A DNA stretch of 64,000 bases from positions 62,001 through 126,000 of the forward strand of contig NZ_JAAKEG010000007.1 in assembly GCF_011039075.1 (NCBI RefSeq), given 5' to 3'. This stretch comes from Adlercreutzia sp. ZJ304 (GTDB taxonomy: Bacteria; Actinomycetota; Coriobacteriia; Coriobacteriales; Eggerthellaceae). Below are positions 1 to 64,000 of the stretch, in pieces. The notes below the pieces were generated by a model, which had not been told where the DNA came from, ran no database searches, and saw nothing but the letters and a program-made list of their open reading frames with translations. A program made the translations under genes and the position numbers. How positions within the stretch are numbered: the stretch's first letter is position 1; each line of letters opens with the position of its first letter.

Positions 1-1097
1 AGTTCATAATTGTCCAGCATCCGTGGATGGAAAATGACTGCTTCTTTGCTGACGTTATTCTTCCTACCAATACAAAATTCGAGACAGAAGACATAGGAAC
101 CGACTCAGATAACGGGCAATGGAATGTTGTTTATTTCGAGCAACAAGCAATTCAGCCCCGACTAGATTCCAAGTCTGACATGGAAGCAGTTGGCGAAGTT
201 GCCAAAAAGCTTGAAAAATACGGCGGCATTTACGAGAACCTTTACAAGCGCTATATGGGCGGCAAGACCTGCGAAGAGTATATCGAAGCTGGCTTTTTGA
301 ACACAGGTGCTGCAGAGAAAATGTCTTTTGAGGAATTCAAAGAGAGGCAGTACTACGCATTCCCAACCAAGGAAAATTGGGAAGAGCTGCCGGTGGGTCT
401 TAGCCAATTCTACAACGACCCCGAAAGATATCCTCTGTCTACTCCGTCGGGCAAACTTGAATACTACTCCACCAGCCTTGCTGAGCAATTCCCAGATGAC
501 AAAGAGCGCGGTCCAATTCCGAAATGGATTGACGAGGGCGCAGGCCATCAGGAAAGACAATACCTTGCCCGCGGTCGTAAATACCCATTCTTGCTGGTAT
601 CTAATCATCCAAGGTGGCGCGTACATGCAAATCTTGACGATGTTACGTGGTTCCGCGAAATGGAAGAATACGTAAAAGTAACAGGACCTGACGGCTATAA
701 GTACGAACCTGTATGGGTTCATCCTCAGGATGCAGGCATGTTGGGGCTAGAAACTGGCGACATTGTAAAGATATACAACGAGCGTGGAGCCGTTATGGGT
801 GGCGTGCGCGTAACCGAGCGTATTCGTCCCGGCGTTGTTTACCAAGATCACGGATCGCGTGTTGACTCGGCTGTTCTTGGTCGAGGCGGCCTTGATCGTG
901 GCGGCGCAAATAACCTTATCGCCCCCACACCAACCACTTCCGAACATGCACACGGAGAAGTTACGAGCGGCTTTTTGGTTAATGTTGAAAAGGTTGATGT
1001 ATTCAAACTGGCTGAAGAATATCCAGAAGCATTCAACAGGAAATACGACCCCGACTGCGGTCTGGTAGCCGATGCCCGTATCGTGAAAGGAGAATAA
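1..1097 (+). CDS. Molybdopterin (bis-MGD) oxidoreductase, transhydroxylase-like large subunit, C-terminal part
   Basis: The reading frame is already open at the first base, so this is the C-terminal part of a gene beginning before the window. About 364 residues are visible, ending at TAA. The remaining part reads like the pyrogallol/phloroglucinol transhydroxylase large subunit of the DMSO reductase superfamily: an Asp-Val-Ile-Leu-Pro cofactor segment near the beginning, a PFLLVSNHPRWRVHAN block, and a final domain with YEPVWVHPQDA and DHGSRVD that in this family wraps the pterin. The catalytic N-terminal residues lie outside the window, so the substrate cannot be read. The Fe-S subunit follows 2 bases later. 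Related enzymes in Eggerthellaceae reductively remove or move hydroxyl groups on catechols and other phenols; a phenolic substrate is an inference. Confidence 0.85.
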   Translation, partial: FIIVQHPWMENDCFFADVILPTNTKFETEDIGTDSDNGQWNVVYFEQQAIQPRLDSKSDMEAVGEVAKKLEKYGGIYENLYKRYMGGKTCEEYIEAGFLNTGAAEKMSFEEFKERQYYAFPTKENWEELPVGLSQFYNDPERYPLSTPSGKLEYYSTSLAEQFPDDKERGPIPKWIDEGAGHQERQYLARGRKYPFLLVSNHPRWRVHANLDDVTWFREMEEYVKVTGPDGYKYEPVWVHPQDAGMLGLETGDIVKIYNERGAVMGGVRVTERIRPGVVYQDHGSRVDSAVLGRGGLDRGGANNLIAPTPTTSEHAHGEVTSGFLVNVEKVDVFKLAEEYPEAFNRKYDPDCGLVADARIVKGE

Positions 1098-1099
1098 GC

Positions 1100-1927
1100 A
1101 TGGGAAAGATATTTATATTCGACCATGCTAAATGCAATGGTTGTAGAAATTGCCAGATTGCCTGCAAAGACGAGCATGTAGACAACGACTGGTCGCCTTA
1201 TGCAAAGCCACAACCTGATACGGGTCAGTTTTGGACAAGAATTAACGAGACTGTCTGTGGTCAGGTTCCTAAAGTTAAGGTGTCTTACACGCTAGAGACA
1301 TGCATGCATTGCGACAACGCCCCTTGCATTGCGGCTGCACCAGATGCCGTATATAAGCGCGAAGATGGTCTAGTGATTATTGATCCAGAAAAGTCAAAGG
1401 GTAAGGCAGAAATTGTAGACAGCTGTCCTTACGGCGCTATCTTCTGGAATGAAGAGCTTGATATTCCTCAGAAATGTAGCGGATGCGCACATCTTGTAGA
1501 TGCTGGCGAAGTTCCACACTGTGTGGATGTATGCCCGCATGAGGCAATTCGTTTTGGCGATGAAGAAGATTTCGCTGACGAAATTCTTGCTAGTACATTG
1601 TTGTATCCAGAAAGAGAAGACGACAAACCAAGGGTTTACTATCTCAACCTTCCCAAGCGCTTCCTTGCCGGTGTTGTTGTTGACCCAGAAGCCGATGAAG
1701 TAATTATCGGCGCAAAGGTGACAGCAGAAAACGTAGACACCAACGAAGTCTTTGTTCAAAAGACAGACGACTTTGGTGATTTCTGGTTTACGCAAGTTGA
1801 GAAATCGAACTGGCGCGTTTATGTAGAAAGCGAAGGTTATCTTACGCGCGTAATAGAAGCCAGCACTGTTGAAGAAGACAGGAATGTTGGACCTGTATTT
1901 CTATACAAGTCTGACCTAGCTCAGTAA
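1100..1927 (+). CDS. Ferredoxin-like [4Fe-4S] subunit of transhydroxylase-type Mo enzyme, with C-terminal transthyretin-like domain
   Basis: 275 residues, 2 bases after the Mo subunit, so the two are cotranscribed. The N-terminal 150 residues carry exactly 12 cluster-type cysteines: C12, C15, C18, C22; C68, C71, C76; C109; C126, C129, C141, C145. This suits three [4Fe-4S] clusters. The fourth position of the second motif is alanine (A80) and most cysteines of the usual third motif are missing, a pattern known for the transhydroxylase small subunit rather than four-cluster DmsB/NrfC proteins. Residues from about 187 onward form a carboxypeptidase-regulatory or transthyretin-like beta domain (GVVVDPEADEVIIGAKVTAE), also a mark of that family. 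It should pass electrons to or from the Mo centre. No signal peptide is visible. Confidence 0.9.
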   Translation: MGKIFIFDHAKCNGCRNCQIACKDEHVDNDWSPYAKPQPDTGQFWTRINETVCGQVPKVKVSYTLETCMHCDNAPCIAAAPDAVYKREDGLVIIDPEKSKGKAEIVDSCPYGAIFWNEELDIPQKCSGCAHLVDAGEVPHCVDVCPHEAIRFGDEEDFADEILASTLLYPEREDDKPRVYYLNLPKRFLAGVVVDPEADEVIIGAKVTAENVDTNEVFVQKTDDFGDFWFTQVEKSNWRVYVESEGYLTRVIEASTVEEDRNVGPVFLYKSDLAQ

Positions 1928-1944
1928 TTAACAAACCCAATTTT

Positions 1945-1982
1945 GAACTGTCACTTCTTAAGTTTTCTCGAAGTGACAGTTC
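1945..1982. other. Perfect 13-bp inverted repeat between the Fe-S subunit gene and the transporter gene
   Basis: GAACTGTCACTTC (1945-1957) and GAAGTGACAGTTC (1970-1982) are exact complements separated by 12 bases. No T-run follows, so this is not a typical intrinsic terminator. It lies 30 bases before the transporter start. It could be an mRNA-processing or stabilising hairpin that sets subunit/transporter ratios, or an operator. Confidence 0.75.
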
Positions 1983-2011
1983 ATACCAAATCTCATATCT
2001 AAGGAGGAGAG

Positions 2012-3433
2012 ATGAGTTCAGAGACATTACAAAAAACGTTCTCTGTTAAAGGCGTGGTTGGTATAGTTTTATCAATTATTGTGCTGCTTATTGCAGGTTT
2101 TGTTCCCCCTACCGAGGCACTTTCACACCAAGGCGCACTAGGGCTGGGCATTATGGCGACAGCCGTTATATTGTGGATTTGCGAAACATTCCCCGCCGGC
2201 GTTACGGGTATATTGGTGCTCGTATTGGCTTCACTTCTTGGTGTAGTCCCCTTAAAAGAAGTATTTTCCGGATTCGGAATGACAACCATCTTCTTCGTTA
2301 TTGGTGTTTTTAGTCTGACTATCCTAATGATGAAGACAAGTCTAGGACAGCACCTCACCAGAAAACTAATTGAGTGGGCTGGCTCTAACTCTAACAAACT
2401 TGTTTTAGCTTTTATGATTGGATCAGCTGTTATCTCAACAGTAATGACCGATACAGGCGCTGTTGTTATAACTATGGGTCTTGCCCTTCCGCTTCTTAAG
2501 GCGCTTGGACATGAGCCCGGAAAATCTAATCTCGGAAAATGCCTTATGCTAGGTGTGGCTTTCGCAGCCATTATGGGCGGCTTTTGCACTCCAGCTGGGC
2601 ACTCTATGAATGTTTTATCAATGGGCATGCTGCAAGCATATAACGGAATGAGCATAGGCTTTTTGCAGTGGATGGCTATCGGTATTCCATTCGCGATTAT
2701 CCTTATCCCTATCTGCTGGTTCTTCCTTACACGGATTCTTAAACCTGAGCAGATGACCGATAGCGATATTGAAGCAGTATTGGCAAGCACAAGCGATTTG
2801 GGCAAATTTAGCACAATGGACAAAAAAGCATTAGTTATGCTTATCGGCATTCCTGTGCTTTGGATTCTTGGTAATTGGATTCCCGTGCTAGACACCACCA
2901 CTGTTGCTGTAATCGGTCTTGCTGTTATGTTCCTTCCGGGCGTAAACCTACTTACCTGGGAAGATGTTCAGAAAGGCGTTCCGTGGAATATAGTGCTTAT
3001 GCTTGGTGGAATTTTATGCTTGGGCAACATTCTTGGAGCCACCGGTGGCGCGAAGTTTATCGCTGATCTCTTCTTGTCGAGTGGCGTTCTTGCCATGGAT
3101 CCGCTGGTTGCGCTTTACATCATTGCAGTTGTGGTTTACCTGCTTCACACTTTCCTTCCAGTGGCACCTGCTATTTTGACGATATTCCTACCGCCACTGT
3201 TCGCATTTGCCACAGCGGCTGGAATTTCCCCAGCTATTCCGATGCTTATTGTAGTAGCAATTGTATCCGGCAACTTCATCTTGCCGCTTAACCCAACAAT
3301 TACTGTTGCATATGCAGAAGGCTACTTCACATTTGGCGATACAGCACGCGCAGGAATAATCCCCGCTATTCTTTTCGTAGTAATTATTGTTCCTCTTGTT
3401 TACTTCATCGGAGGCGCTATATTACCTGTATAG
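2012..3433 (+). CDS. DASS/SLC13-type anion transporter
   Basis: 473 residues, strongly hydrophobic, with about 11-13 predicted membrane segments. It shows the two hairpin/substrate regions typical of divalent anion:sodium symporters: a TDTGAVVITMGLALPL stretch around residue 150 and GNFILPLNPTITVAYAEG near residue 425, where this family normally has its Ser-Asn-Thr-like sodium motifs. The start is fixed by a strong AAGGAGGAG ribosome site 6 bases ahead. It lies 84 bases after the Fe-S subunit gene and is probably cotranscribed through the 1945-1982 hairpin. Family members move di- and tricarboxylates or sulfate. In this setting it may import an anionic, possibly aromatic, substrate for the Mo enzyme (inference). 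Confidence 0.88.
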   Translation: MSSETLQKTFSVKGVVGIVLSIIVLLIAGFVPPTEALSHQGALGLGIMATAVILWICETFPAGVTGILVLVLASLLGVVPLKEVFSGFGMTTIFFVIGVFSLTILMMKTSLGQHLTRKLIEWAGSNSNKLVLAFMIGSAVISTVMTDTGAVVITMGLALPLLKALGHEPGKSNLGKCLMLGVAFAAIMGGFCTPAGHSMNVLSMGMLQAYNGMSIGFLQWMAIGIPFAIILIPICWFFLTRILKPEQMTDSDIEAVLASTSDLGKFSTMDKKALVMLIGIPVLWILGNWIPVLDTTTVAVIGLAVMFLPGVNLLTWEDVQKGVPWNIVLMLGGILCLGNILGATGGAKFIADLFLSSGVLAMDPLVALYIIAVVVYLLHTFLPVAPAILTIFLPPLFAFATAAGISPAIPMLIVVAIVSGNFILPLNPTITVAYAEGYFTFGDTARAGIIPAILFVVIIVPLVYFIGGAILPV

Positions 3434-3455
3434 AACCATATTGCAACGCATAACA

Positions 3456-3497
3456 ATCAAGCAGGCTGAAGCATTTGCTTTGGTCTGCTTGATTTTT
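3456..3497 (+). terminator. Intrinsic terminator after the transporter gene
   Basis: ATCAAGCAG (3456-3464) pairs with CTGCTTGAT (3485-3493) and runs into five T residues. It sits 22 bases after the transporter stop codon and closes the Mo-enzyme/transporter transcript before the convergent gene. Confidence 0.8.
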
Positions 3498-3503
3498 GCA
3501 GGG

Positions 3504-4697
3504 TTATTTTTGATGCTGGCTGCGATGGATCATCTGAAAAGCAATAACGCACACCACAGCAGCTATAACAGCAATAGCAGAAACAATTAAAACAGTAACA
3601 GGTAGTCCATCTCCTGTCTGCGACAAGGTTTGCGCTTCAACTAAACCAGTCTTGTAGGCATCAATCATACCTTGCGCTTGGTCTTTATTTACCGGATGAG
3701 CAAGCATTTCATCAGTTATTTCCAATTCTCCTCGGTCAATATCCGATCCGATGAAGTCGTCGCCGGGAAGCAAGTTTTCTATCTCGTCTTTATTAAATTC
3801 CTGATCTGGAAGACCCGGAGAAGGCGGATTCGGTGAATCATCAGGAACAACTACATTGTCTGGAATTTCTACATTATCGGGAAGATATTCAGATTCTGGA
3901 GTATAAAGCACGTTTATCACGTTATTGTCAGGATCTGTTCCCAGTCTAATTTGCGCCGGGTACGTGTCTATAACATAAGCACCGTCTATCATATATTCAT
4001 AAGCATCACCATCAATAAGCGCGTCAAAACGCTGCCCAGTAAATGTTTCAGAACCTATTTTGTAAAACTTGACATTTCCAGATGCCAGCGCACCTGCCCA
4101 AGTGTCCGCGCTAAGGTCTGCCCCCGTCATCAAATAGTAGTTAACTGTGTATTCGCTATTCCATAGTTTTACATAGATAAGGTCCATAACGTTTTCTTCG
4201 GGATTAGAAGTTATTGTCAAATTCAGCGGCCACCCATCAAAGAAGAAGTGTCCCGGTATATCAACCACATAATCCCATGCATGCAAAACGTCTCCCACTT
4301 TAAGATTTTCTACAACATACTTCCCAAGTATTCGCCTACCGTTTTCATCCAAAATTGCATCTGGGTCTTCATATGTTGCATTTTCTAAATAATTTATAGT
4401 TGCGCTTGTAGTGGCTTCTTGTTCTGCTGCGCTTTCTTCAGTACTGTTTGGAAGCGTGGCACTATCTTGGAGATGGGCGTCTTCTTGAAGTTGGGCATCG
4501 CTTTTAATCTGGGTGCCTTCTTGAAGTTGAGAAAGTGTATTTTGCGGATTCTGTATATCTTCTGCCGAAGCAGATCTGGGTTCTGCGGTCATTAGCAAAA
4601 AGACAAACACAACAACAGTCGCTGCCAGAGAAAGCAACAATGCAAAATAAACGTTCTTTAATGCAGGTTTTTGCCCGCGAGACTCTTGCCAACCCAT
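3504..4697 (-). CDS. Secreted wall-anchored protein with MucBP-like repeats and a degenerate sortase signal
   Basis: About 397 residues. A lysine-containing N-terminus and hydrophobic stretch (LLLSLAATVVVFVFLLM) form a signal sequence, followed by a low-complexity Ser/Thr/Gln/Glu region. Two beta-rich segments follow, each ending in a NVI/NVM-x-LIYVK or NVINVLYTP strand, resembling MucBP-type repeats. A Pro/Asp-rich spacer and a C-terminal TQLSQ-like tail lead to LSQTGDG, a hydrophobic helix and a basic tail. LSQTG looks like LPxTG with Ser for Pro, so sortase anchoring is plausible but unproven. Start: the frame is open to 4718, but the ATG at 4697 has GGAAGG 9 bases ahead, so it is preferred. 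It converges with the transporter gene. The ligand is unknown. Confidence 0.72.
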   Translation of the reverse strand: MGWQESRGQKPALKNVYFALLLSLAATVVVFVFLLMTAEPRSASAEDIQNPQNTLSQLQEGTQIKSDAQLQEDAHLQDSATLPNSTEESAAEQEATTSATINYLENATYEDPDAILDENGRRILGKYVVENLKVGDVLHAWDYVVDIPGHFFFDGWPLNLTITSNPEENVMDLIYVKLWNSEYTVNYYLMTGADLSADTWAGALASGNVKFYKIGSETFTGQRFDALIDGDAYEYMIDGAYVIDTYPAQIRLGTDPDNNVINVLYTPESEYLPDNVEIPDNVVVPDDSPNPPSPGLPDQEFNKDEIENLLPGDDFIGSDIDRGELEITDEMLAHPVNKDQAQGMIDAYKTGLVEAQTLSQTGDGLPVTVLIVSAIAVIAAVVCVIAFQMIHRSQHQK

Positions 4698-4872
4698 GAT
4701 AATCAGCCTTCCAATCATCCTAGACTGAATAGAATCACATTACTTGGCGCAAATCGTAGCAACTCCATCTGTGCTTGCGCATGGTGGGCAAAAACTGTGA
4801 AACTATCATCTCCAGAATGTTGTCAAACTGTTTGCTCAGACTGACAGCATTGCGCAGGTATAACTTCTCCCT

Positions 4873-4905
4873 GTTCAACTATTCAGCATCGCTAAATAGT
4901 TGAAC
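4873..4905. repeat. 11-bp perfect inverted repeat in a 428-bp gene-free region (4698-5125)
   Basis: GTTCAACTATT (4873-4883) and AATAGTTGAAC (4895-4905) are exact complements with an 11-base spacer. They lie between the surface-protein gene and the methyltransferase gene, which are divergent, so the repeat is well placed as a regulator site. The remaining 220 bases before the methyltransferase hold a short AGCC/GGCT hairpin but no leader RNA or riboswitch that I recognise. Confidence 0.6.
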
Positions 4906-5125
4906 ACATTAAAGATAAGACCAAAGCGAATCATTGAAAACCGCTGCGCCCTGTCCTAGAATGTAGCCACTGTAAAACCAAATCCTTTAAGGGGTTGTCT
5001 TTTTGGTCATTGTTCTGTAGAGAACGCTTAACCGAATAGGTGTTTCAAACGAGAGCCGTCAGGCTTTGTGGTTGGTGTTCGCATAATTCGACTTCATCCG
5101 TCCTACACTACAGAAAGAGACAACA

Positions 5126-5848
5126 ATGAACCAATTTCCTAAATCAGAAACTTTCCCTTTAAATACTGTCCAATCTAAGATTATGGGTCCCAATCCTCTG
5201 AAGCTTTGCGAGGAACTTCTCCACGAACATGAAATTCCGAAAAATGCCGTGGTGTTAGACTTAGGGTCAGGAACCGGCATTACCTCGTGCATGTTAGCCC
5301 GCGAATATGGGTTTATCACCTACGCCGTAGACTTGTGGAGCGACCCCGGCGAAAACATGCGCTTCTTCGAAGAAATGGGGCTGTCTAACCGGCAAATCTG
5401 CCCCATCAAAGCCGATGCCACACAGGGACTACCCTTCGCCACAGAGTTTTTTGACGCAGTTATAAGCATAGACTCTTACAACTACTTTGGACGCGATTCC
5501 GCGTACCTTGGCGAGAAGCTGCTCCCGCACGTTAAGCACGGCGGACTGCTGTACTTCGCCATTCCCGGCATGGTGAAAGATTGCCACGACAACCTGCCTT
5601 GCGAATTGCTACTTAGTTGGACACCTGAACAACTAGAGTACATGCACGACATGGATTGGTGGCGCACCATGATCGAACCCACTTGTGGCGTACATATCGA
5701 AAGCATAAGTTCTCTGAGCTGCCATGACGAGGCATGGGCAGATTGGCTTACTTGCGAAAACGAGTATGCCGCCGGCGACCGCGCCTCAATGGAAGCTGGA
5801 GCTGGAAAGCTGCTGAACAGCATCGGTATCGTATTGAGAAAGCTATAG
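5126..5848 (+). CDS. Class I SAM-dependent methyltransferase
   Basis: 240 residues. The Rossmann motif I VVLDLGSGTGIT sits near residue 45, followed by an acidic loop (YAVDLW) and a KADATQGLPF segment that matches motif II, as in UbiE/Coq5-type enzymes. No membrane segment. The substrate cannot be named; a small molecule is more likely than rRNA because there is no RNA-binding domain. Only a weak ribosome site (GAAAGAG) precedes the ATG. It is monocistronic, with a long untranslated leader and a convergent FetAB pair downstream. Confidence 0.85.
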   Translation: MNQFPKSETFPLNTVQSKIMGPNPLKLCEELLHEHEIPKNAVVLDLGSGTGITSCMLAREYGFITYAVDLWSDPGENMRFFEEMGLSNRQICPIKADATQGLPFATEFFDAVISIDSYNYFGRDSAYLGEKLLPHVKHGGLLYFAIPGMVKDCHDNLPCELLLSWTPEQLEYMHDMDWWRTMIEPTCGVHIESISSLSCHDEAWADWLTCENEYAAGDRASMEAGAGKLLNSIGIVLRKL

Positions 5849-5849
5849 A

Positions 5850-5884
5850 AAAAATCAGGCAGCTGGCGCACCTGTCGCCAGCTG
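5850..5884 (-). terminator. Intrinsic terminator of the fetAB-like operon
   Basis: CAGCTGGCG and CGCCAGCTG (5860-5868 and 5876-5884) form a 9-bp stem with a 7-base loop. Read on the minus strand it is followed by a T-rich run at 5850-5855, so it mainly ends the leftward fetAB-like transcript. Confidence 0.65.
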
Positions 5885-5967
5885 TCGTCTTCACCTAACA
5901 CAGCATATTTCTAGCCAATACGTTAATTTGCGCAAAGCCGTTAAGCACCACAGCCCAGCGGCAATGG

Positions 5968-6765
5968 TTATTCGTTGCGCAATGCAGGAGAAAGAAAACA
6001 CCCATCCGATGTGAAGCGTTTGCGATAGGCGGTAAAGCAAATTGCAACGATAGCCAAAGTTGTGGCAGCAGAAACCATCAGCAAAACGACTATTTGATAC
6101 TTTGCTGCAATCATAGGATCGGCACCAGCAAGCACCTGCCCGGACATCATGCCGGGAATTTGAACAATGCCTGAAGCCGACATGGTAGCAAGAGCAGGAG
6201 TAAGACCCGACGCTATCGCCGCCCGAATCGAAGGGAACGCCGCCTCCCTTCGTGTGGAACCGAGCGCCAGATACGCCATAATCTCGTCAGAGCGCGCGTC
6301 CATATCCGAGAAGAGCCTGTCAATCGCCACAGCAGTCGCGCTCAAAGTGTTGCCGAGCACCATGCCTGATATCGGCACAAGCACGCGCGCATCATACCAA
6401 GGCGAAGCATGAACAATAGCCTCAACAACTATTAATGCCACAATCATTGATGATAAGAAGATAGAGCCGAACACTTCGGGCCAAATATTAAGCGCCTTAC
6501 CCTTTATGCGCCCCAAGGCAATCTGCGTAGCAGCAAGTGACATTCCTATAAGCACAAGGCAGACGAGCCACCACGACTGGTATTTAAACAGGTAGACAAG
6601 AAGCAGCCCCATTGCCAACAGTTGCAAGAAACAGCGAACAGTCGCTATAACGATAGCCTTAGTCTGCCTAAGCCTGAGTGCCCACGCAACAACAGCTGCC
6701 ACAAGCATAAATGCCGCAGCTCCAAAAAGTTCCGGATATCCTATATCAATAACGCCTGCGTCCAT
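5968..6765 (-). CDS. fetB: FetB/YbbM-type ABC transporter permease
   Basis: 265 residues. The frame is open far upstream, but the ATG at 6765 lies one base after the stop of the ATPase gene and gives the usual FetB length (about 260). Multi-helix membrane protein with the family block RxxFPSIRAAIASGLTPALATMSA and IVQIPGMMSGQVLAGADP, the signature region of the YbbM/FetB family. With FetA it forms an exporter linked in E. coli to iron homeostasis and resistance to oxidative stress. That function is carried over by homology. Confidence 0.85.
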   Translation of the reverse strand: MDAGVIDIGYPELFGAAAFMLVAAVVAWALRLRQTKAIVIATVRCFLQLLAMGLLLVYLFKYQSWWLVCLVLIGMSLAATQIALGRIKGKALNIWPEVFGSIFLSSMIVALIVVEAIVHASPWYDARVLVPISGMVLGNTLSATAVAIDRLFSDMDARSDEIMAYLALGSTRREAAFPSIRAAIASGLTPALATMSASGIVQIPGMMSGQVLAGADPMIAAKYQIVVLLMVSAATTLAIVAICFTAYRKRFTSDGCFLSPALRNE

Positions 6766-6766
6766 T

Positions 6767-7450
6767 CTATATCCTTGCTTCCGCACATTCGAGCTGAAAG
6801 ATCTTGCCATTTTCCAGCCTAAACATTTTGTCTGCCACACCATCAGGAGGTCTATGACGAATACGCAAGCAAGCCGTATTGTTACCAATAAGCTTGCGCG
6901 TAAGATTGGAAACCGATCTTGCCGAATCGTTATCAAGCGCGGCTTCCACTTCGTCAAGCAAAAAGACATCCGGCTTAGTTGCAAAAGCGCGAAGAAGTGC
7001 GACCCTAGCAAGCTCGCCACCTGATAGCTGAGCAGCATCTCGATCAAGACTGACATCGCCAAGGGATGCTTCATCCATAAGCGAACAGAGAGTCTTGTCG
7101 TTTGGTGGATTATCGTTTCGGCGGACTCGAAAACTCCATGGCAACAAGAGGTTGTCGCGCACAGTACCAGCAATGACAGTGGGTTTCTGCGGCACGTAGC
7201 AGATGAGCCTTCGCCATTCTTCTGCCGAAAACGAACTCGAATCGACCCCTTTTAGCGCAAGGGTGCCGATAGCTTCGGGAAGAAGACGCGCGCAAGCGCA
7301 GAGCAGACTCGACTTACCAGATCCTGAAGGGCCCACAAGATCTACAATCTGCCCCTCTAAAAGTTCGAAACTAATATCGTCAAAAGGCTTAAATGAAATG
7401 CCGTTTCGCCTATAGGATACCGTTAGCCCTCTTGCCTCGAACAGCGCCAC
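6767..7450 (-). CDS. fetA: FetA/YbbL-type ABC transporter ATP-binding protein
   Basis: 227 residues. Walker A is GPSGSGKSS near residue 40, the ABC signature is LSGGE near residue 143, and Walker B is DVFLLDEVEAALD near residue 163. GTG start at 7450 with a GAGGTAGG ribosome site 5 bases ahead. It is one base from fetB, and the pair form a minimal two-gene ABC system of the FetAB type. No regulator gene is adjacent. Confidence 0.85.
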   Translation of the reverse strand: MALFEARGLTVSYRRNGISFKPFDDISFELLEGQIVDLVGPSGSGKSSLLCACARLLPEAIGTLALKGVDSSSFSAEEWRRLICYVPQKPTVIAGTVRDNLLLPWSFRVRRNDNPPNDKTLCSLMDEASLGDVSLDRDAAQLSGGELARVALLRAFATKPDVFLLDEVEAALDNDSARSVSNLTRKLIGNNTACLRIRHRPPDGVADKMFRLENGKIFQLECAEARI

Positions 7451-7720
7451 TTGAGCCTACCTCTACACGTACCTTATATGTCATATGTCGGGATGGTTGG
7501 GGGTTATGCGCTTTCCCCGTCTTTTTGTGCGCGAAATAATAGTAAACGACATTCAACAGCGCAACAAGCGCGTATTGCCAACACATCGCCCGACAACCCA
7601 TCAATTCCACGATGACCCCGATTTCTGTAAACAAAAATGCCACATAGCGTATATGTGGTTGTCTTTATGTCATACTTTTACACAAGGGATAGAAAGGTGG
7701 GCGACGCGAGAAGAGGCTGC

Positions 7721-8401
7721 ATGCGGGCAAAGAGAAAATGGCTGAAGGTGTTGGGAATCGCATGTACAGCGGTCGTAATTGTTGTGGCTGCGGCGGCACT
7801 CGCTATCGATGCTCACGTGCGCACTTCCACAGAAAGTCGCATCATCTCATCTAACGAAGCTGCACGTATGGACAATATCGATTGCGTATTGGTGCTCGGC
7901 TGTGGTGTCAACGCTGACGGTTCTCCCAGCGATATGCTCGCCGATCGGCTGAAACAGGGAATTTCCCTTTATGGACACAATGTAGCACCAAAAATACTGA
8001 TGAGCGGCGACCACGGAAGCCAAGACTACAACGAAGTGGGCACCATGAAAGCAATTGCCATTAATGCAGGCATTCCCTCCAAGGATGTTTTTATGGATCA
8101 TGCAGGCTTTTCCACTTACGAGAGCATGTATAGAGCACGCGATATCTTCCAAGCTAAGCGCATAATTGTGGTATCGCAGAGCTACCATCTTTTCCGTGCG
8201 CTGTATGTTGCAGAGAAGCTAGGGCTCGATGCGTATGGTGTGGCATCCGATTTGCGCCCTTATGCGGGTCAGATGATGCGCGATGTCCGTGAAGTGCTCG
8301 CCCGAAACAAGGATTTCGTCACCGCTATTGTGCGTCCTGCACCTACTTTCCAAGGCAGCAGCATCCCACTTACAGGCAGCGGCGACGAAACGAACGACTA
8401 G
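7721..8401 (+). CDS. Membrane-anchored SanA/YdcF-like (DUF218) protein
   Basis: 226 residues from the ATG at 7721, chosen because AGAAGAGG precedes it and it puts the basic RAKRKW stretch just ahead of a single hydrophobic anchor (VLGIACTAVVIVVAAAALAI). The frame is also open to 7637. The extracytoplasmic domain carries the DUF218 hallmarks: VLVLGCGVNADGSPS, GDHGSQDYNE, and VVSQSYHLFRAL with the conserved His and Arg. SanA in enterobacteria affects envelope permeability and vancomycin tolerance. Related YdcF/ElyC proteins act in envelope biogenesis. The exact reaction is unknown. Confidence 0.8.
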   Translation: MRAKRKWLKVLGIACTAVVIVVAAAALAIDAHVRTSTESRIISSNEAARMDNIDCVLVLGCGVNADGSPSDMLADRLKQGISLYGHNVAPKILMSGDHGSQDYNEVGTMKAIAINAGIPSKDVFMDHAGFSTYESMYRARDIFQAKRIIVVSQSYHLFRALYVAEKLGLDAYGVASDLRPYAGQMMRDVREVLARNKDFVTAIVRPAPTFQGSSIPLTGSGDETND

Positions 8402-8470
8402 CGCCCGATGCTCCAACTTCTACCTTGGTCTTCGCTTGCCATTCCGATCGCCTCCTTGAGGCAATTGTGA

Positions 8471-8491
8471 ACCTTAACGCAGCGTAAAGGT
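8471..8491. promoter_or_regulatory. Orphan MerR-type operator palindrome
   Basis: ACCTTAACG-CAG-CGTAAAGGT is a 21-bp palindrome with one mismatched pair, the shape of sites bound by MerR-family activators between a -35 and -10 box. It lies in the gap between two convergent genes with no MerR gene nearby. A 7-codon open frame (8502-8525) starts just downstream on the plus strand, possibly what remains of the gene it served. Confidence 0.4.
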
Positions 8492-8535
8492 CAAGCAGCA
8501 TGCGCGAAACAGCGCATCAATAGGATAAGTAATCT

Positions 8536-9168
8536 TTAAAAGTAATCTTCAAAATTACCGTCGAAAACTACGTCGGTGCCGGGTATCACGGAAGTCCGCT
8601 CGTCTGCGGGCGCGTGCAGCACCATAAGCAAACCGCGACATAACACACCAAGTCTCTCGGCAACCTCTTCATCGGTGAATTTAACTACCTCACTCGCACA
8701 CATCGCGGCGATTCCGTGCACGTAAATCAACATATTCTCGTAAAGCCACATAGCTTGATCGCGATCGATATGGAAGGTGTTCATCACAGCACCGAGAACG
8801 TCCTCAAGATGTCCTGCATGCTCTAGAAATTCATTGATGCTTGCCTGCTCCGATTTGCGCATTAAAAGCAAGCGGAAAAGGCTCGGCTCCTCTACGGCGA
8901 AGCGAACGCATGCCATCCCAAACCCCTTGAACGCCGGCGTAAGCGCAAGCCCTTGCGCAACCCGTTCGTCGTATATCTGCCATGCCGCATCCGTTGCCGC
9001 AGTTCGAAGGTCCTCTACCGTGTCGAAATAGGTGAATATCGGGCGCGTGGACGTGCCTAGCTGCTTAGCCATAGCTTGTGCAGTAATAGCCTCAACGCCT
9101 TCGTCGCGGATGATATCGAGGGCGGTTTCAACTATCTGCTCTTTCGTGAACTTCGCCTTCGGTGGCAT
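8536..9168 (-). CDS. TetR-family transcriptional regulator
   Basis: 210 residues from the ATG at 9168, which has an ideal AAGGAGG site 5 bases ahead. The frame extends to 9450, but that part overlaps the ABC permease. Residues 8-55 form the TetR helix-turn-helix (IVETALDIIRDEGVEAIT... LGTSTRPIFTYFDTVEDL). The C-terminal ligand domain has YENMLIYVHGIAAM, close to the TetR_C_8-like group. It follows the ABC exporter genes by 56 bases on the same strand and is probably part of that operon, making it a candidate autoregulator of the exporter. Confidence 0.87.
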   Translation of the reverse strand: MPPKAKFTKEQIVETALDIIRDEGVEAITAQAMAKQLGTSTRPIFTYFDTVEDLRTAATDAAWQIYDERVAQGLALTPAFKGFGMACVRFAVEEPSLFRLLLMRKSEQASINEFLEHAGHLEDVLGAVMNTFHIDRDQAMWLYENMLIYVHGIAAMCASEVVKFTDEEVAERLGVLCRGLLMVLHAPADERTSVIPGTDVVFDGNFEDYF

Positions 9169-9224
9169 GCGAGCCTCCTTCCAACAAATGCTTGCATGTT
9201 GCGCTACGCTTATTATAGGCAGAG

Positions 9225-10823
9225 CTAGAGTGCCTCGAACCGCTTGCAGCCGCCCGACATAAGCCAGAGGCGAATACCTAAGCATGCCAAGATAGCCAGC
9301 ACAGCTGCAATAACGAGATAAAGCACAGCCCCAATGTGCCACCCCTGCCAAAGCCAAATCACAGCGAAAGCGAATCCGCAAACCCAGCCTGCAATTATGG
9401 TTAGAATAACAGCCATGCTCCGCTTGACAGGTGCTGTCTCGTCTGTCCACTTGAGATTAGGCCAAAGAAGTCCCAGAGTAAGCCCTAAATGTGCGAGAAG
9501 TAGCATGAACAGCTGCGGAACAAGCAACACCAGCAGCGACTCTACCAACGAAACGCGCAGCACCAAAATCGCGCACAGGCTACAAAAGAATAGCGGCGGT
9601 GCCGTAAGGACTATCTGAAGATGAAGCTTCGACTGTAAGATTTGCCATGTCGAAACCGGCAGAGAACGTACAAGCCATAGATTTCTGCCCTCAAGAGACA
9701 CCGAGGGAGAAGCTGCATCGTTCATAACCACGAGCATGCAGGCAACCGCGCAAAGCAAAATAGATGCGGTGCCGGGCATTCCTGCAAATATCTCGCCAAA
9801 CAATTCTACGTACTCTTCCCCTTTCCAAAGCAAAAGCACTCCAAAAAGAGGAAGCAACACCGTTCCCAGACCGCAGTTGAGCATGTAGTTGACACTAGAA
9901 GTAAAACGTTGCAGCTCTTTTTTCAGAAGGGCGTGCGCGGGGCTCTTCTGTCGTATGGTCTTTTCGCGATACGTCGCCTTGTCCTGCGCGCCGCTCGCCG
10001 TGGCCGTATGCAAAAACGTGCGCGACAGAACGAGCCATACCACAGCGAAAACGGCTCCGACGACCGCCGTCATAATAAGCAGCGAAAACCAGTCACCTTC
10101 CGCAGCCCGACCAAAGTTGTACAGCACCGCCGCCGACTCCTGCACCTGCGCGCCGTATAAGGCGGCGTTGATAGCCAAGTCGTTTATCGCCGCATAGATC
10201 TGGCTGCAGAACACCCAATACGCAGCAAGAAGGAGTATCGCGGCGATCGCAGCCACAAGACCCTTGTCCTTCAGCTTCAGACTGATGCGCGCTACCACCC
10301 AGCCCAACGCGCAGGACAGCACCAGCACAATAGCCGACACGAGGAAGGTCCAGAGCAGACCGGCGCACACGACGGAAACGCCGCATGGGACCGTCACCCA
10401 GTACACTATCAGCGCAGGCGCACACACAATAGCCGCATACATCAGCCCGAGTAGATAGACGTTTAGCAAGCGCGCCGCAAGGATGGAGTTAAGCGGCACG
10501 GGCATGGAGAACAGCAAGTCGTTGTCCTTCGCAAGGTAAAGACCGGCGTAGCCGTTGAATATGCTGCCAAACGCCCCCAGAAGAATGGCAACCATCCCCA
10601 TAACGACGAAGTACATCCATCCCATGCCGGCATCTGCGAACGGCTGGCAGAGAAAGAGAGCTAGCGCTGTGAAGATGCCCCCTAGAAGACCAATCATCAG
10701 CAGGGCGAACAACACGAACCTCATCGCCGTGGAAAACCGGGAGCGCGCCTTGTTCTCCTTCGCGTCGTAGAAGTACCCGCGCCACACCTCAGCCGTTTGC
10801 TTCTTGAGCAATATGCCAATCAT
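9225..10823 (-). CDS. ABC-2 type exporter permease
   Basis: 532 residues with about 12 hydrophobic segments, N-terminal cytoplasmic stretch (KKQTAEVWRGYFYDAKENK) and a basic linker (REKTIRQKSPAHALLKKEL) between two membrane halves, the layout of putative ABC exporters of the large single-chain type. The ATG overlaps the end of the ATPase gene by 4 bases (ATGA), so translation is coupled. The substrate is unknown. Colocation with a TetR gene suggests that it exports a toxic compound or drug (inference). Confidence 0.85.
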   Translation of the reverse strand: MIGILLKKQTAEVWRGYFYDAKENKARSRFSTAMRFVLFALLMIGLLGGIFTALALFLCQPFADAGMGWMYFVVMGMVAILLGAFGSIFNGYAGLYLAKDNDLLFSMPVPLNSILAARLLNVYLLGLMYAAIVCAPALIVYWVTVPCGVSVVCAGLLWTFLVSAIVLVLSCALGWVVARISLKLKDKGLVAAIAAILLLAAYWVFCSQIYAAINDLAINAALYGAQVQESAAVLYNFGRAAEGDWFSLLIMTAVVGAVFAVVWLVLSRTFLHTATASGAQDKATYREKTIRQKSPAHALLKKELQRFTSSVNYMLNCGLGTVLLPLFGVLLLWKGEEYVELFGEIFAGMPGTASILLCAVACMLVVMNDAASPSVSLEGRNLWLVRSLPVSTWQILQSKLHLQIVLTAPPLFFCSLCAILVLRVSLVESLLVLLVPQLFMLLLAHLGLTLGLLWPNLKWTDETAPVKRSMAVILTIIAGWVCGFAFAVIWLWQGWHIGAVLYLVIAAVLAILACLGIRLWLMSGGCKRFEAL

Positions 10824-11530
10824 TGCTGTCCCTCCAGCTCTAGGAAGGCATCCTCTAAAGAGTCGTCGCCCTTAACCTCTTCCACGGTGCCAAAGCGTAC
10901 AAGCCTCCCTTGTTTAATGACGGCTACCTTGTCACAGAGCCTCTCAGCCACTTCCAACACATGAGTGGAGAAAAATATCGCGCCGCCGCTGTCGCATACC
11001 TCGCGCATCATGTCCTTGAGATGACGAGACGCTTTCGGGTCGAGTCCCACAAAAGGCTCGTCCATCACGATGAGCCTTGGATTGTGCAGCCATGCCGATA
11101 CGATAGCAAGCTTCTGCCTCATGCCATGAGAGTAAGAAGCTATGGGCGAAGCCAAGTCGGCGGTTAGTTCGAACCGATCCGCATAGTCGCGTATGCGCGC
11201 CTGCCGCTGCGCCGCGCTTACCTCAAAGATGTCAGCAATGAAATTCAGATATTTGATTCCCGTCATAAATTCGTAGAGATCGGGATTATCGGGAATGTAG
11301 GCGAGCATTTGTTTGCAGGCGATTGGATCAGCTTTGATAGATATGCCATCGATATAAATCTCGCCGCTGTCGAACTGTTGGATGCCAACCACCGAACGCA
11401 GGGTCGTCGTCTTCCCCGCGCCGTTATGACCGATAAACCCGTAGATTTCTCCCGGCTTGATGTGCAGATTCAAATTGTCTACAGCGACTTTTTCGCCGAA
11501 GATCTTTGTTAGATGTTCAATTCTCAGCAT
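10820..11530 (-). CDS. ABC exporter ATP-binding protein
   Basis: 236 residues. Walker A GHNGAGKTT near residue 40, Q-loop region YIPDNPDLYEFMTG, signature YSHGMRQK near residue 133, and Walker B RLIVMDEPFVGLDP. The SHGMRQK signature is typical of ABC-2 exporter ATPases. The ATG at 11530 has GGAGGCGG ahead and begins the usual LRIEHLTKIFG opening; the longer frame to 11593 has no good start. First gene of a three-gene operon with the permease and the TetR gene. Confidence 0.93.
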   Translation of the reverse strand: MLRIEHLTKIFGEKVAVDNLNLHIKPGEIYGFIGHNGAGKTTTLRSVVGIQQFDSGEIYIDGISIKADPIACKQMLAYIPDNPDLYEFMTGIKYLNFIADIFEVSAAQRQARIRDYADRFELTADLASPIASYSHGMRQKLAIVSAWLHNPRLIVMDEPFVGLDPKASRHLKDMMREVCDSGGAIFFSTHVLEVAERLCDKVAVIKQGRLVRFGTVEEVKGDDSLEDAFLELEGQQ

Positions 11531-11885
11531 AATGCCGCCTCCATTGACCAAGATTGAAACGCAAAAGTAAGAGTAATAATTGTTGCATAACAATCATTGC
11601 ATAACGTAATGACAACGTCAACTGATTACCAAAATCCACGTAAAGCAACAGATTGCTTACACCATATCGTGTCGAAAATGCGATCATTAACACCGCCCAA
11701 TCCGGACACAATAACAATAGAGTTCTCCGCCCTTCGGGCATCTTGAAGTAATATTCCACTGGCTGATTGCTATGTTCGTCGCAACGCATTGTTTCCAGCA
11801 GGATCCAACTCTATAATGCCATCTAAAGCACCAAAAGACGGGAATAGCGACATAAACAGAGTAGCCAAATCAAGGAGTGTTTTCT
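11531..11885. promoter_or_regulatory. Gene-free divergent promoter region between the ABC exporter and a flavoprotein
   Basis: 355 bases with no convincing gene. TTGTT-GCAT-AACAA (11580-11593) is a short inverted repeat 50 bases ahead of the ATPase start, and the motif TTGCATAAC occurs twice within 25 bases (11582 and 11597 areas). It is a candidate TetR operator on position alone. Confidence 0.35.
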
Positions 11886-12428
11886 ATGGCAAAGAACATC
11901 TTGGTAGTACATGCCAGTCCGCGCAAAGGTGGAAACTCAAGCATGCTCGCAGATGAATTCATCAAGGGTGCCGAAGCGGCCGGCAACAACGTGACGCGCG
12001 TCGATGTTGGACATGCAAAAATCGGTGGCTGCATGGCGTGCGAATATTGCTTCAGCCACGATGGTGCCTGCGTACAGCAAGACGAAATGCAGCAGTTCTA
12101 TCCACTGCTACGCGAAACCGACGTGCTCGTATTCGCCACGCCCATGTACTACTACAACTTCCCCTCGCAACTACGCGCTTTTCAAGACCGCATGTTCTGC
12201 GGTATTGCCAAGCCGTTCGGCATCCCGCAAATCGGACTTCTTTTATGCTTTGAAGACAAGGATGCTTCCACCTGCGAGCCACTAGTAAACAGCTATAAGG
12301 TGTGCGCAAACTACTGCAAGCAAGAAAGCATCGGTGAGGTAATTGTGAACGGTGTGTACGAAAAGGGTGCCATCGCTGGCAATGCTGGTCTGCAGCAAGC
12401 TTACAATTTAGGTGCAAGCATTTCGTAA
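11886..12428 (+). CDS. NAD(P)H-dependent flavoprotein with Isf-like cysteine motif
   Basis: 180 residues from the ATG at 11886, 8 bases after AAGGAG; a GTG at 11877 overlaps that site and is less likely. Flavodoxin-fold FMN reductase with ILVVHASPRKGGNSS as phosphate-binding loop and DVLVFATPMYYYNFP as second FMN loop. Between them is CMACEYCFSHDGAC, a C-x2-C-x2-C-x6-C arrangement like the compact [4Fe-4S] motif of iron-sulfur flavoproteins. It may act as an electron carrier or reductase. Single gene with its own upstream region; neighbours give no pathway. Confidence 0.85.
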   Translation: MAKNILVVHASPRKGGNSSMLADEFIKGAEAAGNNVTRVDVGHAKIGGCMACEYCFSHDGACVQQDEMQQFYPLLRETDVLVFATPMYYYNFPSQLRAFQDRMFCGIAKPFGIPQIGLLLCFEDKDASTCEPLVNSYKVCANYCKQESIGEVIVNGVYEKGAIAGNAGLQQAYNLGASIS

Positions 12429-12485
12429 CACAGACAGCAGCTAACAGTGAGTGTTGTTATCCCCGTTTCTTGTCACCCGATCGAC

Positions 12486-13064
12486 TCATTCGACTGCCTG
12501 TATCTGAGCGGAGACAAATTTCTCGCATAAGAAAACCAGATCATTGATAGATAAGTCACCGTATTTGCCGGAAAGCCAATCAAGATAAGCATAGGTTACG
12601 GCTGATGCAATCATACCCGCAGTCAGTTCTAATTCCGCGCCTTCATGCCTCTCACTTCGCACTAGCTGGTTGCGAAATAAAATAGCGAACGTTTTACGGA
12701 ACTGTGTCCGATAGAGTTCAAACTTGCCATCTGAAGCCACCAACCGGTAGAATTCCATCTCGTCCTGCATGGCAGAAGTTGCTGCAATAAGCAACGTTCT
12801 CACTTCACTGCCGCCTTCGTTGACACCGCCATCAACTTGCATAGCGCTCATGATGCGCGCCGCGACATCATCGATAAACTCCCGCAAAATATCCGAAACT
12901 TCGTCATAGTGCGAGTAAAACGTCATACGATTCACACCCGCGCGATCCGTTAGCTCTTTAACGGCGATGTTTGTACTGCGCTTTTCAAGCGTAATATCAA
13001 TAAATGCGCGCTGAAGCGAATTACGACTTCTAACGAAGCGTAAATCGCTAGACTGTCTATACAT
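12486..13064 (-). CDS. TetR-family transcriptional regulator, divergent from a membrane protein
   Basis: 192 residues. The helix-turn-helix lies at about residues 18-65 (LQRAFIDITLEKRSTNIAVKEL, DRAGVNRMTFYSHYDE), with a C-terminal TetR_C-like domain. GGTAGGGG precedes the ATG. It is divergent from the multi-TM protein at 13213, with 148 bases between them, the usual layout of a local repressor and its target. Confidence 0.85.
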   Translation of the reverse strand: MYRQSSDLRFVRSRNSLQRAFIDITLEKRSTNIAVKELTDRAGVNRMTFYSHYDEVSDILREFIDDVAARIMSAMQVDGGVNEGGSEVRTLLIAATSAMQDEMEFYRLVASDGKFELYRTQFRKTFAILFRNQLVRSERHEGAELELTAGMIASAVTYAYLDWLSGKYGDLSINDLVFLCEKFVSAQIQAVE

Positions 13065-13212
13065 GTTGCCCCTACCCTAGCGAGAGCCGCCCACAAACAT
13101 GGCTCCTGCTGTCACTAATCATCACAACCGCCAATACTGATTATTGTTCAGTCTAATAATCACTTGTAAATTAAAACAATAAATGCCAATTTTCACCATC
13201 GAAAGGAAAACC

Positions 13213-14022
13213 ATGGGCTTCATCCTTGCAATGTTGGTGGCAGGCTATCCTTCAGGTGACTGCCTTCCGGAGAATTTCATTCAACATCTTACACCGGGCG
13301 CGCCCGATTTTGGCTTCACCTTAGTGGCGGTCATACTTGCCGTAGTATTCGGTCTGCTGGTGTATATTATTCCAATTATTCTCACGGAAACCGAACATAT
13401 TCAACCTTATCCCCTCTGGCTACACTGCTTCTACTTCGCCGCTGACTTCATGGGCATCTGGGTGTTTTTGGATGCTTTCTTGAAATACGACTTTTTCTAT
13501 ATGTTCGGACTTCTTGCCTTAGGTGAGGCCATATGGGTGGGCATGGAAACCTATTGTCTACAACGCGCCATGACCTACGAGCGCACACTGAACTGGAAGG
13601 CAGATTGGTCGTTCAAGAAGCGTTTAATGAACATTGTCCTTATGATCTTGGTGTTTTATGTGTCTCTAAATCTGCTGCGTGTGGAATTACATGACCCTAC
13701 CATGTGGAAGTTCTGGATATTCACACAGGTGCTAGTTACCACCGTGCCGGGTCTTGTGCTGGAACAGCGCGGATATCGCATGGGCAACTGTCGCATACTT
13801 AATATCGTATTCATATGTGTAGTTTTAGTGTCGTTCAACCCATGGTGCAATATGTGGATGGCTATCGCGCCCGATTTCTTCGGTTTGCATGTAAACCCGT
13901 GGTACTACATAACCGGCGTGGTGTGCTTGTTTATGGCAATTCGCGGCTTCATTATTTACGAAAAGCTTCCCGCAAAACCTACCATTGTCGAAGCAACTGG
14001 AAAGAAGCCGCTTCTAAAGTAA
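13213..14022 (+). CDS. Unrecognised polytopic membrane protein, about 7 TM
   Basis: 269 residues from the ATG at 13213, which has GAAAGGA 5 bases ahead; the frame begins at 13183 without such a site. Seven or eight hydrophobic segments, rich in Trp, Tyr and Phe, with charged interruptions (RAMTYERTLNWKADWSFKKR). No transporter motif that I recognise. Divergent from a TetR gene that probably controls it, so a stress- or ligand-induced role is likely, but no function can be assigned. Confidence 0.75.
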   Translation: MGFILAMLVAGYPSGDCLPENFIQHLTPGAPDFGFTLVAVILAVVFGLLVYIIPIILTETEHIQPYPLWLHCFYFAADFMGIWVFLDAFLKYDFFYMFGLLALGEAIWVGMETYCLQRAMTYERTLNWKADWSFKKRLMNIVLMILVFYVSLNLLRVELHDPTMWKFWIFTQVLVTTVPGLVLEQRGYRMGNCRILNIVFICVVLVSFNPWCNMWMAIAPDFFGLHVNPWYYITGVVCLFMAIRGFIIYEKLPAKPTIVEATGKKPLLK

Positions 14023-14236
14023 GAGCGTCAAAACCACCGACTCTCTAAGGGTCTCAACGGCAAGGGACGATTCTCCATGCGAAGGCGGATCCCGCACAAG
14101 GCAGTTCATCTTCCCCGTAAAGTATGAGAGCTGCTTCTCGAAAAGGCGGCTGTCGGTCGTAAGGTCCGGAAGAGCGGGCTTTCTTCGTTGATGTTCAATA
14201 TACAGGGGCGCGTTCCCATGCCTTCAAGAATTGAGG
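14014..14236 (-). pseudogene. Possible C-terminal fragment of an unidentified protein
   Basis: On the minus strand one frame reads about 73 codons of protein-like sequence (including APLYIEHQRRKPALPDLTTD and VRDPPSHGESSLAVETLRES) from an in-frame TGA at about 14234 to a TAG at 14014-14016. It has no start codon with a ribosome site and overlaps the 3' end of the neighbouring gene. It looks like the tail of a lost gene. The rest of the gap to 14365 is AT-rich and holds the 12-bp palindrome CCAATATATTGG (14285-14296). Confidence 0.3.
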
Positions 14237-14365
14237 TAAAGTATCCAACTAATTGACCAGAATTTACAAATACTTAAAAACTAACCAATATATTGGATAA
14301 ATACGAAATATAATCAGATTCATGCACAAACCTTGCACTTACGATGAAAGCAAAAGGCAGCGGAT

Positions 14366-15565
14366 ATGAAGAACATCCTGATACCCCGACCGCATGCGAT
14401 GGAGTGGCTTGAGCGATGGCGCGATAAAGAGCCCATTAAGGTGATAACCGGCTTGCGGCGCTGCGGCAAATCGAGCGCACTTGCGCTTTTCCGCGACCAG
14501 CTTCATAAAAGCGGTGTACCAGCACAGAACATCCTCTCTATCAATTTCGAAAGCCTTGATGAGATATATCCAACTGAATCGCAAGCACTATACGACTATG
14601 TGGTCGAACGGTTGAGCTCGGGCATGAACTACATCTTCCTAGATGAGGTGCAGCACGTACGCGATTTCGAGCGCACAGTTGACGGTCTAGCGCTGCGCGA
14701 CGATGTGGACATATATATAACTGGATCGAATGCCGACATGCTATCAGGCGAGCTGGCTACGCTAATAACGGGACGTTATGTGGAGTTCCAGATGTATCCG
14801 TTCTCGTTCGCAGAATACCGAATGGCTTTCACAGAGATGAATGAAGAAGTGCTGTTCGACCGGTATATAACCTATGGAGGCATGCCATATACGGTGAATT
14901 TGACTGATGATCAAAGCATCGCGGATTATCTGGGCGGCGTATTCAACACCATCGTAATGGGCGATGTGGCGCGCCGACATCCACGCATGAACATGCAAGC
15001 ATTCCAGCGCACGGCATCGTTTCTGGCGGACAATGTGGGTAATATCACGTCGTTAAACCGCATCTCGTCGGGGCTCAAAAGATCGGGTGCCGCGGTTTCA
15101 GTCGGCTCAGTGAATGAATACGTGGGCGCACTGATGGAGAACTACCTGCTGAACAAAGCGCCCCGATTCAATATCAAAGGACGCGAATATCTCGAAACAC
15201 TAGAGAAATATTACCTGAACGATCTGGGATTCCGATTTTGGCTACTAGGCAAGCGTCAGGGGGATGTGGGTCATCGCATAGAGAACGTGGTGTACGTCGA
15301 ATTACTGCGGCGATTCACGTACGTGAGTGTGGGAAAGATGGGTCAGGCAGAGATCGATTTCGTAGCAGTAAAAGACGGCGTGCCCACATATATCCAAGTT
15401 GCGCAGAGTTTAATAAGCGATGAAGTGCGCGAGCGGGAATATGCGCCATTGCGCGCCATTATGGACAATCATGCAAAGTTGGTGCTGACGTTGGACCACA
15501 TCGGCAATGGCGACCATGATGGCATCAAGCAAGTGAACCTGATCGACTGGCTGCTAGAGCAGTAG
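14366..15565 (+). CDS. AAA-family ATPase with DUF4143
   Basis: 399 residues. Walker A is GLRRCGKSS near residue 30, Walker B-like YIFLDEVQHV near residue 92, sensor-type ITGSNADMLSGEL near 125, and a C-terminal nuclease-like DUF4143 half with EIDFVAVKDG near residue 332. This family is common and variable in anaerobes and its role is not established. A second member lies at 34965-36179. Single gene, followed by an XRE regulator. Confidence 0.87.
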   Translation: MKNILIPRPHAMEWLERWRDKEPIKVITGLRRCGKSSALALFRDQLHKSGVPAQNILSINFESLDEIYPTESQALYDYVVERLSSGMNYIFLDEVQHVRDFERTVDGLALRDDVDIYITGSNADMLSGELATLITGRYVEFQMYPFSFAEYRMAFTEMNEEVLFDRYITYGGMPYTVNLTDDQSIADYLGGVFNTIVMGDVARRHPRMNMQAFQRTASFLADNVGNITSLNRISSGLKRSGAAVSVGSVNEYVGALMENYLLNKAPRFNIKGREYLETLEKYYLNDLGFRFWLLGKRQGDVGHRIENVVYVELLRRFTYVSVGKMGQAEIDFVAVKDGVPTYIQVAQSLISDEVREREYAPLRAIMDNHAKLVLTLDHIGNGDHDGIKQVNLIDWLLEQ

Positions 15566-15646
15566 GCTAATCACAGCGCAACAAAATGTTGCTTGAAAGA
15601 GAGTGTTTGACCGCGCACAATGGTGCAAGTATGAAGGGAGATGAAT

Positions 15647-16093
15647 ATGTCTTTTAAAGAAACGCTTTCAAAAGCAAGGGAACAGCGCGGAATGACTCAG
15701 CAAGAGCTCTCCGATAAGCTCTACGTTACTAGACAAGCGGTGTCACGCTGGGAAAACGGTGAAACCGAGCCGTCTGTGGATATGCGTAAATTGATTGCCA
15801 ACGTTTTAGACGTTCCCGTGATTCAGCTTCTCGATATCGACGTTTCGGAGCTATGTCAGTGCTGCGGAACGCCTTTTACTGTTCCTAATATGCCCCATGG
15901 CACCGATGCTGATGGCGAAGAGAACATAGAATATTGCAAGTGGTGCTACGATGGCGGCAAATTTATGTACAGCAGCGAAGAAGAGTTGATCGAAAAAACC
16001 GCCCCCTTCCTGATGGAGGCTACTGGAATGTCGCAAGATGAGGCTGTCTCATTCATGGGAGTTTTGGTTCCTAATCTGAAGCATTGGCAGTAG
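15647..16093 (+). CDS. XRE-family regulator with C-terminal zinc ribbon
   Basis: 148 residues. Residues 5-60 are an HTH_3 domain (LSKAREQRGMTQQELSDKL, VTRQAVSRWENGETEPS). Residues about 70-105 carry CQCCGTPF and YCKWCYDGG, two CxxC pairs that form a putative zinc ribbon. The ATG at 15647 is 6 bases after GGGAG; an ATG at 15641 is too close. The fusion is common in Firmicutes and Actinobacteria. Its target is unknown and no operator is visible nearby. Confidence 0.87.
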   Translation: MSFKETLSKAREQRGMTQQELSDKLYVTRQAVSRWENGETEPSVDMRKLIANVLDVPVIQLLDIDVSELCQCCGTPFTVPNMPHGTDADGEENIEYCKWCYDGGKFMYSSEEELIEKTAPFLMEATGMSQDEAVSFMGVLVPNLKHWQ

Positions 16094-16126
16094 TAGGCGG
16101 AGAAGTTCGGTTTACTGAATTGAAGG

Positions 16127-16618
16127 CTAGCAGCAATATGGAAGCATCTTTCTGTACTCTTCTTGAAGCTGAGCGAGACTCATTTGAGCGTTGGCAGCAC
16201 TGGTAGAAGGTAGCGCTATACGCTCAATATCGGGCCATTTTCCAGCGTTGTATTTTTCGAGAAGCTGCGTTGCCTTGGCACCTGTTGTAAATATGGCTCT
16301 TATGGGAGCAGCATCAATAATCCGCGAAAGATCGTTTGATTCACAGTTGCGAATGCTTGCGTCAGATGCGCCTTCTATGTCGCATGCGCGTAGCACGTCC
16401 CAAAGCGCTATCCCATGCCGCAATGCAAACGCTTTACGCTCTTCGGTGTTTTCGAGTTCGGCTTCGCCGAAAATGGCAGCCATCACCTTCCAGAATCTAT
16501 TTTGCGGATGACCGTAGTAAAAACCAACTTTTCTGGATGCTGGCGAAGGCATGGTTCCAAGCACTAGCACGCGCGAGTGGCGGTCAAATACAGGGTCTAT
16601 GGTGTGTTTTACTCGCAT
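16127..16618 (-). CDS. Uracil-DNA glycosylase superfamily, DNA-deoxyinosine glycosylase type
   Basis: 163 residues from the ATG at 16618, the usual length. Motifs: VLVLGTMPSPASR (motif 1, activating loop region), FYYGHPQNRFWKVM (base-binding Phe/Asn loop), and the C-terminal ALPSTSAANA (motif 2). This set is typical of the mismatch/deoxyinosine glycosylases of the UDG superfamily, which remove deaminated bases. The frame stays open to 16903 and an ATG at 16786 would add 56 residues with no strong ribosome site, so the start is uncertain. Confidence 0.8.
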   Translation of the reverse strand: MRVKHTIDPVFDRHSRVLVLGTMPSPASRKVGFYYGHPQNRFWKVMAAIFGEAELENTEERKAFALRHGIALWDVLRACDIEGASDASIRNCESNDLSRIIDAAPIRAIFTTGAKATQLLEKYNAGKWPDIERIALPSTSAANAQMSLAQLQEEYRKMLPYCC

Positions 16619-16803
16619 GCAGCGCGCGTTCTCTTCCTGCACCACACCTTCTATGACCTCTTCCACATGGCTCTTTATGCCAAAGAGCGTGCGTGTTGAA
16701 GATATACGTGGTTGCATGTTTCCACTAGATTCTGCTAGCAGCAATTGCTGCATGCGATTCCATCGCTTTTCTTCTGGAGTAATCATGCGAACAGTATAGC
16801 AAT

Positions 16804-17227
16804 CTAATCGGTTAGGCTTTTGTTCGTATCCTTTGTGGAGCTTCTTACCCGCAAGAACAAATAACAACCCAAACAGGCAACATCGGCAAAGAAGAACGCC
16901 CATGGCTTATAGCCGAATATCCCCATATGGAAACCCGCGGAGCGAAAAAGTACAGAGGCGCGGAAAAACATCTGCACTCCCGCCAACTTACTTCCTCTAA
17001 GAGATAAAGAAGCCTTTTATCGCGAGAAGAGCTAAGCAGACAATTCCCGTATGCGCTTGCCTAGAAGCAATGAATATGCAGAATATGACAAATAAAACAC
17101 GGAGCATATAGGCAGAAAAGTGTATAAGGCTCAGTCCATCGCAAAGGGGTAAGGAATGCTGTTGTGGAACTCTGGCCAAACCAGACCGTGTGTTATCTTC
17201 GTCACTTTTTAGGCGAAAAATGGTCAA
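16804..17227 (-). pseudogene. Possible broken small membrane protein
   Basis: Two short minus-strand frames, 16997-17227 and 16804-16971, abut in different frames. Each encodes one or two hydrophobic stretches (MLRVLFVIFCIFIASRQ, and FFADVACLGCYLFLRV). Together they could be one small 3-4 TM protein broken by a frameshift near 16985, or the second may be a real 55-residue protein using GGGAG before its ATG. No family recognised. The upstream end overlaps the left end of the repeat at 17215. Confidence 0.25.
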
Positions 17228-17379
17228 AACTTCCGACTTTCCACAGTCTATAATGCCAAATTACACCAATTACGAATCAAAATGGAATTGAAGAACCCTG
17301 TTTGCCCAGTGTTCTCCACAATTCAAGTTATCTATGTGGCGCTATGACTATGGAAAGCTGGAAGTTTTGACCATTTTTC
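17215..17379. repeat. MITE-like element, copy 1
   Basis: 165 bp bounded by 29-base terminal inverted repeats (17215-17243 and 17351-17379) that match at 27 of 29 positions; the left end begins GAAAAATGGTCAAAACTTCC. A second copy lies at 47462-47614; about 80 bp of the right half are nearly identical (shared core TGTTTGCCCAGTGTTCTCC) while the left halves differ. It has no coding capacity, so it is non-autonomous. The nearby transposase fragment at 17427-17607 may be related. Confidence 0.85.
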
Positions 17380-17426
17380 TAACTTTTTTGAACTAGTATG
17401 CGGATGAGTTGAATCGTAATCTAGTG

Positions 17427-17607
17427 TCAACTTTGAGAGAGTTTACCCAAAAGCCATCCAACAAACACTTTAAGCCATCTTGTGGGGGTATCGTTTCTCC
17501 TAACGCTATAGCCTCCACACAAGCTACATCTCCACCTTTGCCTTCCAGCTTGTAAACCCATTTTTCTTCATCTTGCCGCCACAGATTGCACATTTTCTAG
17601 TAAACAC
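17427..17607 (-). pseudogene. N-terminal fragment of an IS1249-like zinc-ribbon transposase
   Basis: Reading from a GTG at 17607, the minus strand gives FTRKCAICGGKMKKNG, then, after an in-frame stop and a shift, CSLCGGYSVRRNDTPTRWLK and a hydrophobic WLLGKLSQS end. The pair of CxxCGG knuckles followed by RRND-x-TxRW is the start of IS1249/IS256-like transposases. Only about 60 of several hundred codons remain. It lies 48 bases from the MITE-like element, so it may be the remains of its driver. Confidence 0.6.
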
Positions 17608-17615
17608 TGCTCACA

Positions 17616-17662
17616 CCTGTTCATAACTGACTTTTTCTTAGAAAAAGTCAGTTATGAACAGG
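17616..17662. repeat. 47-bp perfect palindrome with 23-bp arms
   Basis: Arms 17616-17638 (beginning CCTGTTCATAACTGAC) and 17640-17662 are exact complements with a single T between them. Read either way it contains a run of five T or A. It lies 9 bases upstream of the transposase fragment. It may extrude as a cruciform, or act as a strong bidirectional hairpin shielding the fragment. Confidence 0.9.
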
Positions 17663-17711
17663 CATATCAAGTGAGAATTAGGCGCACTTTTCTGCCTATA
17701 TGCCCAACACG

Positions 17712-17741
17712 GAAGACCGCCTATTTCAACAGGCGGTCTTC
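17712..17741. terminator. Hairpin after the AraC remnant
   Basis: GAAGACCGCCT (17712-17722) pairs with AGGCGGTCTTC (17731-17741), an 11-bp GC-rich stem with an 8-base loop, 22 bases beyond the stop of the leftward AraC remnant. There is no clear T-run, so it is a possible terminator or processing hairpin. Confidence 0.5.
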
Positions 17742-17763
17742 ATGGTAGTATGCTTTCCTCTAA

Positions 17764-17997
17764 TTACACATGTCGCTTCTCAATAGGCAACCAAACTTGG
17801 CTCTTGTAATCCTCAGCCGTCATATTCGGACCAAAATATAGTTCCACATCCGACTTCGATGCCCACTCATATCCCGAACTCGGCAGCCATTCGGTAAGTA
17901 TGCGGTGTTGCAGCGCAACTTCGCCGATATCAATCCCACCTCGAAGGTTTTCCTCAATGTATCCCATGGCGCGGTTGAGGTCATCAATCCATTCCAT
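17764..17997 (-). pseudogene. AraC/GyrI-like regulator with a large internal deletion
   Basis: Only 77 codons. The first 25 (MEWIDDLNRAMGYIEENLRG) match the beginning of AraC-type regulators that carry a C-terminal GyrI-like effector domain. The rest (LPSSGYEWASKSDVELYFGP and WLPIEK) matches the very end of the effector domain. The two ends are fused in frame, so about 200 central codons, including both helix-turn-helix motifs, have been lost. The product cannot bind DNA normally. Confidence 0.65.
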
Positions 17998-18204
17998 GCA
18001 CCACACCTTCTTCTAACACTGGTGATTCTGAAGGCTTAACCATTGTAAATCCTCGCACAGAGCGTACACATGTTGAGAGTATAGAGAAGACCGCTCGGAA
18101 AATGTCGGATGATTATGACTATGTTCTGAAAGGGGTCACCTCGTCGTAAGTCGCAGCATCTCCCCTGTTTGAATTCTTCGCGCGAATGGTCTACAAAAAG
18201 CATC

Positions 18205-18253
18205 TTAACAATAAAGGTAATATCTTGTATAATGCCGATATAGGTAATATCTT
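18205..18253 (+). promoter_or_regulatory. Promoter of the MarR-flavodoxin operon with twin operator repeats
   Basis: TTAACA (18205-18210) and TATAAT (18228-18233) are 17 bases apart, a near-consensus sigma-A promoter. AGGTAATATCTT occurs twice as a direct repeat, at 18215-18226 (inside the spacer) and 18242-18253 (just after the -10 box). The placement suits repression by the MarR protein encoded downstream. Confidence 0.7.
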
Positions 18254-18271
18254 CTATATTTTGAGAGATGA

Positions 18272-18769
18272 ATGAATATGGACAACGTCTTTGCGAGAAT
18301 CAATTCGAAACAGATAGGAGAAAACTACTTTTTAATCGGTCTAATCAACCGCTTCAACAACAGCTTTCAGGCGGCAGCAGACGCTTTGCTTGAGGAGTTA
18401 AGTTGGAAACAAGTCTTCTTCATGAACTGCGTCGCTCTATTCCCAGAACCACCAACTATTAAGGACATGGCCGACCTACTAGGCTGCTCGCATCAAAACG
18501 CGAAGCAGGTTTTGTCCAAGCTGGAATCAGCCGGATATCTGCAAGTTCAGCAGGACACGGCAGACAAACGCAAGCAAAGAATAGCCCTGACCGAGAAAGC
18601 TATGCATTTCAGAAATCAGTACGAGCTGGCAAGCAAACAGGCAATGCAGCAGATTTTCGCGAATATTCCCGATGATGCGATCAGTAGCACGACTCAAATA
18701 TTTATGCAGCTCATTGAAAACACTGAGAGGTTAAAAGGAGAAGAACATGAGAGCAATCGTAATCTATAA
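18272..18769 (+). CDS. MarR-family transcriptional regulator
   Basis: 165 residues with a winged helix at about residues 65-115 (TIKDMADLLGCSHQNAKQVL, LESAGYLQVQQDTADKRKQR), the MarR wing with its DxRxxR-like stretch. The second gene overlaps the last 23 bases, so translation is coupled. ATG choices at 18272 and 18278 differ by two residues. Probably represses its own operon through the twin repeats at 18215 and 18242. The inducer is unknown; pairing with a flavodoxin suggests redox or heme/iron stress. Confidence 0.87.
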   Translation: MNMDNVFARINSKQIGENYFLIGLINRFNNSFQAAADALLEELSWKQVFFMNCVALFPEPPTIKDMADLLGCSHQNAKQVLSKLESAGYLQVQQDTADKRKQRIALTEKAMHFRNQYELASKQAMQQIFANIPDDAISSTTQIFMQLIENTERLKGEEHESNRNL

Positions 18770-19247
18770 CTCCAATACCGGGTTCACCGAGCAGTATGCA
18801 CGCGAGCTATCCGAACGTTTAAGTTGCCCTTGCGTACCGCTGAAAAAGCTAGACAAAGCCGAGCTTCACGCATACGATCGAATTATTTTCGGCGGTTGGG
18901 TCATGGGAAGCATGATTGCGGGGCTGGATAAAATGCGCAGTATCGCAGCACCTGATGCCGTGTTCGCTGTTGGATGCACTCCCCCCTTTGATGAGGTTGT
19001 CGCTAATGTTCAAGAGCAAAACAATCTGACGGATACTCCGCTTTTTTATCTGGAGGGTGGCTTCCGCTTCGACAAACTAGGATTACCCCAAAAAATGATC
19101 TTGAAAGCGGTGAAAAAGTCCACAATCAAAAAGAGCAACCGCACCCGTCAGGAGAATTTCATGGTTGAAGTGCTAGGAACATCGTTCGACCATTTCGACA
19201 AGACACAGCTTGAACCTTTGGCAAAATATGCGGAAACATGGAAATAA
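18747..19247 (+). CDS. Flavodoxin-domain protein (protoporphyrinogen oxidase HemG-like fold)
   Basis: 166 residues. The FMN phosphate loop is IVIYNSNTGFTEQYAREL at the N-terminus, followed by YDRIIFGGWVMGSMIAGLDK, the pattern of flavodoxin_5/HemG-like proteins. A ribosome site (AAAAGGAGAAG) lies inside the end of the MarR gene. The downstream NRTRQENFMVEVLGTSFDHF segment is typical of small MarR-linked flavodoxins in anaerobes. It probably acts in electron transfer; no partner enzyme is adjacent. Confidence 0.85.
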   Translation: MRAIVIYNSNTGFTEQYARELSERLSCPCVPLKKLDKAELHAYDRIIFGGWVMGSMIAGLDKMRSIAAPDAVFAVGCTPPFDEVVANVQEQNNLTDTPLFYLEGGFRFDKLGLPQKMILKAVKKSTIKKSNRTRQENFMVEVLGTSFDHFDKTQLEPLAKYAETWK

Positions 19248-19347
19248 AGTGCGCTCTTGTCGCATCCATTGTCGCCTTCATAAACAGGGTTGGACACTTG
19301 ATTTCACTAAGCAGCTCCTCATGGGAAATTCCGCAATGAAATCTGTC

Positions 19348-21840
19348 CTAAAACCCAAGCTCTTCAATTGCCTGTTCGCGCATCTTGTATTTGAGCACCT
19401 TGCCTGCAGCGTTCATCGGGAAGGCATCCACATATTTGATATATCGAGGTACTTTGTGATGCGCCAAGCGCTCTTCCATGTATGAACGCATTTCAGCCTC
19501 ATCAGCCTCTTCACCTGCCTTCATAATGATCCAAGCCATCGCCTCTTCACCGTACTTGGCATCAGGCACGCCGACTACCTGACAGTCTTGCACTTTGGGA
19601 TGGGTCAGAACAAACTCTTCTATCTCTTTTGGATAAAGATTTTCGCCGCCACGGATAATCATGTCCTTAAGGCGTCCGGTGATTACATACGTTCCGTCTG
19701 AGTTGCGCATGGCAAGGTCGCCCGAGTGCAGCCATCTGTCGGAGTCGATCGCCTCAAGCGTCTCGTCGGGCATTTTGTAGTAGCCCTTCATGGTATTGTA
19801 CCCGCGCGAGCAGAATTCACCGTTTACGCCATCCGGCACATCAAGACCCGTTTCGGGATCGACTACCTTGCACTCGATGTGAGGAAAAGCATAGCCTACC
19901 GTTTCAGTTCGAAGCTCAAGCGAATCGGTCCAAGCTGACATAGTGGAACCGGGTGCCGACTCGGTTTGTCCGTAAACGCTAACAATGCCCGTCATGTTCA
20001 TCTCATTTGGATCTGCTGCGCGACGCATCAGCTCGGGAGGGCATCCTGACCCCGCCATGATTCCCGTGCGCATGTGCGAAAAGTCGGTCTTTTTGTAGTC
20101 GGGGTGATTAAACATGGCAATAAACATAGTTGGTACACCATTGAAGCACGTGATACGCTCTTGCGTGATACATGAAAGTGAAACTTTGGCGTTAAAGTAG
20201 GGAATCGGGCACATCGTCGTGCCATGAGTCATCGACGCAGTCATTGATAACACCATGCCAAAGCAGTGGAACATCGGCACTTGAATCATCATGCGATCGG
20301 CTGTCGAAAGATCCATTCTGTCCCCGATGCATTTACCATCATTGACAACGTTGCGATGCGTAAGCATAACGCCTTTAGGGAAACCCGTTGTGCCGGAGGT
20401 GTATTGCATGTTGCAAACGTCATCGGGACGCACATCTTTAGCCATGCGGTTAATCGTATCTAGCGATACGGAGTCTGCTCGCTTGAATGCGTCGTCAAAT
20501 GTGAGGCAGCCGGGCATCTCGAAACCAACCGTGATGACATTACGTAAAAACGGAAGACGTTCGCAATGAAGAGGATCGCCGGGCTTCGAACTGGCGATTT
20601 CAGGGCACAGCTCGTTTACAATTCCTGCATAGTCTGAGTCAAGCGCCCCTTCGATCATGACAAGCGTATGCGTGTCGGACTGTCGCAGCAGATATTCAGC
20701 TTCATGTATTTTATACGCCGTGTTTACTGTAACAAGCACAGCGCCAATCTTGGTAGTCGCCCAAAACGTTATATACCATGCGGGAACGTTAGTAGCCCAG
20801 ATGGCAACCTTGCTGCCAGAACGAACCCCAAGCGAAACGAGCGCTCGCGCAAAGTCATCAACATCCTTACGAAACTCTTCATACGTGCGCGTGTAGTCTA
20901 ACGTCGTGTATTTGAAGGCATATTGATCGGGAAAAGCATCAACGATATGGTCGAGCACTTCTGGGAAAGTGAGGTCGATAAGCTCGTCTTTTTTCCAGAA
21001 GTATTGTCCTGTACCGTCGTGGTTTGGATAATAAGACCCCCTTTGACGTCTGGTGTAGCGATAGCGTCGCATGTAGTTCACGAAATAGGGAAGCAAAATC
21101 TCCATTTCGGTAAGCTCGTCCATCCACGCAGGTTTCCATTCCATCGAAACGAAACCACCGTAGTTGATGGACGAAAGCGCGCGCATAACCTCATCGATAG
21201 GCGCTGTCCCCTCGCCGACAAGGTTGTACGTACCATCGTCGTCAGAGTCGCGCATATGGACATGGCGCACGTATGCTCCAAGATTTCGTATCGTCTCAGA
21301 AGGCATCTCGCCAAAATCGCGATATGGATGATGTATATCCCAAAGCGCTGCCAGACTATCGCTTGCGTAAACATCAAGAAGCGATGTAAGCCGCTGTGTG
21401 TCAGCATATATGCCACTTGTCTCAATAACGATACAAACATCTTTATCGCGTGCATAAGGCACCAACTTATTAAGCACATAGCGAACTGTTTCCTCGTTGT
21501 CGCTTTGTGCCTTTACGCACACATAAGGCACCTTCATTTCAGCAGCAATATCGATCAACTTTTGGGTGTCAGCTACACAGAGCGGTTCTTCCTCGTTGCC
21601 TTTGCGCTCAGAAATGTCAATAGAAGAATCGAATACAGGTATCTGAAGGCCGCGATTGCGCAACTCGCGCGTCGTTGCGCGCGCATTGTACTTGTCGAAC
21701 GGACCGCCCTTATCGATAAGCCTTTCATACTTAAGCAAATCATAGACCTCGATGCCCGAAAAACCCATGTCCTCGGCAGCATCGACAAGTCTTTCCCAGC
21801 TGTATTCATCCCATCCGCGAGTTGAGAAGGAAAGTTTCAT
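19348..21840 (-). CDS. Fusion of a xylose-isomerase-like TIM barrel and an AMP-forming acyl-CoA ligase
   Basis: 830 residues. Residues 1-265 are a sugar-phosphate isomerase/epimerase-like TIM barrel whose four expected metal ligands appear present: E140, D168, H195, E234. Residues 285-830 are a full AMP-binding ligase with P-loop YTSGTTGFPKG (480-490), GQTE and YGEEAMAW segments, the hinge TGRLKDMIIRGGENLYP, and the C-terminal lysine in NAAGKVLK. An AGGAGGAG site and a 4-base overlap (ATGA) couple it to the upstream isopropylmalate-synthase-like gene. No linker disorder or frame problem suggests an artefact. The substrate is unknown; an isomerised hydroxy-acid activated to a CoA ester is one possibility. 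Confidence 0.9.
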   Translation of the reverse strand: MKLSFSTRGWDEYSWERLVDAAEDMGFSGIEVYDLLKYERLIDKGGPFDKYNARATTRELRNRGLQIPVFDSSIDISERKGNEEEPLCVADTQKLIDIAAEMKVPYVCVKAQSDNEETVRYVLNKLVPYARDKDVCIVIETSGIYADTQRLTSLLDVYASDSLAALWDIHHPYRDFGEMPSETIRNLGAYVRHVHMRDSDDDGTYNLVGEGTAPIDEVMRALSSINYGGFVSMEWKPAWMDELTEMEILLPYFVNYMRRYRYTRRQRGSYYPNHDGTGQYFWKKDELIDLTFPEVLDHIVDAFPDQYAFKYTTLDYTRTYEEFRKDVDDFARALVSLGVRSGSKVAIWATNVPAWYITFWATTKIGAVLVTVNTAYKIHEAEYLLRQSDTHTLVMIEGALDSDYAGIVNELCPEIASSKPGDPLHCERLPFLRNVITVGFEMPGCLTFDDAFKRADSVSLDTINRMAKDVRPDDVCNMQYTSGTTGFPKGVMLTHRNVVNDGKCIGDRMDLSTADRMMIQVPMFHCFGMVLSMTASMTHGTTMCPIPYFNAKVSLSCITQERITCFNGVPTMFIAMFNHPDYKKTDFSHMRTGIMAGSGCPPELMRRAADPNEMNMTGIVSVYGQTESAPGSTMSAWTDSLELRTETVGYAFPHIECKVVDPETGLDVPDGVNGEFCSRGYNTMKGYYKMPDETLEAIDSDRWLHSGDLAMRNSDGTYVITGRLKDMIIRGGENLYPKEIEEFVLTHPKVQDCQVVGVPDAKYGEEAMAWIIMKAGEEADEAEMRSYMEERLAHHKVPRYIKYVDAFPMNAAGKVLKYKMREQAIEELGF

Positions 21841-23258
21841 TCGTTCTCCTCCTCATAAACAACCTTATTGAGCGCATTGATGTAGGCGCGGATGCTAGAA
21901 CCAATGATGTCGGTCGAGATACCGCGACCTGAATAGATTTTGCCATCAGACATCAGCTTGATAACAGCCTCGCCCATGGCCTCCTGACCCTCAGTAACAG
22001 ACTGCATTTGCCAGTCATCCAACTCATAGCTTTTGCCGACGATCTCGTCGATGGCGGCAAAAGCGGCATCGATAGGACCGTCACCCATACACGTCTTCTC
22101 GATCATCTCGCCTCTGATTGATATCTGCACATATGCAGTAGCTTTTATGCAGTTTCCAGAATTGATTGTGTACCGCTCAATCTTGTAGGTGGGAGGCACC
22201 TGCAGCGCCGCGGATGCAACAATGGCATCAAGTTCGCGCCCATCAATGCTCTGCTTTTTGGATGCGATGCGCTGGAAAGCTTCATAGACAAGCTCGATAT
22301 CTTCATCTGAAAGGTCGTATCCAAGCTTTGCAACACATTCGGCAATTGATTCTTTTGTGTCGTGCATATCAAGTATGATGCCGCTATTATCATCTGCCGA
22401 CGCAGCTGCTGGAAACAGAGACGGCTTAGGAGCGCTCTTGCTGCAAATGCGTTCAATATGCGCGATAGTACGTCCAAGAGATGTCATCTTTACTGAGCAT
22501 GTCGCATTGTAAGCCTCGCCCTTATCTGCGATAATTTTCGCGATTTTCGGCAAGGATATAACATCTAGCGGAAAAGATGTCGCCTTTACTTCGCCAACTC
22601 CCTTTACTATTCCAGCAAAAGCAGTTGAGTTGACCATGTAAAGCTCATTGGAGCACGATATTCCTAAAGTAACGTCCTTGAGTTTTGGAATAGTCTCGAA
22701 AAGCTCACCGATGAAGTCGGAAAACTCAGTAGGCAGCATCGTTCCTGCATCGTCACAGATGGTAATTGTACTGGCACCCGAGTCTATTGCCTTGGTGATA
22801 ACTTCAGATAAAAACTCGCCGTCTGTGCGTGTGGCATCCTCAGCAATAAATTCAACATTCTGCGTAAGCTTCGCGCATTCGCGCACCGTGTTTTCAACAG
22901 CGTCAAGCAGCGCCGGAGCCTTCATCTTATGCACGTATTCCATACGAGCAGGACTTGCCGCCACCTGCACCTGAAGTCTAGCGTTATGTGCCTCTGTTAG
23001 CGCATCCCAGACAGACTGCACATCGCTTCCGTCTATCGCAACAGGGACTGCAAGCGTGCAGTTTTTCACAATCGATGCTATCGATTTAATTCTTAGCGCA
23101 TCGGCCTTGGGCTTTTCAATTCCCTCAATCTCGATGATGTCAACTCCAAGCCCGTCAAGAAGCTTCGCCAGTTCAAGTTTTTCCTTGAAGGTAAGTGCAA
23201 GCTCTTTTGTAGCGCCTGAGCGTTTCATTGTCTCGTCGCTTATGCGTATTTGTCTCAT
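21837..23258 (-). CDS. Isopropylmalate synthase-like (HMGL) protein lacking catalytic motifs
   Basis: 473 residues from the ATG at 23258; the frame opens at 23351 but the typical N-terminus begins here. A TIM barrel of the HMG-CoA-lyase-like superfamily (EDATRTD at 140-146, CDDAGTMLP near 168) is followed by a LeuA-type regulatory domain (about 360-473). By eye, several catalytic features of active family members are missing: the N-terminal TLRDGEQ motif reads TMKRSGA, the metal HxH reads SCS (201-203), and ERxGN is absent. It may bind a metabolite without performing the aldol condensation, or use different chemistry. Translation is coupled to the isomerase/ligase fusion. Confidence 0.82.
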   Translation of the reverse strand: MRQIRISDETMKRSGATKELALTFKEKLELAKLLDGLGVDIIEIEGIEKPKADALRIKSIASIVKNCTLAVPVAIDGSDVQSVWDALTEAHNARLQVQVAASPARMEYVHKMKAPALLDAVENTVRECAKLTQNVEFIAEDATRTDGEFLSEVITKAIDSGASTITICDDAGTMLPTEFSDFIGELFETIPKLKDVTLGISCSNELYMVNSTAFAGIVKGVGEVKATSFPLDVISLPKIAKIIADKGEAYNATCSVKMTSLGRTIAHIERICSKSAPKPSLFPAAASADDNSGIILDMHDTKESIAECVAKLGYDLSDEDIELVYEAFQRIASKKQSIDGRELDAIVASAALQVPPTYKIERYTINSGNCIKATAYVQISIRGEMIEKTCMGDGPIDAAFAAIDEIVGKSYELDDWQMQSVTEGQEAMGEAVIKLMSDGKIYSGRGISTDIIGSSIRAYINALNKVVYEEENE

Positions 23259-23415
23259 GGTTTTTCTTCTTTCGAGCTTAGATAATTGCGTAAAAACATA
23301 TGTTAATAAAAAATGTCTGCTTTTTCGACGTAGTTCGCTACTTATCTGCAATATGTGAGAAGTACAGTTCTTAGTGCGAGATGCTTAGAGACTAGCCTTA
23401 TAAGCCCGCATATCT

Positions 23416-24243
23416 CTAGGACAGCGATTTAACGAATTCATCCAGCAAACTATTTACCGCATTCGGCTTATCCGTATTCGAATTGTGACCTGCTCCTTCT
23501 ATCCAATGGATGGGAATACCTTTTCGCTTTGACCATTCACGGTTGTATCGCTTAGCCGATCCAGCACCATCTTCCTCGCCGCAGATAAGAAGCACAGGAC
23601 AGTCAGGCTCGTAGGCGCGATTCGTTTCGACCGCTTGGGCTAGTACCTTAAAGCCGTGAGCTGACAACTCACAGTACTCGCGCTTGTCATAGTCCTGCAT
23701 CATCTCGCGCATGAGTTCTTGCCCGTACGATGAGGTTGCATTCCCTTTCGAACCTAGATCCACCAACATCTTCCACGGAAACGCCATGAACATAGCCTTA
23801 GTATGCTTGAGGGACCAAAGCTCCCAACCTTGATAATAGCTGCGCTGTAAAGGGCATGAATCGATAGAGACGAACCCCTTCGCCACACACGGGAACAAAT
23901 CCATGAACGCCTGAGAAACGTAACCTCCCATAGACTGACCCACAAGCACCGGATTGGATACTCTTTCATTATCCAAAATTTCTTTGAGCCAGAGTGCTTT
24001 GTCATCAAGCGACCAATTGAGCGCGAACGGACGCGACTGACCATGGGATGGCGCGTCCCAGACAAGCAGATTCATCGATTTTGCGAAATTGGATACCTGC
24101 CGACCGAATAAACGATGGTCGGCAGTAAGCCCGGGAAGAAACACGATCCATGGCTGCTCAGAGCACACGTTATCCGAGATCCAATAAGCTATGGCTCCGG
24201 AAGGGGTTTGAAAATAGCGCTTCTCAAGATGTGTATCACTCAT
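23416..24243 (-). CDS. Alpha/beta hydrolase
   Basis: 275 residues from the ATG at 24243, 7 bases after AAAGGAG; the frame extends to 24300 without a better start. Nucleophile elbow VLVGQSMGGYV, oxyanion-type WIVFLPGLTADHR, acid in VLLICGEEDGAG and histidine in GAGHNSNTDKP complete the triad. Similar to general carboxylesterase/lipase-like hydrolases. It stands alone on the minus strand after the IPMS-like/ligase pair, and the substrate is unknown. Confidence 0.87.
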   Translation of the reverse strand: MSDTHLEKRYFQTPSGAIAYWISDNVCSEQPWIVFLPGLTADHRLFGRQVSNFAKSMNLLVWDAPSHGQSRPFALNWSLDDKALWLKEILDNERVSNPVLVGQSMGGYVSQAFMDLFPCVAKGFVSIDSCPLQRSYYQGWELWSLKHTKAMFMAFPWKMLVDLGSKGNATSSYGQELMREMMQDYDKREYCELSAHGFKVLAQAVETNRAYEPDCPVLLICGEEDGAGSAKRYNREWSKRKGIPIHWIEGAGHNSNTDKPNAVNSLLDEFVKSLS

Positions 24244-24503
24244 CGATGTCTCCTTTGGTGGTAAATTCAAAGTTACAACATTGACTTTTTGAGAATACAA
24301 GTAGGGATGTCAATTAAAACCCCAAGTTGCCTGTTCGAATTGGGTAAACCGAACAATACCTATGAGAGTACCGTAGAATACGAGAATATAATTGTCTTAG
24401 AAAAGTACCACCAGCACCAGAGCCATTGCCGCTGACACTATTCAAACGATCCGCTACAATCCGCTTTTCACTTCTTGGGAAGGCTACCCTAGAAAAACGC
24501 CGA

Positions 24504-24947
24504 TCACTCGCTCAAGCCCTCGTATTCCTTATCACTCACAGGCTCCAGCCACTCGTTGCTCGAATCCTCTCCGGGAACCTCGATAGCAATATGCGAGAAC
24601 CAGCTGTCCTTCTTGGCGCCGTGCCAATGCTTAACGTTAGGCGGGATAACGATGACGGTGCCATGGGTCAGGCTCACAGCCTCTTTGCCCTCTTCCTGAT
24701 ACCAGCCTTCACCAGCATGACAGATGAGCTGCTGACCTCCGCCGCTCTTCGCATGATGGATATGCCAATTGTTGCGACATCCCGGCTCAAAGGTTACATT
24801 TGCAAGGAAAAGGTCTGTCTTTTCGGGATCCACGAGCGGTTTCAGATAGGAGTTGCCGGTAAAGTACTGGGCATAAGCATCGTTGGGTGCGCCGATTCCG
24901 AACATGTCAACCTGCTCGAATGTCGCACGGTCTTTTATCTTCGTCAT
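24504..24947 (-). CDS. Cupin-domain protein
   Basis: 147 residues. Metal-binding cupin motif 1 is CRNNWHIHHAKSGGGQQLIC with two His and a Gln, and motif 2 is PPNVKHWHGAKKD. This is the small cupin usually paired with carboxymuconolactone decarboxylase-like proteins, and here it lies 3 bases downstream of one. Probably binds a divalent metal; the reaction in this pair is not established. Confidence 0.87.
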   Translation of the reverse strand: MTKIKDRATFEQVDMFGIGAPNDAYAQYFTGNSYLKPLVDPEKTDLFLANVTFEPGCRNNWHIHHAKSGGGQQLICHAGEGWYQEEGKEAVSLTHGTVIVIPPNVKHWHGAKKDSWFSHIAIEVPGEDSSNEWLEPVSDKEYEGLSE

Positions 24948-24950
24948 CTT

Positions 24951-25274
24951 CTATTCCTCTTCTCCGTAGATCTCTTTAGCGACTGAAAATGCACTCCACG
25001 CCTTCGGCCATCCGCTATAGAATGCCAACTGCGTGATAATCTCCACAATTTCATCCTTGGTGATGCCATTCGCCTTTCCCTTTGCCATATGGAATTTCAG
25101 CTGGTCAAATGAACCTGTGGCAATAAGCGCGGTGATCGTGATCATCGAGCGATCGCGCGCGCTGAGTTCCTCTGTCCTCGACCACACCTGCCCGAAAAGC
25201 ACGTCGTCGTTGAATGCGGCGAACTCAGGAGCGAAGAAACCTAACTGATCCCTTCCTGCAGTCACCTTTTCCAT
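24951..25274 (-). CDS. Carboxymuconolactone decarboxylase-family protein
   Basis: 107 residues from the ATG at 25274, which has TAGGAGG 7 bases ahead; the longer frame to 25325 lacks a site. The core SARDRSMITITALIATG and KANGITKDEIVEII is the CMD/AhpD fold, but the CxxC of AhpD is absent, so peroxidase activity is unlikely. Same operon as the cupin, with an alpha/beta hydrolase gene upstream, a set often controlled by a LysR protein. Confidence 0.9.
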   Translation of the reverse strand: MEKVTAGRDQLGFFAPEFAAFNDDVLFGQVWSRTEELSARDRSMITITALIATGSFDQLKFHMAKGKANGITKDEIVEIITQLAFYSGWPKAWSAFSVAKEIYGEEE

Positions 25275-25448
25275 TATTGAACCTCCTAAAGCCCTACCTG
25301 TATCTACACCTGTATTTATGTCCATGGTGCCTCATTGAATAATCATTCTATCAAAGTGGAATCTTCGATGGCATTCGAATGGTAGGTGCTGCAAATTTGT
25401 ACTCTGAACAGGCATTATATCATGCGCCATTTAAGACCGAGTTACCCA

Positions 25449-26444
25449 TCAAGAGCGCATGGCGAATAGGTTCTTCTCGAAGAACTCCTGTATGGTGTCG
25501 AACGGAATAATGTCCACCTGATCATAGAGATCGGTGTGACTCGCGCCCGGCACCACGACGAATTCCTTGTTAGCGGGATTGATGCCACTCTTAAGCACCT
25601 TGTAGGTATCCTCGCTGAAGTAGAACGAATGCGCTTTGTCACCGTGCACCAGCATGACGGCGTTCTCAATCTCGTCCGCATAGGTAGCCGTCGGGGTGTT
25701 AATGAAGGACTCGCAGCCAACGATGGTCCAACCATCGTTGGAGTTGAGCGAGCGGGCATGGTAGCCACGCGGGGTTTTGTAGTAGGCATGGTAGTCCTTT
25801 ACGAACTGCGGCGCATCGTCGGGCAGAGGGTCCACGACACCACCAGCCCGGTTGTACTCGCCGCTCTTATAGGCTTTAGTGCGCTCCGCAGTCAGGCTCT
25901 TACGGGCTGCGTTGCGTGCCTCCACACTGTCATTAGCATCGAAGTAGCCATTGGCATTCACGCGGCTCATGTTGTACATAGTGGATGCCACGGTGGCCTT
26001 GATGCGCGGATCCCATGAAGCTGCGTTCACCGCCATGCCGCCCCAGCCGCAGATGCCGATAATGCCGATGCGCTCGGAGTCCACGTCATCACGGCAGCTT
26101 AGGCAGTCGACAGCCGCAAGAAAGTCTTCAGTATTGATATCTGGGGAGGCCATGTAGCGGGGAACACCACCGCTCTCACCAGTGAAGGACGGGTCGAAGG
26201 CAATCGTAAGGAAACCGCGCTCTGCCATCGCCTGCGCATAAAGTCCGCTTGACTGCTCCTTCACAGCACCGAACGGACCGGATACCGCAATCGCGGCAAG
26301 TTTTCCGATTGCCCCTTTTGGCTTGTACAGATCGGCAGCAAGTTCTATCCCATAGCGATTATGGAAGGCAATCTTTTCGTGCTTGACCTTATCGCTTTTC
26401 GGAAAAACTTTGTCCCATACAGGCGTCATCTCTAGTTTTGGCAT
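25449..26444 (-). CDS. Alpha/beta hydrolase with cysteine nucleophile (dienelactone-hydrolase-like)
   Basis: 331 residues. The nucleophile elbow is GIIGICGWGGMAVNAAS, giving Cys where most family members have Ser, as in dienelactone hydrolase-like and YcjY-type proteins. Acid and histidine are in MLVHGDKAHSF and VPGASHTDLYDQ. A GAGAGGAA site precedes the ATG. It is probably in the same transcript as the CMD and cupin genes (175-base gap) and is under the divergent LysR gene beyond the acetyltransferase remnant. Confidence 0.87.
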   Translation of the reverse strand: MPKLEMTPVWDKVFPKSDKVKHEKIAFHNRYGIELAADLYKPKGAIGKLAAIAVSGPFGAVKEQSSGLYAQAMAERGFLTIAFDPSFTGESGGVPRYMASPDINTEDFLAAVDCLSCRDDVDSERIGIIGICGWGGMAVNAASWDPRIKATVASTMYNMSRVNANGYFDANDSVEARNAARKSLTAERTKAYKSGEYNRAGGVVDPLPDDAPQFVKDYHAYYKTPRGYHARSLNSNDGWTIVGCESFINTPTATYADEIENAVMLVHGDKAHSFYFSEDTYKVLKSGINPANKEFVVVPGASHTDLYDQVDIIPFDTIQEFFEKNLFAMRS

Positions 26445-26477
26445 ATGTATTTCCTCTCGTATCTATGCTTCGATTGA

Positions 26478-26691
26478 ATGGCGGAAAGAGCGCGAAGCCC
26501 TCCGGAACAGGTCGTCCCGTTAGTTCCGCAAAGAGTGCCACGAGCTCATCAGGAGTGTGGTAAGCTGCATTAATGTCGGCGCAGATACGGATAGCCTCCT
26601 GACTTACCAGATGCATGAACTGATGCATTTCCGAACCACCCTCGACCGTCTTTCCGCTGTTCAGATGGTCAAGGTAGTCTTCAAGCTCCAT
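26478..26691 (-). pseudogene. Truncated maltose/galactoside O-acetyltransferase
   Basis: Codons 1-72 (from MELEDYLDHLNSGKTVEGGS to GFALFPPF) match the N-terminal helical domain of LbetaH sugar O-acetyltransferases. At about 26478 the match stops and a short unrelated tail continues to 26389, inside the hydrolase gene. The hexapeptide-repeat catalytic part is missing, apparently by a deletion that brought the hydrolase gene directly behind it. Confidence 0.7.
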
Positions 26692-26812
26692 GGTATTCCT
26701 TTCGTTAGGATTGCACCTTCCAAGTATGCATTCCTCAATCGATGATTTCTAATGCCTATAATGTAAATAGCATTATGCTTATAAGGCATATCAAGGAGAG
26801 TGCAGAGAGTAT

Positions 26813-27694
26813 ATGGAGATCAGAACGCTTCGTTATCTCATGGCTGTTGCCCAAGAGGGCAGTATATCCAATGCAGCTGCATCGCTGCATATGACGCAGC
26901 CCACTCTTTCGCGTCAGTTATCCGCCCTTGAAGACGAGATGGGGTGCTCGCTCTTCACGAGGACTTATAAGGGAATGGAGCTCAACGATAACGGTGCGAG
27001 GCTGCTCCGCTATGCGGAGACTATTATCGAACTCACGGAGAAGGCGGAAAACGATCTTTCGTCAAACGAAGGCTCCGTAAAGGGATCCGTTTATATTGGA
27101 GCAGGCGAGTCGGTGAATATGCGTTATGTGAGCGAGGCGATACAGCTGACTCTCAAGCGCTTTCCTGAAGTTGACTTTCAGCTCTTCAGCGGAACCTCGG
27201 TCGATCTCATGGACGGGATGGCGCGCGGAACCTATGACTTCTTGCTCGAATGCGAGCTTAAAGAACATGTTGACATGAACGTGCTAGCACTGCCTGTTCT
27301 CGACAGATGGGGCGTAATGACCTTGAGGGGCTCGCGGCTTAGCACCTTGGAGAGCGTGCGCCCGACCGATCTGGTCGGCGAACCGCTTTTGATGGCGCGT
27401 CAGGCGATGAAGACCGGAATGCTAAACAAATGGGCGGGAAAAGTCGCTAACGACCTTGATATTCGCATAATGTACAGCCTTCCATTGAATGCTATGCTAC
27501 TCGCACGCGCTGGGGCTGGAACTTTACTCACTTACGAAGGGCTATTCGAAACCGGAAGCGACACCGAGCTCACGTTTGTCCCGCTCGAACCAGAGCTGAC
27601 GTCGCGTCAGGGCATTATTTGGCGCAAGGGGTTATTGAGCAAACAGGCTACGGCATTTCTCGATGCGCTTCAAGAATGCCTAATTAAGACGTGA
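26813..27694 (+). CDS. LysR-family transcriptional regulator
   Basis: 293 residues. N-terminal winged helix (MEIRTLRYLMAVAQEGSISN, MTQPTLSRQLSALEDEMG) and a periplasmic-binding-like effector domain from about residue 90. Divergent from the acetyltransferase remnant and hydrolase/CMD/cupin set, with 121 bases between, the standard position for control of that set. The intergenic run contains TTATGCTTATAAGGCATA, an interrupted dyad of the T-N11-A type expected for LysR proteins. Confidence 0.9.
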   Translation: MEIRTLRYLMAVAQEGSISNAAASLHMTQPTLSRQLSALEDEMGCSLFTRTYKGMELNDNGARLLRYAETIIELTEKAENDLSSNEGSVKGSVYIGAGESVNMRYVSEAIQLTLKRFPEVDFQLFSGTSVDLMDGMARGTYDFLLECELKEHVDMNVLALPVLDRWGVMTLRGSRLSTLESVRPTDLVGEPLLMARQAMKTGMLNKWAGKVANDLDIRIMYSLPLNAMLLARAGAGTLLTYEGLFETGSDTELTFVPLEPELTSRQGIIWRKGLLSKQATAFLDALQECLIKT

Positions 27695-27753
27695 CAGTCT
27701 GGGAAGACTAGTCGCGCTAGAATATTGCGCGCAGCTGTAGATAAAGGAGAGCG

Positions 27754-28911
27754 CTAGCGCAAACGGAACTCAAGAACGACGGGATTGTGATCGGAGTAGG
27801 CGAAATCCAAGTCGAGAGTCTCACAGCTAATCCGATCAATGTTGTCTGAGCATATGAACGTGTCCATGATCCAGCGATCGTTCGCTCCGTCGTATGATCG
27901 CCCGGCGTCGCGGCAAGTAGCGGCCGAGTCGAACGCGCTGCCCTGCTCATCGAATTCAGCTTTCACCGCAACGGTAAATCCCGCAGGTACGCCGTCGAAG
28001 TCGAAAGGCTTGGCCCAGCTCTCCACCACATCGGTTTCATTGTCGAAGACCTCGCCCGAAGCGCCGATCATATCGTGGTTGAAATCGCCACCCACGATGA
28101 CATAGTTGTCCGCGTCACGCTGCGCCTGCATGTCTTGGTACAGCATCTCGCGTTGCGCCTTCATGATGCTCTCGTCGGCACCGTAGGCGGAAAGATGCAC
28201 GTTCATCAGTATGAGCTTCCTCCCATTGTCGAGCGGCACCTCGCAGATGGAATAGCAGCGATCGAGGTCGAGGAACTTGCTGAAGCTCTCAGAGATGGGT
28301 AGGCTGCGCCGCAGGGGATTCTCGAGCGCGAACCGCGAAAACGTTGCTATCCCCGATTTGTTGGCACCGTGTGGTGCGTAGGGCGGCCATGCGAGGAAAG
28401 CGGAGTCGTAATTCTGGCTGAAAACCGAGGTGTATTCCGGAAAAGCATCGCGAAGCAGGGCATATTCGTCGATGTGGTGGCTGCGCGTGCCATCGACATC
28501 AACTTCTTGAAACAGCATGAAATCAGGATCGAGCGCAGCTATAGCTTGGGCAGAGCCCCCAACGTTAGTCTTAACGATCTCGGTACTGCGTGCAACAGAT
28601 CCTTTGCCGCCATCCATGAAGAAGTCGAATGACTGGTCATAGGCACCAAATCCAAGGTTGGCTGTGACGATGCTCAGCTCCCGGTCATCTTGCGTATCGA
28701 GCGTCTGAGCAATATCGGTCGATGGCGGATCAACTGTGAGCGCAAGATGATCGTCGAGGCGATGGTAGCTCAGCACCACATAGACCACGTAAAGTATCAT
28801 CACTGCGAGAAGAGCACCAAGAGCAATTGCGATGCCCTTTGCCACCTTGCGATCCACATGCCGGTTTTCGCCTCGATGTGTTACATCATTCACGAAAGGT
28901 GCCTTTCCCAT
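27754..28911 (-). CDS. Membrane-anchored endonuclease/exonuclease/phosphatase-family hydrolase
   Basis: 385 residues. One N-terminal membrane segment (GIAIALGALLAVMILYVVYV), then an EEP domain: LSIVTANLGFG, DFMLFQEVDVDG with the metal-binding Glu, GGDFNHDM, and the final SDHNPVVLEF. These are the catalytic Asn, Glu, Asp and His motifs of the superfamily. The active site should face outside, so a lipid or nucleotide phosphodiester substrate is more likely than chromosomal DNA. Stands alone; convergent with the LysR gene. Confidence 0.87.
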   Translation of the reverse strand: MGKAPFVNDVTHRGENRHVDRKVAKGIAIALGALLAVMILYVVYVVLSYHRLDDHLALTVDPPSTDIAQTLDTQDDRELSIVTANLGFGAYDQSFDFFMDGGKGSVARSTEIVKTNVGGSAQAIAALDPDFMLFQEVDVDGTRSHHIDEYALLRDAFPEYTSVFSQNYDSAFLAWPPYAPHGANKSGIATFSRFALENPLRRSLPISESFSKFLDLDRCYSICEVPLDNGRKLILMNVHLSAYGADESIMKAQREMLYQDMQAQRDADNYVIVGGDFNHDMIGASGEVFDNETDVVESWAKPFDFDGVPAGFTVAVKAEFDEQGSAFDSAATCRDAGRSYDGANDRWIMDTFICSDNIDRISCETLDLDFAYSDHNPVVLEFRLR

Positions 28912-29174
28912 CGTAGATTCGGCACGATACGACTATTCGCTTGGCATACGCGTCATTGCCAATTGTGCCGTGCCGCCAACCTGCGGACGTGCGAAACCCT
29001 ACCTGCCTTTTGACTCTATTTCCTATCCAAGACATTAAACCATAATGATCACGATAGCTCCGTGATGAGGCTTTTTGGCTGCAATATGCGCACGCAATAT
29101 CTAGCATCCTTAGTTGGGCGAACTATCTCGCGCAAATCACCGGCGATTATTTTTATTCCCTCGCAGGCTTGGCG

Positions 29175-29328
29175 TACCGCGAACTCGTCCACGCACATGT
29201 TCGACCGAAAGGTCACAGGCATCACAGACGGCGGCACCCATGTAGTGAACGCAGAGGACATCCTCTACGTAGAATTGGCGGACAAGCGCACGTTTTTCTA
29301 CTACGCCAATTTGGCGCAGTGGCTCTGA
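29175..29328 (+). pseudogene. Possible LytTR DNA-binding domain remnant
   Basis: A plus-strand frame reads RKVTGITDGGTHVVNAEDIL then YVELADKRTFFYYAN before a stop at 29326. The Ile-Leu-Tyr-Val-Glu strand after a nucleic acid-contacting basic segment resembles the start of LytTR domains. It ends where a repeated 30-bp sequence and an IS3 element begin. The rest of the gap back to 28912 holds nothing recognisable. Confidence 0.3.
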
Positions 29329-29333
29329 GCTGG
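29304..29333. repeat. Dispersed 30-bp repeat, copy 1
   Basis: Begins CGCCAATTTGGCGCAGTGG. It matches 27 of 30 bases at 37692-37721. The first half is a palindrome (CGCCAATTTGGCG). It sits immediately before the IS3 element. Confidence 0.6.
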
Positions 29334-29337
29334 TGAT

Positions 29338-30605
29338 GATTGCGAGATTTTGATTATGGATGCTAGTAATCTTATAGATTCGAAAAAGGAGATACAGATT
29401 ACGGTAAACACATCTGCAAAATACACTGATGAGTATCGTAGAAAACCGCTGATTACATCATTTCAACTGGTAGATCTATAGTTCAGATTGCACAAGAGTT
29501 AGGCATCAATACAAAGACTGCAAGCCGTTGGGTTAAAAATCGAAAAGATGAACTTAGTGGTTAAAAGTCAAGCCAACAGGAAAACAAAGAGATGCAAGAG
29601 CTGCGCAGGCGTAACCGTGAACTTGAGATGGAAAAAACTAATTCTTAAAAAAGCCGCAGCCTTCTTCGTGAAAGAGCAGGGGTAAAGGCGCGCTACCAGC
29701 TGATGCTGACGAAGAAGGAGAACTACCCCGTGGAGATGATGGCGCGCATCTTGGAAGTGTCACGCTCTGGCTTCTATGTTTGGATGAGCCAAGGGGCACC
29801 AATTGATGATTGGAAAGAAGTGCGGGAAATGATAAAGCGTATCTGGGAAGAGTCAGACAGACGCTTTGGTGCAAGGTTTTATCAAATGCTTTCTACCTGA
29901 TGATTTGAAACACATTACCCTCTATCACATACGAAAGTACATGCGTGAACTCGGCATAAAAAGCTGTATTCCCTACAAATCAAAGCGCACGACCATCCCG
30001 GATAAGTCAGCTAAGCCTTGTCTCGATCTAATACATCGTGACTTTACAAGTCTTGTACCCACCTGCAAGCTTGTAGAAGACAACCTATCTTCGCACAGGA
30101 CAAGGTTGGCTTTATTTGGCTATTGTCATCGATTTATGCACCCGTATGGTAGTGGGATGGGCGGTATGACAGCAGATATCGTGGTAAGTGCGCTAGCTAG
30201 CGCGAAAGCATGCGGTTACGTGACCGAAAATGCTATTTTTCATAGCGACAAAGGTGTGCAATATACCTCTCGTTTACTTGCAGAGTGGGCACGTGATAAT
30301 CCTATTCGTTTATCGTGCAGCAAAACCGGAAATTGCCACGACAACGCAGTTGCTGAGTCTTTCTTTGCCACGCTTAAAAACGAGATGTATTACCGCAAGA
30401 GCTTCGCCACACACGCTCAAGCCGAGATGGCTGTGATCGAATTTATCGAAATCTATTACAGCAGGTGTCGTCCACATTCAACTATCGACTACAAAATTCC
30501 AGCTAATGTGATGAACTCATTTTTTGAGCGTACAAAATCAAAGAAAGAAGTTATGTTGCTGGAAGCATAAAATCTCAAGTTTTTGTGTCCGAAATATTGG
30601 CACAG
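29338..30605 (+). mobile_element. Decayed IS3-family insertion sequence (orfA and orfB pseudogenes)
   Basis: orfA begins at the ATG at 29356 (MDASNLIDSKKEIQITVN), shifts frame near 29430, and reads an HTH (IVQIAQELGINTKTASRWV) before a stop near 29562. orfB follows from about 29683 with its start (LTKKENYPVEMMARILEVSR). It has a shift near 29880, and two compensating shifts around 30085-30155 that scramble the first catalytic Asp region; the correct frame there reads [20 protein letters not shown]. It then has HSDKG and ESFFATLKNEMYYR with the last catalytic residues. The ends GATTGCGAGATTTT and AAAATCTCAAG are partly complementary. It cannot make an intact transposase. Confidence 0.82.
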
Positions 30606-30616
30606 ATTAGAAGACC

Positions 30617-31219
30617 ATGGGCACCACTGCAACCGATGCTGGAAGCTCTGCTCACGAAGGTCAAGCTCGCGAAGAGCTCACCATCAATGACACCATCGAA
30701 TACACAGGACTTATCCCAGGTCATGAGTACACAGCAAAGGACACTCTCATGGATAAGGAAACCAGTGAGCCAGCACTCGACGATGATGGCAACGAGATTA
30801 CGTCTGAGACCACCTTCACAGCTGAAGAATCATGCGGAAGCGTTGAGGTCGTATTAACCTTCAAAGGTGCGAACATAGCAGGAAAATACTTGTCGCGTTC
30901 GAGTCAATGGAATACGAAGGTACTGAGTACATGGTCCATGCCGACATCGAAGATGAGGACCAGACTGTGAAGATCATCGATATCGCTACTCAGGCAAAGG
31001 ATGCCAAGACCGACTCTCAGGTAAGTACAATCGGCGAGGATGTGACCTTGATCGACACGGTTACCTTTACTGGTCTAACTCCGGGCAGTACCTACAAGCT
31101 CTACACCATGCTCATGAGCAAGGAGACTGGAAACTCGATCACCGGATCCGACGGTTTGCCAATCGTGGCGTAACGGAGTTCACGCCTGAAGAACCTGACG
31201 GAACCGTCGATGAAGATTA
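30617..31219 (+). pseudogene. VaFE-repeat surface protein fragment
   Basis: Two VaFE-type repeats are readable across frames: TTATDAGSSAHEGQ, TINDTIEYTGLIPGHEYT, then AKTDSQVSTIGEDVTLIDTV and TFTGLTPGSTYKLYTMLM. Shifts near 30885 and 31165 break the frame, and there is neither a signal peptide nor a sorting signal. It is part of a large LPXTG adhesin or pilin-like protein cut at its left side by the IS3 end. Confidence 0.75.
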
Positions 31220-31327
31220 GCTGACAGCTAATGAAGTCAATCTGAAAACTTGATACCTAAGAATCAAGGGGACCGGATGTGCGACCAGTTGGACTACCGG
31301 CTCCCGGTTTCGAATATACTTTTAACA

Positions 31328-31399
31328 TTAAGTTATAACGACATATCTTGCAATTTTCAAAATATCATGTTATATTCCTATTGTCGTTAAGTTATAACG
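31328..31399 (+). promoter_or_regulatory. Promoter bracketed by two 13-bp direct repeats
   Basis: TTGCAA (31348-31353) and TATATT (31371-31376) are 17 bases apart. The sequence TTAAGTTATAACG occurs exactly at 31328-31340 and 31387-31399, on either side of the promoter and 59 bases apart. Each contains the palindrome GTTATAAC. The arrangement suggests repression, perhaps with looping, by the HTH protein encoded next. Confidence 0.7.
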
Positions 31400-31415
31400 T
31401 CAATTAGGAGATAAC

Positions 31416-32258
31416 ATGAAGCTCGAAGATGTAAGTATGCAGGAATTGATCGATCAGCCTCTCTTTTGGGAAGACTTCGATTTGGATCGTAAAAACAAGG
31501 AAAGCGTAAAAGCATTCATTGAGCGCGACCCTAAGGCAGTAGAGAAAATTCGTTTCCTTGACCAAGTCGAGGATGGCAATCTTCTTGATAGAAATACCTT
31601 CTTCAAATTAGATTTTTACGAGGTTGAGTTCACCGAATACGCCCGTCTTTTCCTTGCTGAAGGAGAATACCCCTCGGATGACAGCAACAGCATCACTGAC
31701 GTGGACTATCCGAGGGACTACAGCAATATCAGATTGCTTATACAAGATGTTACAGGGCCTTATCCAACAGATGGACAAGGAATGTTCGCAATCTATCTAA
31801 AAGATTACTTGTTTGGATTCATAACCCCAGTTGGTATGTGTGTCTACCCCTACAACTTCGATGAAGACTCTTGGGAACAATATAAAAACGATCCAGCGAA
31901 CTTCATTAAAGAACATGTGCTGCTAGAATTAGAGACACAGTTTTGGGAAGATGACTTCGATCTCAAACAGGAGCTCTACGATTACTACCACAATCTGCCG
32001 GATGTGCATAACCCATTGCTTGAAAAGCAAACCGACTTAGACCGGCTCATCTCTGTAAAAGAAACCTCGGAAATTCTAGGAGTAAGCGTTCCTAGGGTAA
32101 TGAAGATGATTAAGGAGAAATCCATCGACGGCTACAGGTTTGGTGGGAAATTATTGGTTACCAAATCATCCATCGACAATCGTATCGAATACATCAAAGA
32201 GCACGGTAAGCCAAAACGCGGCAAGGCGCCCGAAGGTAAGCGTAAAAAGAAAAAGTAA
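31416..32258 (+). CDS. Protein with C-terminal excisionase-like helix-turn-helix and basic tail
   Basis: 280 residues, first of three genes. Residues 1-205 are acidic and of no family that I recognise (VEFTEYARLFLAEGEYPSDD, YPTDGQGMFAIYLKDYLFGF). Residues 208-255 form a MerR/excisionase-type HTH (LISVKETSEILGVSVPRVMK), and the end is strongly basic (KPKRGKAPEGKRKKKK). TAGGAG precedes the ATG. It probably binds the repeats at 31328 and 31387 to control the unit. It could be a sensor-regulator or an antitoxin-like partner of the HNH protein (inference). Confidence 0.8.
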   Translation: MKLEDVSMQELIDQPLFWEDFDLDRKNKESVKAFIERDPKAVEKIRFLDQVEDGNLLDRNTFFKLDFYEVEFTEYARLFLAEGEYPSDDSNSITDVDYPRDYSNIRLLIQDVTGPYPTDGQGMFAIYLKDYLFGFITPVGMCVYPYNFDEDSWEQYKNDPANFIKEHVLLELETQFWEDDFDLKQELYDYYHNLPDVHNPLLEKQTDLDRLISVKETSEILGVSVPRVMKMIKEKSIDGYRFGGKLLVTKSSIDNRIEYIKEHGKPKRGKAPEGKRKKKK

Positions 32259-32294
32259 CTATTACGGTATTTGTCAACTAACAAGGAGAAAGAA

Positions 32295-33293
32295 ATGCCT
32301 GTATTTAAGATGCCTGTCCCGGTAAAGATCATGGGAAGAAGCTCAAGTATCACAAATTCGTTCGTAAACGGAATTATCCCTTGCATTGAGCCAACTGAAA
32401 ATGAGATAGACGAAGCGCTTTCCGTTCTAGGAATGAATCGAGAAACTGCTTGTTGTGCTTATTGCGGTTCACCCCACACAGAATGGGATCACCTAAATCC
32501 AATTGTTGATGATAAACAACCAACTGGCTACATTAGCGAGATTCACAATCTTGTGCCTGCTTGCAGTAAATGCAACCAATCAAAAGGCAATAAAGATTGG
32601 AAAACATGGATCTATAGCGATGCACAACTATCTCCAAAATCTAAAGGAACACCCGATTTAGATGAAAGAGTTTCTCGCTTGAAAGAATACGAAGCCACAT
32701 TTGAGCCGCGAAAGTTCAATTTCGAGGAAATTACTGGAGTGGAGCTTTGGTCAAAGCATTGGGACAATTACGAACGAATTATTGATGCAATGCGATTAGC
32801 TCAATCAACATCAGACGAAATCAAAAAACTAATTATGGAAAATGTCGGGATCAGTGTGCAACGCAAACCAAAACAGCCGAACTATGTTCGAGCTGGCAAT
32901 ACAAACAATCAGAATGAATCTTTTCCCTCAAATACTGAGGACGAAGCATTACTTGAAGAGTCAGGAATTGCTAAAAGAGATAATGAAACACTGCAACACT
33001 ATGTTCAAAGATCGTTTTGCTTTCTCATGAAAAACAGTTATATCCCAGACCGAGAGCTCAGAGATTTGTCGGATAAGGAATATACCAATAGGGTCCTAGG
33101 CCTAAACGACAGGTTTTTGTCTCGCGAGAGATGGTTCGATAGCTCAGGTAATTCAAGAGCTTGGAAAGACCCATATCATGGCTACTATCTTTGCTCCGAA
33201 TGGAATAAAAGACGTTTTCATATTATTGAGCCGAAGTATCGACATTGGGTTGCGCAAATGATACGAACAGGAAAGATGACCAATCGTGCCTAA
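32295..33293 (+). CDS. HNH endonuclease-like protein
   Basis: 332 residues from the ATG at 32295, 6 bases after AAGGAG. An HNH motif with zinc knuckles: CAYCGSPHTEWDHLNP (near residues 60-75), HNLVPACSKCNQSKGNKDW (near 95-115). The C-terminal part (LQHYVQRSFCFLMKN, ELRDLSDKEYTNRVLGL, GYYLCSEWN) resembles the helical tail seen on several restriction-like proteins. No methyltransferase gene is adjacent, so classical restriction-modification is unlikely. Comes 36 bases after the HTH gene and overlaps the third gene by 8 bases. A phage-defence nuclease is a reasonable hypothesis. Confidence 0.85.
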   Translation: MPVFKMPVPVKIMGRSSSITNSFVNGIIPCIEPTENEIDEALSVLGMNRETACCAYCGSPHTEWDHLNPIVDDKQPTGYISEIHNLVPACSKCNQSKGNKDWKTWIYSDAQLSPKSKGTPDLDERVSRLKEYEATFEPRKFNFEEITGVELWSKHWDNYERIIDAMRLAQSTSDEIKKLIMENVGISVQRKPKQPNYVRAGNTNNQNESFPSNTEDEALLEESGIAKRDNETLQHYVQRSFCFLMKNSYIPDRELRDLSDKEYTNRVLGLNDRFLSRERWFDSSGNSRAWKDPYHGYYLCSEWNKRRFHIIEPKYRHWVAQMIRTGKMTNRA

Positions 33294-33636
33294 AGCTAGA
33301 AACAAGGTCATTGCCGGAGCTTACAAAGGAAAGATAGTAAGCAGCGCAGGGATGACGCCTTACATAATCCTAAAGCTGACGAAGACCTTGAACCTAGATA
33401 AAACCAATGTGAGCCATCTTGAGCTGATAGATGAATCATCTGACATCAGCGTTGCTAGCGCCGCCACACGCGGCTTTATCGGAGAAATGCTGCTCGGGCC
33501 AATCGAATTAGTTACAGCAGGAACAGCGAAGCGCGACGAGAGATATATTGTCGATGCTGTATTCAAAGATGGGCAGAGAAGCGTGTTGGAGATCGATGGC
33601 GATTTATACAGGTTGCTTGCAGTAACCAACTTATAA
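33286..33636 (+). CDS. Small conserved-type protein in the HNH operon
   Basis: 116 residues with a GTG start inside the end of the HNH gene, so it is translationally coupled. The sequence is beta-rich (KVIAGAYKGKIVSS, GFIGEMLLGPIELVTAGTAK, VDAVFKDGQRSVLEIDGD). It resembles small Gram-positive domains with a GxxxG-rich hydrophobic centre often found in membrane-associated or signalling proteins. I do not recognise a named family. The neighbours suggest a role with the HNH protein, such as an inhibitor or sensor. Confidence 0.7.
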   Translation: MPKARNKVIAGAYKGKIVSSAGMTPYIILKLTKTLNLDKTNVSHLELIDESSDISVASAATRGFIGEMLLGPIELVTAGTAKRDERYIVDAVFKDGQRSVLEIDGDLYRLLAVTNL

Positions 33637-33699
33637 GAGATGAAGCATCAAAGCTAATGGCAGTAATTGGGAGCCCGATGAACATTAACTCCCAATTTT

Positions 33700-34188
33700 T
33701 TAGCAGAAGAATATTTCTGCTTCCCAAGACTCTGGGTAGGCCTCGAAAACCGTCTTGATTGCGTCATTCATGACAACGCCAAGCATCTTGCACATATAGT
33801 ACAAGTCTGCACGCTCTTCGATACCATCAAGAGCCTGCTTTACACCGGCGAATAAGTACATCGCATCGCCTAAACCATCCTGCAAGGTCAAAACCTCTTC
33901 TTTATTCATTTCTCCTCTCATGGCAAATAGAATACGGGAGAAATAGCGACATCTACTCCCAGTGACCGCCATCTCCCAATGACCTTCCGCGGGATGGTTC
34001 ACGGTGTTATACCCAGTGATAACCTGTTGTACTTCACTGTGGTGTCCAGAGCCCTTACCTGCAAGCATATGCGCTTTGCTGTGCGCTGTAACATTACCAG
34101 TGATATCGGCACCGCAGACATTACAGATCGAAACCTCTTTGGTGGCGTAGATTGGAACGCTCTCCGTCCATGCAGCCTTGTCTTGCAC
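33700..34188 (-). pseudogene. Chimeric frame: surface-protein zinc-finger tail joined to an unknown end
   Basis: 162 codons from a GTG. Codons 1-75 (ICNVCGADITGN, HMLAGKGSGHHSE) match the C2H2-like end domains of Coriobacteria surface proteins, which should finish with a CxxC knuckle but here break at GSRCRYFS. Codons 90-162 (MNKEEVLTLQDGLGDAMYLF) are a different, possibly real, small protein of unknown function starting at about 33921. It lies in the same frame as the relaxase remnant upstream, separated by one TAG. Confidence 0.4.
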
Positions 34189-34212
34189 CCATACTTTTTC
34201 GGTTTCCTCTAC

Positions 34213-34568
34213 CTATTTCTTAGATTGAGATTGCGAATCGGACGAATTGGTTGTTGAGGTCTTAGTTTGGGTGGATTCGGATTGTACAGAAGAAGCTGGG
34301 CTCTCGAAATAAACGGCCTGACGGCTGCGCACAGCATCACATGCGGATGATCTCTCACCGCGTTCCGGCATCTTGTTAGACAATCCCTTTAGGTGACGCT
34401 CCCTAGCCATGTCTTGTAAATCCCGGTTCAGATCTTCAGGATGGTCGGTATGCATTCGGTAGCCGGTCGTTAGGTTCACATTATTCACGACGATATGCGC
34501 ATGAGGGACCTTCTGGTCATTGTCGTCGTGGTAAATGATTGCTATTTCATGCTCTCCGAAGTGTTTTT
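34213..34568 (-). pseudogene. MobA/MobL-type relaxase fragment
   Basis: The minus strand reads KHFGEHEIAIIYHDDNDQKV, PHAHIVVNNVNLTTGYRM, then TDHPEDLNRDLQDMARERH, the metal-binding HxH segment of conjugative or mobilisation relaxases. It is open only from a TAA at about 34568 to the TAG at 34213-34215. The nicking Tyr region and the C-terminal half are lost. Shows that a mobilisable or integrative element once lay here. Confidence 0.75.
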
Positions 34569-34601
34569 ACACCCAAGCGCGAGACAGCTCGCGAAGAGAT
34601 C

Positions 34602-34690
34602 TGACCTGTATCGTTTTTTCGAACACAAGATTGCGAGATTTTGATTATGGATGCTAGTAATCTTATAGACTCGAAAAACGATACAGGTCA
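34602..34690. repeat. IS3 5' fragment inside a 20-bp inverted repeat
   Basis: TGACCTGTATCG... (34602-34622) and ...CGATACAGGTCA (34671-34690) are complementary over 20 bases, with one extra T in the left arm. Between them, 34629-34678 repeats 49 of 50 bases of the start of the IS3 element at 29338-29387, including its orfA ATG. It looks like a rearranged IS end. Confidence 0.7.
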
Positions 34691-34940
34691 ACCCGGGTTT
34701 CGCGGGCATGGCGCGGATGCGGGCGAAGGTTGTATACACGCTCAGACATTCGAGACAAGAGAGGCAGCTACGCTGGAGGTCTTCGAATACATCGAGTGCT
34801 TCTACAACCGAATCAGGATTCACTCGACCCTAGATTGGCTGAGCCCTGAGGATTTCGAGAAGAAATACTTTGACGAAATCCGTTCAGAAGCGGCGTAATA
34901 CATGTCAACAAAAATGGGGTTAATTCAGATTCAGTTGCAC
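34691..34940 (+). mobile_element. Second IS3-family remnant (orfB C-terminus)
   Basis: Codons for ATLEVFEYIECFYNRIRIHS, TLDWLSPEDFEKKY and a final RSEAA stop at 34896 are the last part of an IS3-family integrase of a different subgroup from the element at 29338. The CFYNRIRIHS block with its Arg/His is the classic C-terminal motif. The sequence after the stop (TGTCAACAAAAATGGGG) probably holds the IS right end. Confidence 0.7.
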
Positions 34941-34964
34941 GAAGCGTTGGTAGTCTCCCTCAGC

Positions 34965-36179
34965 CTAGATCGCCCAAACGGGAACTGCCTCAACATTCGG
35001 AGTGAGCAGATAGGGCTCTTGCGCTTGGCAGACAATGTGTCCGAACCCTATCTCGTAATCTGCCATGCCCTCGAGACAGGAAAAGTTCTTGGCTGCGTCC
35101 TTCTTTACCAGCGCGCCCATCTTGATCTCTACGGGGTGAAGCACGCGACCGTCCTGGATGACCAGATCGATCTCCCTCTTCTTGGCATCGCGGTAGAACC
35201 AGACGTCGCGCATGTTCGCGCCTGCATTCATATGGCTTTTCAGAACTTCCGACACAACGAAGGTCTCGAAGACGTGACCGGCCACAGCGCCGTTGCGCAG
35301 CTGGTCAGGGGTGGTCCAGCGGGTGAGATGGCAAACAAGACCGGTGTCTATGAAGAATATCTTCGGGGTCTTGGTCAGCCATTTGTCGACATTGGGAAAG
35401 AAGGGCTCTATGACGCAAACGATTCCAGAAGCTTGGAGAACGGAGAGCCATGCTTTGGCGGTCTTGTGGTCGATGTCGAGAGCGTTCGCTATATCCGACG
35501 CGTTGAACAGCTGGGCGGTGCGCGCCGCGCATGCCGCCATGAAGCTGTAGAACTTAGTCTCGTCCTTGACGTTGATTAGCTCGCGGACGTCTCTTTCGAG
35601 GTATGACCTCACGTAGTCGGTCCAGAAGCCGTCCCACTCGATCGAGGGGTCCTGCAGTTCGGGCATCGATCCTCTGTGAATGTGAGTCCAGAGGTCGAAG
35701 GCGTCGGGCGCGTCGATATCGCCCGTGCAAACCTTCTTAGGGAGGTACCTGTGTGGCGCATCGACGCAGCCGACCAGCTCGCGCAGAGAGAGGGCGGGCA
35801 TCTCGAGGATTCTGATACGGCCCGCAAGCGACTCGCTTACGCCGTTCATAAGCTGGTAGGTCTGCGAGCCCGTGAGAACGATAAGCCCCTTCTGATCGGA
35901 TCGGTCCACGATCAATTTGACCGAGAGAAACAGTCCGGGCACGCGCTGGACCTCGTCGATGATGAGGGGCATGGATCGCATGTCGAAGAACAATGCGGCA
36001 TCTTCCTCCGCTTGCATGCGAAGGAAGGGGTCGTCCATGGTCACATAGTCGAACCTGTCGCCCAGATGCTCTTTAAGCACGGTGGTTTTTCCGACCTGTC
36101 TTGCTCCTGTGACCAGTACGACCTTTCCCTGGGTGAGCATGCGGTCGATGGTTTTCTCGATCTCTCTGGCTATGTACAT
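34965..36179 (-). CDS. AAA-family ATPase with DUF4143
   Basis: 404 residues. Walker A GARQVGKTT near residue 26, Walker B MPLIIDEVQRVPG near 75, sensor LTGSQTYQLMNGVSE near 105, and DUF4143 with YLERDVRELINVKD and EIDLVIQDG. GAAAGGGGTC precedes the ATG. It is more intact and from a different subgroup than the paralogue at 14366 (residues outside the motifs differ greatly). It lies just outside the proposed guaA island. Function not established for the family. Confidence 0.9.
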   Translation of the reverse strand: MYIAREIEKTIDRMLTQGKVVLVTGARQVGKTTVLKEHLGDRFDYVTMDDPFLRMQAEEDAALFFDMRSMPLIIDEVQRVPGLFLSVKLIVDRSDQKGLIVLTGSQTYQLMNGVSESLAGRIRILEMPALSLRELVGCVDAPHRYLPKKVCTGDIDAPDAFDLWTHIHRGSMPELQDPSIEWDGFWTDYVRSYLERDVRELINVKDETKFYSFMAACAARTAQLFNASDIANALDIDHKTAKAWLSVLQASGIVCVIEPFFPNVDKWLTKTPKIFFIDTGLVCHLTRWTTPDQLRNGAVAGHVFETFVVSEVLKSHMNAGANMRDVWFYRDAKKREIDLVIQDGRVLHPVEIKMGALVKKDAAKNFSCLEGMADYEIGFGHIVCQAQEPYLLTPNVEAVPVWAI

Positions 36180-36232
36180 GGAAATGACCCCTTTCTATAG
36201 GGGCCATTATCGCAGGTACTTAGTCGATGGTC

Positions 36233-36259
36233 AAATTTGGGAATTCCATTCCCAAATTT
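36233..36259. repeat. 12-bp inverted repeat next to the island end
   Basis: AAATTTGGGAAT (36233-36244) and ATTCCCAAATTT (36248-36259) form a perfect stem with a 3-base loop, 2 bases before the guaA-like core at 36262. The GGGAAT/ATTCCC part resembles the core itself, so it may be a recombinase core-binding site. Confidence 0.6.
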
Positions 36260-36261
36260 CA

Positions 36262-36275
36262 CCTATTCCCACTCT
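36262..36275. other. Attachment-site core, distal copy
   Basis: CCTATTCCCACTCT is identical to the end of guaA (44453-44466). It lies 2 bases from the inverted repeat at 36233-36259 and about 100 bases from the first TGAGTTCA-type repeat. Interpreted as the outer att site. Confidence 0.6.
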
Positions 36276-36370
36276 TGCGTTGGTGAGCCGAAATTGTGTG
36301 CTATGTGAGTTCTTTCACGCTCTCTCGTGCTCCGCATTCCGACCAGTGTTCCTCCGTTGTAGCATCGTTT

Positions 36371-36621
36371 TGAACTCAGTCAAAATCCCTTTTCACACGT
36401 CGTTTCCGGGGAATAATTCTTGAAACTATATTACTAGGCTCTGATCTGGTATTTCTTTATTCCCAGCCATAAGTTGAGTTCACATCTTTGATCCTTCAGG
36501 GCAACCATTGCAGAAAAATACTCCCCGGGACTAATCAGGGGATAATTTCGTATATGGGAATAATTTCTCTACCTGCGCAAACGCAAATTGTTGAGTTCAA
36601 AGTGAGTTCAGATTGAGTTCA
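36371..36621. repeat. Cluster of TGAGTTCA repeats (possible recombinase arm sites) in a 464-bp gene-free region
   Basis: TGAGTTCA occurs at 36475-36482, 36592-36599, 36603-36610 and 36614-36621, and inverted as TGAACTCA at 36371-36378. GGGAATAAT-like motifs (around 36411 and 36556) are mixed in. Five copies of an 8-mer in 250 bases is far above chance. The region 36180-36643 has no gene; an attachment region with arm-type sites explains it best. Confidence 0.55.
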
Positions 36622-36643
36622 CGTATTTAGCGGGCGGAAAAGA

Positions 36644-37666
36644 TCAAAACTCCAGCAGCATGAGCCACTCGGTTTCGTCAGCCCCATCGCCGGCAATGTG
36701 AAATCCCAAGCGCTCATAAAGATGCAACGCAGGATTCTGTTTCTGGACTCCCAGCGAACAACGCTTGTCTCCAAGGCCCTCAAGCTTGTTCATGGTCGCC
36801 CGCATGAGACGTGTTCCTATTCCGAGTCCCCTGAGATCGTCATCGACCGAGATGGAGAAGACCGGGGTGCTTTCATCGGCTCTTCCATAGACATCCGTCG
36901 TCCGTGTCCAGCAAGCTCCAACAACTCTGCCATCCAGAACAGCGACAAAGGCCACATCGCCTTCTTCTTCACCGAACCCCTCTACGGCAGCCACCAGTTT
37001 TGGATCCTCTTGCAAGATGCTTCGCGGCACCTCCCCCTCATAGCCTGCGGGAATGAAGATCGCATTGTAGAGATATTCGCTCAGAAGAGGGTATTCGCCC
37101 GGCGTCATCAGACGAATCTCAATGCCGCTTGTTATCTCCCACCGCTCCTTCGAGAGATAGCTGACCCTCAATGTCCTGCTCTCATCGAGCAGCTTGCATG
37201 TGACATCGCGATCCGTTCGCACGTACTTGAAACCGAGCTTTTCCTGAACGCGTTGCGATTTGTCATTTCCTTCGAAGTTACCGCACCAAATCCCCGACAA
37301 TCCAAGGTCCTTGAAACCGTGGCGGATGAGCTCACGGGAGGCTTCCGGAATGAAACTTTGACCCCAATAGGGCTTTCCTATCCAATAACCCAGTTCAGCC
37401 TCACTCTCTGCGAGAGGGATGTTGCCCTCCTCGTCGCGGAAGAGCCCGACACACCCTATTGGCTTGCCTGTTTCCTTGAGCGCCACGGCATAGGTCTCAG
37501 GCGCGGACAGCACATCACGGATTATCTCACGGCTGTTATCCACGCTCGTATGCGAAGGCCAACCGGCAATTGGTCCGATCTCAGGATCTTTCGCGTAGCG
37601 GTACAGCTCTTCTGCATCATCTTCGACCCATGGGCGAAGGATGAGTCTGTCAGTTTCAAGACGCAT
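36644..37666 (-). CDS. Double GNAT-domain acetyltransferase
   Basis: 340 residues from the ATG at 37666, 8 bases after GGAGG; the frame remains open to 37930. Residues 1-170 are a RimJ-like GNAT ([40 protein letters not shown]). Residues 180-340 are a second GNAT with acetyl-CoA loop [14 protein letters not shown] and [12 protein letters not shown]. Each half has the expected length, so it is a true tandem fusion. Both substrates are unknown; protein N-terminal or aminoglycoside-like substrates are possible. First gene inside the island end. Confidence 0.85.
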
Positions 37667-37691
37667 GTTTGCAGCCTCCATGTTTCCACTG

Positions 37692-37721
37692 CGCCAAATT
37701 GGGGCAGTGGCTCTGAACTGG
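37692..37721. repeat. Dispersed 30-bp repeat, copy 2
   Basis: Begins CGCCAAATTGGGGCAGTGG and matches 27 of 30 bases at 29304-29333. Together with the preceding CCACTG it forms an imperfect 25-bp palindrome (37686-37710). It lies upstream of the double-GNAT gene. Confidence 0.6.
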
Positions 37722-37770
37722 CATTTCTCTAAAAAATTGACGAAATGTAGACTAGAGTATACAATTCTAT

Positions 37771-38066
37771 CATGATTGGAGTAGTTCAGACAGATGAATT
37801 CGTAAGATGGCTCAAGCGTCTCAAAGATGCCGCTGCCCGCGCGCATCCTCGTGAGGATCCAGCGCCTATCACTGACGGCGAGCTTCGGAGATACGAAGCC
37901 GGTCGGTGATGGGGTGTTCGAGATGCGCATCGACTACGGTCTAGGTTATCGTCTCTACTATGCGCTGAGAGGAAATGGGTTGATTTTGCTTCTCATTGGC
38001 GGGGATAAGTCTTCACAGCAGAGAGACATTGCTAAAGCGAAGAAACTGAATCAGGAATACGAATGA
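37771..38066 (+). pseudogene. RelE/HigB-type toxin broken by a one-base deletion
   Basis: The first frame gives [20 protein letters not shown] and stops at 37907. From about 37833 the other frame continues the family correctly: [41 protein letters not shown] and LILLLIGGDKSSQQRDIAKA, ending at the antitoxin start. The offset matches loss of one base in a GC-rich run near 37825-37835. Intact, it would be a roughly 98-residue HigB-like mRNA interferase. As it stands, no complete toxin can be made unless ribosomes shift frame. Confidence 0.75.
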
Positions 38067-38362
38067 TGGGGACGAAGATGAAGAAAGCAACGAAATGGGA
38101 TGCGTCCGAGTACCTTGAGACCGAGGCCGATATCGCGGCGTACCTCAACGCAGCTCTTGAAGATTGCGACACTTCCGTAATAGCTTCCGCCCTTGGCGAC
38201 ATCGCTCGCGCGAAGGGAATGACGCAGCTTGCGAAGGAAACCGGCATCACCCGTGATGGTCTCTACAAAGCACTTTCGCCTACAGGAAACCCGTCATTCG
38301 ATACCGTGCAGAAGGTTGTAAGGGCTTTTGGACTGAAGCTTGATGTTGCCATTACTGTTTAA
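38063..38362 (+). CDS. HigA-like antitoxin
   Basis: 99 residues, overlapping the toxin stop (ATGATG), so coupled. The second half is an HTH_3-type domain: IARAKGMTQLAKETGITRDG then LYKALSPTGNPSFDTVQKVV. The pattern with NAALEDCDTSVIASALGDIA upstream is the common addiction-module antitoxin of the HigA type that follows HigB-like toxins. It is intact although its toxin is frameshifted. Confidence 0.87.
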   Translation: MMGTKMKKATKWDASEYLETEADIAAYLNAALEDCDTSVIASALGDIARAKGMTQLAKETGITRDGLYKALSPTGNPSFDTVQKVVRAFGLKLDVAITV

Positions 38363-38415
38363 TTATTTAATACAGCGAGATTGAGTACAGCATAAAAAAA
38401 AGATAAGGATGAATC

Positions 38416-39345
38416 TTGGGTAGAAGAACTTTAGCGGGGCATAAAATAACTTTTTCAAAATACCGCGACCCCTATAACCCCGCTTCTCCAGCAGATTTAG
38501 ATGGCTTGAATGCCGCCGATGTTTTTGAGTCTTGGGTACGCGAAAAGAGCTTAGAGGGAATACAAGAGGTAAGCAGCCAGAGCTACCTTCGTATTGATCA
38601 TGTAATTAGATACAACGACCATATTGTCGTTGTTGACACAATGGCAGGAAAGTCCGGCGAATCTGGCGAGGTAGTTAACATCGAGAATAACGAAGTCCTT
38701 TTCAGGCTTGGTGAGATGGATGTGCCCGCATCACCCGCAAGAGCAATTTTTATGTGTCCTCCGCGTGGTCAGATGGCTCTTTGGTTTTCAGAGTATAGCG
38801 CGAGAAGCAGTGGTGCGAGTATGCTCTTGTCGCAATTCGATAGAGAATGGAAGGCTAGCGAAAAAGGCTTTACGCTAACAAAGAAAAGGCTCGTTGCTTC
38901 AGAAATCGCTCTGGATGATGCAACCGTAACTGGCGTTGAAGTCAGATTAATTAAACGTGCAGATGATCGAGCAGATGGCGTTAATGAAATTGTAGGGACG
39001 GAGATTCATAAGTTTAAGCCAGCTAAAAAGCACCGTTTCCTTGGGACTATTATTGATAAGTTTAGAAATACCCCCTCATCGGCTTATGAATTGGTCGGCC
39101 TAAGCGGGTCGTCATATGATGAGGCAGAAATATTTGTATCTGTAGATGTTGGAGGGCATAAAAGGCGCGTTCAAATATTCAATCCAGAAGACGGTGTTTA
39201 TTTCAGAGAAGAGCTAAATGATAGTGCCCATCCTGTTTTATCGTATGATGAGTTTGTACGGTATTGTTGTGAAAACGCTGGGGTATTCATGGAGCGAAGC
39301 GGCTTCGAATGGCTTCCAGATTGGTCAATTGGAGGCGTTGACTAA
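38416..39345 (+). CDS. Unrecognised soluble protein paired with a 4-TM protein
   Basis: 309 residues from a TTG with AAGGA 5 bases ahead (the ATG at 38408 runs into a stop). No membrane segment or signal peptide. The first 160 residues are beta-rich (YLRIDHVIRYNDHIVVVDTM, VNIENNEVLFRLGEMDVPAS) and contain FMCPPRGQMALWFSEYSARS; the second part holds a charged segment followed by a Ser/Gly-rich DEAEIFVSVDVGGHKRRVQ. I do not recognise the family. The stop codon touches the start of a 4-TM gene, so the two act together. Candidate two-component defence unit inside the island (inference). Confidence 0.75.
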   Translation: MGRRTLAGHKITFSKYRDPYNPASPADLDGLNAADVFESWVREKSLEGIQEVSSQSYLRIDHVIRYNDHIVVVDTMAGKSGESGEVVNIENNEVLFRLGEMDVPASPARAIFMCPPRGQMALWFSEYSARSSGASMLLSQFDREWKASEKGFTLTKKRLVASEIALDDATVTGVEVRLIKRADDRADGVNEIVGTEIHKFKPAKKHRFLGTIIDKFRNTPSSAYELVGLSGSSYDEAEIFVSVDVGGHKRRVQIFNPEDGVYFREELNDSAHPVLSYDEFVRYCCENAGVFMERSGFEWLPDWSIGGVD

Positions 39346-39879
39346 ATGGGAATGTCTTCGCCAAATCGCATCCCAAAAGAATACTTTTCAACACTCGTTT
39401 CTCAAAGAACGGGAAAATACAAAGCTGCCACAATAGCTTTCCAGATTATTCTTCCTTTGGTTGTTGGCGGGATAGCATTTATCTTCAAAGTTCAAATTAG
39501 TTCAGTCGACAGTACGATTGGCGGAGTTGCCGTTGTCGCAGCGCTGCTATGCGCGGTCGCAACAATGCTGTTTCAAATTCGCATAGACTTGAGGATTAAA
39601 GTAAAGAACAACTCTGATGCCTTTGTGACTGAAAACGATCTAAAGTTGGTAGATGAGTTATTTGCTGCTTTGCTTTGGGGAATCATGTTTGGCTTCATAA
39701 TCACAGCTATCGCAATGATTATCCAATGGACTGGAGTTCTTGATTCGGGCAACATCTTAATTATTACTCTATGTACCTCCATACTTATCGTCTGCATAGT
39801 GCATTTTGCCTTTGTAATTGGTTTAATCCTTAAACGACTCTCTGCTGTTTATCAAATTGTAGCGATGCAAAAAAGATGA
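39346..39879 (+). CDS. 4-TM membrane protein paired with the soluble gene
   Basis: 177 residues; its ATG directly follows the TAA of the upstream gene. Hydrophobic segments near residues 26-46 (IAFQIILPLVVGGIAFIFKV), 55-75, 108-132 (LLWGIMFGFIITAIAMIIQW) and 137-160. A 30-residue hydrophilic loop between TM2 and TM3 carries KVKNNSDAFVTENDLKLVDE. Small multi-TM proteins next to a cytosolic partner are common effectors in antiviral systems that permeabilise the membrane. No named family recognised. Confidence 0.77.
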   Translation: MGMSSPNRIPKEYFSTLVSQRTGKYKAATIAFQIILPLVVGGIAFIFKVQISSVDSTIGGVAVVAALLCAVATMLFQIRIDLRIKVKNNSDAFVTENDLKLVDELFAALLWGIMFGFIITAIAMIIQWTGVLDSGNILIITLCTSILIVCIVHFAFVIGLILKRLSAVYQIVAMQKR

Positions 39880-39902
39880 CAAAATAATCTAAAGTTACAG
39901 CC

Positions 39903-39940
39903 ATCCTTTCTATGTTGTGTTCCTTCATCATAGAAAGGAT
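39903..39940. promoter_or_regulatory. 12-bp hairpin covering the recombinase ribosome site
   Basis: ATCCTTTCTATG (39903-39914) and CATAGAAAGGAT (39929-39940) are exact complements with a 14-base loop. The right arm contains the AGAAAGGA ribosome site of the recombinase gene starting at 39946, so the folded mRNA would hide it. Confidence 0.6.
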
Positions 39941-39945
39941 TTGTC

Positions 39946-40790
39946 ATGTCAGCTTACAAAGACGAGAAATGAGGAACGTGGTTCGCGAACTTCAGGTACA
40001 AGGACTGGAGAGGCGAACCCAAACAGAAATCGAAGCGAGGCTTTCGCATCAAGCGAGATGCAGAGCTTTAGGAGCGTGACCTTCAAGAAGAGGATGTCGA
40101 GAGCAGCATCCATGGAGTTCTCGCTCGCATGCGATGTCTATCTTGCCGATAACGCTACGCGCGTCCGGGATACAACCTTGGAGCAGAAACGCTACTACAT
40201 CGACAAGATCTTGAAGCCTTACTTCGACGGAATGCTCATAGGCGAGATCGATGCGAAGACGGTTATCGACTGGAAGAACCACCTACTGGAGAGCCGTACG
40301 CGCCACGGAAAACCCTACACCGCTACATACCTCAACACCCTCTGCAGCCAGTTGTCGGCAATCACGAACCACCTAGTGCGCTTATACGGCCTTGAGAAGA
40401 ACCCGGTGCAGATCGCAGGCAAGATCGGCTCCAAGGAGAAGCGCGACTATGACCAAGCATCTGCTTCATCACGAGATGACTCGAGGCTCAAAGGCGGCAG
40501 ACCTCAAACGCATCCGCATCCATGATTTGCGCCATAGCCATGCGACCATGCTGGTGGAGATGGGAATGTCGGTACCCTCTATCGCGGCTAGGCTCGGACA
40601 CTCAGGCGAGACCGCAACCCATCGCTACCTGCATCTGCTGCTAGGATCGGAAGCCGCTATTGCTGGAAAGTTCGATGCCGACCTCATCTGGATAACGCGA
40701 ACCGCATCCGATGAATATGCGGCGATGGCTGGAACCGAGTTATCCAAGGACGCCAATGAGGCGATGGGGGACATGGAGAGATGCTGCTGA
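39946..40790 (+). pseudogene. Phage-type tyrosine recombinase, degenerate
   Basis: Reading from ATG 39946: SAYKDEK, stop (TGA), GTWFANFRYKDWRGEP, a second stop (TAG at 40071), then a shift into the core-binding domain (TTLEQKRYYIDKILKPYFDG, YLNTLCSQLSAITNHLVRLY). After another shift near 40450 it continues with IRIHDLRHSHATMLVEMG, PSIAARLGHSGETATHRYLH, the catalytic HxxR...H/W...Y region. The middle of the catalytic domain with the first Arg is missing. At least two nonsense changes, two shifts and a deletion make it inactive. Probably the original integrase of this island. Confidence 0.85.
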
Positions 40791-41320
40791 CATATGCGAA
40801 TTGCGGAGATTTCTCCACATGCTTTCACACTCAGTTCATGCAGTTCATAGAGTGTTCTGGATTTCTTGACCTGGGAATTCTCGTCTGCAAGACTTGGAAA
40901 AGCGTGCGAAGATTGGTCGCGTCAACGGTTGATAAGGCAGAAGAATCAATCAGGTGGTTTTGACATCAAAACGACATCACGCCTCCGAACAGGGAAAAGG
41001 AAGGCAAATCAAACAAATTCAAGACGCAAAGAGAGCAAAATCAGCATCGAAATCCCGCATCCGGAAAATACCCTTTAGTAATTTCCGGATGCGAGAACCC
41101 CAGCTCAGAGGCAACGCGCAAGCATCCGTGATGTCAGCGGGAATCCAGTGATGTCGCCATGATGTCAAAGCCGCACTCAGAAAGGAGCATTTCCAATATT
41201 AAGCATTACCCTGAATTGGTTTATTGATCTTCGCATGCAGGTATTTGCGGTAACATTTGTCACACTAGTCGAGCCTTACGCATTAATCGCTACTTAGTTT
41301 TGTCTTGGAGGATAGGTAAA
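40791..41320. other. 530-bp gene-free region with hairpin and GACATCA repeats
   Basis: GACATCA occurs at 40962-40968 and 40973-40979 and inverted as TGATGTC at 41129-41135, 41149-41155 and 41160-41166. Between them, CGCATCCGGAAA (41056-41067) and TTTCCGGATGCG (41082-41093) form a perfect 12-bp stem. No gene is convincing. The set may be recombinase arm sites, or operator sites for the next gene. Confidence 0.5.
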
Positions 41321-42058
41321 GTGAACTCATCTTCTGGCTACTTTGAGAGAATTGACAGGCTTTGGCACTGGACACAAAACACTAGTCAAATGCCCATACA
41401 CTGCAGCCCGCCGGCAATTGACTGCGACACAGTGCGTTCCATCAGGGAGAATCTTCGCATTCTGAGCTCTGAACTGGCACCGGAATACCCCTTTTACTCT
41501 GGTGAAGTGTCAAGACTGGAGTCCATCTTGTTCCTCAATTGCATGGGGGGTAGACACCCCTTGAATATCACTGCTTTTGGCGAGCTGTTCCTGATCGTCA
41601 AGCACATAAAGAAAGAGCCTTACAATCTGTCGATTTGGGCCGAGATGCACCCTCGCATCCGCTCTATAGCTTCTTCTTTGTATAAAGACGGGCATTTTGG
41701 CGCTGCTGCAGAAAAGGCGATCAAAGAGGTTGAGCAAAGGCTTCGAGATATCTTTAGAGAGGCAAAACCGACATCCAAAGAGCCAAAGGAAGCAGCAGAT
41801 ATTGTCGGAGCGCTGCTGTCTGAGCGCGGTGCATACCGTGTCGCAGACGACACCACCCCTTCCGGAAAAAGCTACTGCAGAGGCATAAAGCTTCTTTTTG
41901 ATGGATTCCTTGCCTCTTATAGGAATCCATCATGCCATGGAAACAGGGAGTTTTCGAAACGCGAAGCTGTTGAGCAAATTGTTCTAGCCAGCCAACTCAT
42001 GTATGCACTCGAAGGCGGCTCAGTAGTACCTAATAGCGAAAGCCCAGCCGAACGATAA
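41321..42058 (+). CDS. TIGR02391-like protein
   Basis: 245 residues from a GTG at 41321, 9 bases after GGAGG. The C-terminal half follows the TIGR02391 (Ymh-type) pattern: MHPRIRSIASSLYKDGHFG, AAAEKAIKEVEQRLRDIF, VGALLSERGAY and LFDGFLASYRNPSCHG. This domain is often found in prophage and defence loci and is probably all-helical; its biochemical role is not settled. The N-terminal part (FERIDRLWHWTQNTSQMP) is not recognised. Faces the AbiE pair convergently inside the island. Confidence 0.75.
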   Translation: MNSSSGYFERIDRLWHWTQNTSQMPIHCSPPAIDCDTVRSIRENLRILSSELAPEYPFYSGEVSRLESILFLNCMGGRHPLNITAFGELFLIVKHIKKEPYNLSIWAEMHPRIRSIASSLYKDGHFGAAAEKAIKEVEQRLRDIFREAKPTSKEPKEAADIVGALLSERGAYRVADDTTPSGKSYCRGIKLLFDGFLASYRNPSCHGNREFSKREAVEQIVLASQLMYALEGGSVVPNSESPAER

Positions 42059-42153
42059 CGTTCGGCTTCAACTTACGAGGGGAAACCGCGAACGAATCTC
42101 CTGGGGAATTTGCCTCAGCGAGCTTGGCTCAGCGCTTCTTGCCCGCTCTGGCC

Positions 42154-42996
42154 CTAAGAGTTCAAGGCTTCATTGCAAAGGCTGCGGATGGCATCGAGCG
42201 CATCTTCCCACGAGAGCCCCGCCGCGAAGTCGTTCCTGTTCCGGTATCTTTCCCAATGTCCGGCCATGTCCTCGCTTGCCGCCAGGGCATCGACGACGGA
42301 CTCGGAGTCCGCGAGTGTGACGTCATGGCCCCTCGTCTTCGCGGTTGCCGCGACAGCTTCCGCCAAGATGGCGTAATCAATGTCGGCTTCCATATTGGTC
42401 AGCGCCCACATGTCGTAGAAGTCCCTCATGCGCGTGTTGAGCGTGGAGCGTACGAACATGGTCTCGATCTTCTCCGCAAGCACGGTTTCAACATTGTAGG
42501 CGAGGATGTCGATATCGCGATCCTTAAGCATGAGGCGATACGTGTAGTTGATGGCGGATGGTGTGAGCGCATCCCCTGTGGAGATGTCGAGCTTCATCGG
42601 GATATCCATCTTGCCGAGATGGGCGCGAATCTTGATCCGGACACCACCGTATTCCGATTCCTCCATGATCTCGTAGGCGTCTTCAATATCGAAAGTCATG
42701 CCATCTTCTAAAGGGATAACTGCAATATCTTTCGCCATCTTTACGGCACTCTCGACGTCAAGCGTCATGTTCAGCATAGTCACATCGGTATCGCGCGTCA
42801 TCCGTTGTCCAAGGTCGAGCATCGAAGTAACGAGCATGCCGCCCTTGAGAACGAGGTTGTTCTTGTACTCAGATTCGACCATGCGCTCAAGGTAACGCTC
42901 CATTGCATAGCGACGTTGCAAAAGCTGAGCCTTACCGCTATCGCCATTAGAGAGGCTCTTGATGAGGTCTTTCACCTTTGTCGGATTGTCGATCAC
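42154..42996 (-). CDS. abiEii: AbiEii nucleotidyltransferase toxin
   Basis: 280 residues from a GTG at 42996 that overlaps the AbiEi stop by 4 bases; an ATG at 43020 would add 8 residues. Polymerase-beta-like nucleotidyltransferase motifs: LVLKGGMLVTSMLDLGQ with the Gly-Gly turn and TRDTDV with the paired Asp, then a later DISTGDALTPS acid. AbiEii is a GTP-binding toxin that blocks growth after phage infection in type IV-like toxin-antitoxin systems. The second gene of the abiE operon. Confidence 0.9.
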   Translation of the reverse strand: MIDNPTKVKDLIKSLSNGDSGKAQLLQRRYAMERYLERMVESEYKNNLVLKGGMLVTSMLDLGQRMTRDTDVTMLNMTLDVESAVKMAKDIAVIPLEDGMTFDIEDAYEIMEESEYGGVRIKIRAHLGKMDIPMKLDISTGDALTPSAINYTYRLMLKDRDIDILAYNVETVLAEKIETMFVRSTLNTRMRDFYDMWALTNMEADIDYAILAEAVAATAKTRGHDVTLADSESVVDALAASEDMAGHWERYRNRNDFAAGLSWEDALDAIRSLCNEALNS

Positions 42997-43595
42997 AGAA
43001 GCACCCCCATTGCGTCCCAAATACGCGATTCCATGTTCATTGTCCGCGCGTACTCCGACAAGCGCGCGAGGTTCTTATCTTTGGAGGCAGCGTAAGTCTT
43101 CAGCGCATAATTGAATTCGGTTATGTCAATGCTGTCCTTCTTGCGGATCAAGTCACAGATGGTGCGCTCCTTGTCATAAGCTTTGACGAGGTTCCCGTAC
43201 GGCGTCTTCGCGTCACAGACCCCTAATCCATACCACTCAGGCTTCACGTAATGGATATGCACCCCTTGGTCTCTTAGAGAGGGAGAATTGTAACCAGAAC
43301 CGACGCTGACGGATAGCGGAATAGGTTCGCGCTCGCTCATTTCATGTAGGAACAGCGCAGTGTCGTGCGAGAAGATGGCCTTCGGAAATCGAGTTTGCAG
43401 CAACGCGAACTCATCGGGAAGGGCATTGTCGGATAAGTAGAGTCCACGCCCATGCTTTTCGAGCCCTTTTTCCTTCACGTAGCGATAGAAGGCATCCTTC
43501 GGGATTCCTGCCGCAGACGCTTCAGAGAAGGTAAGCCGCCCCTCATTGCTATCGAGAATCTCGTTTAGCCTATGTGAGTAATAATCGAATATCAT
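42993..43595 (-). CDS. abiEi: AbiEi antitoxin/autorepressor
   Basis: 200 residues from the ATG at 43595; the frame opens at 43613. N-terminal winged helix (LTFSEASAAGIPKDAFYRYV) and the AbiEi-type C-terminal antitoxin domain (LPDEFALLQTRFPKAIFSHD, VVGNLVKAYDKERTICDLIR-like). AbiEi proteins neutralise AbiEii and bind inverted repeats to shut off their own promoter. Such a repeat covers the start of this gene. No ribosome site is visible before the ATG, so translation may be leaderless or use a very short leader. Confidence 0.87.
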   Translation of the reverse strand: MIFDYYSHRLNEILDSNEGRLTFSEASAAGIPKDAFYRYVKEKGLEKHGRGLYLSDNALPDEFALLQTRFPKAIFSHDTALFLHEMSEREPIPLSVSVGSGYNSPSLRDQGVHIHYVKPEWYGLGVCDAKTPYGNLVKAYDKERTICDLIRKKDSIDITEFNYALKTYAASKDKNLARLSEYARTMNMESRIWDAMGVLL

Positions 43596-43628
43596 ACTGA
43601 TAGTATAGTACATACTCAGTATGATATT
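43588..43628 (-). promoter_or_regulatory. AbiE operator: 13-bp perfect inverted repeat over the abiEi start
   Basis: AATATCATACTGA (43588-43600) and TCAGTATGATATT (43616-43628) are exact complements 15 bases apart. The abiEi ATG lies in the left arm. TATACT between the arms, read leftward, can serve as -10. It matches the known AbiEi mode of negative autoregulation. Confidence 0.75.
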
Positions 43629-43823
43629 CCGTCAGAAATGCTAGTTCCAACTGGTTAGCAAAAATCGCGTCAGAAAAGATCAAGCTGGTAATCCTCATCC
43701 ATGATTCAACATCAGTGGATGTAGACACATTTTTAAACACTCGAGTCCAAAGGAAAACTTTTACCACTGTACGCAAGAAAAATGCTGCTAGCACAAATGT
43801 GCTCGCTAAAAAACACCTGCCCT

Positions 43824-44447
43824 CTAATTACCTGTATTCTTTTTCACAGCATCGTCGTAATCATTAACAAAGAGCTTCAACAAGTCGCCTTGCTTTAATT
43901 TGTGTTTTTCGCCCATATCTTTACGCAATTGCATAAGGACCTTTTCCATACCATGAAGAACCGCATAAGGATCGCTTAATTGTTTACTGCTTATGAGACG
44001 CCACTCATCCCATTTTTGTATGGCCTTGGAAGAACCCCACAACGTTAAGCCTTGGTTAAACTCCATCATGTCCTTCAGAATCGCATCCTGAGTGTACTCA
44101 TTCCCGCTTTTTGTTGATTCGAGCATTTTGTAGAAAATTTCAACTAACTGCGTATAGGGCTTTTCGCGATGTTCCCTTAGGTATTCTTGCTGCTTATGTT
44201 TATTTGATAGCACGTTGTTAATAATTGCGCCACAAACAACAGTAAAAATGGAAACAGCCCCGGTTATCAATGCAACAACAATCGCCGCATCCAATGTTGA
44301 CAAGCTATCGAAAAAGGATACTAGCCCACCACTTACATTGTTAATCAAAAAAGAAAGACCAAAAACAATGATCGCGACAACAAAAGCTAAAGTAATAAGT
44401 CCTTTAAGAATAGCCCAAAACGATTGATTGCTGCTGTTGCTTTCCAT
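43824..44447 (-). CDS. Two-TM protein with cytoplasmic helical domain
   Basis: 207 residues. Two membrane helices at about residues 14-36 (LKGLITLAFVVAIIVFGLSF) and 52-78 (DAAIVVALITGAVSIFTVVC), then 125 mostly helical, charged residues (NKHKQQEYLREHREKPYTQL to LLKLFVNDYDDAVKKN). No named domain recognised. It ends the island and starts 6 bases after the guaA stop on the same strand, so it may be read from the guaA promoter, which would give constant expression. A membrane-bound defence or immunity protein is possible. Confidence 0.72.
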   Translation of the reverse strand: MESNSSNQSFWAILKGLITLAFVVAIIVFGLSFLINNVSGGLVSFFDSLSTLDAAIVVALITGAVSIFTVVCGAIINNVLSNKHKQQEYLREHREKPYTQLVEIFYKMLESTKSGNEYTQDAILKDMMEFNQGLTLWGSSKAIQKWDEWRLISSKQLSDPYAVLHGMEKVLMQLRKDMGEKHKLKQGDLLKLFVNDYDDAVKKNTGN

Positions 44448-44452
44448 GCGCG

Positions 44453-44466
44453 CCTATTCCCACTCT
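44453..44466. other. Attachment-site core, guaA copy
   Basis: CCTATTCCCACTCT covers the end of guaA and its TAG stop and is identical to 36262-36275. Integration here restores the guaA 3' end. Confidence 0.6.
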
Positions 44467-46136
44467 ATCGTCGCGGGCGGCTTGCTGGTTATGTCGTACA
44501 CCACGCGGTTAACGCCGGGCACTTCAGCCACAATGCGCGAGCTTACACGCGCCAACACATCATAAGGCAACTTAGCCCAGTCAGCAGTCATCGCATCAGA
44601 GCTCTCCACCGCACGCAGAATAATCGGGCGCGCATATGTGCGCTCATCCCCCATAACACCCACGCTCTTAATATCCGGCAACACGGCGAAATACTGCCAC
44701 ACTGAGCGCTCTACTTCAGGACCCCCAGCCACATCGCGCACGTGTTCACCATTGCGCACACCACTCTCAACAAACAAACGCTCGTTGTACGCATCCAACT
44801 CTTCACGCACAATTGCATCCGCATTCTTCAAAATCTCCAATTTCTCAGGCGTTACATCGCCAATAATACGAATAGCCAAACCGGGTCCCGGGAACGGCTG
44901 CCTGTGAACAATATAATCGGGCAAACCCAGCGCCGTGCCCAGCGCACGCACCTCATCTTTAAAGAAATGATCCAACGGCTCAATCAAATCAAAATGTACG
45001 CCCTCAGGAAACGGAATCAAATTATGATGACTCTTAATGGTCGATGCCTTGCCGCCAGTCTTGCGCGCACCGCTCTCAATAATGTCGGGATAAATCGTAC
45101 CCTGCGCCAAAAACTTCACGCCATCCAATTCCTCAGCAACCGCAAAAAATTCTTTCCAGAACTGAGTGCCAATAATACGGCGCTTCTCCTCTGGCTCAAC
45201 AACACCTGCCAGCAGCTGCGCATAGCGCTCTTCGGCATGCACGTGCACAAAATCCACGTCAAACTGCTTCGTAAAAACCTCTTCAACCTCTTCGGGTTCA
45301 TTCTTGCGAAGCAGACCATGATTCACAAACACACAAACCAGCTGCTTTCCAATAGCGCGCGCACATAGCGCCGCCACAACACTTGAGTCCACGCCACCCG
45401 AAAGACCCAAAATCACACGATTATCGCCCACAGTCTGGCGAATAACCGCCACTGAATCCTCAATAATAGAATCCATAGTCCAGTCCGGCACAAGCCCGCA
45501 AATATCAAATAAGAAATTTGCCAACATTTTCTGACCATGCGGCGTATGGCGCACCTCGGGATGGAATTGCGTTGCATACAGCCGTCGCTCGGCACACTCC
45601 ATAGATGCCACCGGACACACATCAGTTTGCGAAGTTACAACAAACCCTTCAGGTACGCGGCTAACCGCATCGCGGTGGCTCATCCATACCGTCTGCTGCG
45701 CAGGCGTATCCCCAAACAACGCCGATGCCGCCCCACCCGCGCCGTCCACATCATCACCCGCACCGCCAGCGCCGCCCCCATCGCAGCGCGTCAAAGACGC
45801 AGGTCCATACTCGCCCTTTTCGGTATGACCAACTTCGCCACCTAAAGCCACCGCCATAGCCTGCTGCCCATAACAAAAACCCAGCACGGGAATACCCAGC
45901 TCTAAAATTCCCGGATCAATCGCAGGAGCATCTTCCGCATACACACTAGCCGGTCCGCCCGACAATATTATTGCTGCAGGTGCTGCCTCAGTCACCTCAG
46001 CCGCAGTTATGTCGCACGGCACAATCTCGGAGTATACATGCAAATCACGCACGCGCCGAGCAATCAACTGCCCGTACTGTGCGCCAAAATCTACGACTAT
46101 TACCTTTTGTTGCGAAGTTGCGGAATTTGCAGCCAC
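44454..46136 (-). CDS. guaA: GMP synthase (glutamine-hydrolysing)
   Basis: 560 residues; converts XMP to GMP using glutamine and ATP. Residues 10-205 are the class I glutamine amidotransferase (GFCYGQQAMA with the catalytic Cys, TQFHPEVRH with His and Glu). The ATP pyrophosphatase has GLSGGVDSSVVAALCA and the C-terminus is the dimerisation domain ending in TIEWE. About 35 residues longer than the usual form, mainly because of a Gly/Ala/Asp-rich insert (SLTRCDGGGAGGAGDDVDGA) in the amidotransferase domain. GTG start with GAAAGGGTG ahead. The 3' end is the target of the proposed island. Confidence 0.97.
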   Translation of the reverse strand: MAANSATSQQKVIVVDFGAQYGQLIARRVRDLHVYSEIVPCDITAAEVTEAAPAAIILSGGPASVYAEDAPAIDPGILELGIPVLGFCYGQQAMAVALGGEVGHTEKGEYGPASLTRCDGGGAGGAGDDVDGAGGAASALFGDTPAQQTVWMSHRDAVSRVPEGFVVTSQTDVCPVASMECAERRLYATQFHPEVRHTPHGQKMLANFLFDICGLVPDWTMDSIIEDSVAVIRQTVGDNRVILGLSGGVDSSVVAALCARAIGKQLVCVFVNHGLLRKNEPEEVEEVFTKQFDVDFVHVHAEERYAQLLAGVVEPEEKRRIIGTQFWKEFFAVAEELDGVKFLAQGTIYPDIIESGARKTGGKASTIKSHHNLIPFPEGVHFDLIEPLDHFFKDEVRALGTALGLPDYIVHRQPFPGPGLAIRIIGDVTPEKLEILKNADAIVREELDAYNERLFVESGVRNGEHVRDVAGGPEVERSVWQYFAVLPDIKSVGVMGDERTYARPIILRAVESSDAMTADWAKLPYDVLARVSSRIVAEVPGVNRVVYDITSKPPATIEWE

Positions 46137-46210
46137 AGAGCACCCTTTCTACGGCGGGAAATAACCCAATCATTATACCGACAAAGCGACATATTTGCCG
46201 AAAGATTGAC

Positions 46211-46312
46211 CTGCGCTCCGCAGCCATCTACACTCCGCCATCATCTGCGCTCCGCAGCTATATGCACTCCGCCATCATCTACACTCTGCACCTATCTGCG
46301 CCCCGCCACCCG
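46211..46312. repeat. Six tandem 17-bp repeats upstream of guaA
   Basis: Six consecutive 17-base units starting at 46211 (CTGCGCTCCGCAGCCAT, CTACACTCCGCCATCAT, and variants) follow the pattern CT-R-C-R-CTCCGC-N5-AT. The gap between guaA and the phosphatase gene is otherwise without genes. There are no unique spacers, so it is not CRISPR. Confidence 0.85.
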
Positions 46313-46364
46313 CAGCGCACGCTATGCCAGCGCCCGCTCTAAGCGCCTCTGCCCTTCATGCCCG

Positions 46365-47219
46365 TCAAACCAAATACAAATCTCGCAAATACGCTTGTTT
46401 ATCAGGACCAAAATCCAACGCCCGAACAAAATAATTGTCCAACGATCCATACGAATTCGCGACCGCCGTCATCATCGCCTCAAAGTAGCACTTATTAGCA
46501 AACGCATACGCATTTACATCGTTATCCAACCCGCGCGCAACTGTCTTATCAGCCAATAACGACCTTAGAACTTCAGCCCAGCCACGCACAAACAAATTTG
46601 TAGCCAAGTAGTCGCTCAAAATATATTTCATAGGCACACCCAGCGCATATTCCACAAGCACAGTAGCCATACCAGTTCTATCTTTGCCCTGAGTACAGTG
46701 CCAAAGCGTAGCACCCTTAGGCGCATCCAATAAATCATGCAGAAATTCGCTATACGCCCGAATGCCCGCTGCGCCCAACACGCTTCGCGGATACAGCTCC
46801 TCTATCATTTCATACGGCTTATCTATATACGCTACAAGCGTGCGAAAGTCTCGCGCAGGTCCACTGCCAGTTATGCCCACAGCCTCCTGAGTGAAAACCG
46901 GCAAATGCACATACTTCACGCCGCTCATTAAAGGCTTCGGATCGGGGTCCTTCTCCACTTCAGAATTAGTGCGAAAATCAACCACACAATCAACTTCGTG
47001 CATATGTAGCAGCTGCTTAATATCTTCCAAAGTAGCATCGTGCAGCGCACTAGAACGCACCAGCCGCCTTCGCGCAATTCGCCGATCATCCGCCGCTGGC
47101 ATGCCGCCTAAATCTCTTGCATTCGCCACACCGCGTAGCTTAATGTGTCCAAAATTGCGAAACCCGGGAATATCATGCGGCACAGTTGGAGCACACAATG
47201 CTGCAAGCCTATCAGTCAT
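46365..47219 (-). CDS. Tyrosine/dual-specificity-like protein phosphatase
   Basis: 284 residues of the bacterial Y_phosphatase3 type: the N-terminal RGVANARDLGGMPA loop, VDFRTNSEVEKDPDP with the general-acid region, and the P-loop HCTQGKDRTG (C-x5-R) near residue 178. Related enzymes dephosphorylate phosphotyrosine and sometimes phosphoinositides. No kinase is adjacent. It precedes guaA on the same strand with a 228-base gap holding the 17-bp repeats. Confidence 0.87.
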   Translation of the reverse strand: MTDRLAALCAPTVPHDIPGFRNFGHIKLRGVANARDLGGMPAADDRRIARRRLVRSSALHDATLEDIKQLLHMHEVDCVVDFRTNSEVEKDPDPKPLMSGVKYVHLPVFTQEAVGITGSGPARDFRTLVAYIDKPYEMIEELYPRSVLGAAGIRAYSEFLHDLLDAPKGATLWHCTQGKDRTGMATVLVEYALGVPMKYILSDYLATNLFVRGWAEVLRSLLADKTVARGLDNDVNAYAFANKCYFEAMMTAVANSYGSLDNYFVRALDFGPDKQAYLRDLYLV

Positions 47220-47370
47220 ATCTATTCCAATCAGTAGTCAAAGAATGTTTATATGCATAATAGGCAAGCACTTGATAATATTTCTCGCCCACAGCCAATC
47301 GCTACCCAATAGTTAAAAACCTGTTATCCGCCGAACATCACCGCGTTCAACCCGCATAGACATACCCGCC

Positions 47371-47434
47371 ACACCACCCACCGCAAATCGCGCGTCGCCA
47401 TCACACCACCCGCCGCAAATCGCACGTCGCCATC
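47371..47434. repeat. Two tandem 32-bp repeats
   Basis: Units 47371-47402 and 47403-47434 (starting ACACCACCCACCGCAAATCG) agree at 30 of 32 bases. They lie between the phosphatase gene and the MITE-like copy, within a 496-bp region (47220-47715) that has no protein gene. Confidence 0.8.
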
Positions 47435-47461
47435 GCACCACAAAGCCCAACTTTTTCAGCA

Positions 47462-47614
47462 GAAAATGGTCAAAACTTCCGACTTTCCACATTCAAAAAG
47501 GGCAAACAGTACCCAACAATGTATCGATAAGTGCTGTTTGCCCAGTGTTCTCCACAATTCAAGTTAGCTATACGGCGCTATGACCGTGGAAAGCTGGAAG
47601 TTTTGACCATTTTT
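47462..47614. repeat. MITE-like element, copy 2
   Basis: 153 bp with terminal inverted repeats 47462-47489 and 47587-47614, nearly identical to those of the element at 17215-17379. Inside, GGGCAAACAG and CTGTTTGCCC form another stem, present only in this copy. It ends 15 bases before the promoter of the metal-resistance operon. Confidence 0.85.
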
Positions 47615-47628
47615 AGGATTAAAACCTA

Positions 47629-47674
47629 TTGACACACTCCTATTCATACATATACTTATGAATAGTTGTTCATA
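47629..47674 (+). promoter_or_regulatory. Promoter and ArsR-type operators of the cadmium/zinc resistance operon
   Basis: TTGACA (47629-47634) and TATACT (47651-47656) are 16 bases apart. ATTCATA/TATGAAT (47642-47663) spans the -10 box and TATGAA/TTCATA (47657-47674) overlaps it downstream, the ATGAA-n-TTCAT style bound by ArsR/SmtB-type metal sensors. The downstream ArsR protein would repress until metal binds. Confidence 0.75.
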
Positions 47675-47715
47675 TGTTTATGTGAATGCCCAAACAAGCA
47701 ACCCTAGGAGCTATC

Positions 47716-48123
47716 ATGTCAGACGAAACAACCGGCGTAATAACAGAAGCCGAAAACGTACTAAAAGGCAACTGCGGTTGTGGCTGCACATGCCCGCTAG
47801 AGCCAGTCGAAACCACAGCTGACTGCCCATTTGAAGCCATGCCTGAAGACGAACTGCTCTACGATCTAGCCGACTTATTCAAAGTTTTCGCCGATACAAC
47901 ACGCATCAAAATCCTCTACGCCCTTATGCGCACACCGCGCTGTGTGGCTGATATCGCCGAAATAATTGGCGCAACCCAAAGCGCAGTGTCTCATCAGCTG
48001 CGCATACTGAAGCAAGCTCATTTGGTGAAGTTCCAGCGAGACGGCAAAAATGTTATCTACTCGCTCTCCGATAACCACGTATACACCATGCTGGCGCAAG
48101 GCATGACACATATCTGCGAATAA
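47716..48123 (+). CDS. cadC: CadC-like ArsR-family metal-sensing repressor
   Basis: 135 residues from the ATG at 47716, 5 bases after TAGGAG; an in-frame ATG at 47686 lacks a site. N-terminal cysteine-rich stretch NCGCGCTCPLEP provides soft-metal ligands, and DCPFEAMP adds another Cys. The winged helix covers FKVFADTTRIKILYALMRTP (with the ELCVCDLA-like element replaced by PRCVADIAEII) and SAVSHQLRILKQ. First of three genes with a metal-binding protein and a P-type ATPase. Likely senses Cd(II), Pb(II) or Zn(II). Confidence 0.9.
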   Translation: MSDETTGVITEAENVLKGNCGCGCTCPLEPVETTADCPFEAMPEDELLYDLADLFKVFADTTRIKILYALMRTPRCVADIAEIIGATQSAVSHQLRILKQAHLVKFQRDGKNVIYSLSDNHVYTMLAQGMTHICE

Positions 48124-48153
48124 GCGCACAAATAAATCAAGAAAGGAACCAAT

Positions 48154-48372
48154 ATGAAACGCTCATTCAAGCTGCAAGACCTAGACTGCGCAAATTGTGC
48201 ATCAAAAATGGAATGCGACATAAACAAACTAACAGGCGTAAACAGCGCAAGCATTAATTTTATGACCAGCAAGCTAACCCTAGATGCCGACGACGCTTCT
48301 TTCAGCGAAGTCCTAAGCCAAGCTCAGGCAATCTGCACAAAATACGAGCCCGATTGCACAATAGTAAGGTAG
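48154..48372 (+). CDS. Free-standing HMA-domain metal-binding protein
   Basis: 72 residues, a complete heavy-metal-associated domain: KLQDLDCANCASKMECDINK with the CxxC pair at about residues 12-15, then NFMTSKLTLDAD. AAGAAAGGA precedes the ATG. In most Cd/Zn ATPases this domain is the N-terminus of the pump. Here the next gene lacks it, so the domain acts as a separate chaperone-like subunit. Highest similarity in form to the CadA/ZntA N-terminal domain (DCANC). Confidence 0.87.
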   Translation: MKRSFKLQDLDCANCASKMECDINKLTGVNSASINFMTSKLTLDADDASFSEVLSQAQAICTKYEPDCTIVR

Positions 48373-48438
48373 TCAGTGCCAAACCACATAAGCACTCACC
48401 GCACTAATCACCCAAAGCAACTCCAATAGGACAGCACG

Positions 48439-50361
48439 ATGAACAAAAAACAAATTCGCTGGCGCAATCGCATACTACTCGCCCTAGTCTTATTCTTCGC
48501 AATTCTTATCTGCGAGAACACCGGTCTAATTGAACTAGTTTTTGGCAGCGCAAATGCGCTATATGCAGAATTTATCCTATTCCTAATCCCTTATGCAATC
48601 GCAGGCTACGACGTGCTAATAAAAGCCGCGCGTAATCTGGCGAAAGGTCACGGACTAGACGAAAACTTCCTAATGGCAATAGCCACGCTAGGCGCATTCG
48701 CGCTAGTATTTTTCCCCGACTCTGAACCACACATGGCAGAAGGCGCAGCTGTAATGCTTTTCTACCAAGTAGGCGAACTATTCCAAAGCTACGCCGTGGG
48801 AAAATCGCGCAAGTCTATATCGGACATGATGAGCATAATGCCCGAATACGCAAACATTATGCGCAACGGCAAGCTAGAACAAGTTGACCCTTACGACGTG
48901 CCTCTAGGCAGCGAAATCATCGTAAAACCCGGAGAGCGCATTCCGCTAGACGGCATAGTCCAATCGGGCGATTCGCAAATTGACACATCGGCTCTAACGG
49001 GCGAATCGGCACCGCGCAGCGCGCACGAAGGCGACGAAGTAATATCGGGTTGCGTAAATCTCAGCGGCACGCTTACTGTAAAAACCACAAAACCCTATGC
49101 AGACTCAACCGTAAGCCGCATTTTGGAATTGGTAGAAAACGCCGCCGACAAAAAAGCCCACACCGAAAATTTCATTACGCGCTTTGCACGCTACTACACC
49201 CCAATTGTGGTGGCGCTTGCCGCCGCTATAGCCATACTGCCGCCGCTTATCGTAGGTGGTAATTTGGCTGATTGGATACTGCGCGGCTTAACATTTCTTG
49301 TAGTTTCATGCCCGTGCGCGCTGGTTATTTCGGTACCGCTGTCGTTCTTTGGAGGCATAGGCGGAGCATCAAAACGCGGAATACTTATAAAAGGCTCAAA
49401 TTACCTAGAAGCACTCTCGCAAGTAGACACGGTGGTTTTCGACAAAACTGGCACGCTTACATCTGGCACATTCGCAGTAACCAATATAATTCCTGCACCG
49501 AATTTCACTGAAGCCCGGCTCTTGGAGCTTGCGGCGCTTGCCGAAGCGTTCTCAAACCACCCAATCGCCATGTCGATACAGCGCGCCTATAAGGGCACTA
49601 TAGATATCCACAGCATAGACAGCAACGAAGAAATATGCGGTCGGGGCACGAAAGTAATTACAAACGGGCGCACCATTTTGGCTGGCAACGATAAGCTTAT
49701 GAACGTAAACGGTATTGCCTTTACGCCTGAAAATTTCGCGGGAACACAGGTGCATATAGCACTAGATAACACCTATGCCGGCACCATCGTTATTGGCGAT
49801 GCGGTAAAAAGCGATTCAAAGCAAGCAATAGCAGAATTGCACGCAGAAGGTGTGCACCGCACCGTAATGCTTACCGGCGACCATACAGCAGTTGCCGAAG
49901 CGGTTGCAAGCAGTCTAGGCGTAGACGAAGTGTGCGCCGAACTACTCCCCCAAGATAAAGTTGCAGAAATTGAAAAACTACTAGCAAGCAATCACAGCAC
50001 TAACGCAAACAAGAGCAAAGTGGCATTCGTGGGCGACGGCATAAACGATGCCCCTGTTCTTATGCGCGCCGATGTAGGTATCGCCATGGGCGGCATGGGA
50101 TCAGATGCGGCCATAGAAGCTGCAGACATCGTGTTAATGGATGACCAACCATCCAAAATAGCACTTGCGTTAAAAATTGCGAAGAAAACTATGCGTATCG
50201 TGTGGCAAAACATCATATTTGCATTAGGAATTAAATTCGCAGTATTAATACTGGCGGCGCTTGGCATAGCCAATATGTGGATGGCTGTTTTCGCCGATGT
50301 TGGGGTGGCCGTTCTTGCCATCTTAAACGCAATGCGCGCTATGCGAACGGGAAATCTGTAA
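48439..50361 (+). CDS. cadA: Cadmium/zinc-exporting P-type ATPase (P1B-2)
   Basis: 640 residues, shorter than the usual 700-900 because the N-terminal HMA domain is encoded separately. Metal site SCPCALVISVPLSF in TM6, phosphorylation loop DKTGTLTSG, phosphatase motif LTGESAPR, and hinge GDGINDAPVLMRADVGIAMG. The CPC-x4-SxP and DKTGT pattern is typical of Zn/Cd/Pb pumps. Exports metal through the membrane; under control of the ArsR gene. Confidence 0.95.
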   Translation: MNKKQIRWRNRILLALVLFFAILICENTGLIELVFGSANALYAEFILFLIPYAIAGYDVLIKAARNLAKGHGLDENFLMAIATLGAFALVFFPDSEPHMAEGAAVMLFYQVGELFQSYAVGKSRKSISDMMSIMPEYANIMRNGKLEQVDPYDVPLGSEIIVKPGERIPLDGIVQSGDSQIDTSALTGESAPRSAHEGDEVISGCVNLSGTLTVKTTKPYADSTVSRILELVENAADKKAHTENFITRFARYYTPIVVALAAAIAILPPLIVGGNLADWILRGLTFLVVSCPCALVISVPLSFFGGIGGASKRGILIKGSNYLEALSQVDTVVFDKTGTLTSGTFAVTNIIPAPNFTEARLLELAALAEAFSNHPIAMSIQRAYKGTIDIHSIDSNEEICGRGTKVITNGRTILAGNDKLMNVNGIAFTPENFAGTQVHIALDNTYAGTIVIGDAVKSDSKQAIAELHAEGVHRTVMLTGDHTAVAEAVASSLGVDEVCAELLPQDKVAEIEKLLASNHSTNANKSKVAFVGDGINDAPVLMRADVGIAMGGMGSDAAIEAADIVLMDDQPSKIALALKIAKKTMRIVWQNIIFALGIKFAVLILAALGIANMWMAVFADVGVAVLAILNAMRAMRTGNL

Positions 50362-50395
50362 GTCCTGCAGTCTGTAGGCCTTACGTCAAAAAGTG

Positions 50396-51142
50396 TCAAG
50401 AAAGTGTGCAAGGGTTGGGGCTTTCCGTCCTGATGCACTCTTGTATTACATAGCCAGCCATCATTTGACCAGCTATGGGCGGCATATACGAATGTGTACC
50501 CAATTCGGTGCGCTCTCTGCGCGGCGCACCCTCCTGCGGCTTCACCTTTGCAGGCTTTTCGGTAGAGTAAAGTACCTGCATGTTGCGCACTCCCCTATCG
50601 CGCGCAATCTTTCGCATTTCGCGACAAAACGGACAGCCCTTGGTTTCGAATAAATCGGCAAAAACAAGCTTAGTCGGATCTGAACGATTAGCCATCCCCA
50701 TAGAGGATATCAGCGGTATTTCGCGACTATTCGCATACTGCGCTATTGCCGCTTTCGCTGTCAGTGTGTCTACTGCATCCACTATATAATCCGGATGCCC
50801 AAACGGCTCTAGCAATTCAGCAATATTTTCCTCAAGCACAAAAGCATCTAACACTTGCACTTGTGCCTTAGGGTTAATGTCTGCAGCCATATTGCGCATA
50901 ACATCTACCTTGCGCTGACCAACCGTGCTAATAAATGCAATAACTTGCCTGTTTATATTGCTAGGTTCTACCCGATCTTTATCTACAAACAGAAAACGTC
51001 CTACACCGCCGCGCACAAGAGCCTCCGCGCACGCAGAACCAACACCACCTAAACCTATAACTGCCACATAAGAAGCAGAAAGCTTCGACAGCCCCTCGTC
51101 TCCGAGAAGCCGCCGAAGCCTCGATTTAGAATCTTCGCTCAA
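50396..51142 (-). CDS. tcdA: tRNA threonylcarbamoyladenosine dehydratase (TcdA/CsdL-like)
   Basis: About 249 residues. ThiF/E1-like fold: VAVIGLGGVGSACAEALVRG binds ATP, then DKDRVEPSNINRQ and DYIVDAVDTLTAKA with the catalytic Asp/Arg residues. GCPFCREMRKIARDRGV and TELGTHSYMPPIAGQMMAGYV are typical of TcdA, which forms the cyclic ct6A at tRNA position 37. The start is uncertain: no ATG precedes the domain within the free region, so the TTG at 51142, 14 bases after rplL, is the best candidate. The frame runs on into rplL, which is shadow. Confidence 0.85.
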   Translation of the reverse strand: MSEDSKSRLRRLLGDEGLSKLSASYVAVIGLGGVGSACAEALVRGGVGRFLFVDKDRVEPSNINRQVIAFISTVGQRKVDVMRNMAADINPKAQVQVLDAFVLEENIAELLEPFGHPDYIVDAVDTLTAKAAIAQYANSREIPLISSMGMANRSDPTKLVFADLFETKGCPFCREMRKIARDRGVRNMQVLYSTEKPAKVKPQEGAPRRERTELGTHSYMPPIAGQMMAGYVIQECIRTESPNPCTLS

Positions 51143-51155
51143 ATATTCGGAAGAA

Positions 51156-51536
51156 CTATTTAATGGTGACAGCGCCGCCAGCTTCTTCGAGCTTAGCCTT
51201 GATCTCGTCAGCCTTGTCTTGTGCCACACCCTCAGCAACAGGAGTCGGTACGCCCTCAACAGCCTCTTTGGCTTCCTTCAAGCCCAGACCGGTGATCTCA
51301 CGTACAACCTTGATAACAGCAATCTTGTTGTCGCCAAAGCCTTCGAGCACAACATCAAACTCGGTCTTCTCAGCAGCAGCACCAGCGTCGCCACCAGCAG
51401 CAGGAGCAGCAGCCACAGCTACAGGAGCAGCAGCGCTAACGCCAAAAACTTCCTCAAGTTCCTTAACTAGCTCGGAGAGCTCAAGTGCCGGCATCTCCTT
51501 CAAAGCTTCAACTATTTCCTCACGAGTAACAGCCAT
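51156..51536 (-). CDS. rplL: Ribosomal protein L7/L12
   Basis: 126 residues from the ATG at 51536 with AGAAAGAGGA ahead. N-terminal dimerisation helices ([20 protein letters not shown]), Ala/Gly hinge ([20 protein letters not shown]) and C-terminal domain ([27 protein letters not shown]). Stalk protein that recruits translation factors. Standard rplJ-rplL order. Confidence 0.97.
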
Positions 51537-51616
51537 TTTTGTATCCTCTTTCTGTTGTGATGCATCCTGCATCTAAATATTTACTTTATGCAGCATTTAA
51601 GCTGCTGCCGCGAATT

Positions 51617-52135
51617 TTACGCAGCCTTTTGTTCCTCGATGGCTGACACCACGCGAGCAAAAGCCTCCATCGGACCATTGAGCACACGCACTGTCTTGAC
51701 CAGCGGGTTGTTGATAGTACCAAGCAGTTTGGCGATAAGCTCTTCGCGCGACGGTAGCGCAGCAATCTCGTTTACTTGCGCCGCATCGACGAACGCGCCA
51801 TCCATCATGCCGCCTTTAATCTCCAAGTTCTCGTTGCCCTTGGCGAAGTCGCGCAGCACCTTAGCAGATGCAACCGGATCTTCACCAGCAAATACGAACG
51901 CGGAAGGTCCAGCTAAAATTGCATCCAAATCGGGGCAATCAAGCTCGGCTAATGCAATATGCATAATGGTATTCTTGTAGACTTTCATCTGCGCATCAGC
52001 TTCACGAACGGCGCGACGAAGGCTCTGTATATCTTTCACGGTAAGACCGCGATAATCTACAACCCACATTGCACCAGCCGCCTGAATATCAGACTTTATG
52101 TCTTCAAGCATCTGCTTGTTCTCAGCATTCGGCAT
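51617..52135 (-). CDS. rplJ: Ribosomal protein L10
   Basis: 172 residues. N-terminal rRNA-binding domain (MLEDIKSDIQAAGAMWVVDY, RGLTVKDIQSLRRAVREADA, YKNTIMHIALAELD) and the C-terminal helix that carries L7/L12 dimers (VSAIEEQKAA). AAGGAGGTG precedes the ATG. Probably controls its own expression by binding the leader upstream. Confidence 0.97.
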   Translation of the reverse strand: MPNAENKQMLEDIKSDIQAAGAMWVVDYRGLTVKDIQSLRRAVREADAQMKVYKNTIMHIALAELDCPDLDAILAGPSAFVFAGEDPVASAKVLRDFAKGNENLEIKGGMMDGAFVDAAQVNEIAALPSREELIAKLLGTINNPLVKTVRVLNGPMEAFARVVSAIEEQKAA

Positions 52136-52139
52136 AAAC

Positions 52140-52330
52140 GTTTCACCTCCTTAAGGCATCTAAGCGTTCTGCCGAATCGACTTGGTAGCCGCAACAAAAA
52201 CGGCTCCCACCGCACAAAGACAGCAGGAGCCGACATAATCCATGCCAACAACCGCCTCGGCGGGCCGCGTCTGCGATTAAACCCCTTGGGGTACCAGCTG
52301 TCTTAAGCAGCAGAACTAACTTACAATTTG
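52140..52330 (-). ncRNA. L10 leader (rplJL autoregulatory mRNA leader)
   Basis: The 190 bases before rplJ are highly structured and contain GGTACCCCAAGGGGTTTAATC, a paired region typical of Gram-positive L10 leaders, followed by an attenuator terminator at 52192-52232. Position and layout match the known L10 leader family in which free L10 causes early termination. Boundaries are approximate. Confidence 0.6.
52192..52232 (-). terminator. Attenuator terminator in the L10 leader
   Basis: Read leftward, GGCTCC... pairs with GGGAGCCG (stem within 52201-52232), followed by TTTTTG at 52195-52200. A stem directly followed by a T-run inside the rplJ leader means conditional termination. Confidence 0.7.
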
Positions 52331-52426
52331 CCACTCGAATGAGCAGCCCAACTATTCTACAGCATACGCGGAAAATAACAAGCAAACTATCCGATTATCT
52401 TTGCCATAACAAGCGAATTACCCGAA

Positions 52427-54376
52427 TTACCCGATTATTTTTGTCGATTCCACGGTGCGTACATACCATTTCATAAAACGCTCAAAAGGCTTACGCAACA
52501 CAAACCCTATCAGTGCCGCAGGAACAAGAAATAGCACAAGCGCGCCCATCTGCATCCAAAAATCACCCTGATATACACCAAACATTGCCGCCCTCATAGC
52601 ATTAACCGCATGCGTTGCCGGCAAAAACGGACTAACCCACTGCACAAATTCTGGAAGTATCTGCAACGGATACGACCCGCCGCAACCCGTAACTTGCACT
52701 ATTAACAAACAAACCGCAATGGCTTTCCCCAGATTTGCAAACGCCAAAACTAACACATATATAATGAAGGTAAATACAAGCCCTGCAACCCACATAATAA
52801 GCATCAACAACCACGGGTGAACAGCTTGAACTTGCAAGAAAAAGATATTTCCCACACCCATCAAAGTGGTTTGCGCCAACGACAAACATGCCATACAGCC
52901 AAAACGACCTACTAGCATCTGACGCGGCTTGGGATCTTTCAACTTGTGCTGCGCTATGTTCGACACTTTAGGTTTTACAACAACGAGAATCAGCAGCGAC
53001 CCTATAAAAATAGCAAGCGCAGTATAAAAAGGCGCCATAGCCGATCCAAAATTCTCAGATGAAAACACCGCAATCCGCTCTATTCCCACCGGTGCAGCCA
53101 TTGCTTTAGATAGGCTTTGCGTATCAGACGTAAGCAAGTTCTTCAACTGCTGAACGTCCTTTGATGCTAAAGCCTCCATTATGCCATCTGCCAATTCGCG
53201 CATCTCTACACTAGACTCACTAAGACCAGAAGAAACGTCCGATATTTTTGATATAGCACCGTCCAATATTCCATGCGCAGAATCAACAACGCCAAAGACG
53301 CTCGATGCCATAGCCGACAGTTCCTTTATAGCAGCCGCCGAATCAGCTGCCAAAGCTTTTGAATCCGTTGCCAGCCTATTCAAATTAGGCTTCAAATTCC
53401 GTTCGTAATCATCGCGCACTTCCTGCATTTTAGCTTGCGAATCGGCTACCAGTTGTTCTATCCGCTGCTTTGCTTCGTCCCCTATAAGCGATATAAAATC
53501 CTCATTTTCCAAAGCCTGTTTGAATTTATCGAAGCTGGTCTGCGCCGCATCAAGCGCTTCTTCCATCTTTTGCTTGGCACCTTCCATATTGGCAGGCGCA
53601 TCTGCAAGACCATCAATAGCACCCCCAGCCTTATCCATAACAGCTTTTGCCTCTGTTTGTACAGAAGATATAAGTTCAGCGCTATCGTCTAAAAGATTCT
53701 GCGAATTACGCAGCGCACCGGCATACATTTCCACGACATGGCTTACACGATCCATATCGTCAGCCATTGACCTCACATGCCCTGCCAAAGCAGCAATCTG
53801 TCCATCCACATCCATCTTGTCGGAATAATTGCTAATCGATTCAGCCACGCTCAGCATTACCTCGGTCAGCGTCTGAGCGAACGCTGTATTTACTTCGCTT
53901 GACACCGTATCTGCACCAGTAGTTGTTATCTTTGGCGAAATTGCATTCTTCTTCTCGTTTTCGTAATACGTTATCTGAGCGTGTTCGGAATCGTCAGTAT
54001 AAAAACGCAGCATATCTCGACTGAATTCTTTAGGAATCACAACCGCCGCATAATATTTCCCACTTGCTGTACCATCCACAGCATCAGCAGAAGTTGTAAC
54101 AACCCATCCTATTTGATCGTTAGCGCGTAATGCCGAAACCACCATATCGCCTATATTCACGCGCAATGGCATAAGATCGCTTTCGTAGCCTTCATCGTCG
54201 TTGGCTACAGCAACCGTCAAGTTACCCGTATTGTCGAAAACATCCCAACAAGCTATCAGGTTATACCAAGCGAATATTGATGGCATAACCACAAGTCCTA
54301 TAGTTATTATGCAACTGACCACATTGGCGAAAAGACGACGCACATCGCCTGTAAATAGCTTCCAAATATTACTCAT
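52427..54376 (-). CDS. YhgE/Pip-family membrane protein (first of two)
   Basis: About 650 residues from the ATG at 54376, which overlaps the stop of the upstream paralogue by 8 bases (ATGAGTAA). N-terminal TM (VVMPSIFAWYNLIACWDVFD), a large extracytoplasmic coiled region (residues about 60-440, many Ala/Asp/Lys heptads), then five or six C-terminal TM segments with the YhgE/Pip signature SYPLQILPEFVQWVSPFLPA. Homologues include the Pip phage-receptor proteins and ABC-2-like exporters of virulence factors. Tandem with a paralogue, so they may form a heterodimer. Confidence 0.87.
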   Translation of the reverse strand: MSNIWKLFTGDVRRLFANVVSCIITIGLVVMPSIFAWYNLIACWDVFDNTGNLTVAVANDDEGYESDLMPLRVNIGDMVVSALRANDQIGWVVTTSADAVDGTASGKYYAAVVIPKEFSRDMLRFYTDDSEHAQITYYENEKKNAISPKITTTGADTVSSEVNTAFAQTLTEVMLSVAESISNYSDKMDVDGQIAALAGHVRSMADDMDRVSHVVEMYAGALRNSQNLLDDSAELISSVQTEAKAVMDKAGGAIDGLADAPANMEGAKQKMEEALDAAQTSFDKFKQALENEDFISLIGDEAKQRIEQLVADSQAKMQEVRDDYERNLKPNLNRLATDSKALAADSAAAIKELSAMASSVFGVVDSAHGILDGAISKISDVSSGLSESSVEMRELADGIMEALASKDVQQLKNLLTSDTQSLSKAMAAPVGIERIAVFSSENFGSAMAPFYTALAIFIGSLLILVVVKPKVSNIAQHKLKDPKPRQMLVGRFGCMACLSLAQTTLMGVGNIFFLQVQAVHPWLLMLIMWVAGLVFTFIIYVLVLAFANLGKAIAVCLLIVQVTGCGGSYPLQILPEFVQWVSPFLPATHAVNAMRAAMFGVYQGDFWMQMGALVLFLVPAALIGFVLRKPFERFMKWYVRTVESTKIIG

Positions 54377-56753
54377 CGCCATCACCGCCCGATACCACAG
54401 CATCGCGCTTCGATCGCTTCTGACCATGCACTACACCGGCATATTCGGTAGCGTTTCTCGCCAAGTAAAGATTTCGCACCTCTTCGTCACTCATATTGTC
54501 AATACGCACTTGTCGCTCAAAGCTAGACTTCAAGTTTTCTACAACAACAAGGAAAATGAACACCGCTATCAGACATACCAGCCAAAGCGTTAGCAGTATT
54601 ACTTTCCCTGTGGTGCCAAACGAAAAAATTACAGTTAACACAACAGGAATAACCACACCAGCTATAATTGCCCCACGAATAAGCCACGGGTACGCTTTTT
54701 TGAAACGCGCATACCGCCTGTTAATATCTTCGCGAAATTCTTTACGATCGGAAAGTATACGAATGACCTGCGAAACTCGATAGCGACGCACAGGCACTTC
54801 CACATCTTCGCCGTTGAATATGCCGCTTTCTTTTATCTGGCGCGCGACCATTCTGTTCACATTCGACATCAGCGGTCGCACAAGAATGCCAATTGTCATG
54901 AACACAGCCAAATAAAGCATCAGAATGCCAATATCAACAGCGTACTGCGAACCGTAAAATCCACATATCGATTCGCGCATTGCACTTATGCCATACGTGA
55001 ACGGCAAAAGCGGATATATAGCCTGAAAAAAGGGCGATGTCATTTCTATAGGATATAAGCCAGTAGCACCCGGAATTTGTGCAAACACCAAGATTATGCA
55101 AATGCCTTTTCCGATGTGTTGCAACGTAACTGAAAGCGAGTAGATTATGCTCAAGTATGAAAGAGATGCTACTGCCGCAGCGAAAAATAGTGCCGGCAAG
55201 TTTGCAATCTCTACGCCTAGATGGGGAAGTCCTGCGCAGCATATTGCAGCCTGCAATATCACCATTATTGCAAAAAGCAAATACCTGCCAAGATAGCGCT
55301 GCGTAAGCGTTAAATTCTTGATGCCTTTATCGTCAACTTCTTGGCGAAGCACAACCATAAGCATAAAGGCACCAATCCAAAATGTCAGGTTCATAAAAAG
55401 CGGTGCCATAGCTGTACCATAAGCATTTACCGGATACAATTTTTCAGTTGTTAACTGCGTAGGAGCCCCGATAAATTCCGCAACTTTCTGCGCATCTAGC
55501 GTCTGTTCGCCAAGAATACTTGTTATAGCATCCGCACTAGTTAATGCCAGCACGTCTGTTTGAACGCGATCTAGATTAGATGCCAAATCGCTCAATAAAG
55601 TTTGAGTTTGAGCCAAAGCATCAACCACAGATTCAAGCGTAGAATCCATGTTGGCTAAAATATTATCAGCTTGTGCAATTAACACTTTTTGCGCAGCCAC
55701 CGATCCGCTAGCTTGCCCAGATGCGCCAGCTATTTCTCCCAGCCCCGCGCCAAACGCAGGTGCTATTTCGTTGGCTAGTACATCCGAATACTTCGCAGCA
55801 TCGCTTTGCACTTTATCGGCAGATGCGCGAAGCCGACGAATAATATCCTGTATTTCCGGACTTTGGACTGGTATTTCTTCAAGCGCGATAACCGCCTCGG
55901 CATAGGCATCAGCAGCAGATTGCATAGCACTTGAAATAGCGGGAACCGAACTGGCAGAGAATTTCAAGTAGTCGCCTTGCAAAGTTGTAGCTAAATCAGA
56001 TATAGCCTGCAAAGCATCTGAAGCATGATTAATTTCGTTGCGCGCTGTATCAAGCGGCGCTTTCGCTTTATCCACGTTGGTTTTCGCTTGTTGCGCACCA
56101 GACGAAAGCTCCGACACCGCAGAAATTGCATCTTGAATATGCGCTTCTGCCTCGGATATGCGCGCCGATGCAGTTAAGCGCGCAGCATCCACTTTATCCC
56201 GCGAATCATCTATAGCCGCATCTATAGCATCAGCCGCCTTCTTACTTACAGTTTCTACAAATGCGGAATTCACGGTATTATCTAGCGTGTTTGCACCAGT
56301 GTCGGTTATTTTCGGAGAAACCGGACCAATTTTTTCGTTCACGTAATATTTTATGTTGGGCTGCTTAAAATCCCCTGTAGTAAGCGTTAGCAAATCAGCT
56401 GAAAATTCCTCGGGAATTACGAACACCGCATAACATTCGCCGGAATAAAGCTGATCCATCGCATTGTCATAGCTTGGAAATTGCCAATCTAGTTGACGGT
56501 TGTTGTGTAACTCGTCCACTATCATCTGACCAACATCTACATAGCCAGTAAGTTCGCTGTCAGCGCCCACATCTTCATTCACTACACAAACGCGCAAATC
56601 GCCTGTATTTTCATAAGGATCCCAAAAACCCCGAACGTTATACCATGTGTACAAAGATGGCAGCACCAAAAGCGCGATTATAACCACCATAGCTGGTGGC
56701 ACTTTTAACAGGCGCAGAATGTCGCGCTTCAGTACACGGAAAACATTACCCAT
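54369..56753 (-). CDS. YhgE/Pip-family membrane protein (second of two)
   Basis: 794 residues. Same order as its neighbour: N-terminal TM (VIIALLVLPSLYTWYNVRGF), extracytoplasmic coiled-coil region, C-terminal helices with GLYPIEMTSPFFQAIYPLLP. An extra 140-residue cytoplasmic tail begins after the last family TM (QIKESGIFNGEDVEVPVRRY) and holds two more hydrophobic segments. The ATG at 56753 is first in the operon. Upstream of its paralogue with coupled translation. Confidence 0.87.
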   Translation of the reverse strand: MGNVFRVLKRDILRLLKVPPAMVVIIALLVLPSLYTWYNVRGFWDPYENTGDLRVCVVNEDVGADSELTGYVDVGQMIVDELHNNRQLDWQFPSYDNAMDQLYSGECYAVFVIPEEFSADLLTLTTGDFKQPNIKYYVNEKIGPVSPKITDTGANTLDNTVNSAFVETVSKKAADAIDAAIDDSRDKVDAARLTASARISEAEAHIQDAISAVSELSSGAQQAKTNVDKAKAPLDTARNEINHASDALQAISDLATTLQGDYLKFSASSVPAISSAMQSAADAYAEAVIALEEIPVQSPEIQDIIRRLRASADKVQSDAAKYSDVLANEIAPAFGAGLGEIAGASGQASGSVAAQKVLIAQADNILANMDSTLESVVDALAQTQTLLSDLASNLDRVQTDVLALTSADAITSILGEQTLDAQKVAEFIGAPTQLTTEKLYPVNAYGTAMAPLFMNLTFWIGAFMLMVVLRQEVDDKGIKNLTLTQRYLGRYLLFAIMVILQAAICCAGLPHLGVEIANLPALFFAAAVASLSYLSIIYSLSVTLQHIGKGICIILVFAQIPGATGLYPIEMTSPFFQAIYPLLPFTYGISAMRESICGFYGSQYAVDIGILMLYLAVFMTIGILVRPLMSNVNRMVARQIKESGIFNGEDVEVPVRRYRVSQVIRILSDRKEFREDINRRYARFKKAYPWLIRGAIIAGVVIPVVLTVIFSFGTTGKVILLTLWLVCLIAVFIFLVVVENLKSSFERQVRIDNMSDEEVRNLYLARNATEYAGVVHGQKRSKRDAVVSGGDGDE

Positions 56754-56876
56754 GATCTAAGCGCCAGCTACACCCCCAAACCCAGCAGATAAACGTCGCA
56801 CTAGCTTATTAAAATCATACATCAATTAAATAAGTGCACGACAAGCAAATTGTTATCACCTGTGCTAATAACTACG

Positions 56877-57185
56877 CTAATTGTCAAGCAATCGCTTTTT
56901 TGCAGAAACAAATACTTTGCTCTTATCTCTAGGTCCAATAGCTATTATTTCAACAATTTGCACTTCGCCATTTTTAATTCGAAATATAACCCGTATTCCC
57001 TCTGCGCGAAATTTCAACTCTTTACATCCCGCAAGTGCGCCGTTCAAAGGCTTGCCTATCTCGTTTGCCCGAACTCTCAAACGCGCTAAACCCTTATCAA
57101 CAAGCAATCGAGTATTCCCGCGAAGTGCAAGGTATTCTTTTTGACATCTCGCATCTATAAAAACTAGTTTGTATTCATTGCTCAT
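56877..57185 (-). CDS. RelE/ParE-superfamily toxin
   Basis: 102 residues. FIDARCQKEYLALRGNTRLL, LRVRANEIGKPLNGALAGCK, ELKFRAEGIRVIFRIKNGEV and a final IAIGPRDKSKVFVSAKKRL match the RelE/mRNA-interferase fold with basic residues near the C-terminus. The ATG overlaps the antitoxin stop by 4 bases. Would cut mRNA on the ribosome or inhibit gyrase, as family members do; which cannot be told here. Confidence 0.8.
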   Translation of the reverse strand: MSNEYKLVFIDARCQKEYLALRGNTRLLVDKGLARLRVRANEIGKPLNGALAGCKELKFRAEGIRVIFRIKNGEVQIVEIIAIGPRDKSKVFVSAKKRLLDN

Positions 57186-57547
57186 TCGAATATGTCCGAA
57201 TCCTCTTCAGCATTTATATCCATGCTTAAAAAATCGGCATAGCCTTGTTCCCCTAGTGTTTCCTCAAGCGATATATTGCAATGCTGGGGATCAGAATCAG
57301 CGCTAGAGATACGATTTGTAGCAACTGCATAAAAAATTGCTTCGCGTGCATTTGCTAACTCTACAGCCATCTCTTCAAATTCATCATAACTAACTATAAC
57401 GGTGTCCATACCGGCATTTCTATCAGAAACAAACAGAGGACCTTCTTGAGCACGTTTTCGAATTTCGCTAAAGCCCTTACATACCTGCGTAGAACTAACA
57501 ACCTGATCTCTTCCGAAAGCAATTTTATTTTCAACCACAGCAACCAT
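57182..57547 (-). CDS. Antitoxin of the RelE-type pair (Phd/YefM-like)
   Basis: 121 residues. VVSSTQVCKGFSEIRKRAQE and GPLFVSDRNAGMDTVIVSYD then EFEEMAVELANAREAIFYAV fit the Phd/YefM N-terminal dimerisation region with its SxxxxxF pattern. The remaining 40 acidic residues (LSMDINAEEDSDIFE) would wrap the toxin. First gene of the pair, preceded by an inverted repeat operator. Confidence 0.77.
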   Translation of the reverse strand: MVAVVENKIAFGRDQVVSSTQVCKGFSEIRKRAQEGPLFVSDRNAGMDTVIVSYDEFEEMAVELANAREAIFYAVATNRISSADSDPQHCNISLEETLGEQGYADFLSMDINAEEDSDIFE

Positions 57548-57569
57548 AGTTTCTCCTATTTCAAATTTT

Positions 57570-57594
57570 AATTTAATTATAATTTGATTAAATT
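57570..57594 (-). promoter_or_regulatory. Inverted repeat upstream of the toxin-antitoxin operon
   Basis: AATTTAAT (57570-57577) and ATTAAATT (57587-57594) are exact complements 9 bases apart, 23 bases before the antitoxin ATG. A likely site for antitoxin binding. The 245 bases from 57595 to 57839 hold nothing else that I recognise. Confidence 0.5.
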
Positions 57595-57839
57595 TTCATT
57601 ACAATATGAACTTCATTATTAAAACAAGCCTGTAATGAAACGCACTCACATGGCGCGACCACTCGTAATATTGTTATAGGAAGGAACATATCGGCAAAAA
57701 CCATAGTCGTAGACGTCATAAACGCATCAACGACGCATACAAACTATAAGTTTTTGTTTAGTCTGCTCGGCCTGAATTTTCCTAATTGTAATCTTCTGCT
57801 CTTTGTTAGGCATTACAAATTTCCTTTATTACCTACATA

Positions 57840-59825
57840 TTAAGCTGCCGCTTCACCAGCCGCATCGTCTGCGGGTGCTTCCGTGGCACCCGCATCCGCA
57901 CCCGCATCCGCCGTGTTGTCGCTATTGTTAGTGCTAGTAGTAATTACTTCACCATCTTTGCCCACAATGGAATAAACGGTAGCCTCATTTTCCGTCTTCA
58001 AATATGTGAAAGTTATCTCGTCGCCCACCTTGTACTTAACTATCTCAAGCAAGCCCGGTAATGCGAAATCAAATAACTCATCACGTCCCTCTATTAAGAT
58101 GTAGAAATGCGAATTACCGCCAACAACAGCCTGCGCAATAGCCGATATTGTACCCGTCACTTCCTCCACATCGGTCAGGTCGGTTGTATCGGTCAAAACT
58201 CCATTCGTAGCCAACAGCGCTTCATACGCCGTTTGCGTATCAGCCACAGTATCGCCAACTGCCACATTCTGATAACGCTGTATGTCTATCATTGCGAACT
58301 TCTTAGGCAAACCACTCGCATCTTTCAATGCCATGAAATATGTCGGCTGATTCGCCACATTAATCAACAGCGGGAAAGTTGCCGTATAGCGCAAATTCTG
58401 AACCTGCCCTTCCGCAGAATTCATAGCAGAAGCCTCAGTGGCACCCGAAACGCTATAGAAGTGCGACTCTTGCGTGCGCTGATTTACCAGCACAAATCCG
58501 ACTATGGAATTGTCAGCCGTAGCTGAAGTAACTCCAGTGTATACCCACACATCATCGTCTTTAGCAATGTAGTTGTAACCCACCGTACCATCGGTGCCAG
58601 GAGTGGTGCGTACAACGCCTTCTTGCCCTAAGAATGAATTTAACCACCCATTATGATAAGCACCGTACCAGTTGTACTGCTCTATAAGCAGCTCGGCTGG
58701 GAACACCCTGTCTACCCATTGCGGTACATCCTCTACAGCCATTTCGCTACACTCGCCAGTTGTGGCATCGCAAAGAACTACTTTATCAATGGTGTAACCA
58801 CCAAACAAACCAATGGTAAATGTACGTACAGGGCAAATCCACCAAGCATGACCTTCTTCATCTATTTCAAATGAAAGCTCGTCAAATATATAAAACGGAT
58901 ATTTCAACTGCACATAGCGATCAATATTGCGCGCCAGCGGTTCGCTCTGCGAATAGTAGATCGGATTTTCACCTAAGCGCACTATTTCGGCATCTTGCGT
59001 GGTCATATTCACCAATGAATACGCTGGAATACCCCCATCGCGATTTGTGAACCACTTGAATAAATCAGCATATCCAAGCGGGCTTACACGCACAGGCGCA
59101 CCCTGATAATTAATCTGACTATACAGCGGCGATATTTCAAATTGGCTAACATATTCAGGAATAGAGCCCATTTCGCGATCGCCAATAAGAATTGCAGAAT
59201 CCCTATCAATAACAGGAATTTGGTTGTAATCTACCTCGTGAATATCTTCCGCGAAGTCTAGCGTGTCAGTTTCAAGTACAGACGAATATTTCTCCGCATT
59301 TCCGGGAATTATCGCATTACTAAACAAGCCGCCCAACAAACCTACAACTATTACAGCAACCGGTATAGCCATAAACACTGTATAGCGTTTTTGCTTACTT
59401 GAACTTTTTTCATATTTACCGCCACCGTTTTTATATTCGCGGCGCCTGTTATAGAAAAACAGCGCAAGCACAATACAAATAATGCCGACTACCATCCATA
59501 ATTCAACAGAGTTAATGCTGATAGGCGGATGGAACCACCAGTACAGCGCCGCTAAAACCAACACCGCAACCACGGCAAAAATAATCCAACCCCGCTTGCT
59601 GCTAGGTCCTTTTACATTATCCAAAAACGAAAGATCTATATGAGGTGTATCCCCTTTACCTCCCGCCGAGGTACCCGACGTGTCCTTATCTTCTGTCGTC
59701 GCGCCGCCAGAAGATGCGCCCTTGGCACGGTCGCCACCCATGCCATCAGTGTTCATCCCGCTCATGCGCAACGCTTCAAGCAGAGACTCTAATCCAGATT
59801 TAGCCACATCAGCTCCTTTGTTCAT
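57840..59825 (-). CDS. Large membrane-anchored protein of unknown function
   Basis: 661 residues. A cytoplasmic Gly/Ser/Thr-rich start (about 1-75), three membrane segments at about 78-95 (WIIFAVVAVLVLAALYWW), 107-125 and 148-170, then some 480 residues outside the membrane with beta-rich sequence (GDREMGSIPEYVSQFEISPL, PFYIFDELSFEIDEEGHAWW, WICPVRTFTIGLFGGYTIDK) and an Ala/Asp-rich tail. I do not recognise a named domain. Its ATG lies 17 bases inside the aconitase gene, so the two are translated together. Perhaps an envelope protein linked to central metabolism only by position. Confidence 0.75.
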   Translation of the reverse strand: MNKGADVAKSGLESLLEALRMSGMNTDGMGGDRAKGASSGGATTEDKDTSGTSAGGKGDTPHIDLSFLDNVKGPSSKRGWIIFAVVAVLVLAALYWWFHPPISINSVELWMVVGIICIVLALFFYNRRREYKNGGGKYEKSSSKQKRYTVFMAIPVAVIVVGLLGGLFSNAIIPGNAEKYSSVLETDTLDFAEDIHEVDYNQIPVIDRDSAILIGDREMGSIPEYVSQFEISPLYSQINYQGAPVRVSPLGYADLFKWFTNRDGGIPAYSLVNMTTQDAEIVRLGENPIYYSQSEPLARNIDRYVQLKYPFYIFDELSFEIDEEGHAWWICPVRTFTIGLFGGYTIDKVVLCDATTGECSEMAVEDVPQWVDRVFPAELLIEQYNWYGAYHNGWLNSFLGQEGVVRTTPGTDGTVGYNYIAKDDDVWVYTGVTSATADNSIVGFVLVNQRTQESHFYSVSGATEASAMNSAEGQVQNLRYTATFPLLINVANQPTYFMALKDASGLPKKFAMIDIQRYQNVAVGDTVADTQTAYEALLATNGVLTDTTDLTDVEEVTGTISAIAQAVVGGNSHFYILIEGRDELFDFALPGLLEIVKYKVGDEITFTYLKTENEATVYSIVGKDGEVITTSTNNSDNTADAGADAGATEAPADDAAGEAAA

Positions 59826-62472
59826 GCGCTAAATTGCGCAATACATACTGTAGAATTCCGCCATTCTGATAGTAATCGCCCTCTGTAGGAGTATCTATCC
59901 TTACTGTAACATCAAATTCGATCGAATCACCATCTGAGCGCTTCGCAATAACATGAACAATAGCAGGATGCGGAAGCCCTGCCGAAAAGTCCACGCTATC
60001 AATGCTAATTACCTCATCGCCGCGTATGCCCAAACACTCGGCATTTTCTCCATCTAGAAATTGTAACGGAAGTACACCCATGCCGATCAAATTTGACCTG
60101 TGAATACGCTCAAAACTTTCCGCTATAACAGCACGCACGCCTATAAGCATTGGACCTTTTGCTGCCCAGTCACGCGACGATCCACTACCGTACATCTTTC
60201 CCGCAATAACTACTGACGGTATATGTTCAGTCATGTAATGCTGCGCCACATCGAAAATAGGCATTATCTCGCCGGTAAGCATATCGCGACTCCACCCACC
60301 GCGCCTTCCATCCGCCAGCATATTCTGCAATTTCACATTACCGAAAGTGCCACGCATCATAACCTCATGATTTCCGCGTCTACTTCCATAAGTGTTGAAA
60401 TCTTGCGGCGCAATGCCGTAGCTCTGCAAATACTTAGCTGCCGGTGAATCTATAGGTATTGCACCTGCCGGAGAAATATGGTCAGTAGTTATAAAGTCGC
60501 CCAAAAGTGCCAATATGCGAGCATCTTTTATAGGCGCAACATTTTCTACCACCATTGGCATGCCATCAAAAAATTCAGGGCGGCGCACATATGTCGATTT
60601 AGGATCCCAATTAAACGCACTACTAGGTTCAGCTTCAATTTGCTTCCAACGCATATCCCCATCATATAACCCGCGCGATCCTTGCGCATATAAATCTGGC
60701 GTAACGTATCTCTCAACAAATTCGGCAAGTTCATCAGGATCTGGCAATATGTCATGCAAATAAACTTCGTTACCACCTGCATCCACACCTAAAGGCTGCC
60801 TGTCCATATCGAAATCCATTGTTCCAGCTATTGCGTGCGCTATAACGTTCGCAGGTGCCATTAAGTAGTTTTGCGACACGTCCGGCGAAATGCGTCCTTC
60901 AAAATTCCTGTTTCCAGAAAGCACACTTGCTAGTTCTATTTTGTCCGCAACAGCATGCATAGATTCACTTAAAGGTCCGGAATTCCCAATACAACTCATG
61001 CACCCAAAACCGCAAGTATAAAAACCAAGCTTCTCTAAGCCTGCCGAAAGACCAGCTCTATCCAATAAAAGTTTTGTCGCATGGCTGCCCGGTGCCAGAA
61101 TTGTCTTTACCCAAGGCGCAGGCACCAATCCCCTATTTGCCGCATTTCTGGCAAGAATTCCAGCCGCAAGCATCATCTCTGCATCAGTTGCCGTCGTGCA
61201 ACTAGTTACAGCAGCTATAGCTATTGCACCATGAGTTAATTCATGCGACTGACCATCTATCTGAACTACAACCTTTTTGCTTATATCCAGCTTACGGTCG
61301 GCACAAATGCCTGAAAATCTATTTTTTGCATCTTTTAAATCGAATCTGGAATGCGGTCTGCTCGGTCCTGACACGCTTGGTTTTATCTCGCCTAAATCAA
61401 TGTGCACAATATCGGAATATACACGGTTTTCCCCGTCGCAGTCATTCCAAAAACCTTGCTCTTTTGAATACGCTTCTACAAGCGCAATCTCATTTTCATC
61501 CCTACCTGTAGTTTGCAAAAAATCTAGAGTACGATCATCAATTGGAAATAGTGTGCATGTGCACCCGTATTCAGGTGTCATGTTAGATATGCATGCACGT
61601 TGTGTAGCAGTCAGTTCAGACACTCCGGGTCCAAAGCATTCAACAAAACAACCCACAACCCCTTTTTTGCGCAGTTTTTCAGCAAATGTAAGCGCTGCAT
61701 CCATAGCCGTTACGCCAGATGCCAGTTTCCCAGAAAGATGAATACCTATTACTCTTGGAACCAGTGTTGTTATTGGCTGACCTAATGCCGCAGCTTCCGC
61801 TTCAATTCCACCAACTCCCCAACCTAGAACGCCTATGCCATTAGCAGTAGGAGTATGAGAATCAGTACCAACCAAAGTATCGAAATACGCAAGCTCTTTC
61901 TCGGGCATAGACCGCGTCATAACAACGCTAGCGAATTGTTCTATATTTAACTGATGGCAAATCCCTTGTCCAAACGGCACTATACGCACGTTACTAAACG
62001 ACTCTTGAGCCCACTTTAAAAATTCATAACGCTCTTTATTGCGATTGAATTCCAGCTGCATGTTCTCATCCATGCAACCCGCACGCCCTGCAACATCGGC
62101 AATAACCGAATGATCTATTACCAAATCGCACGGTACTTGAGGATTAATCTTCTCGGAATTACCACCAAGCGCTGCACACGCTTCGCGCATTACTGCAAAA
62201 TCAACAAACACCGGTACGCCCGTAAAGTCTTGGAACAAAACGCGCGCCGGACTGAATTCTACTTCTTCGCCGACGCTACCAGCATGAGCCGCATCAACTA
62301 TATATCGCGCCATACGATGCGCATCTTCTTCATTACTAGCACAGCGCAGAACATTTTCAAGCAGTACCCTTAGCGAAAAAGGCAGCTTATCAGCACCTTC
62401 TATCTGACCGACAGGATAATAATTGTAAATTTTCCCATTAACTTCCAATTCGGCTTCAAGGCCGTCGATCAT
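59809..62472 (-). CDS. acnA: Aconitate hydratase (AcnA type)
   Basis: 887 residues. Interconverts citrate and isocitrate through a [4Fe-4S] cluster: FDTLVGTDSHTPTANGIGVL, SCTTATDAEMMLAAGI with one ligand Cys, and CGFGCMSCIGNSGPLSES with the other two. C-terminal swivel domain has TFGNVKLQN and GSGSSRDWAAKG. Complete length. Directly downstream of isocitrate dehydrogenase (78-base gap), giving the oxidative arm from citrate to 2-oxoglutarate for biosynthesis. Overlaps the large membrane protein by 17 bases. Confidence 0.95.
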   Translation of the reverse strand: MIDGLEAELEVNGKIYNYYPVGQIEGADKLPFSLRVLLENVLRCASNEEDAHRMARYIVDAAHAGSVGEEVEFSPARVLFQDFTGVPVFVDFAVMREACAALGGNSEKINPQVPCDLVIDHSVIADVAGRAGCMDENMQLEFNRNKERYEFLKWAQESFSNVRIVPFGQGICHQLNIEQFASVVMTRSMPEKELAYFDTLVGTDSHTPTANGIGVLGWGVGGIEAEAAALGQPITTLVPRVIGIHLSGKLASGVTAMDAALTFAEKLRKKGVVGCFVECFGPGVSELTATQRACISNMTPEYGCTCTLFPIDDRTLDFLQTTGRDENEIALVEAYSKEQGFWNDCDGENRVYSDIVHIDLGEIKPSVSGPSRPHSRFDLKDAKNRFSGICADRKLDISKKVVVQIDGQSHELTHGAIAIAAVTSCTTATDAEMMLAAGILARNAANRGLVPAPWVKTILAPGSHATKLLLDRAGLSAGLEKLGFYTCGFGCMSCIGNSGPLSESMHAVADKIELASVLSGNRNFEGRISPDVSQNYLMAPANVIAHAIAGTMDFDMDRQPLGVDAGGNEVYLHDILPDPDELAEFVERYVTPDLYAQGSRGLYDGDMRWKQIEAEPSSAFNWDPKSTYVRRPEFFDGMPMVVENVAPIKDARILALLGDFITTDHISPAGAIPIDSPAAKYLQSYGIAPQDFNTYGSRRGNHEVMMRGTFGNVKLQNMLADGRRGGWSRDMLTGEIMPIFDVAQHYMTEHIPSVVIAGKMYGSGSSRDWAAKGPMLIGVRAVIAESFERIHRSNLIGMGVLPLQFLDGENAECLGIRGDEVISIDSVDFSAGLPHPAIVHVIAKRSDGDSIEFDVTVRIDTPTEGDYYQNGGILQYVLRNLAHEQRS

Positions 62473-62550
62473 TAGAACACCTATCCCTTCAGGTACTTAT
62501 TATTGTTTGCCACTTGCCACAATATGCAACACTCTGTCGCAAACAATACC

Positions 62551-63639
62551 CTACATTGCTTCAATTTGACGAACTAGCGCATCTGTAAACGAACTGCATG
62601 TGACAGGTTCGCACTTGCGTTCAGGTACGCGAATATCGCCGGTTAAATGCGTCCCCTGCGCATAAACTGCCAATACAGCGCTGCGAATGCGCAAAGCAGC
62701 TTCTCGCTCTCCAATATGATCTAGCATCATAGCAGCGGAAAGTATTTGTGCCGTAGGATTGGCTAAATCTTTACCAGCAATATCTGGAGCGCTTCCATGC
62801 ACCGCCTCAAATACAGCATATTCTTTGCCGATATTAGCCCCGGGCGCAAGCCCTAATCCACCCACCAAACCAGCAGCCAAATCACTTGCAATATCACCGT
62901 ACAAATTAGGAAACACAATTACATCGAATTGCGATGGATCCATCACCATATTCATACAGAAAGCGTCAACTATTTTGTCATCAAAGTCTATATGGTCTTC
63001 ATAGTCTTTTGCTACATCGCGAGCAACGCTTAAAAATAGACCATCGGAATATTTCATTATGTTTGCTTTGTGGACAGCAGTTACTTTGTTTCTTCCCTGC
63101 TTAATAGCGTAGTTGAAAGCAAAATCTACAATATTTTTTGTAGCGGTTATAGATATCGGCTTTATCGAAATCCCCGAATCTTTAGCAATGCGCCCCGCAC
63201 CTTGCTCGTCTATAAAATCAATAAGTTCTAGTGCTTTTTCTGTACCTTCTTCGAATTCGATACCCGCATATAAGTCTTCAGTATTTTCACGCACTATTAC
63301 TAAATTTACATCGCTATAGCGACCACCAGCTCCCGGAATGCTCATAACCGGACGCAAATTTACATACAGGTTTAAGCTTTTTCGCAAAGCTACATTCACG
63401 CTGCGAAAGCCAGTACCGACAGGCGTTGTACACGGACCTTTTATTGCCACCTTATTGCGCCTGACAGAATTTATAGTCTCCTCCGGTAGCGGAGTACCAT
63501 ATGTTTCAATACATGCCGCTCCAGCCTGTGCTATTTCCCATTCTATTTCAGCGCCACTTGCTGCGACAACGCGCTGCATGGCAGCAGAAGTTTCAACTCC
63601 AATCCCATCTCCCGGAATTAACGTAACCGTATGCCGCAT
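62551..63639 (-). CDS. icd: Isocitrate dehydrogenase (IDH3-like type)
   Basis: 362 residues. VTLIPGDGIGVETSAAMQRV, substrate loop SVNVALRKSLNLYVNLRPVM, NLYGDIASDLAAGLVGGLGL with metal-binding Asp residues, and VFEAVHGSAPDIAGKDLANP. The short IDH3/LeuB-like form is usually NAD-dependent; the cofactor cannot be confirmed by reading. The first gene of a transcript with aconitase. Confidence 0.92.
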   Translation of the reverse strand: MRHTVTLIPGDGIGVETSAAMQRVVAASGAEIEWEIAQAGAACIETYGTPLPEETINSVRRNKVAIKGPCTTPVGTGFRSVNVALRKSLNLYVNLRPVMSIPGAGGRYSDVNLVIVRENTEDLYAGIEFEEGTEKALELIDFIDEQGAGRIAKDSGISIKPISITATKNIVDFAFNYAIKQGRNKVTAVHKANIMKYSDGLFLSVARDVAKDYEDHIDFDDKIVDAFCMNMVMDPSQFDVIVFPNLYGDIASDLAAGLVGGLGLAPGANIGKEYAVFEAVHGSAPDIAGKDLANPTAQILSAAMMLDHIGEREAALRIRSAVLAVYAQGTHLTGDIRVPERKCEPVTCSSFTDALVRQIEAM

Positions 63640-63791
63640 ATACCTACCCTCTCTTTAAGAAAAGCAACACATTCTACAGCAGGTTAAACAAAGCTTCTAT
63701 TTAGTCGCTAAATGGCAGACGATGTAGCGAGAGTTGCGCAGCTTCTAAACCGAGTTATTCACCACTCAACACTCAACATCCCCGCATAAAA

Positions 63792-64000
63792 TCATTTAAG
63801 ATTTTCCACAATTTGAGAAGCGCGCTTCTTCAGCGTTCCCTTCCCATTTTCAGCATCGAATTTCATCCTTGCCGCAAGTTCTTCTTTCACCTGCGAAGAA
63901 AGTTTACCTGCAGAAAAATCAACAACAGCTATCAGCATATCCTGAAATTCCAAATCGCCGTGATAACACTGAATGCCTTCATCTATCAAAGACCATACTT
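63792..64000 (-). CDS. C-terminal part of an unidentified protein, cut by the window end
   Basis: The minus-strand frame is open to the last base. The visible 69 codons (VWSLIDEGIQCYHGDLEFQD, VDFSAGKLSSQVKEELAARM, GKGTLKKRASQIVENLK) are charged and helical. No family recognised. A TTG at 63989 is the only start inside the window, and continuation beyond it is more likely. Confidence 0.5.
   Translation of the reverse strand, partial: VWSLIDEGIQCYHGDLEFQDMLIAVVDFSAGKLSSQVKEELAARMKFDAENGKGTLKKRASQIVENLK

Follow-up and report, generated by a model that had tools for sequence, protein, structure and literature searches.

A mobile cassette with a putative autorepressor, an exchangeable middle gene and a possible role in phage defence in Adlercreutzia sp. 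ZJ304

Behind one promoter in Adlercreutzia sp. ZJ304, an operon of three genes encodes a helix-turn-helix protein (HTH), an HNH nuclease and a small protein (SP), and on balance we regard it as a mobile, autorepressed cassette with an exchangeable effector that most likely serves in the anti-phage defence of gut bacteria. The genes lie on the forward strand of a 64,000-nucleotide stretch of contig NZ_JAAKEG010000007.1, which we call the window and to which coordinates refer unless a locus is named. The first encodes the putative autorepressor (31416-32258; 280 aa, made up of an N-terminal domain of ~200 aa of a new family, an HTH_17 domain and a basic tail), the second the exchangeable effector, an HNH core followed by a C-terminal domain (32295-33293; 332 aa), and the third, from a GTG start, the constant SP (33286-33636; 116 aa). 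As the original prediction held, the trio is intact and tightly spaced: all three frames are open in the ORF analysis of the window, 36 bp separate HTH from HNH, and the HNH and SP reading frames overlap. The accompanying proposal that the genes are under selection was borne out by comparison with a related locus in another genus (L167), in which non-synonymous changes are far rarer than synonymous ones for both HTH (0.23 versus 0.91 differences per site) and SP (0.27 versus 0.80). Synonymous sites are saturated in this comparison, so the figures say only that HTH and SP are strongly constrained, in support of purifying selection on both.

The trio as a whole is not what is conserved. In a search of 140 genomes of the family, HTH and the third gene recur together, and the HNH gene is swapped. 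The N-terminal part of HTH was found in six copies in five of these genomes, making the cassette rare, with one further copy on a viral contig (L214), and every copy has a closely spaced second gene behind it. One genome, G418, carries two cassettes. Identity to the window HTH is 65% at L167, 52% at L046, 33-34% at L047, L172 and L173, and 32% for the phage copy at L214. In sub-group A, HTH is followed by the HNH nuclease in the window, by an unrelated 124-aa protein at L167 and by a helical protein of ~118 aa at L046, with SP in third place each time (65% and 50% identical to the window SP at L167 and L046, respectively). In sub-group B, L047 and L172 have a DUF6998 protein of ~300 aa followed by a protein of 63-66 aa that ends in a hydrophobic segment, and L173 carries a 107-aa ORF plus a 235-aa protein whose HNH_2 match is below threshold, with a short protein like that of L047 and L172 after them. 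On the phage contig, HTH and a 124-aa helical protein related to the L046 middle protein are found between terminase and portal genes. Among the bacterial copies, each sub-group keeps to one kind of small third gene.

The comparison of copies shows the putative regulator and the third gene as a fixed frame within which the middle gene is exchanged, so that one control unit would serve many effectors. The middle genes of L167 and L046 have no recognised toxic or nuclease domain, and we infer the same for L214 from its similarity to L046. Some HNH proteins (L067, E 5e-24) have a C-terminal part that corresponds to the helical protein of L046, which ties the alternative middle genes to HNH proteins. 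We found no description of this gene combination in the literature.

Control of the cassette appears to lie in its own promoter. A consensus scan predicted an extended promoter (TTGCAA-17-TATATT with an extended TG, 31348-31376, forward strand), and, as originally predicted, it is bracketed by exact copies of the 13-mer TTAAGTTATAACG, at 31328-31340 and 31387-31399; there are no others in the whole 1,998,085-base (~2.0 Mb) genome. The distal copy, within the putative operator ATTAAGTTATAACGAC (31327-31342, forward strand; conserved in L167), sits just upstream of the -35 hexamer. The proximal copy belongs to a near-perfect 25-bp palindrome, the putative operator ATTGTCGTTAAGTTATAACGTCAAT (31378-31402, forward strand), covering the predicted transcription start. 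L167 preserves the two repeats as well as the promoter hexamers and the distance between them, while the intervening bases differ. Among the homologues the repeat sequence varies and the layout is retained in most, with TCTTGAwTATCAA at -92 and -32 at L046, TTGCrTCGCAACA at -73 and -30 at L214, the inverted pair TTGCCCGATAACA and TGTTATCGGGTAA at -72 and -29 at L172, a weaker inverted pair at L047 and an unconvincing pair at L173. We compared these pairs with 500 dinucleotide shuffles each, restricted to a 13-mer pair whose proximal copy begins 20-40 bases before the start codon; shuffles as good as the observed pair numbered 0 for the window, L167 and L046, 1 for L172, 4 for L214, 22 for L047 and 72 for L173, p-values that are only indicative because the layout was picked after the data had been seen.

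Regulator and putative operator co-diverge in these computations, and the simplest reading would be that every regulator has specific sites of its own at the promoter of its own operon, as in an autorepressed module like that of RptR. Autorepression by the HTH protein, which the original prediction had suggested, is highly probable, given that a second genus retains the operator pair and the promoter and that most distant homologues have a pair of their own in the same layout. The closest published analogue of such control is E. coli RptR, a repressor that acts on repeated palindromes of its own promoter to silence a restriction/defence island and that heads different modules (PMC12255303). 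Both place a repressor, a putative one in the cassette, ahead of an operon, with repeated palindromes in its promoter. RptR is a 79-aa protein with a 6-bp minimal site that mostly controls Type I restriction-modification (PMC12255303), whereas the cassette has a 280-aa protein with HTH_17 and a large extra domain, sites of ~13 bp that bracket the promoter, and exchangeable effectors. WYL-domain repressors, a family that co-localises with varied defence genes (PMC9122601), differ from the cassette regulator, which has no WYL domain match and another fold and operators.

Two further features may mark the edges of the cassette. A hairpin, GGGGACCGGATGTGCGACCAGTTGGACTACCGGCTCCC (31266-31306, forward strand), travels with it, being found in 2 of the 140 family genomes, from different genera, as a single copy just upstream of the cassette each time. 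It had no match as a tRNA or Rfam RNA; its predicted fold (-17.4 kcal/mol) is no better than that of shuffles in the window, and that of the relative is stronger (-24.8, z -3.0). The hairpin is possibly an insulating terminator or the cassette edge. Neither this operator pair nor the hairpin was present in the viral contigs scanned. On the other side, a convergent gene for a small protein, D (33700-33906, reverse strand), is possibly the right edge; L167 has a homologue in the equivalent position (35%, E 2e-11), and a family search with protein D gave no match.

The HTH and basic C-terminal tail originally noted in the first protein are both present, the HTH as a match to HTH_17 (PF12728, E 5e-8, aa 212-257, above the Pfam gathering score). 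The description needs amending in that the HTH is only the C-terminal quarter of the protein and follows the ~200-residue N-terminal domain, for which there was no match in Pfam, PADLOC, NCBIfam or the PDB. In a PDB search the matches of the protein were weak and confined to the HTH region, the best having E 5e-4 over 25 residues; a structure model of the protein reached pLDDT 57. No PADLOC or NCBIfam system matched HTH or SP as a whole, and none of the three proteins gave a full-length match to a component of a PADLOC-listed system. The regulator family is without a database description, as are several of the middle genes.

HicB-like proteins accompanied by hicA-like small ORFs (L021, L019 and L226) are widespread in the family and share the nearest relatives of the window's HTH domain. 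HicAB resembles the cassette in its closely similar HTH domain and in forming small autoregulated modules. HTH itself was rejected as a HicB, as hhalign gave a probability of 0.2% for its N-terminal domain against HicB-like proteins and the ORF list has no hicA-like ORF beside the HTH gene. The broader alternative is a toxin-antitoxin-like module in which HTH would be antitoxin and repressor at once, its N-terminal domain neutralising whichever effector is its neighbour, as in promiscuous antitoxin networks. An autorepressed regulator gene in first place with palindromic sites, swapped effectors, carriage on mobile elements and the resemblance of the family's similar small HTH proteins to HicB antitoxins beside hicA-like genes would all suit such a module. 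We nevertheless judge it rather improbable: that profile comparison sets the N-terminal domain apart from HicB-like proteins, one domain would need to bind structurally unrelated partners, and several middle genes are without a toxin-like domain.

The preferred reading, a mobile cassette for defence, draws on where the copies are found. The trio sits in a variable stretch that begins directly after guaA; in a congener the neighbours on the other side of guaA are in synteny, and similarity ends at the guaA stop. The original prediction placed the genes in a zone of dead mobile elements, and remnants are there: a broken IS3 transposase at 29.7-30.6 kb and 34.6 kb, fragments of TQ-domain surface proteins, and a split integrase at 39.9-40.8 kb. 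The zone is not all dead, as it holds intact AbiEi/AbiEii genes (42154-43613, reverse strand; E 3e-63 and 7e-91) downstream of guaA, an HI1420-type toxin-antitoxin pair, and a gene for a DUF4143 AAA ATPase that scores as the candidate defence protein PDC-S01 (34965-36179, reverse strand; E 7.5e-101). With several intact defence-type genes amid the debris, this is an eroded island, not mere debris. Other copies also lie in defence islands or phage DNA; the L173 cassette (1623-8994 of that locus) adjoins Gabija (GajA/GajB) and Shedu (SduA) genes.

SP belongs to the phage family phrog_20920 (E 3e-26), has a further relative at L048 (42% identity), and has relatives on 35 viral contigs. There, with neighbours named by reading their sequences, it is often flanked by a repressor-like gene and an integrase or lies next to lysis genes, and is sometimes in the tail region, positions typical of morons. 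A structure model built from 32 sequences (pLDDT 73) shows mostly beta structure, a helix at the C-terminus and a Gly-rich insert that is modelled unreliably. PH domains were among the best structure matches, none of them significant, and the PDB gave no matches for SP; the model would be compatible with a PH-like domain with a Gly-rich hydrophobic insert, which we consider possible.

The cassette could instead be a moron of a prophage or integrative element with a non-defence task, for instance regulation of the element by an excisionase-like HTH, or host fitness. HTH_17 has the excisionase-family fold, PHROGs name excisionases, relatives lie in phage regions, and integrase remnants are nearby. 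The integrase is split and 8 kb away, though, a 280-aa protein with a ~200-aa extra domain and operators at its own promoter is ill-suited to the role of a small Xis, for which we rejected HTH, and AbiE, Gabija and Shedu are among the neighbours; we therefore find this alternative improbable.

The middle gene of the window encodes an HNH domain (PF01844, E 5e-7, aa 54-100, above the Pfam gathering score). C54, C57, D65, H66, N85, C90, C93, N94 and K97 are invariant or nearly so among relatives, and the window copy retains its catalytic and zinc-site residues. As a single query the protein retrieved nothing related from the genome and viral collections; an alignment query retrieved relatives. 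Its core (aa 1-183; about 183-186 aa) defines a conserved family with relatives at 171 loci of the genome collection, and the 80 relatives kept, from Clostridia to Gammaproteobacteria, are 52-65% identical. The core usually stands alone as a gene of 184-200 codons and in some cases carries a C-terminal extension. Viral contigs gave only 2 matches covering most of the core. Matches were confined to the HNH motif (~50 aa) in both the PDB and PADLOC, and Pfam gave none outside the motif, with no modified-base sensing domain detected.

For ORFs at 18-48 kb, the Pfam families listed, the best 25 of 38, include no methyltransferase, and both N6_N4 methylase matches in the genome fall on other contigs. 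This agrees with the earlier description of an HNH protein without a methylase; the adjacent methyltransferase of a Type II restriction-modification system was not seen. HNH Type IV and stand-alone restriction nucleases are similar in having an HNH fold without a methylase and defence-gene neighbours in some genomes, but Pfam detected no sensor domain in the window HNH. Terminase-adjacent phage HNH endonucleases are similar in that the core scores against PHROG HNH families, but there is no terminase beside the window HNH and the core family is rare in viral contigs.

In other bacteria the HNH core has no fixed neighbours. Genes beside it include those for DUF2357/PD-(D/E)XK, NERD, ZacA/B, pAgo-model and HEC-06-like proteins, and the nearest relative with a C-terminal extension (L049, in family genome G289) adjoins HEC-06-like and Type I restriction genes. 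In the neighbour tally, defence genes are found 5.5-8 kb from the core as well as next to it. Since both sets contain defence genes, we claim residence in islands and no specific enrichment. A GMP-synthase gene is a close neighbour of the core at three listed loci, as in the window. In Collinsella and Enorma (L051, L052, L133 and L139), a solitary core gene immediately follows guaA, at the hotspot that holds the island of the window. On two Hymenobacter plasmids (L058 and L059, each 7959-8630) a core relative is embedded in an operon for heavy-metal efflux, and on a viral contig (L140, 1-5040) the core gene has lysis-type genes on one side and, 3.4 kb off, a C5-methylase-like gene on the other.

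HTH and the third gene recur with other middle genes and the core is rare in viral contigs, so the HNH gene is not always a solitary phage or intron enzyme with unrelated genes around it. That it is a free-standing homing endonuclease inserted by chance between HTH and SP is very unlikely: the core does occur mostly on its own, in many phyla without fixed partners, and even in metal-resistance operons, but other middle genes occupy the identical place, the HNH and SP frames overlap, the C-terminal extension recurs on a restriction-like protein (L011, HSDR_N-like, PD-(D/E)XK), viral copies are few, and no intron or intein was seen.

We thus return to an autorepressed defence cassette with an exchangeable effector. 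HTH would bind the two operator copies that bracket the promoter and cover the start site, and would silence the operon. The N-terminal domain would sense a signal, in all likelihood either infection by a phage or the induction of a resident element, and repression would be lifted; the derepressed HNH protein would then attack DNA, which we infer to be that of invaders, and SP would have an accessory role, perhaps at the membrane. Against this reading weigh the rarity of the cassette, the lack of a PADLOC or NCBIfam match for HTH and SP as wholes, the middle genes of L167, L046 and L214 without a recognised toxic or nuclease domain, and the unconvincing pair at L173. The proposed role in phage defence is reasonably probable, being plausible from the island context, the phage location of relatives and the nuclease itself, even though the neighbour tally shows no specific enrichment. 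More speculatively, and with considerable doubt on our part, the N-terminal domain could be a new kind of sensor of infection, acting as a plug-in controller. The frame pair would take unrelated effectors and operator specificity would shift with the regulator, such that several cassettes, as maybe in G418, could coexist without cross-talk.

The regulation of defence genes in bacteria is poorly known. If the repressor and operators keep their layout and the effector is swapped, new effectors could be found by following the regulator, and the cassette would offer a simple test of how costly nucleases without a methylase are kept safe.

Follow-up and report, generated by a model that had tools for sequence, protein, structure and literature searches.

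A decayed, probably composite genomic island at the 3' end of guaA in Adlercreutzia sp. ZJ304

The window analysed here is a stretch of 64,000 nucleotides from Adlercreutzia sp. ZJ304 (NCBI RefSeq assembly GCF_011039075.1, contig NZ_JAAKEG010000007.1, positions 62,001 to 126,000 of the forward strand), to which all coordinates refer. The host gene, guaA (GMP synthase), lies at 44454-46136 on the minus strand and is represented in 113 of 140 family genomes by homologues that for the most part share 75-89% identity. The 14-mer CCTATTCCCACTCT covers its last codons and stop at 44453-44466 (plus strand) and recurs exactly at 36262-36275 (plus strand). This repeat had been pointed out in an earlier reading of the letters without database searches (the sequence-only reading), which held that a 14-mer common throughout the genome without linked recombinases would speak against an island. 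In the whole genome (33 contigs, 1,998,085 bases) it was found at these two places only, with up to one mismatch allowed, and a reversed control gave no match over the same 1,998,085 bases. The copy at 44453-44466 is the guaA-proximal att core and holds the reverse complement of GAGTGGGA, the attB described for GIsul2 at the guaA 3' end (PMC9376610); the reverse complement of TCCCACTC likewise lies within the 14-mer. The copy at 36262-36275 is the distal att core; with one copy on either side, the region between them has the guaA 3' end as a flanking direct repeat, the arrangement of a site-specific genomic island of this gene end.

The distal core is adjoined on the left by a DUF4143/AAA_14 ATPase gene (34965-36179, minus strand; Pfam 4.9e-44), which also matches the PADLOC candidate PDC-S01 (7.5e-101). 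Between gene and core lies an inverted repeat, described earlier as 12 bp long and beside the distal copy of the 14-mer. It was confirmed and proved longer, with 16-nt arms (36229-36244 and 36248-36263) that are 94% complementary; an assignment to an att or recombination site was rejected, because DUF4143 homologues without a core beside them carry the palindrome upstream as well. Since it precedes these homologues with and without an adjoining core, the palindrome (36229-36263, no strand assigned) is placed with the DUF4143 gene, outside the island, as its probable operator. Farther left, 29300-34900 holds mobile-element debris: IS3-type transposase pieces, a piece of a T-Q ester-bond adhesin and an HNH protein. 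It also includes a relaxase remnant (34213-34616), for which relatives have matching DNA 6-30 kb downstream of guaA. A structured RNA was considered for this side and discarded; there was no Rfam match, and the stretch shared with other genomes (34397-34596) is the relaxase remnant. GC skew changes at about 44000, from near zero on the left to -0.2 to -0.29 from guaA on for several kb.

Inside the distal core, the 8-mer TGAGTTCA is clustered: the window has nine copies against 1.8 expected, and five of them fall within 36371-36621, as the sequence-only reading had noticed. Arm-type site 1 (36371-36378) is on the minus strand and reads TGAACTCA on the plus strand; site 2 (36475-36482), site 3 (36592-36599), site 4 (36603-36610) and site 5 (36614-36621) are all on the plus strand. 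Of 140 family genomes, nine contained the array when it was searched for as a gapped pattern (spacings of about 104, 107-118 and 11 bp); the reversed control gave none. Site 1 is 106-107 bp from the core in all nine elements (107 bp in the window), site 2 is 103-105 bp and site 3 212-222 bp from site 1 in all nine, site 4 follows site 3 by 11 bp in seven, and site 5 follows it by 22 bp and is exact in five. Conservation of sites 1-3 is partly built in, because they formed the search pattern; the distance to the core and the additional 11-bp sites are free of this. Each of the nine genomes had a guaA-end core, mismatched at no more than one position, at a distance of 106 or 107 bp from site 1, and this conserved core-to-arm geometry is the strongest single result of the analysis. 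Repeated sites at a fixed distance from a core are the layout of a lambda-type attachment region with arm binding.

The first gene beyond the array encodes a double-GNAT acetyltransferase (36644-37666, minus strand; Pfam Acetyltransf_3 and Acetyltransf_1), which the sequence-only reading had overlooked along with the frameshift in the toxin of the module that follows. That module consists of a HigB/Gp49-like toxin gene (37772-38066, plus strand; its 3' part matches Gp49 in Pfam), split over two frames in the window and a single open frame in genome G119 of the same family, and a HigA-like antitoxin gene (38063-38362, plus strand; dnstrm_HI1420, 1.4e-31). Copies of the antitoxin that are 87-92% identical occur in six relatives, in two of them beside arm sites. 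Two plus-strand genes come next, for a 309-aa soluble protein (38416-39345) and a 177-aa four-helix membrane protein (39346-39879; from an AlphaFold model, hydrophobic stretches and alignments). The tyrosine integrase of the island is present as a pseudogene only (39946-40790, plus strand), with in-frame TGA and TAG codons and a frameshift; about 330 nt are deleted, corresponding to residues about 175-280 of the G119 homologue and taking in the region of the first catalytic arginine. A conserved segment downstream of it (40791-41186, plus strand) was delimited by alignment to G036 and G119.

The remaining block begins with a Hypoth_Ymh protein gene (41300-42058, plus strand; Pfam 9.2e-18), a HEPN-like candidate that also matches Aga_HEPN, an Argonaute-associated model (7.2e-07). 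AbiEii, the nucleotidyltransferase toxin (42154-43020, minus strand; Pfam 1.2e-36, PADLOC 7.3e-91), and its antitoxin AbiEi (42993-43613, minus strand; PADLOC 2.9e-63) are encoded by adjoining genes, the arrangement of an AbiE type IV toxin-antitoxin system. Beside guaA lies an orphan gene for a 207-aa membrane protein (43824-44447, minus strand), with no family above cut-off. The recombinase pseudogene, the toxin-antitoxin module (37772-38362) and AbiE (42154-43613) had all been named from the letters, along with three unrecognised genes, and were located as described. The pair at 38416-39879 and the gene at 43824-44447 are without a family match; 41300-42058 is recognisable as Hypoth_Ymh, which the sequence-only reading had not noticed. 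Pfam searches found no relaxase or conjugation gene in 36262-44453, the only relaxase remnant lying outside, so that the region does not qualify as an ICE. No near-identical island DNA was found in plasmids or phages.

The end of guaA is a recurrent target in the relatives. Over 518 kb downstream of guaA (the relatives' loci and the window), 14 further copies of the guaA end were counted, every one of them on guaA's strand and none on the other, and two or three copies stand in series at several loci (G029, G160). Homologues of the element integrase were found in 41 of 140 family genomes, with 37 of 64 matches no more than 15 kb downstream of guaA.

The closest counterpart is an element of G119 (Eggerthellaceae), which runs from a distal core through arm sites, HigBA and one large orphan gene to an intact integrase, with the array spaced as in the window. 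The part from 36262 to about 41.2 kb (alignment to 41186), here called element A, matches it in distal core, arm geometry, HigBA and integrase and differs in cargo. The G119 integrase is open over 349 aa and has an Arm-DNA-bind_4 domain, to which N-terminal pieces of the window pseudogene correspond. In place of the 309- and 177-aa pair, G119 has an orphan 1113-aa protein (L092:3283-6624), the sole large cargo of that element, which is without Pfam, PADLOC or NCBIfam match. The int-downstream segment lies immediately before the guaA-side att in G036 and G119 (in the latter on a separate contig, adjoining a guaA-type core; contigs C108 and C36), and presumably once formed the end of element A towards guaA; in the window it is separated from guaA by 3.2 kb of other cargo.

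Insertion was to be judged, according to the sequence-only reading, by a relative in which guaA adjoins the DNA left of 36262 with nothing in between. When 399 genomes of the order were searched for the palindrome beside a guaA-end core, such a junction came to light in an uncultured Collinsella contig, CASFIQ010000142.1, where guaA ending in TIEWE* is followed by the palindrome and then by the start of a DUF4143 protein resembling that of the window. This uninterrupted site comes from another family, in a metagenome assembly whose contig ends inside DUF4143. Of the two same-genus genomes, G001 has another guaA-proximal junction and the contig of G002 ends soon after guaA; neither displays the guaA-palindrome-DUF4143 order, so the empty site does not come from the same species. 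The same 8.2 kb was found in no relative and is thus not syntenic, a finding opposite to the universal synteny that had been proposed as grounds for dismissing an insertion.

Together these observations favour, with a probability of about 0.87, the reading of 36262-44453 as a decayed and probably composite guaA-end island, left by site-specific integration on two or more occasions, with stranded defence cargo. A tyrosine integrase would recombine a core of about 11-14 bp, matching the last guaA codons, with the identical chromosomal stretch; as it joins the core to the same guaA sequence, the gene end would stay intact and a displaced copy of the core would be left at the other end of the insert. 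The arm domain of the integrase is predicted to bind the TGAGTTCA array, which lies 107 bp inside that displaced copy. Element A would have brought the HigBA addiction module, the acetyltransferase and the soluble and membrane gene pair, the Ymh/AbiE/membrane block (41.3-44.45 kb) would have come to lie between it and guaA with loss of the intervening att, and later decay of integrase and toxin would have left an immobile defence cassette. The earlier view of a stranded defence island with both att sites visible thus holds for the integration at the guaA end, the two cores, the arm-type sites beside the distal one, the dead integrase and the defence cargo, but probably not for its being one island.

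An explanation of the 14-bp match by chance, or by a partial guaA duplication that left it behind, with the 8-mers as unrelated repeats, could appeal to an identity of just 14 bp. It is contradicted by the uniqueness of the 14-mer pair in the genome, by the core-to-arm distance fixed at 106-107 bp in nine genomes and by the restriction of guaA-end copies downstream of guaA to guaA's strand; because the core-arm geometry is conserved, this explanation is already refuted, and we regard it as extremely improbable. The composite reading has a more serious competitor in a single 8.2 kb element with both its original ends, whose guaA-side cargo always included the Ymh/AbiE/membrane block. No att core is found at about 41.2 kb, so that this block has none on its left and the whole region is flanked by just two cores, and AbiE is cargo of other arm-bearing elements as well; with no core there, the case for a composite rests on synteny. 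The segment that ends at 41186 in the window nevertheless runs straight to the guaA-side att in G036 and G119, and tandem units separated by cores are common in relatives, which makes the single element doubtful. The 8.2 kb is probably a composite of element A and a second acquisition (41.3-44.45 kb) whose inner att has been lost, the latter being read as a separate acquisition because it has a core on the guaA side only.

A further proposal refines this composite reading and is compatible with it: the DUF4143 gene may be the end of an older guaA-integrated element, in which case the distal core would mark where tandem elements meet, rather than the original edge of the chromosome. G093 (a Curtanaerobium respiraculi contig, Eggerthellaceae) and G138 have a DUF4143-palindrome-core junction that, like the one at 36262, is not at guaA itself. 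Such junctions occur in two families; DUF4143 homologues are spread over many loci, PDC-S01 is itself a defence candidate, and the relaxase remnant farther left matches ICE-like DNA downstream of guaA in relatives. Against it, DUF4143 is followed by ordinary chromosomal genes in G138, and no third core was found at the left edge; on balance we hold the proposal to be somewhat more likely than not.

Comparable systems are known elsewhere. GIsul2 and related guaA islands of Proteobacteria, which have a tyrosine integrase, share with the window the attB core GAGTGGGA at the guaA 3' end and more than one att copy, which gives separable units (PMC9376610). They differ in host phylum and cargo, and in the window a pseudogene is all that is left of the integrase, and the att between the units has probably been lost; mobilisation of GIsul2 was tested in that publication. 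Streptococcal ICEs are also inserted site-specifically at the guaA 3' end, with direct repeats that hold just the exact gene end; unlike them, 36262-44453 is without a conjugation module, and its relaxase remnant is outside (PMC4701971). The island itself is a further example of this known kind. Its array supplies a sequence-level rule for recognition of guaA by an Eggerthellaceae island family (core, 106-107 bp, arm array; kept in nine genomes), by which new elements can be found and delimited in a pattern search, and the guaA 3' end stands out as a place of accumulation for defence genes in these gut bacteria.

Greater novelty lies in the gene pair at 38416-39879. Neither protein matches a Pfam, NCBIfam or PADLOC model, so that the pair matched no known anti-phage system in these collections; standard defence annotation passes it over. 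The 309-aa protein has ten homologues (20-29% identity) in the 399 genomes of the order, each with the membrane gene directly after it, and the soluble and membrane pairing was kept in 14 of 14 loci. Residues G81, R109, E126 and C284 are invariant. The pair was also found on Microbacterium and Glutamicibacter plasmids, and Dulem virus 32 carries it about 2 kb from the phage integrase gene; in 297 genomes drawn across the phylum it was present in its own genome only. Its neighbours include type I restriction, a C5 methyltransferase, an RT_UG17-SLATT unit, an AbiLi/AriA-like ATPase, a CBASS cyclase with AbiU, and PDC-S48 exonucleases. AlphaFold gave four long helices for the 177-aa protein (pLDDT 88) and a model of moderate confidence only for the 309-aa protein; fold searches with both returned no convincing PDB match, and a family profile of the 309-aa protein gave chance-like matches only against PDB sequences. 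With chances slightly above even, we propose that the pair is an undescribed two-gene anti-phage system, with a soluble sensor and a four-helix membrane effector, spread by guaA islands, by plasmids and by a temperate phage in which it stays close to the integrase gene. The putative defence role is suggested through guilt by association, the pair lying in many cases next to defence genes.

Arm sites are also found in other settings. Two arm-bearing units of 6.2 kb (L056, genome G163) and 7.1 kb (L055, genome G029) lie between two guaA cores; both have AbiE, G163 also has AbiD and OLD-like genes, and SEC-C/DUF5677 genes are among the cargo of the two units. No integrase was detected in either unit, so that mobilisation in trans is possible. 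Such units presumably resemble cis-mobilizable, integrase-less elements flanked by att sites, from which the window differs in keeping an integrase remnant. In the single-contig genome G064 an arm array with core (G064:C1:709456) stands 1.7 Mb away from guaA.

Other recombinase genes and repeats were seen at guaA as well. In G064, G023, G090, G099 and G010, two tyrosine recombinase genes with the direction of guaA follow one another on its downstream side, at about 1.4 and 2.9 kb, and are perhaps a two-recombinase element. At L108-L113, L118 and L119, in several families, a sequence about 80 bp long and nearly identical from site to site (GTTTTGTTGTGTTTCGGGGTGGAGT...TCCCGAATTTTATTCCCACTC) adjoins guaA or a 48%-identical guaA paralogue; it also occurs at two sites away from guaA and is read as the end of another class of element.
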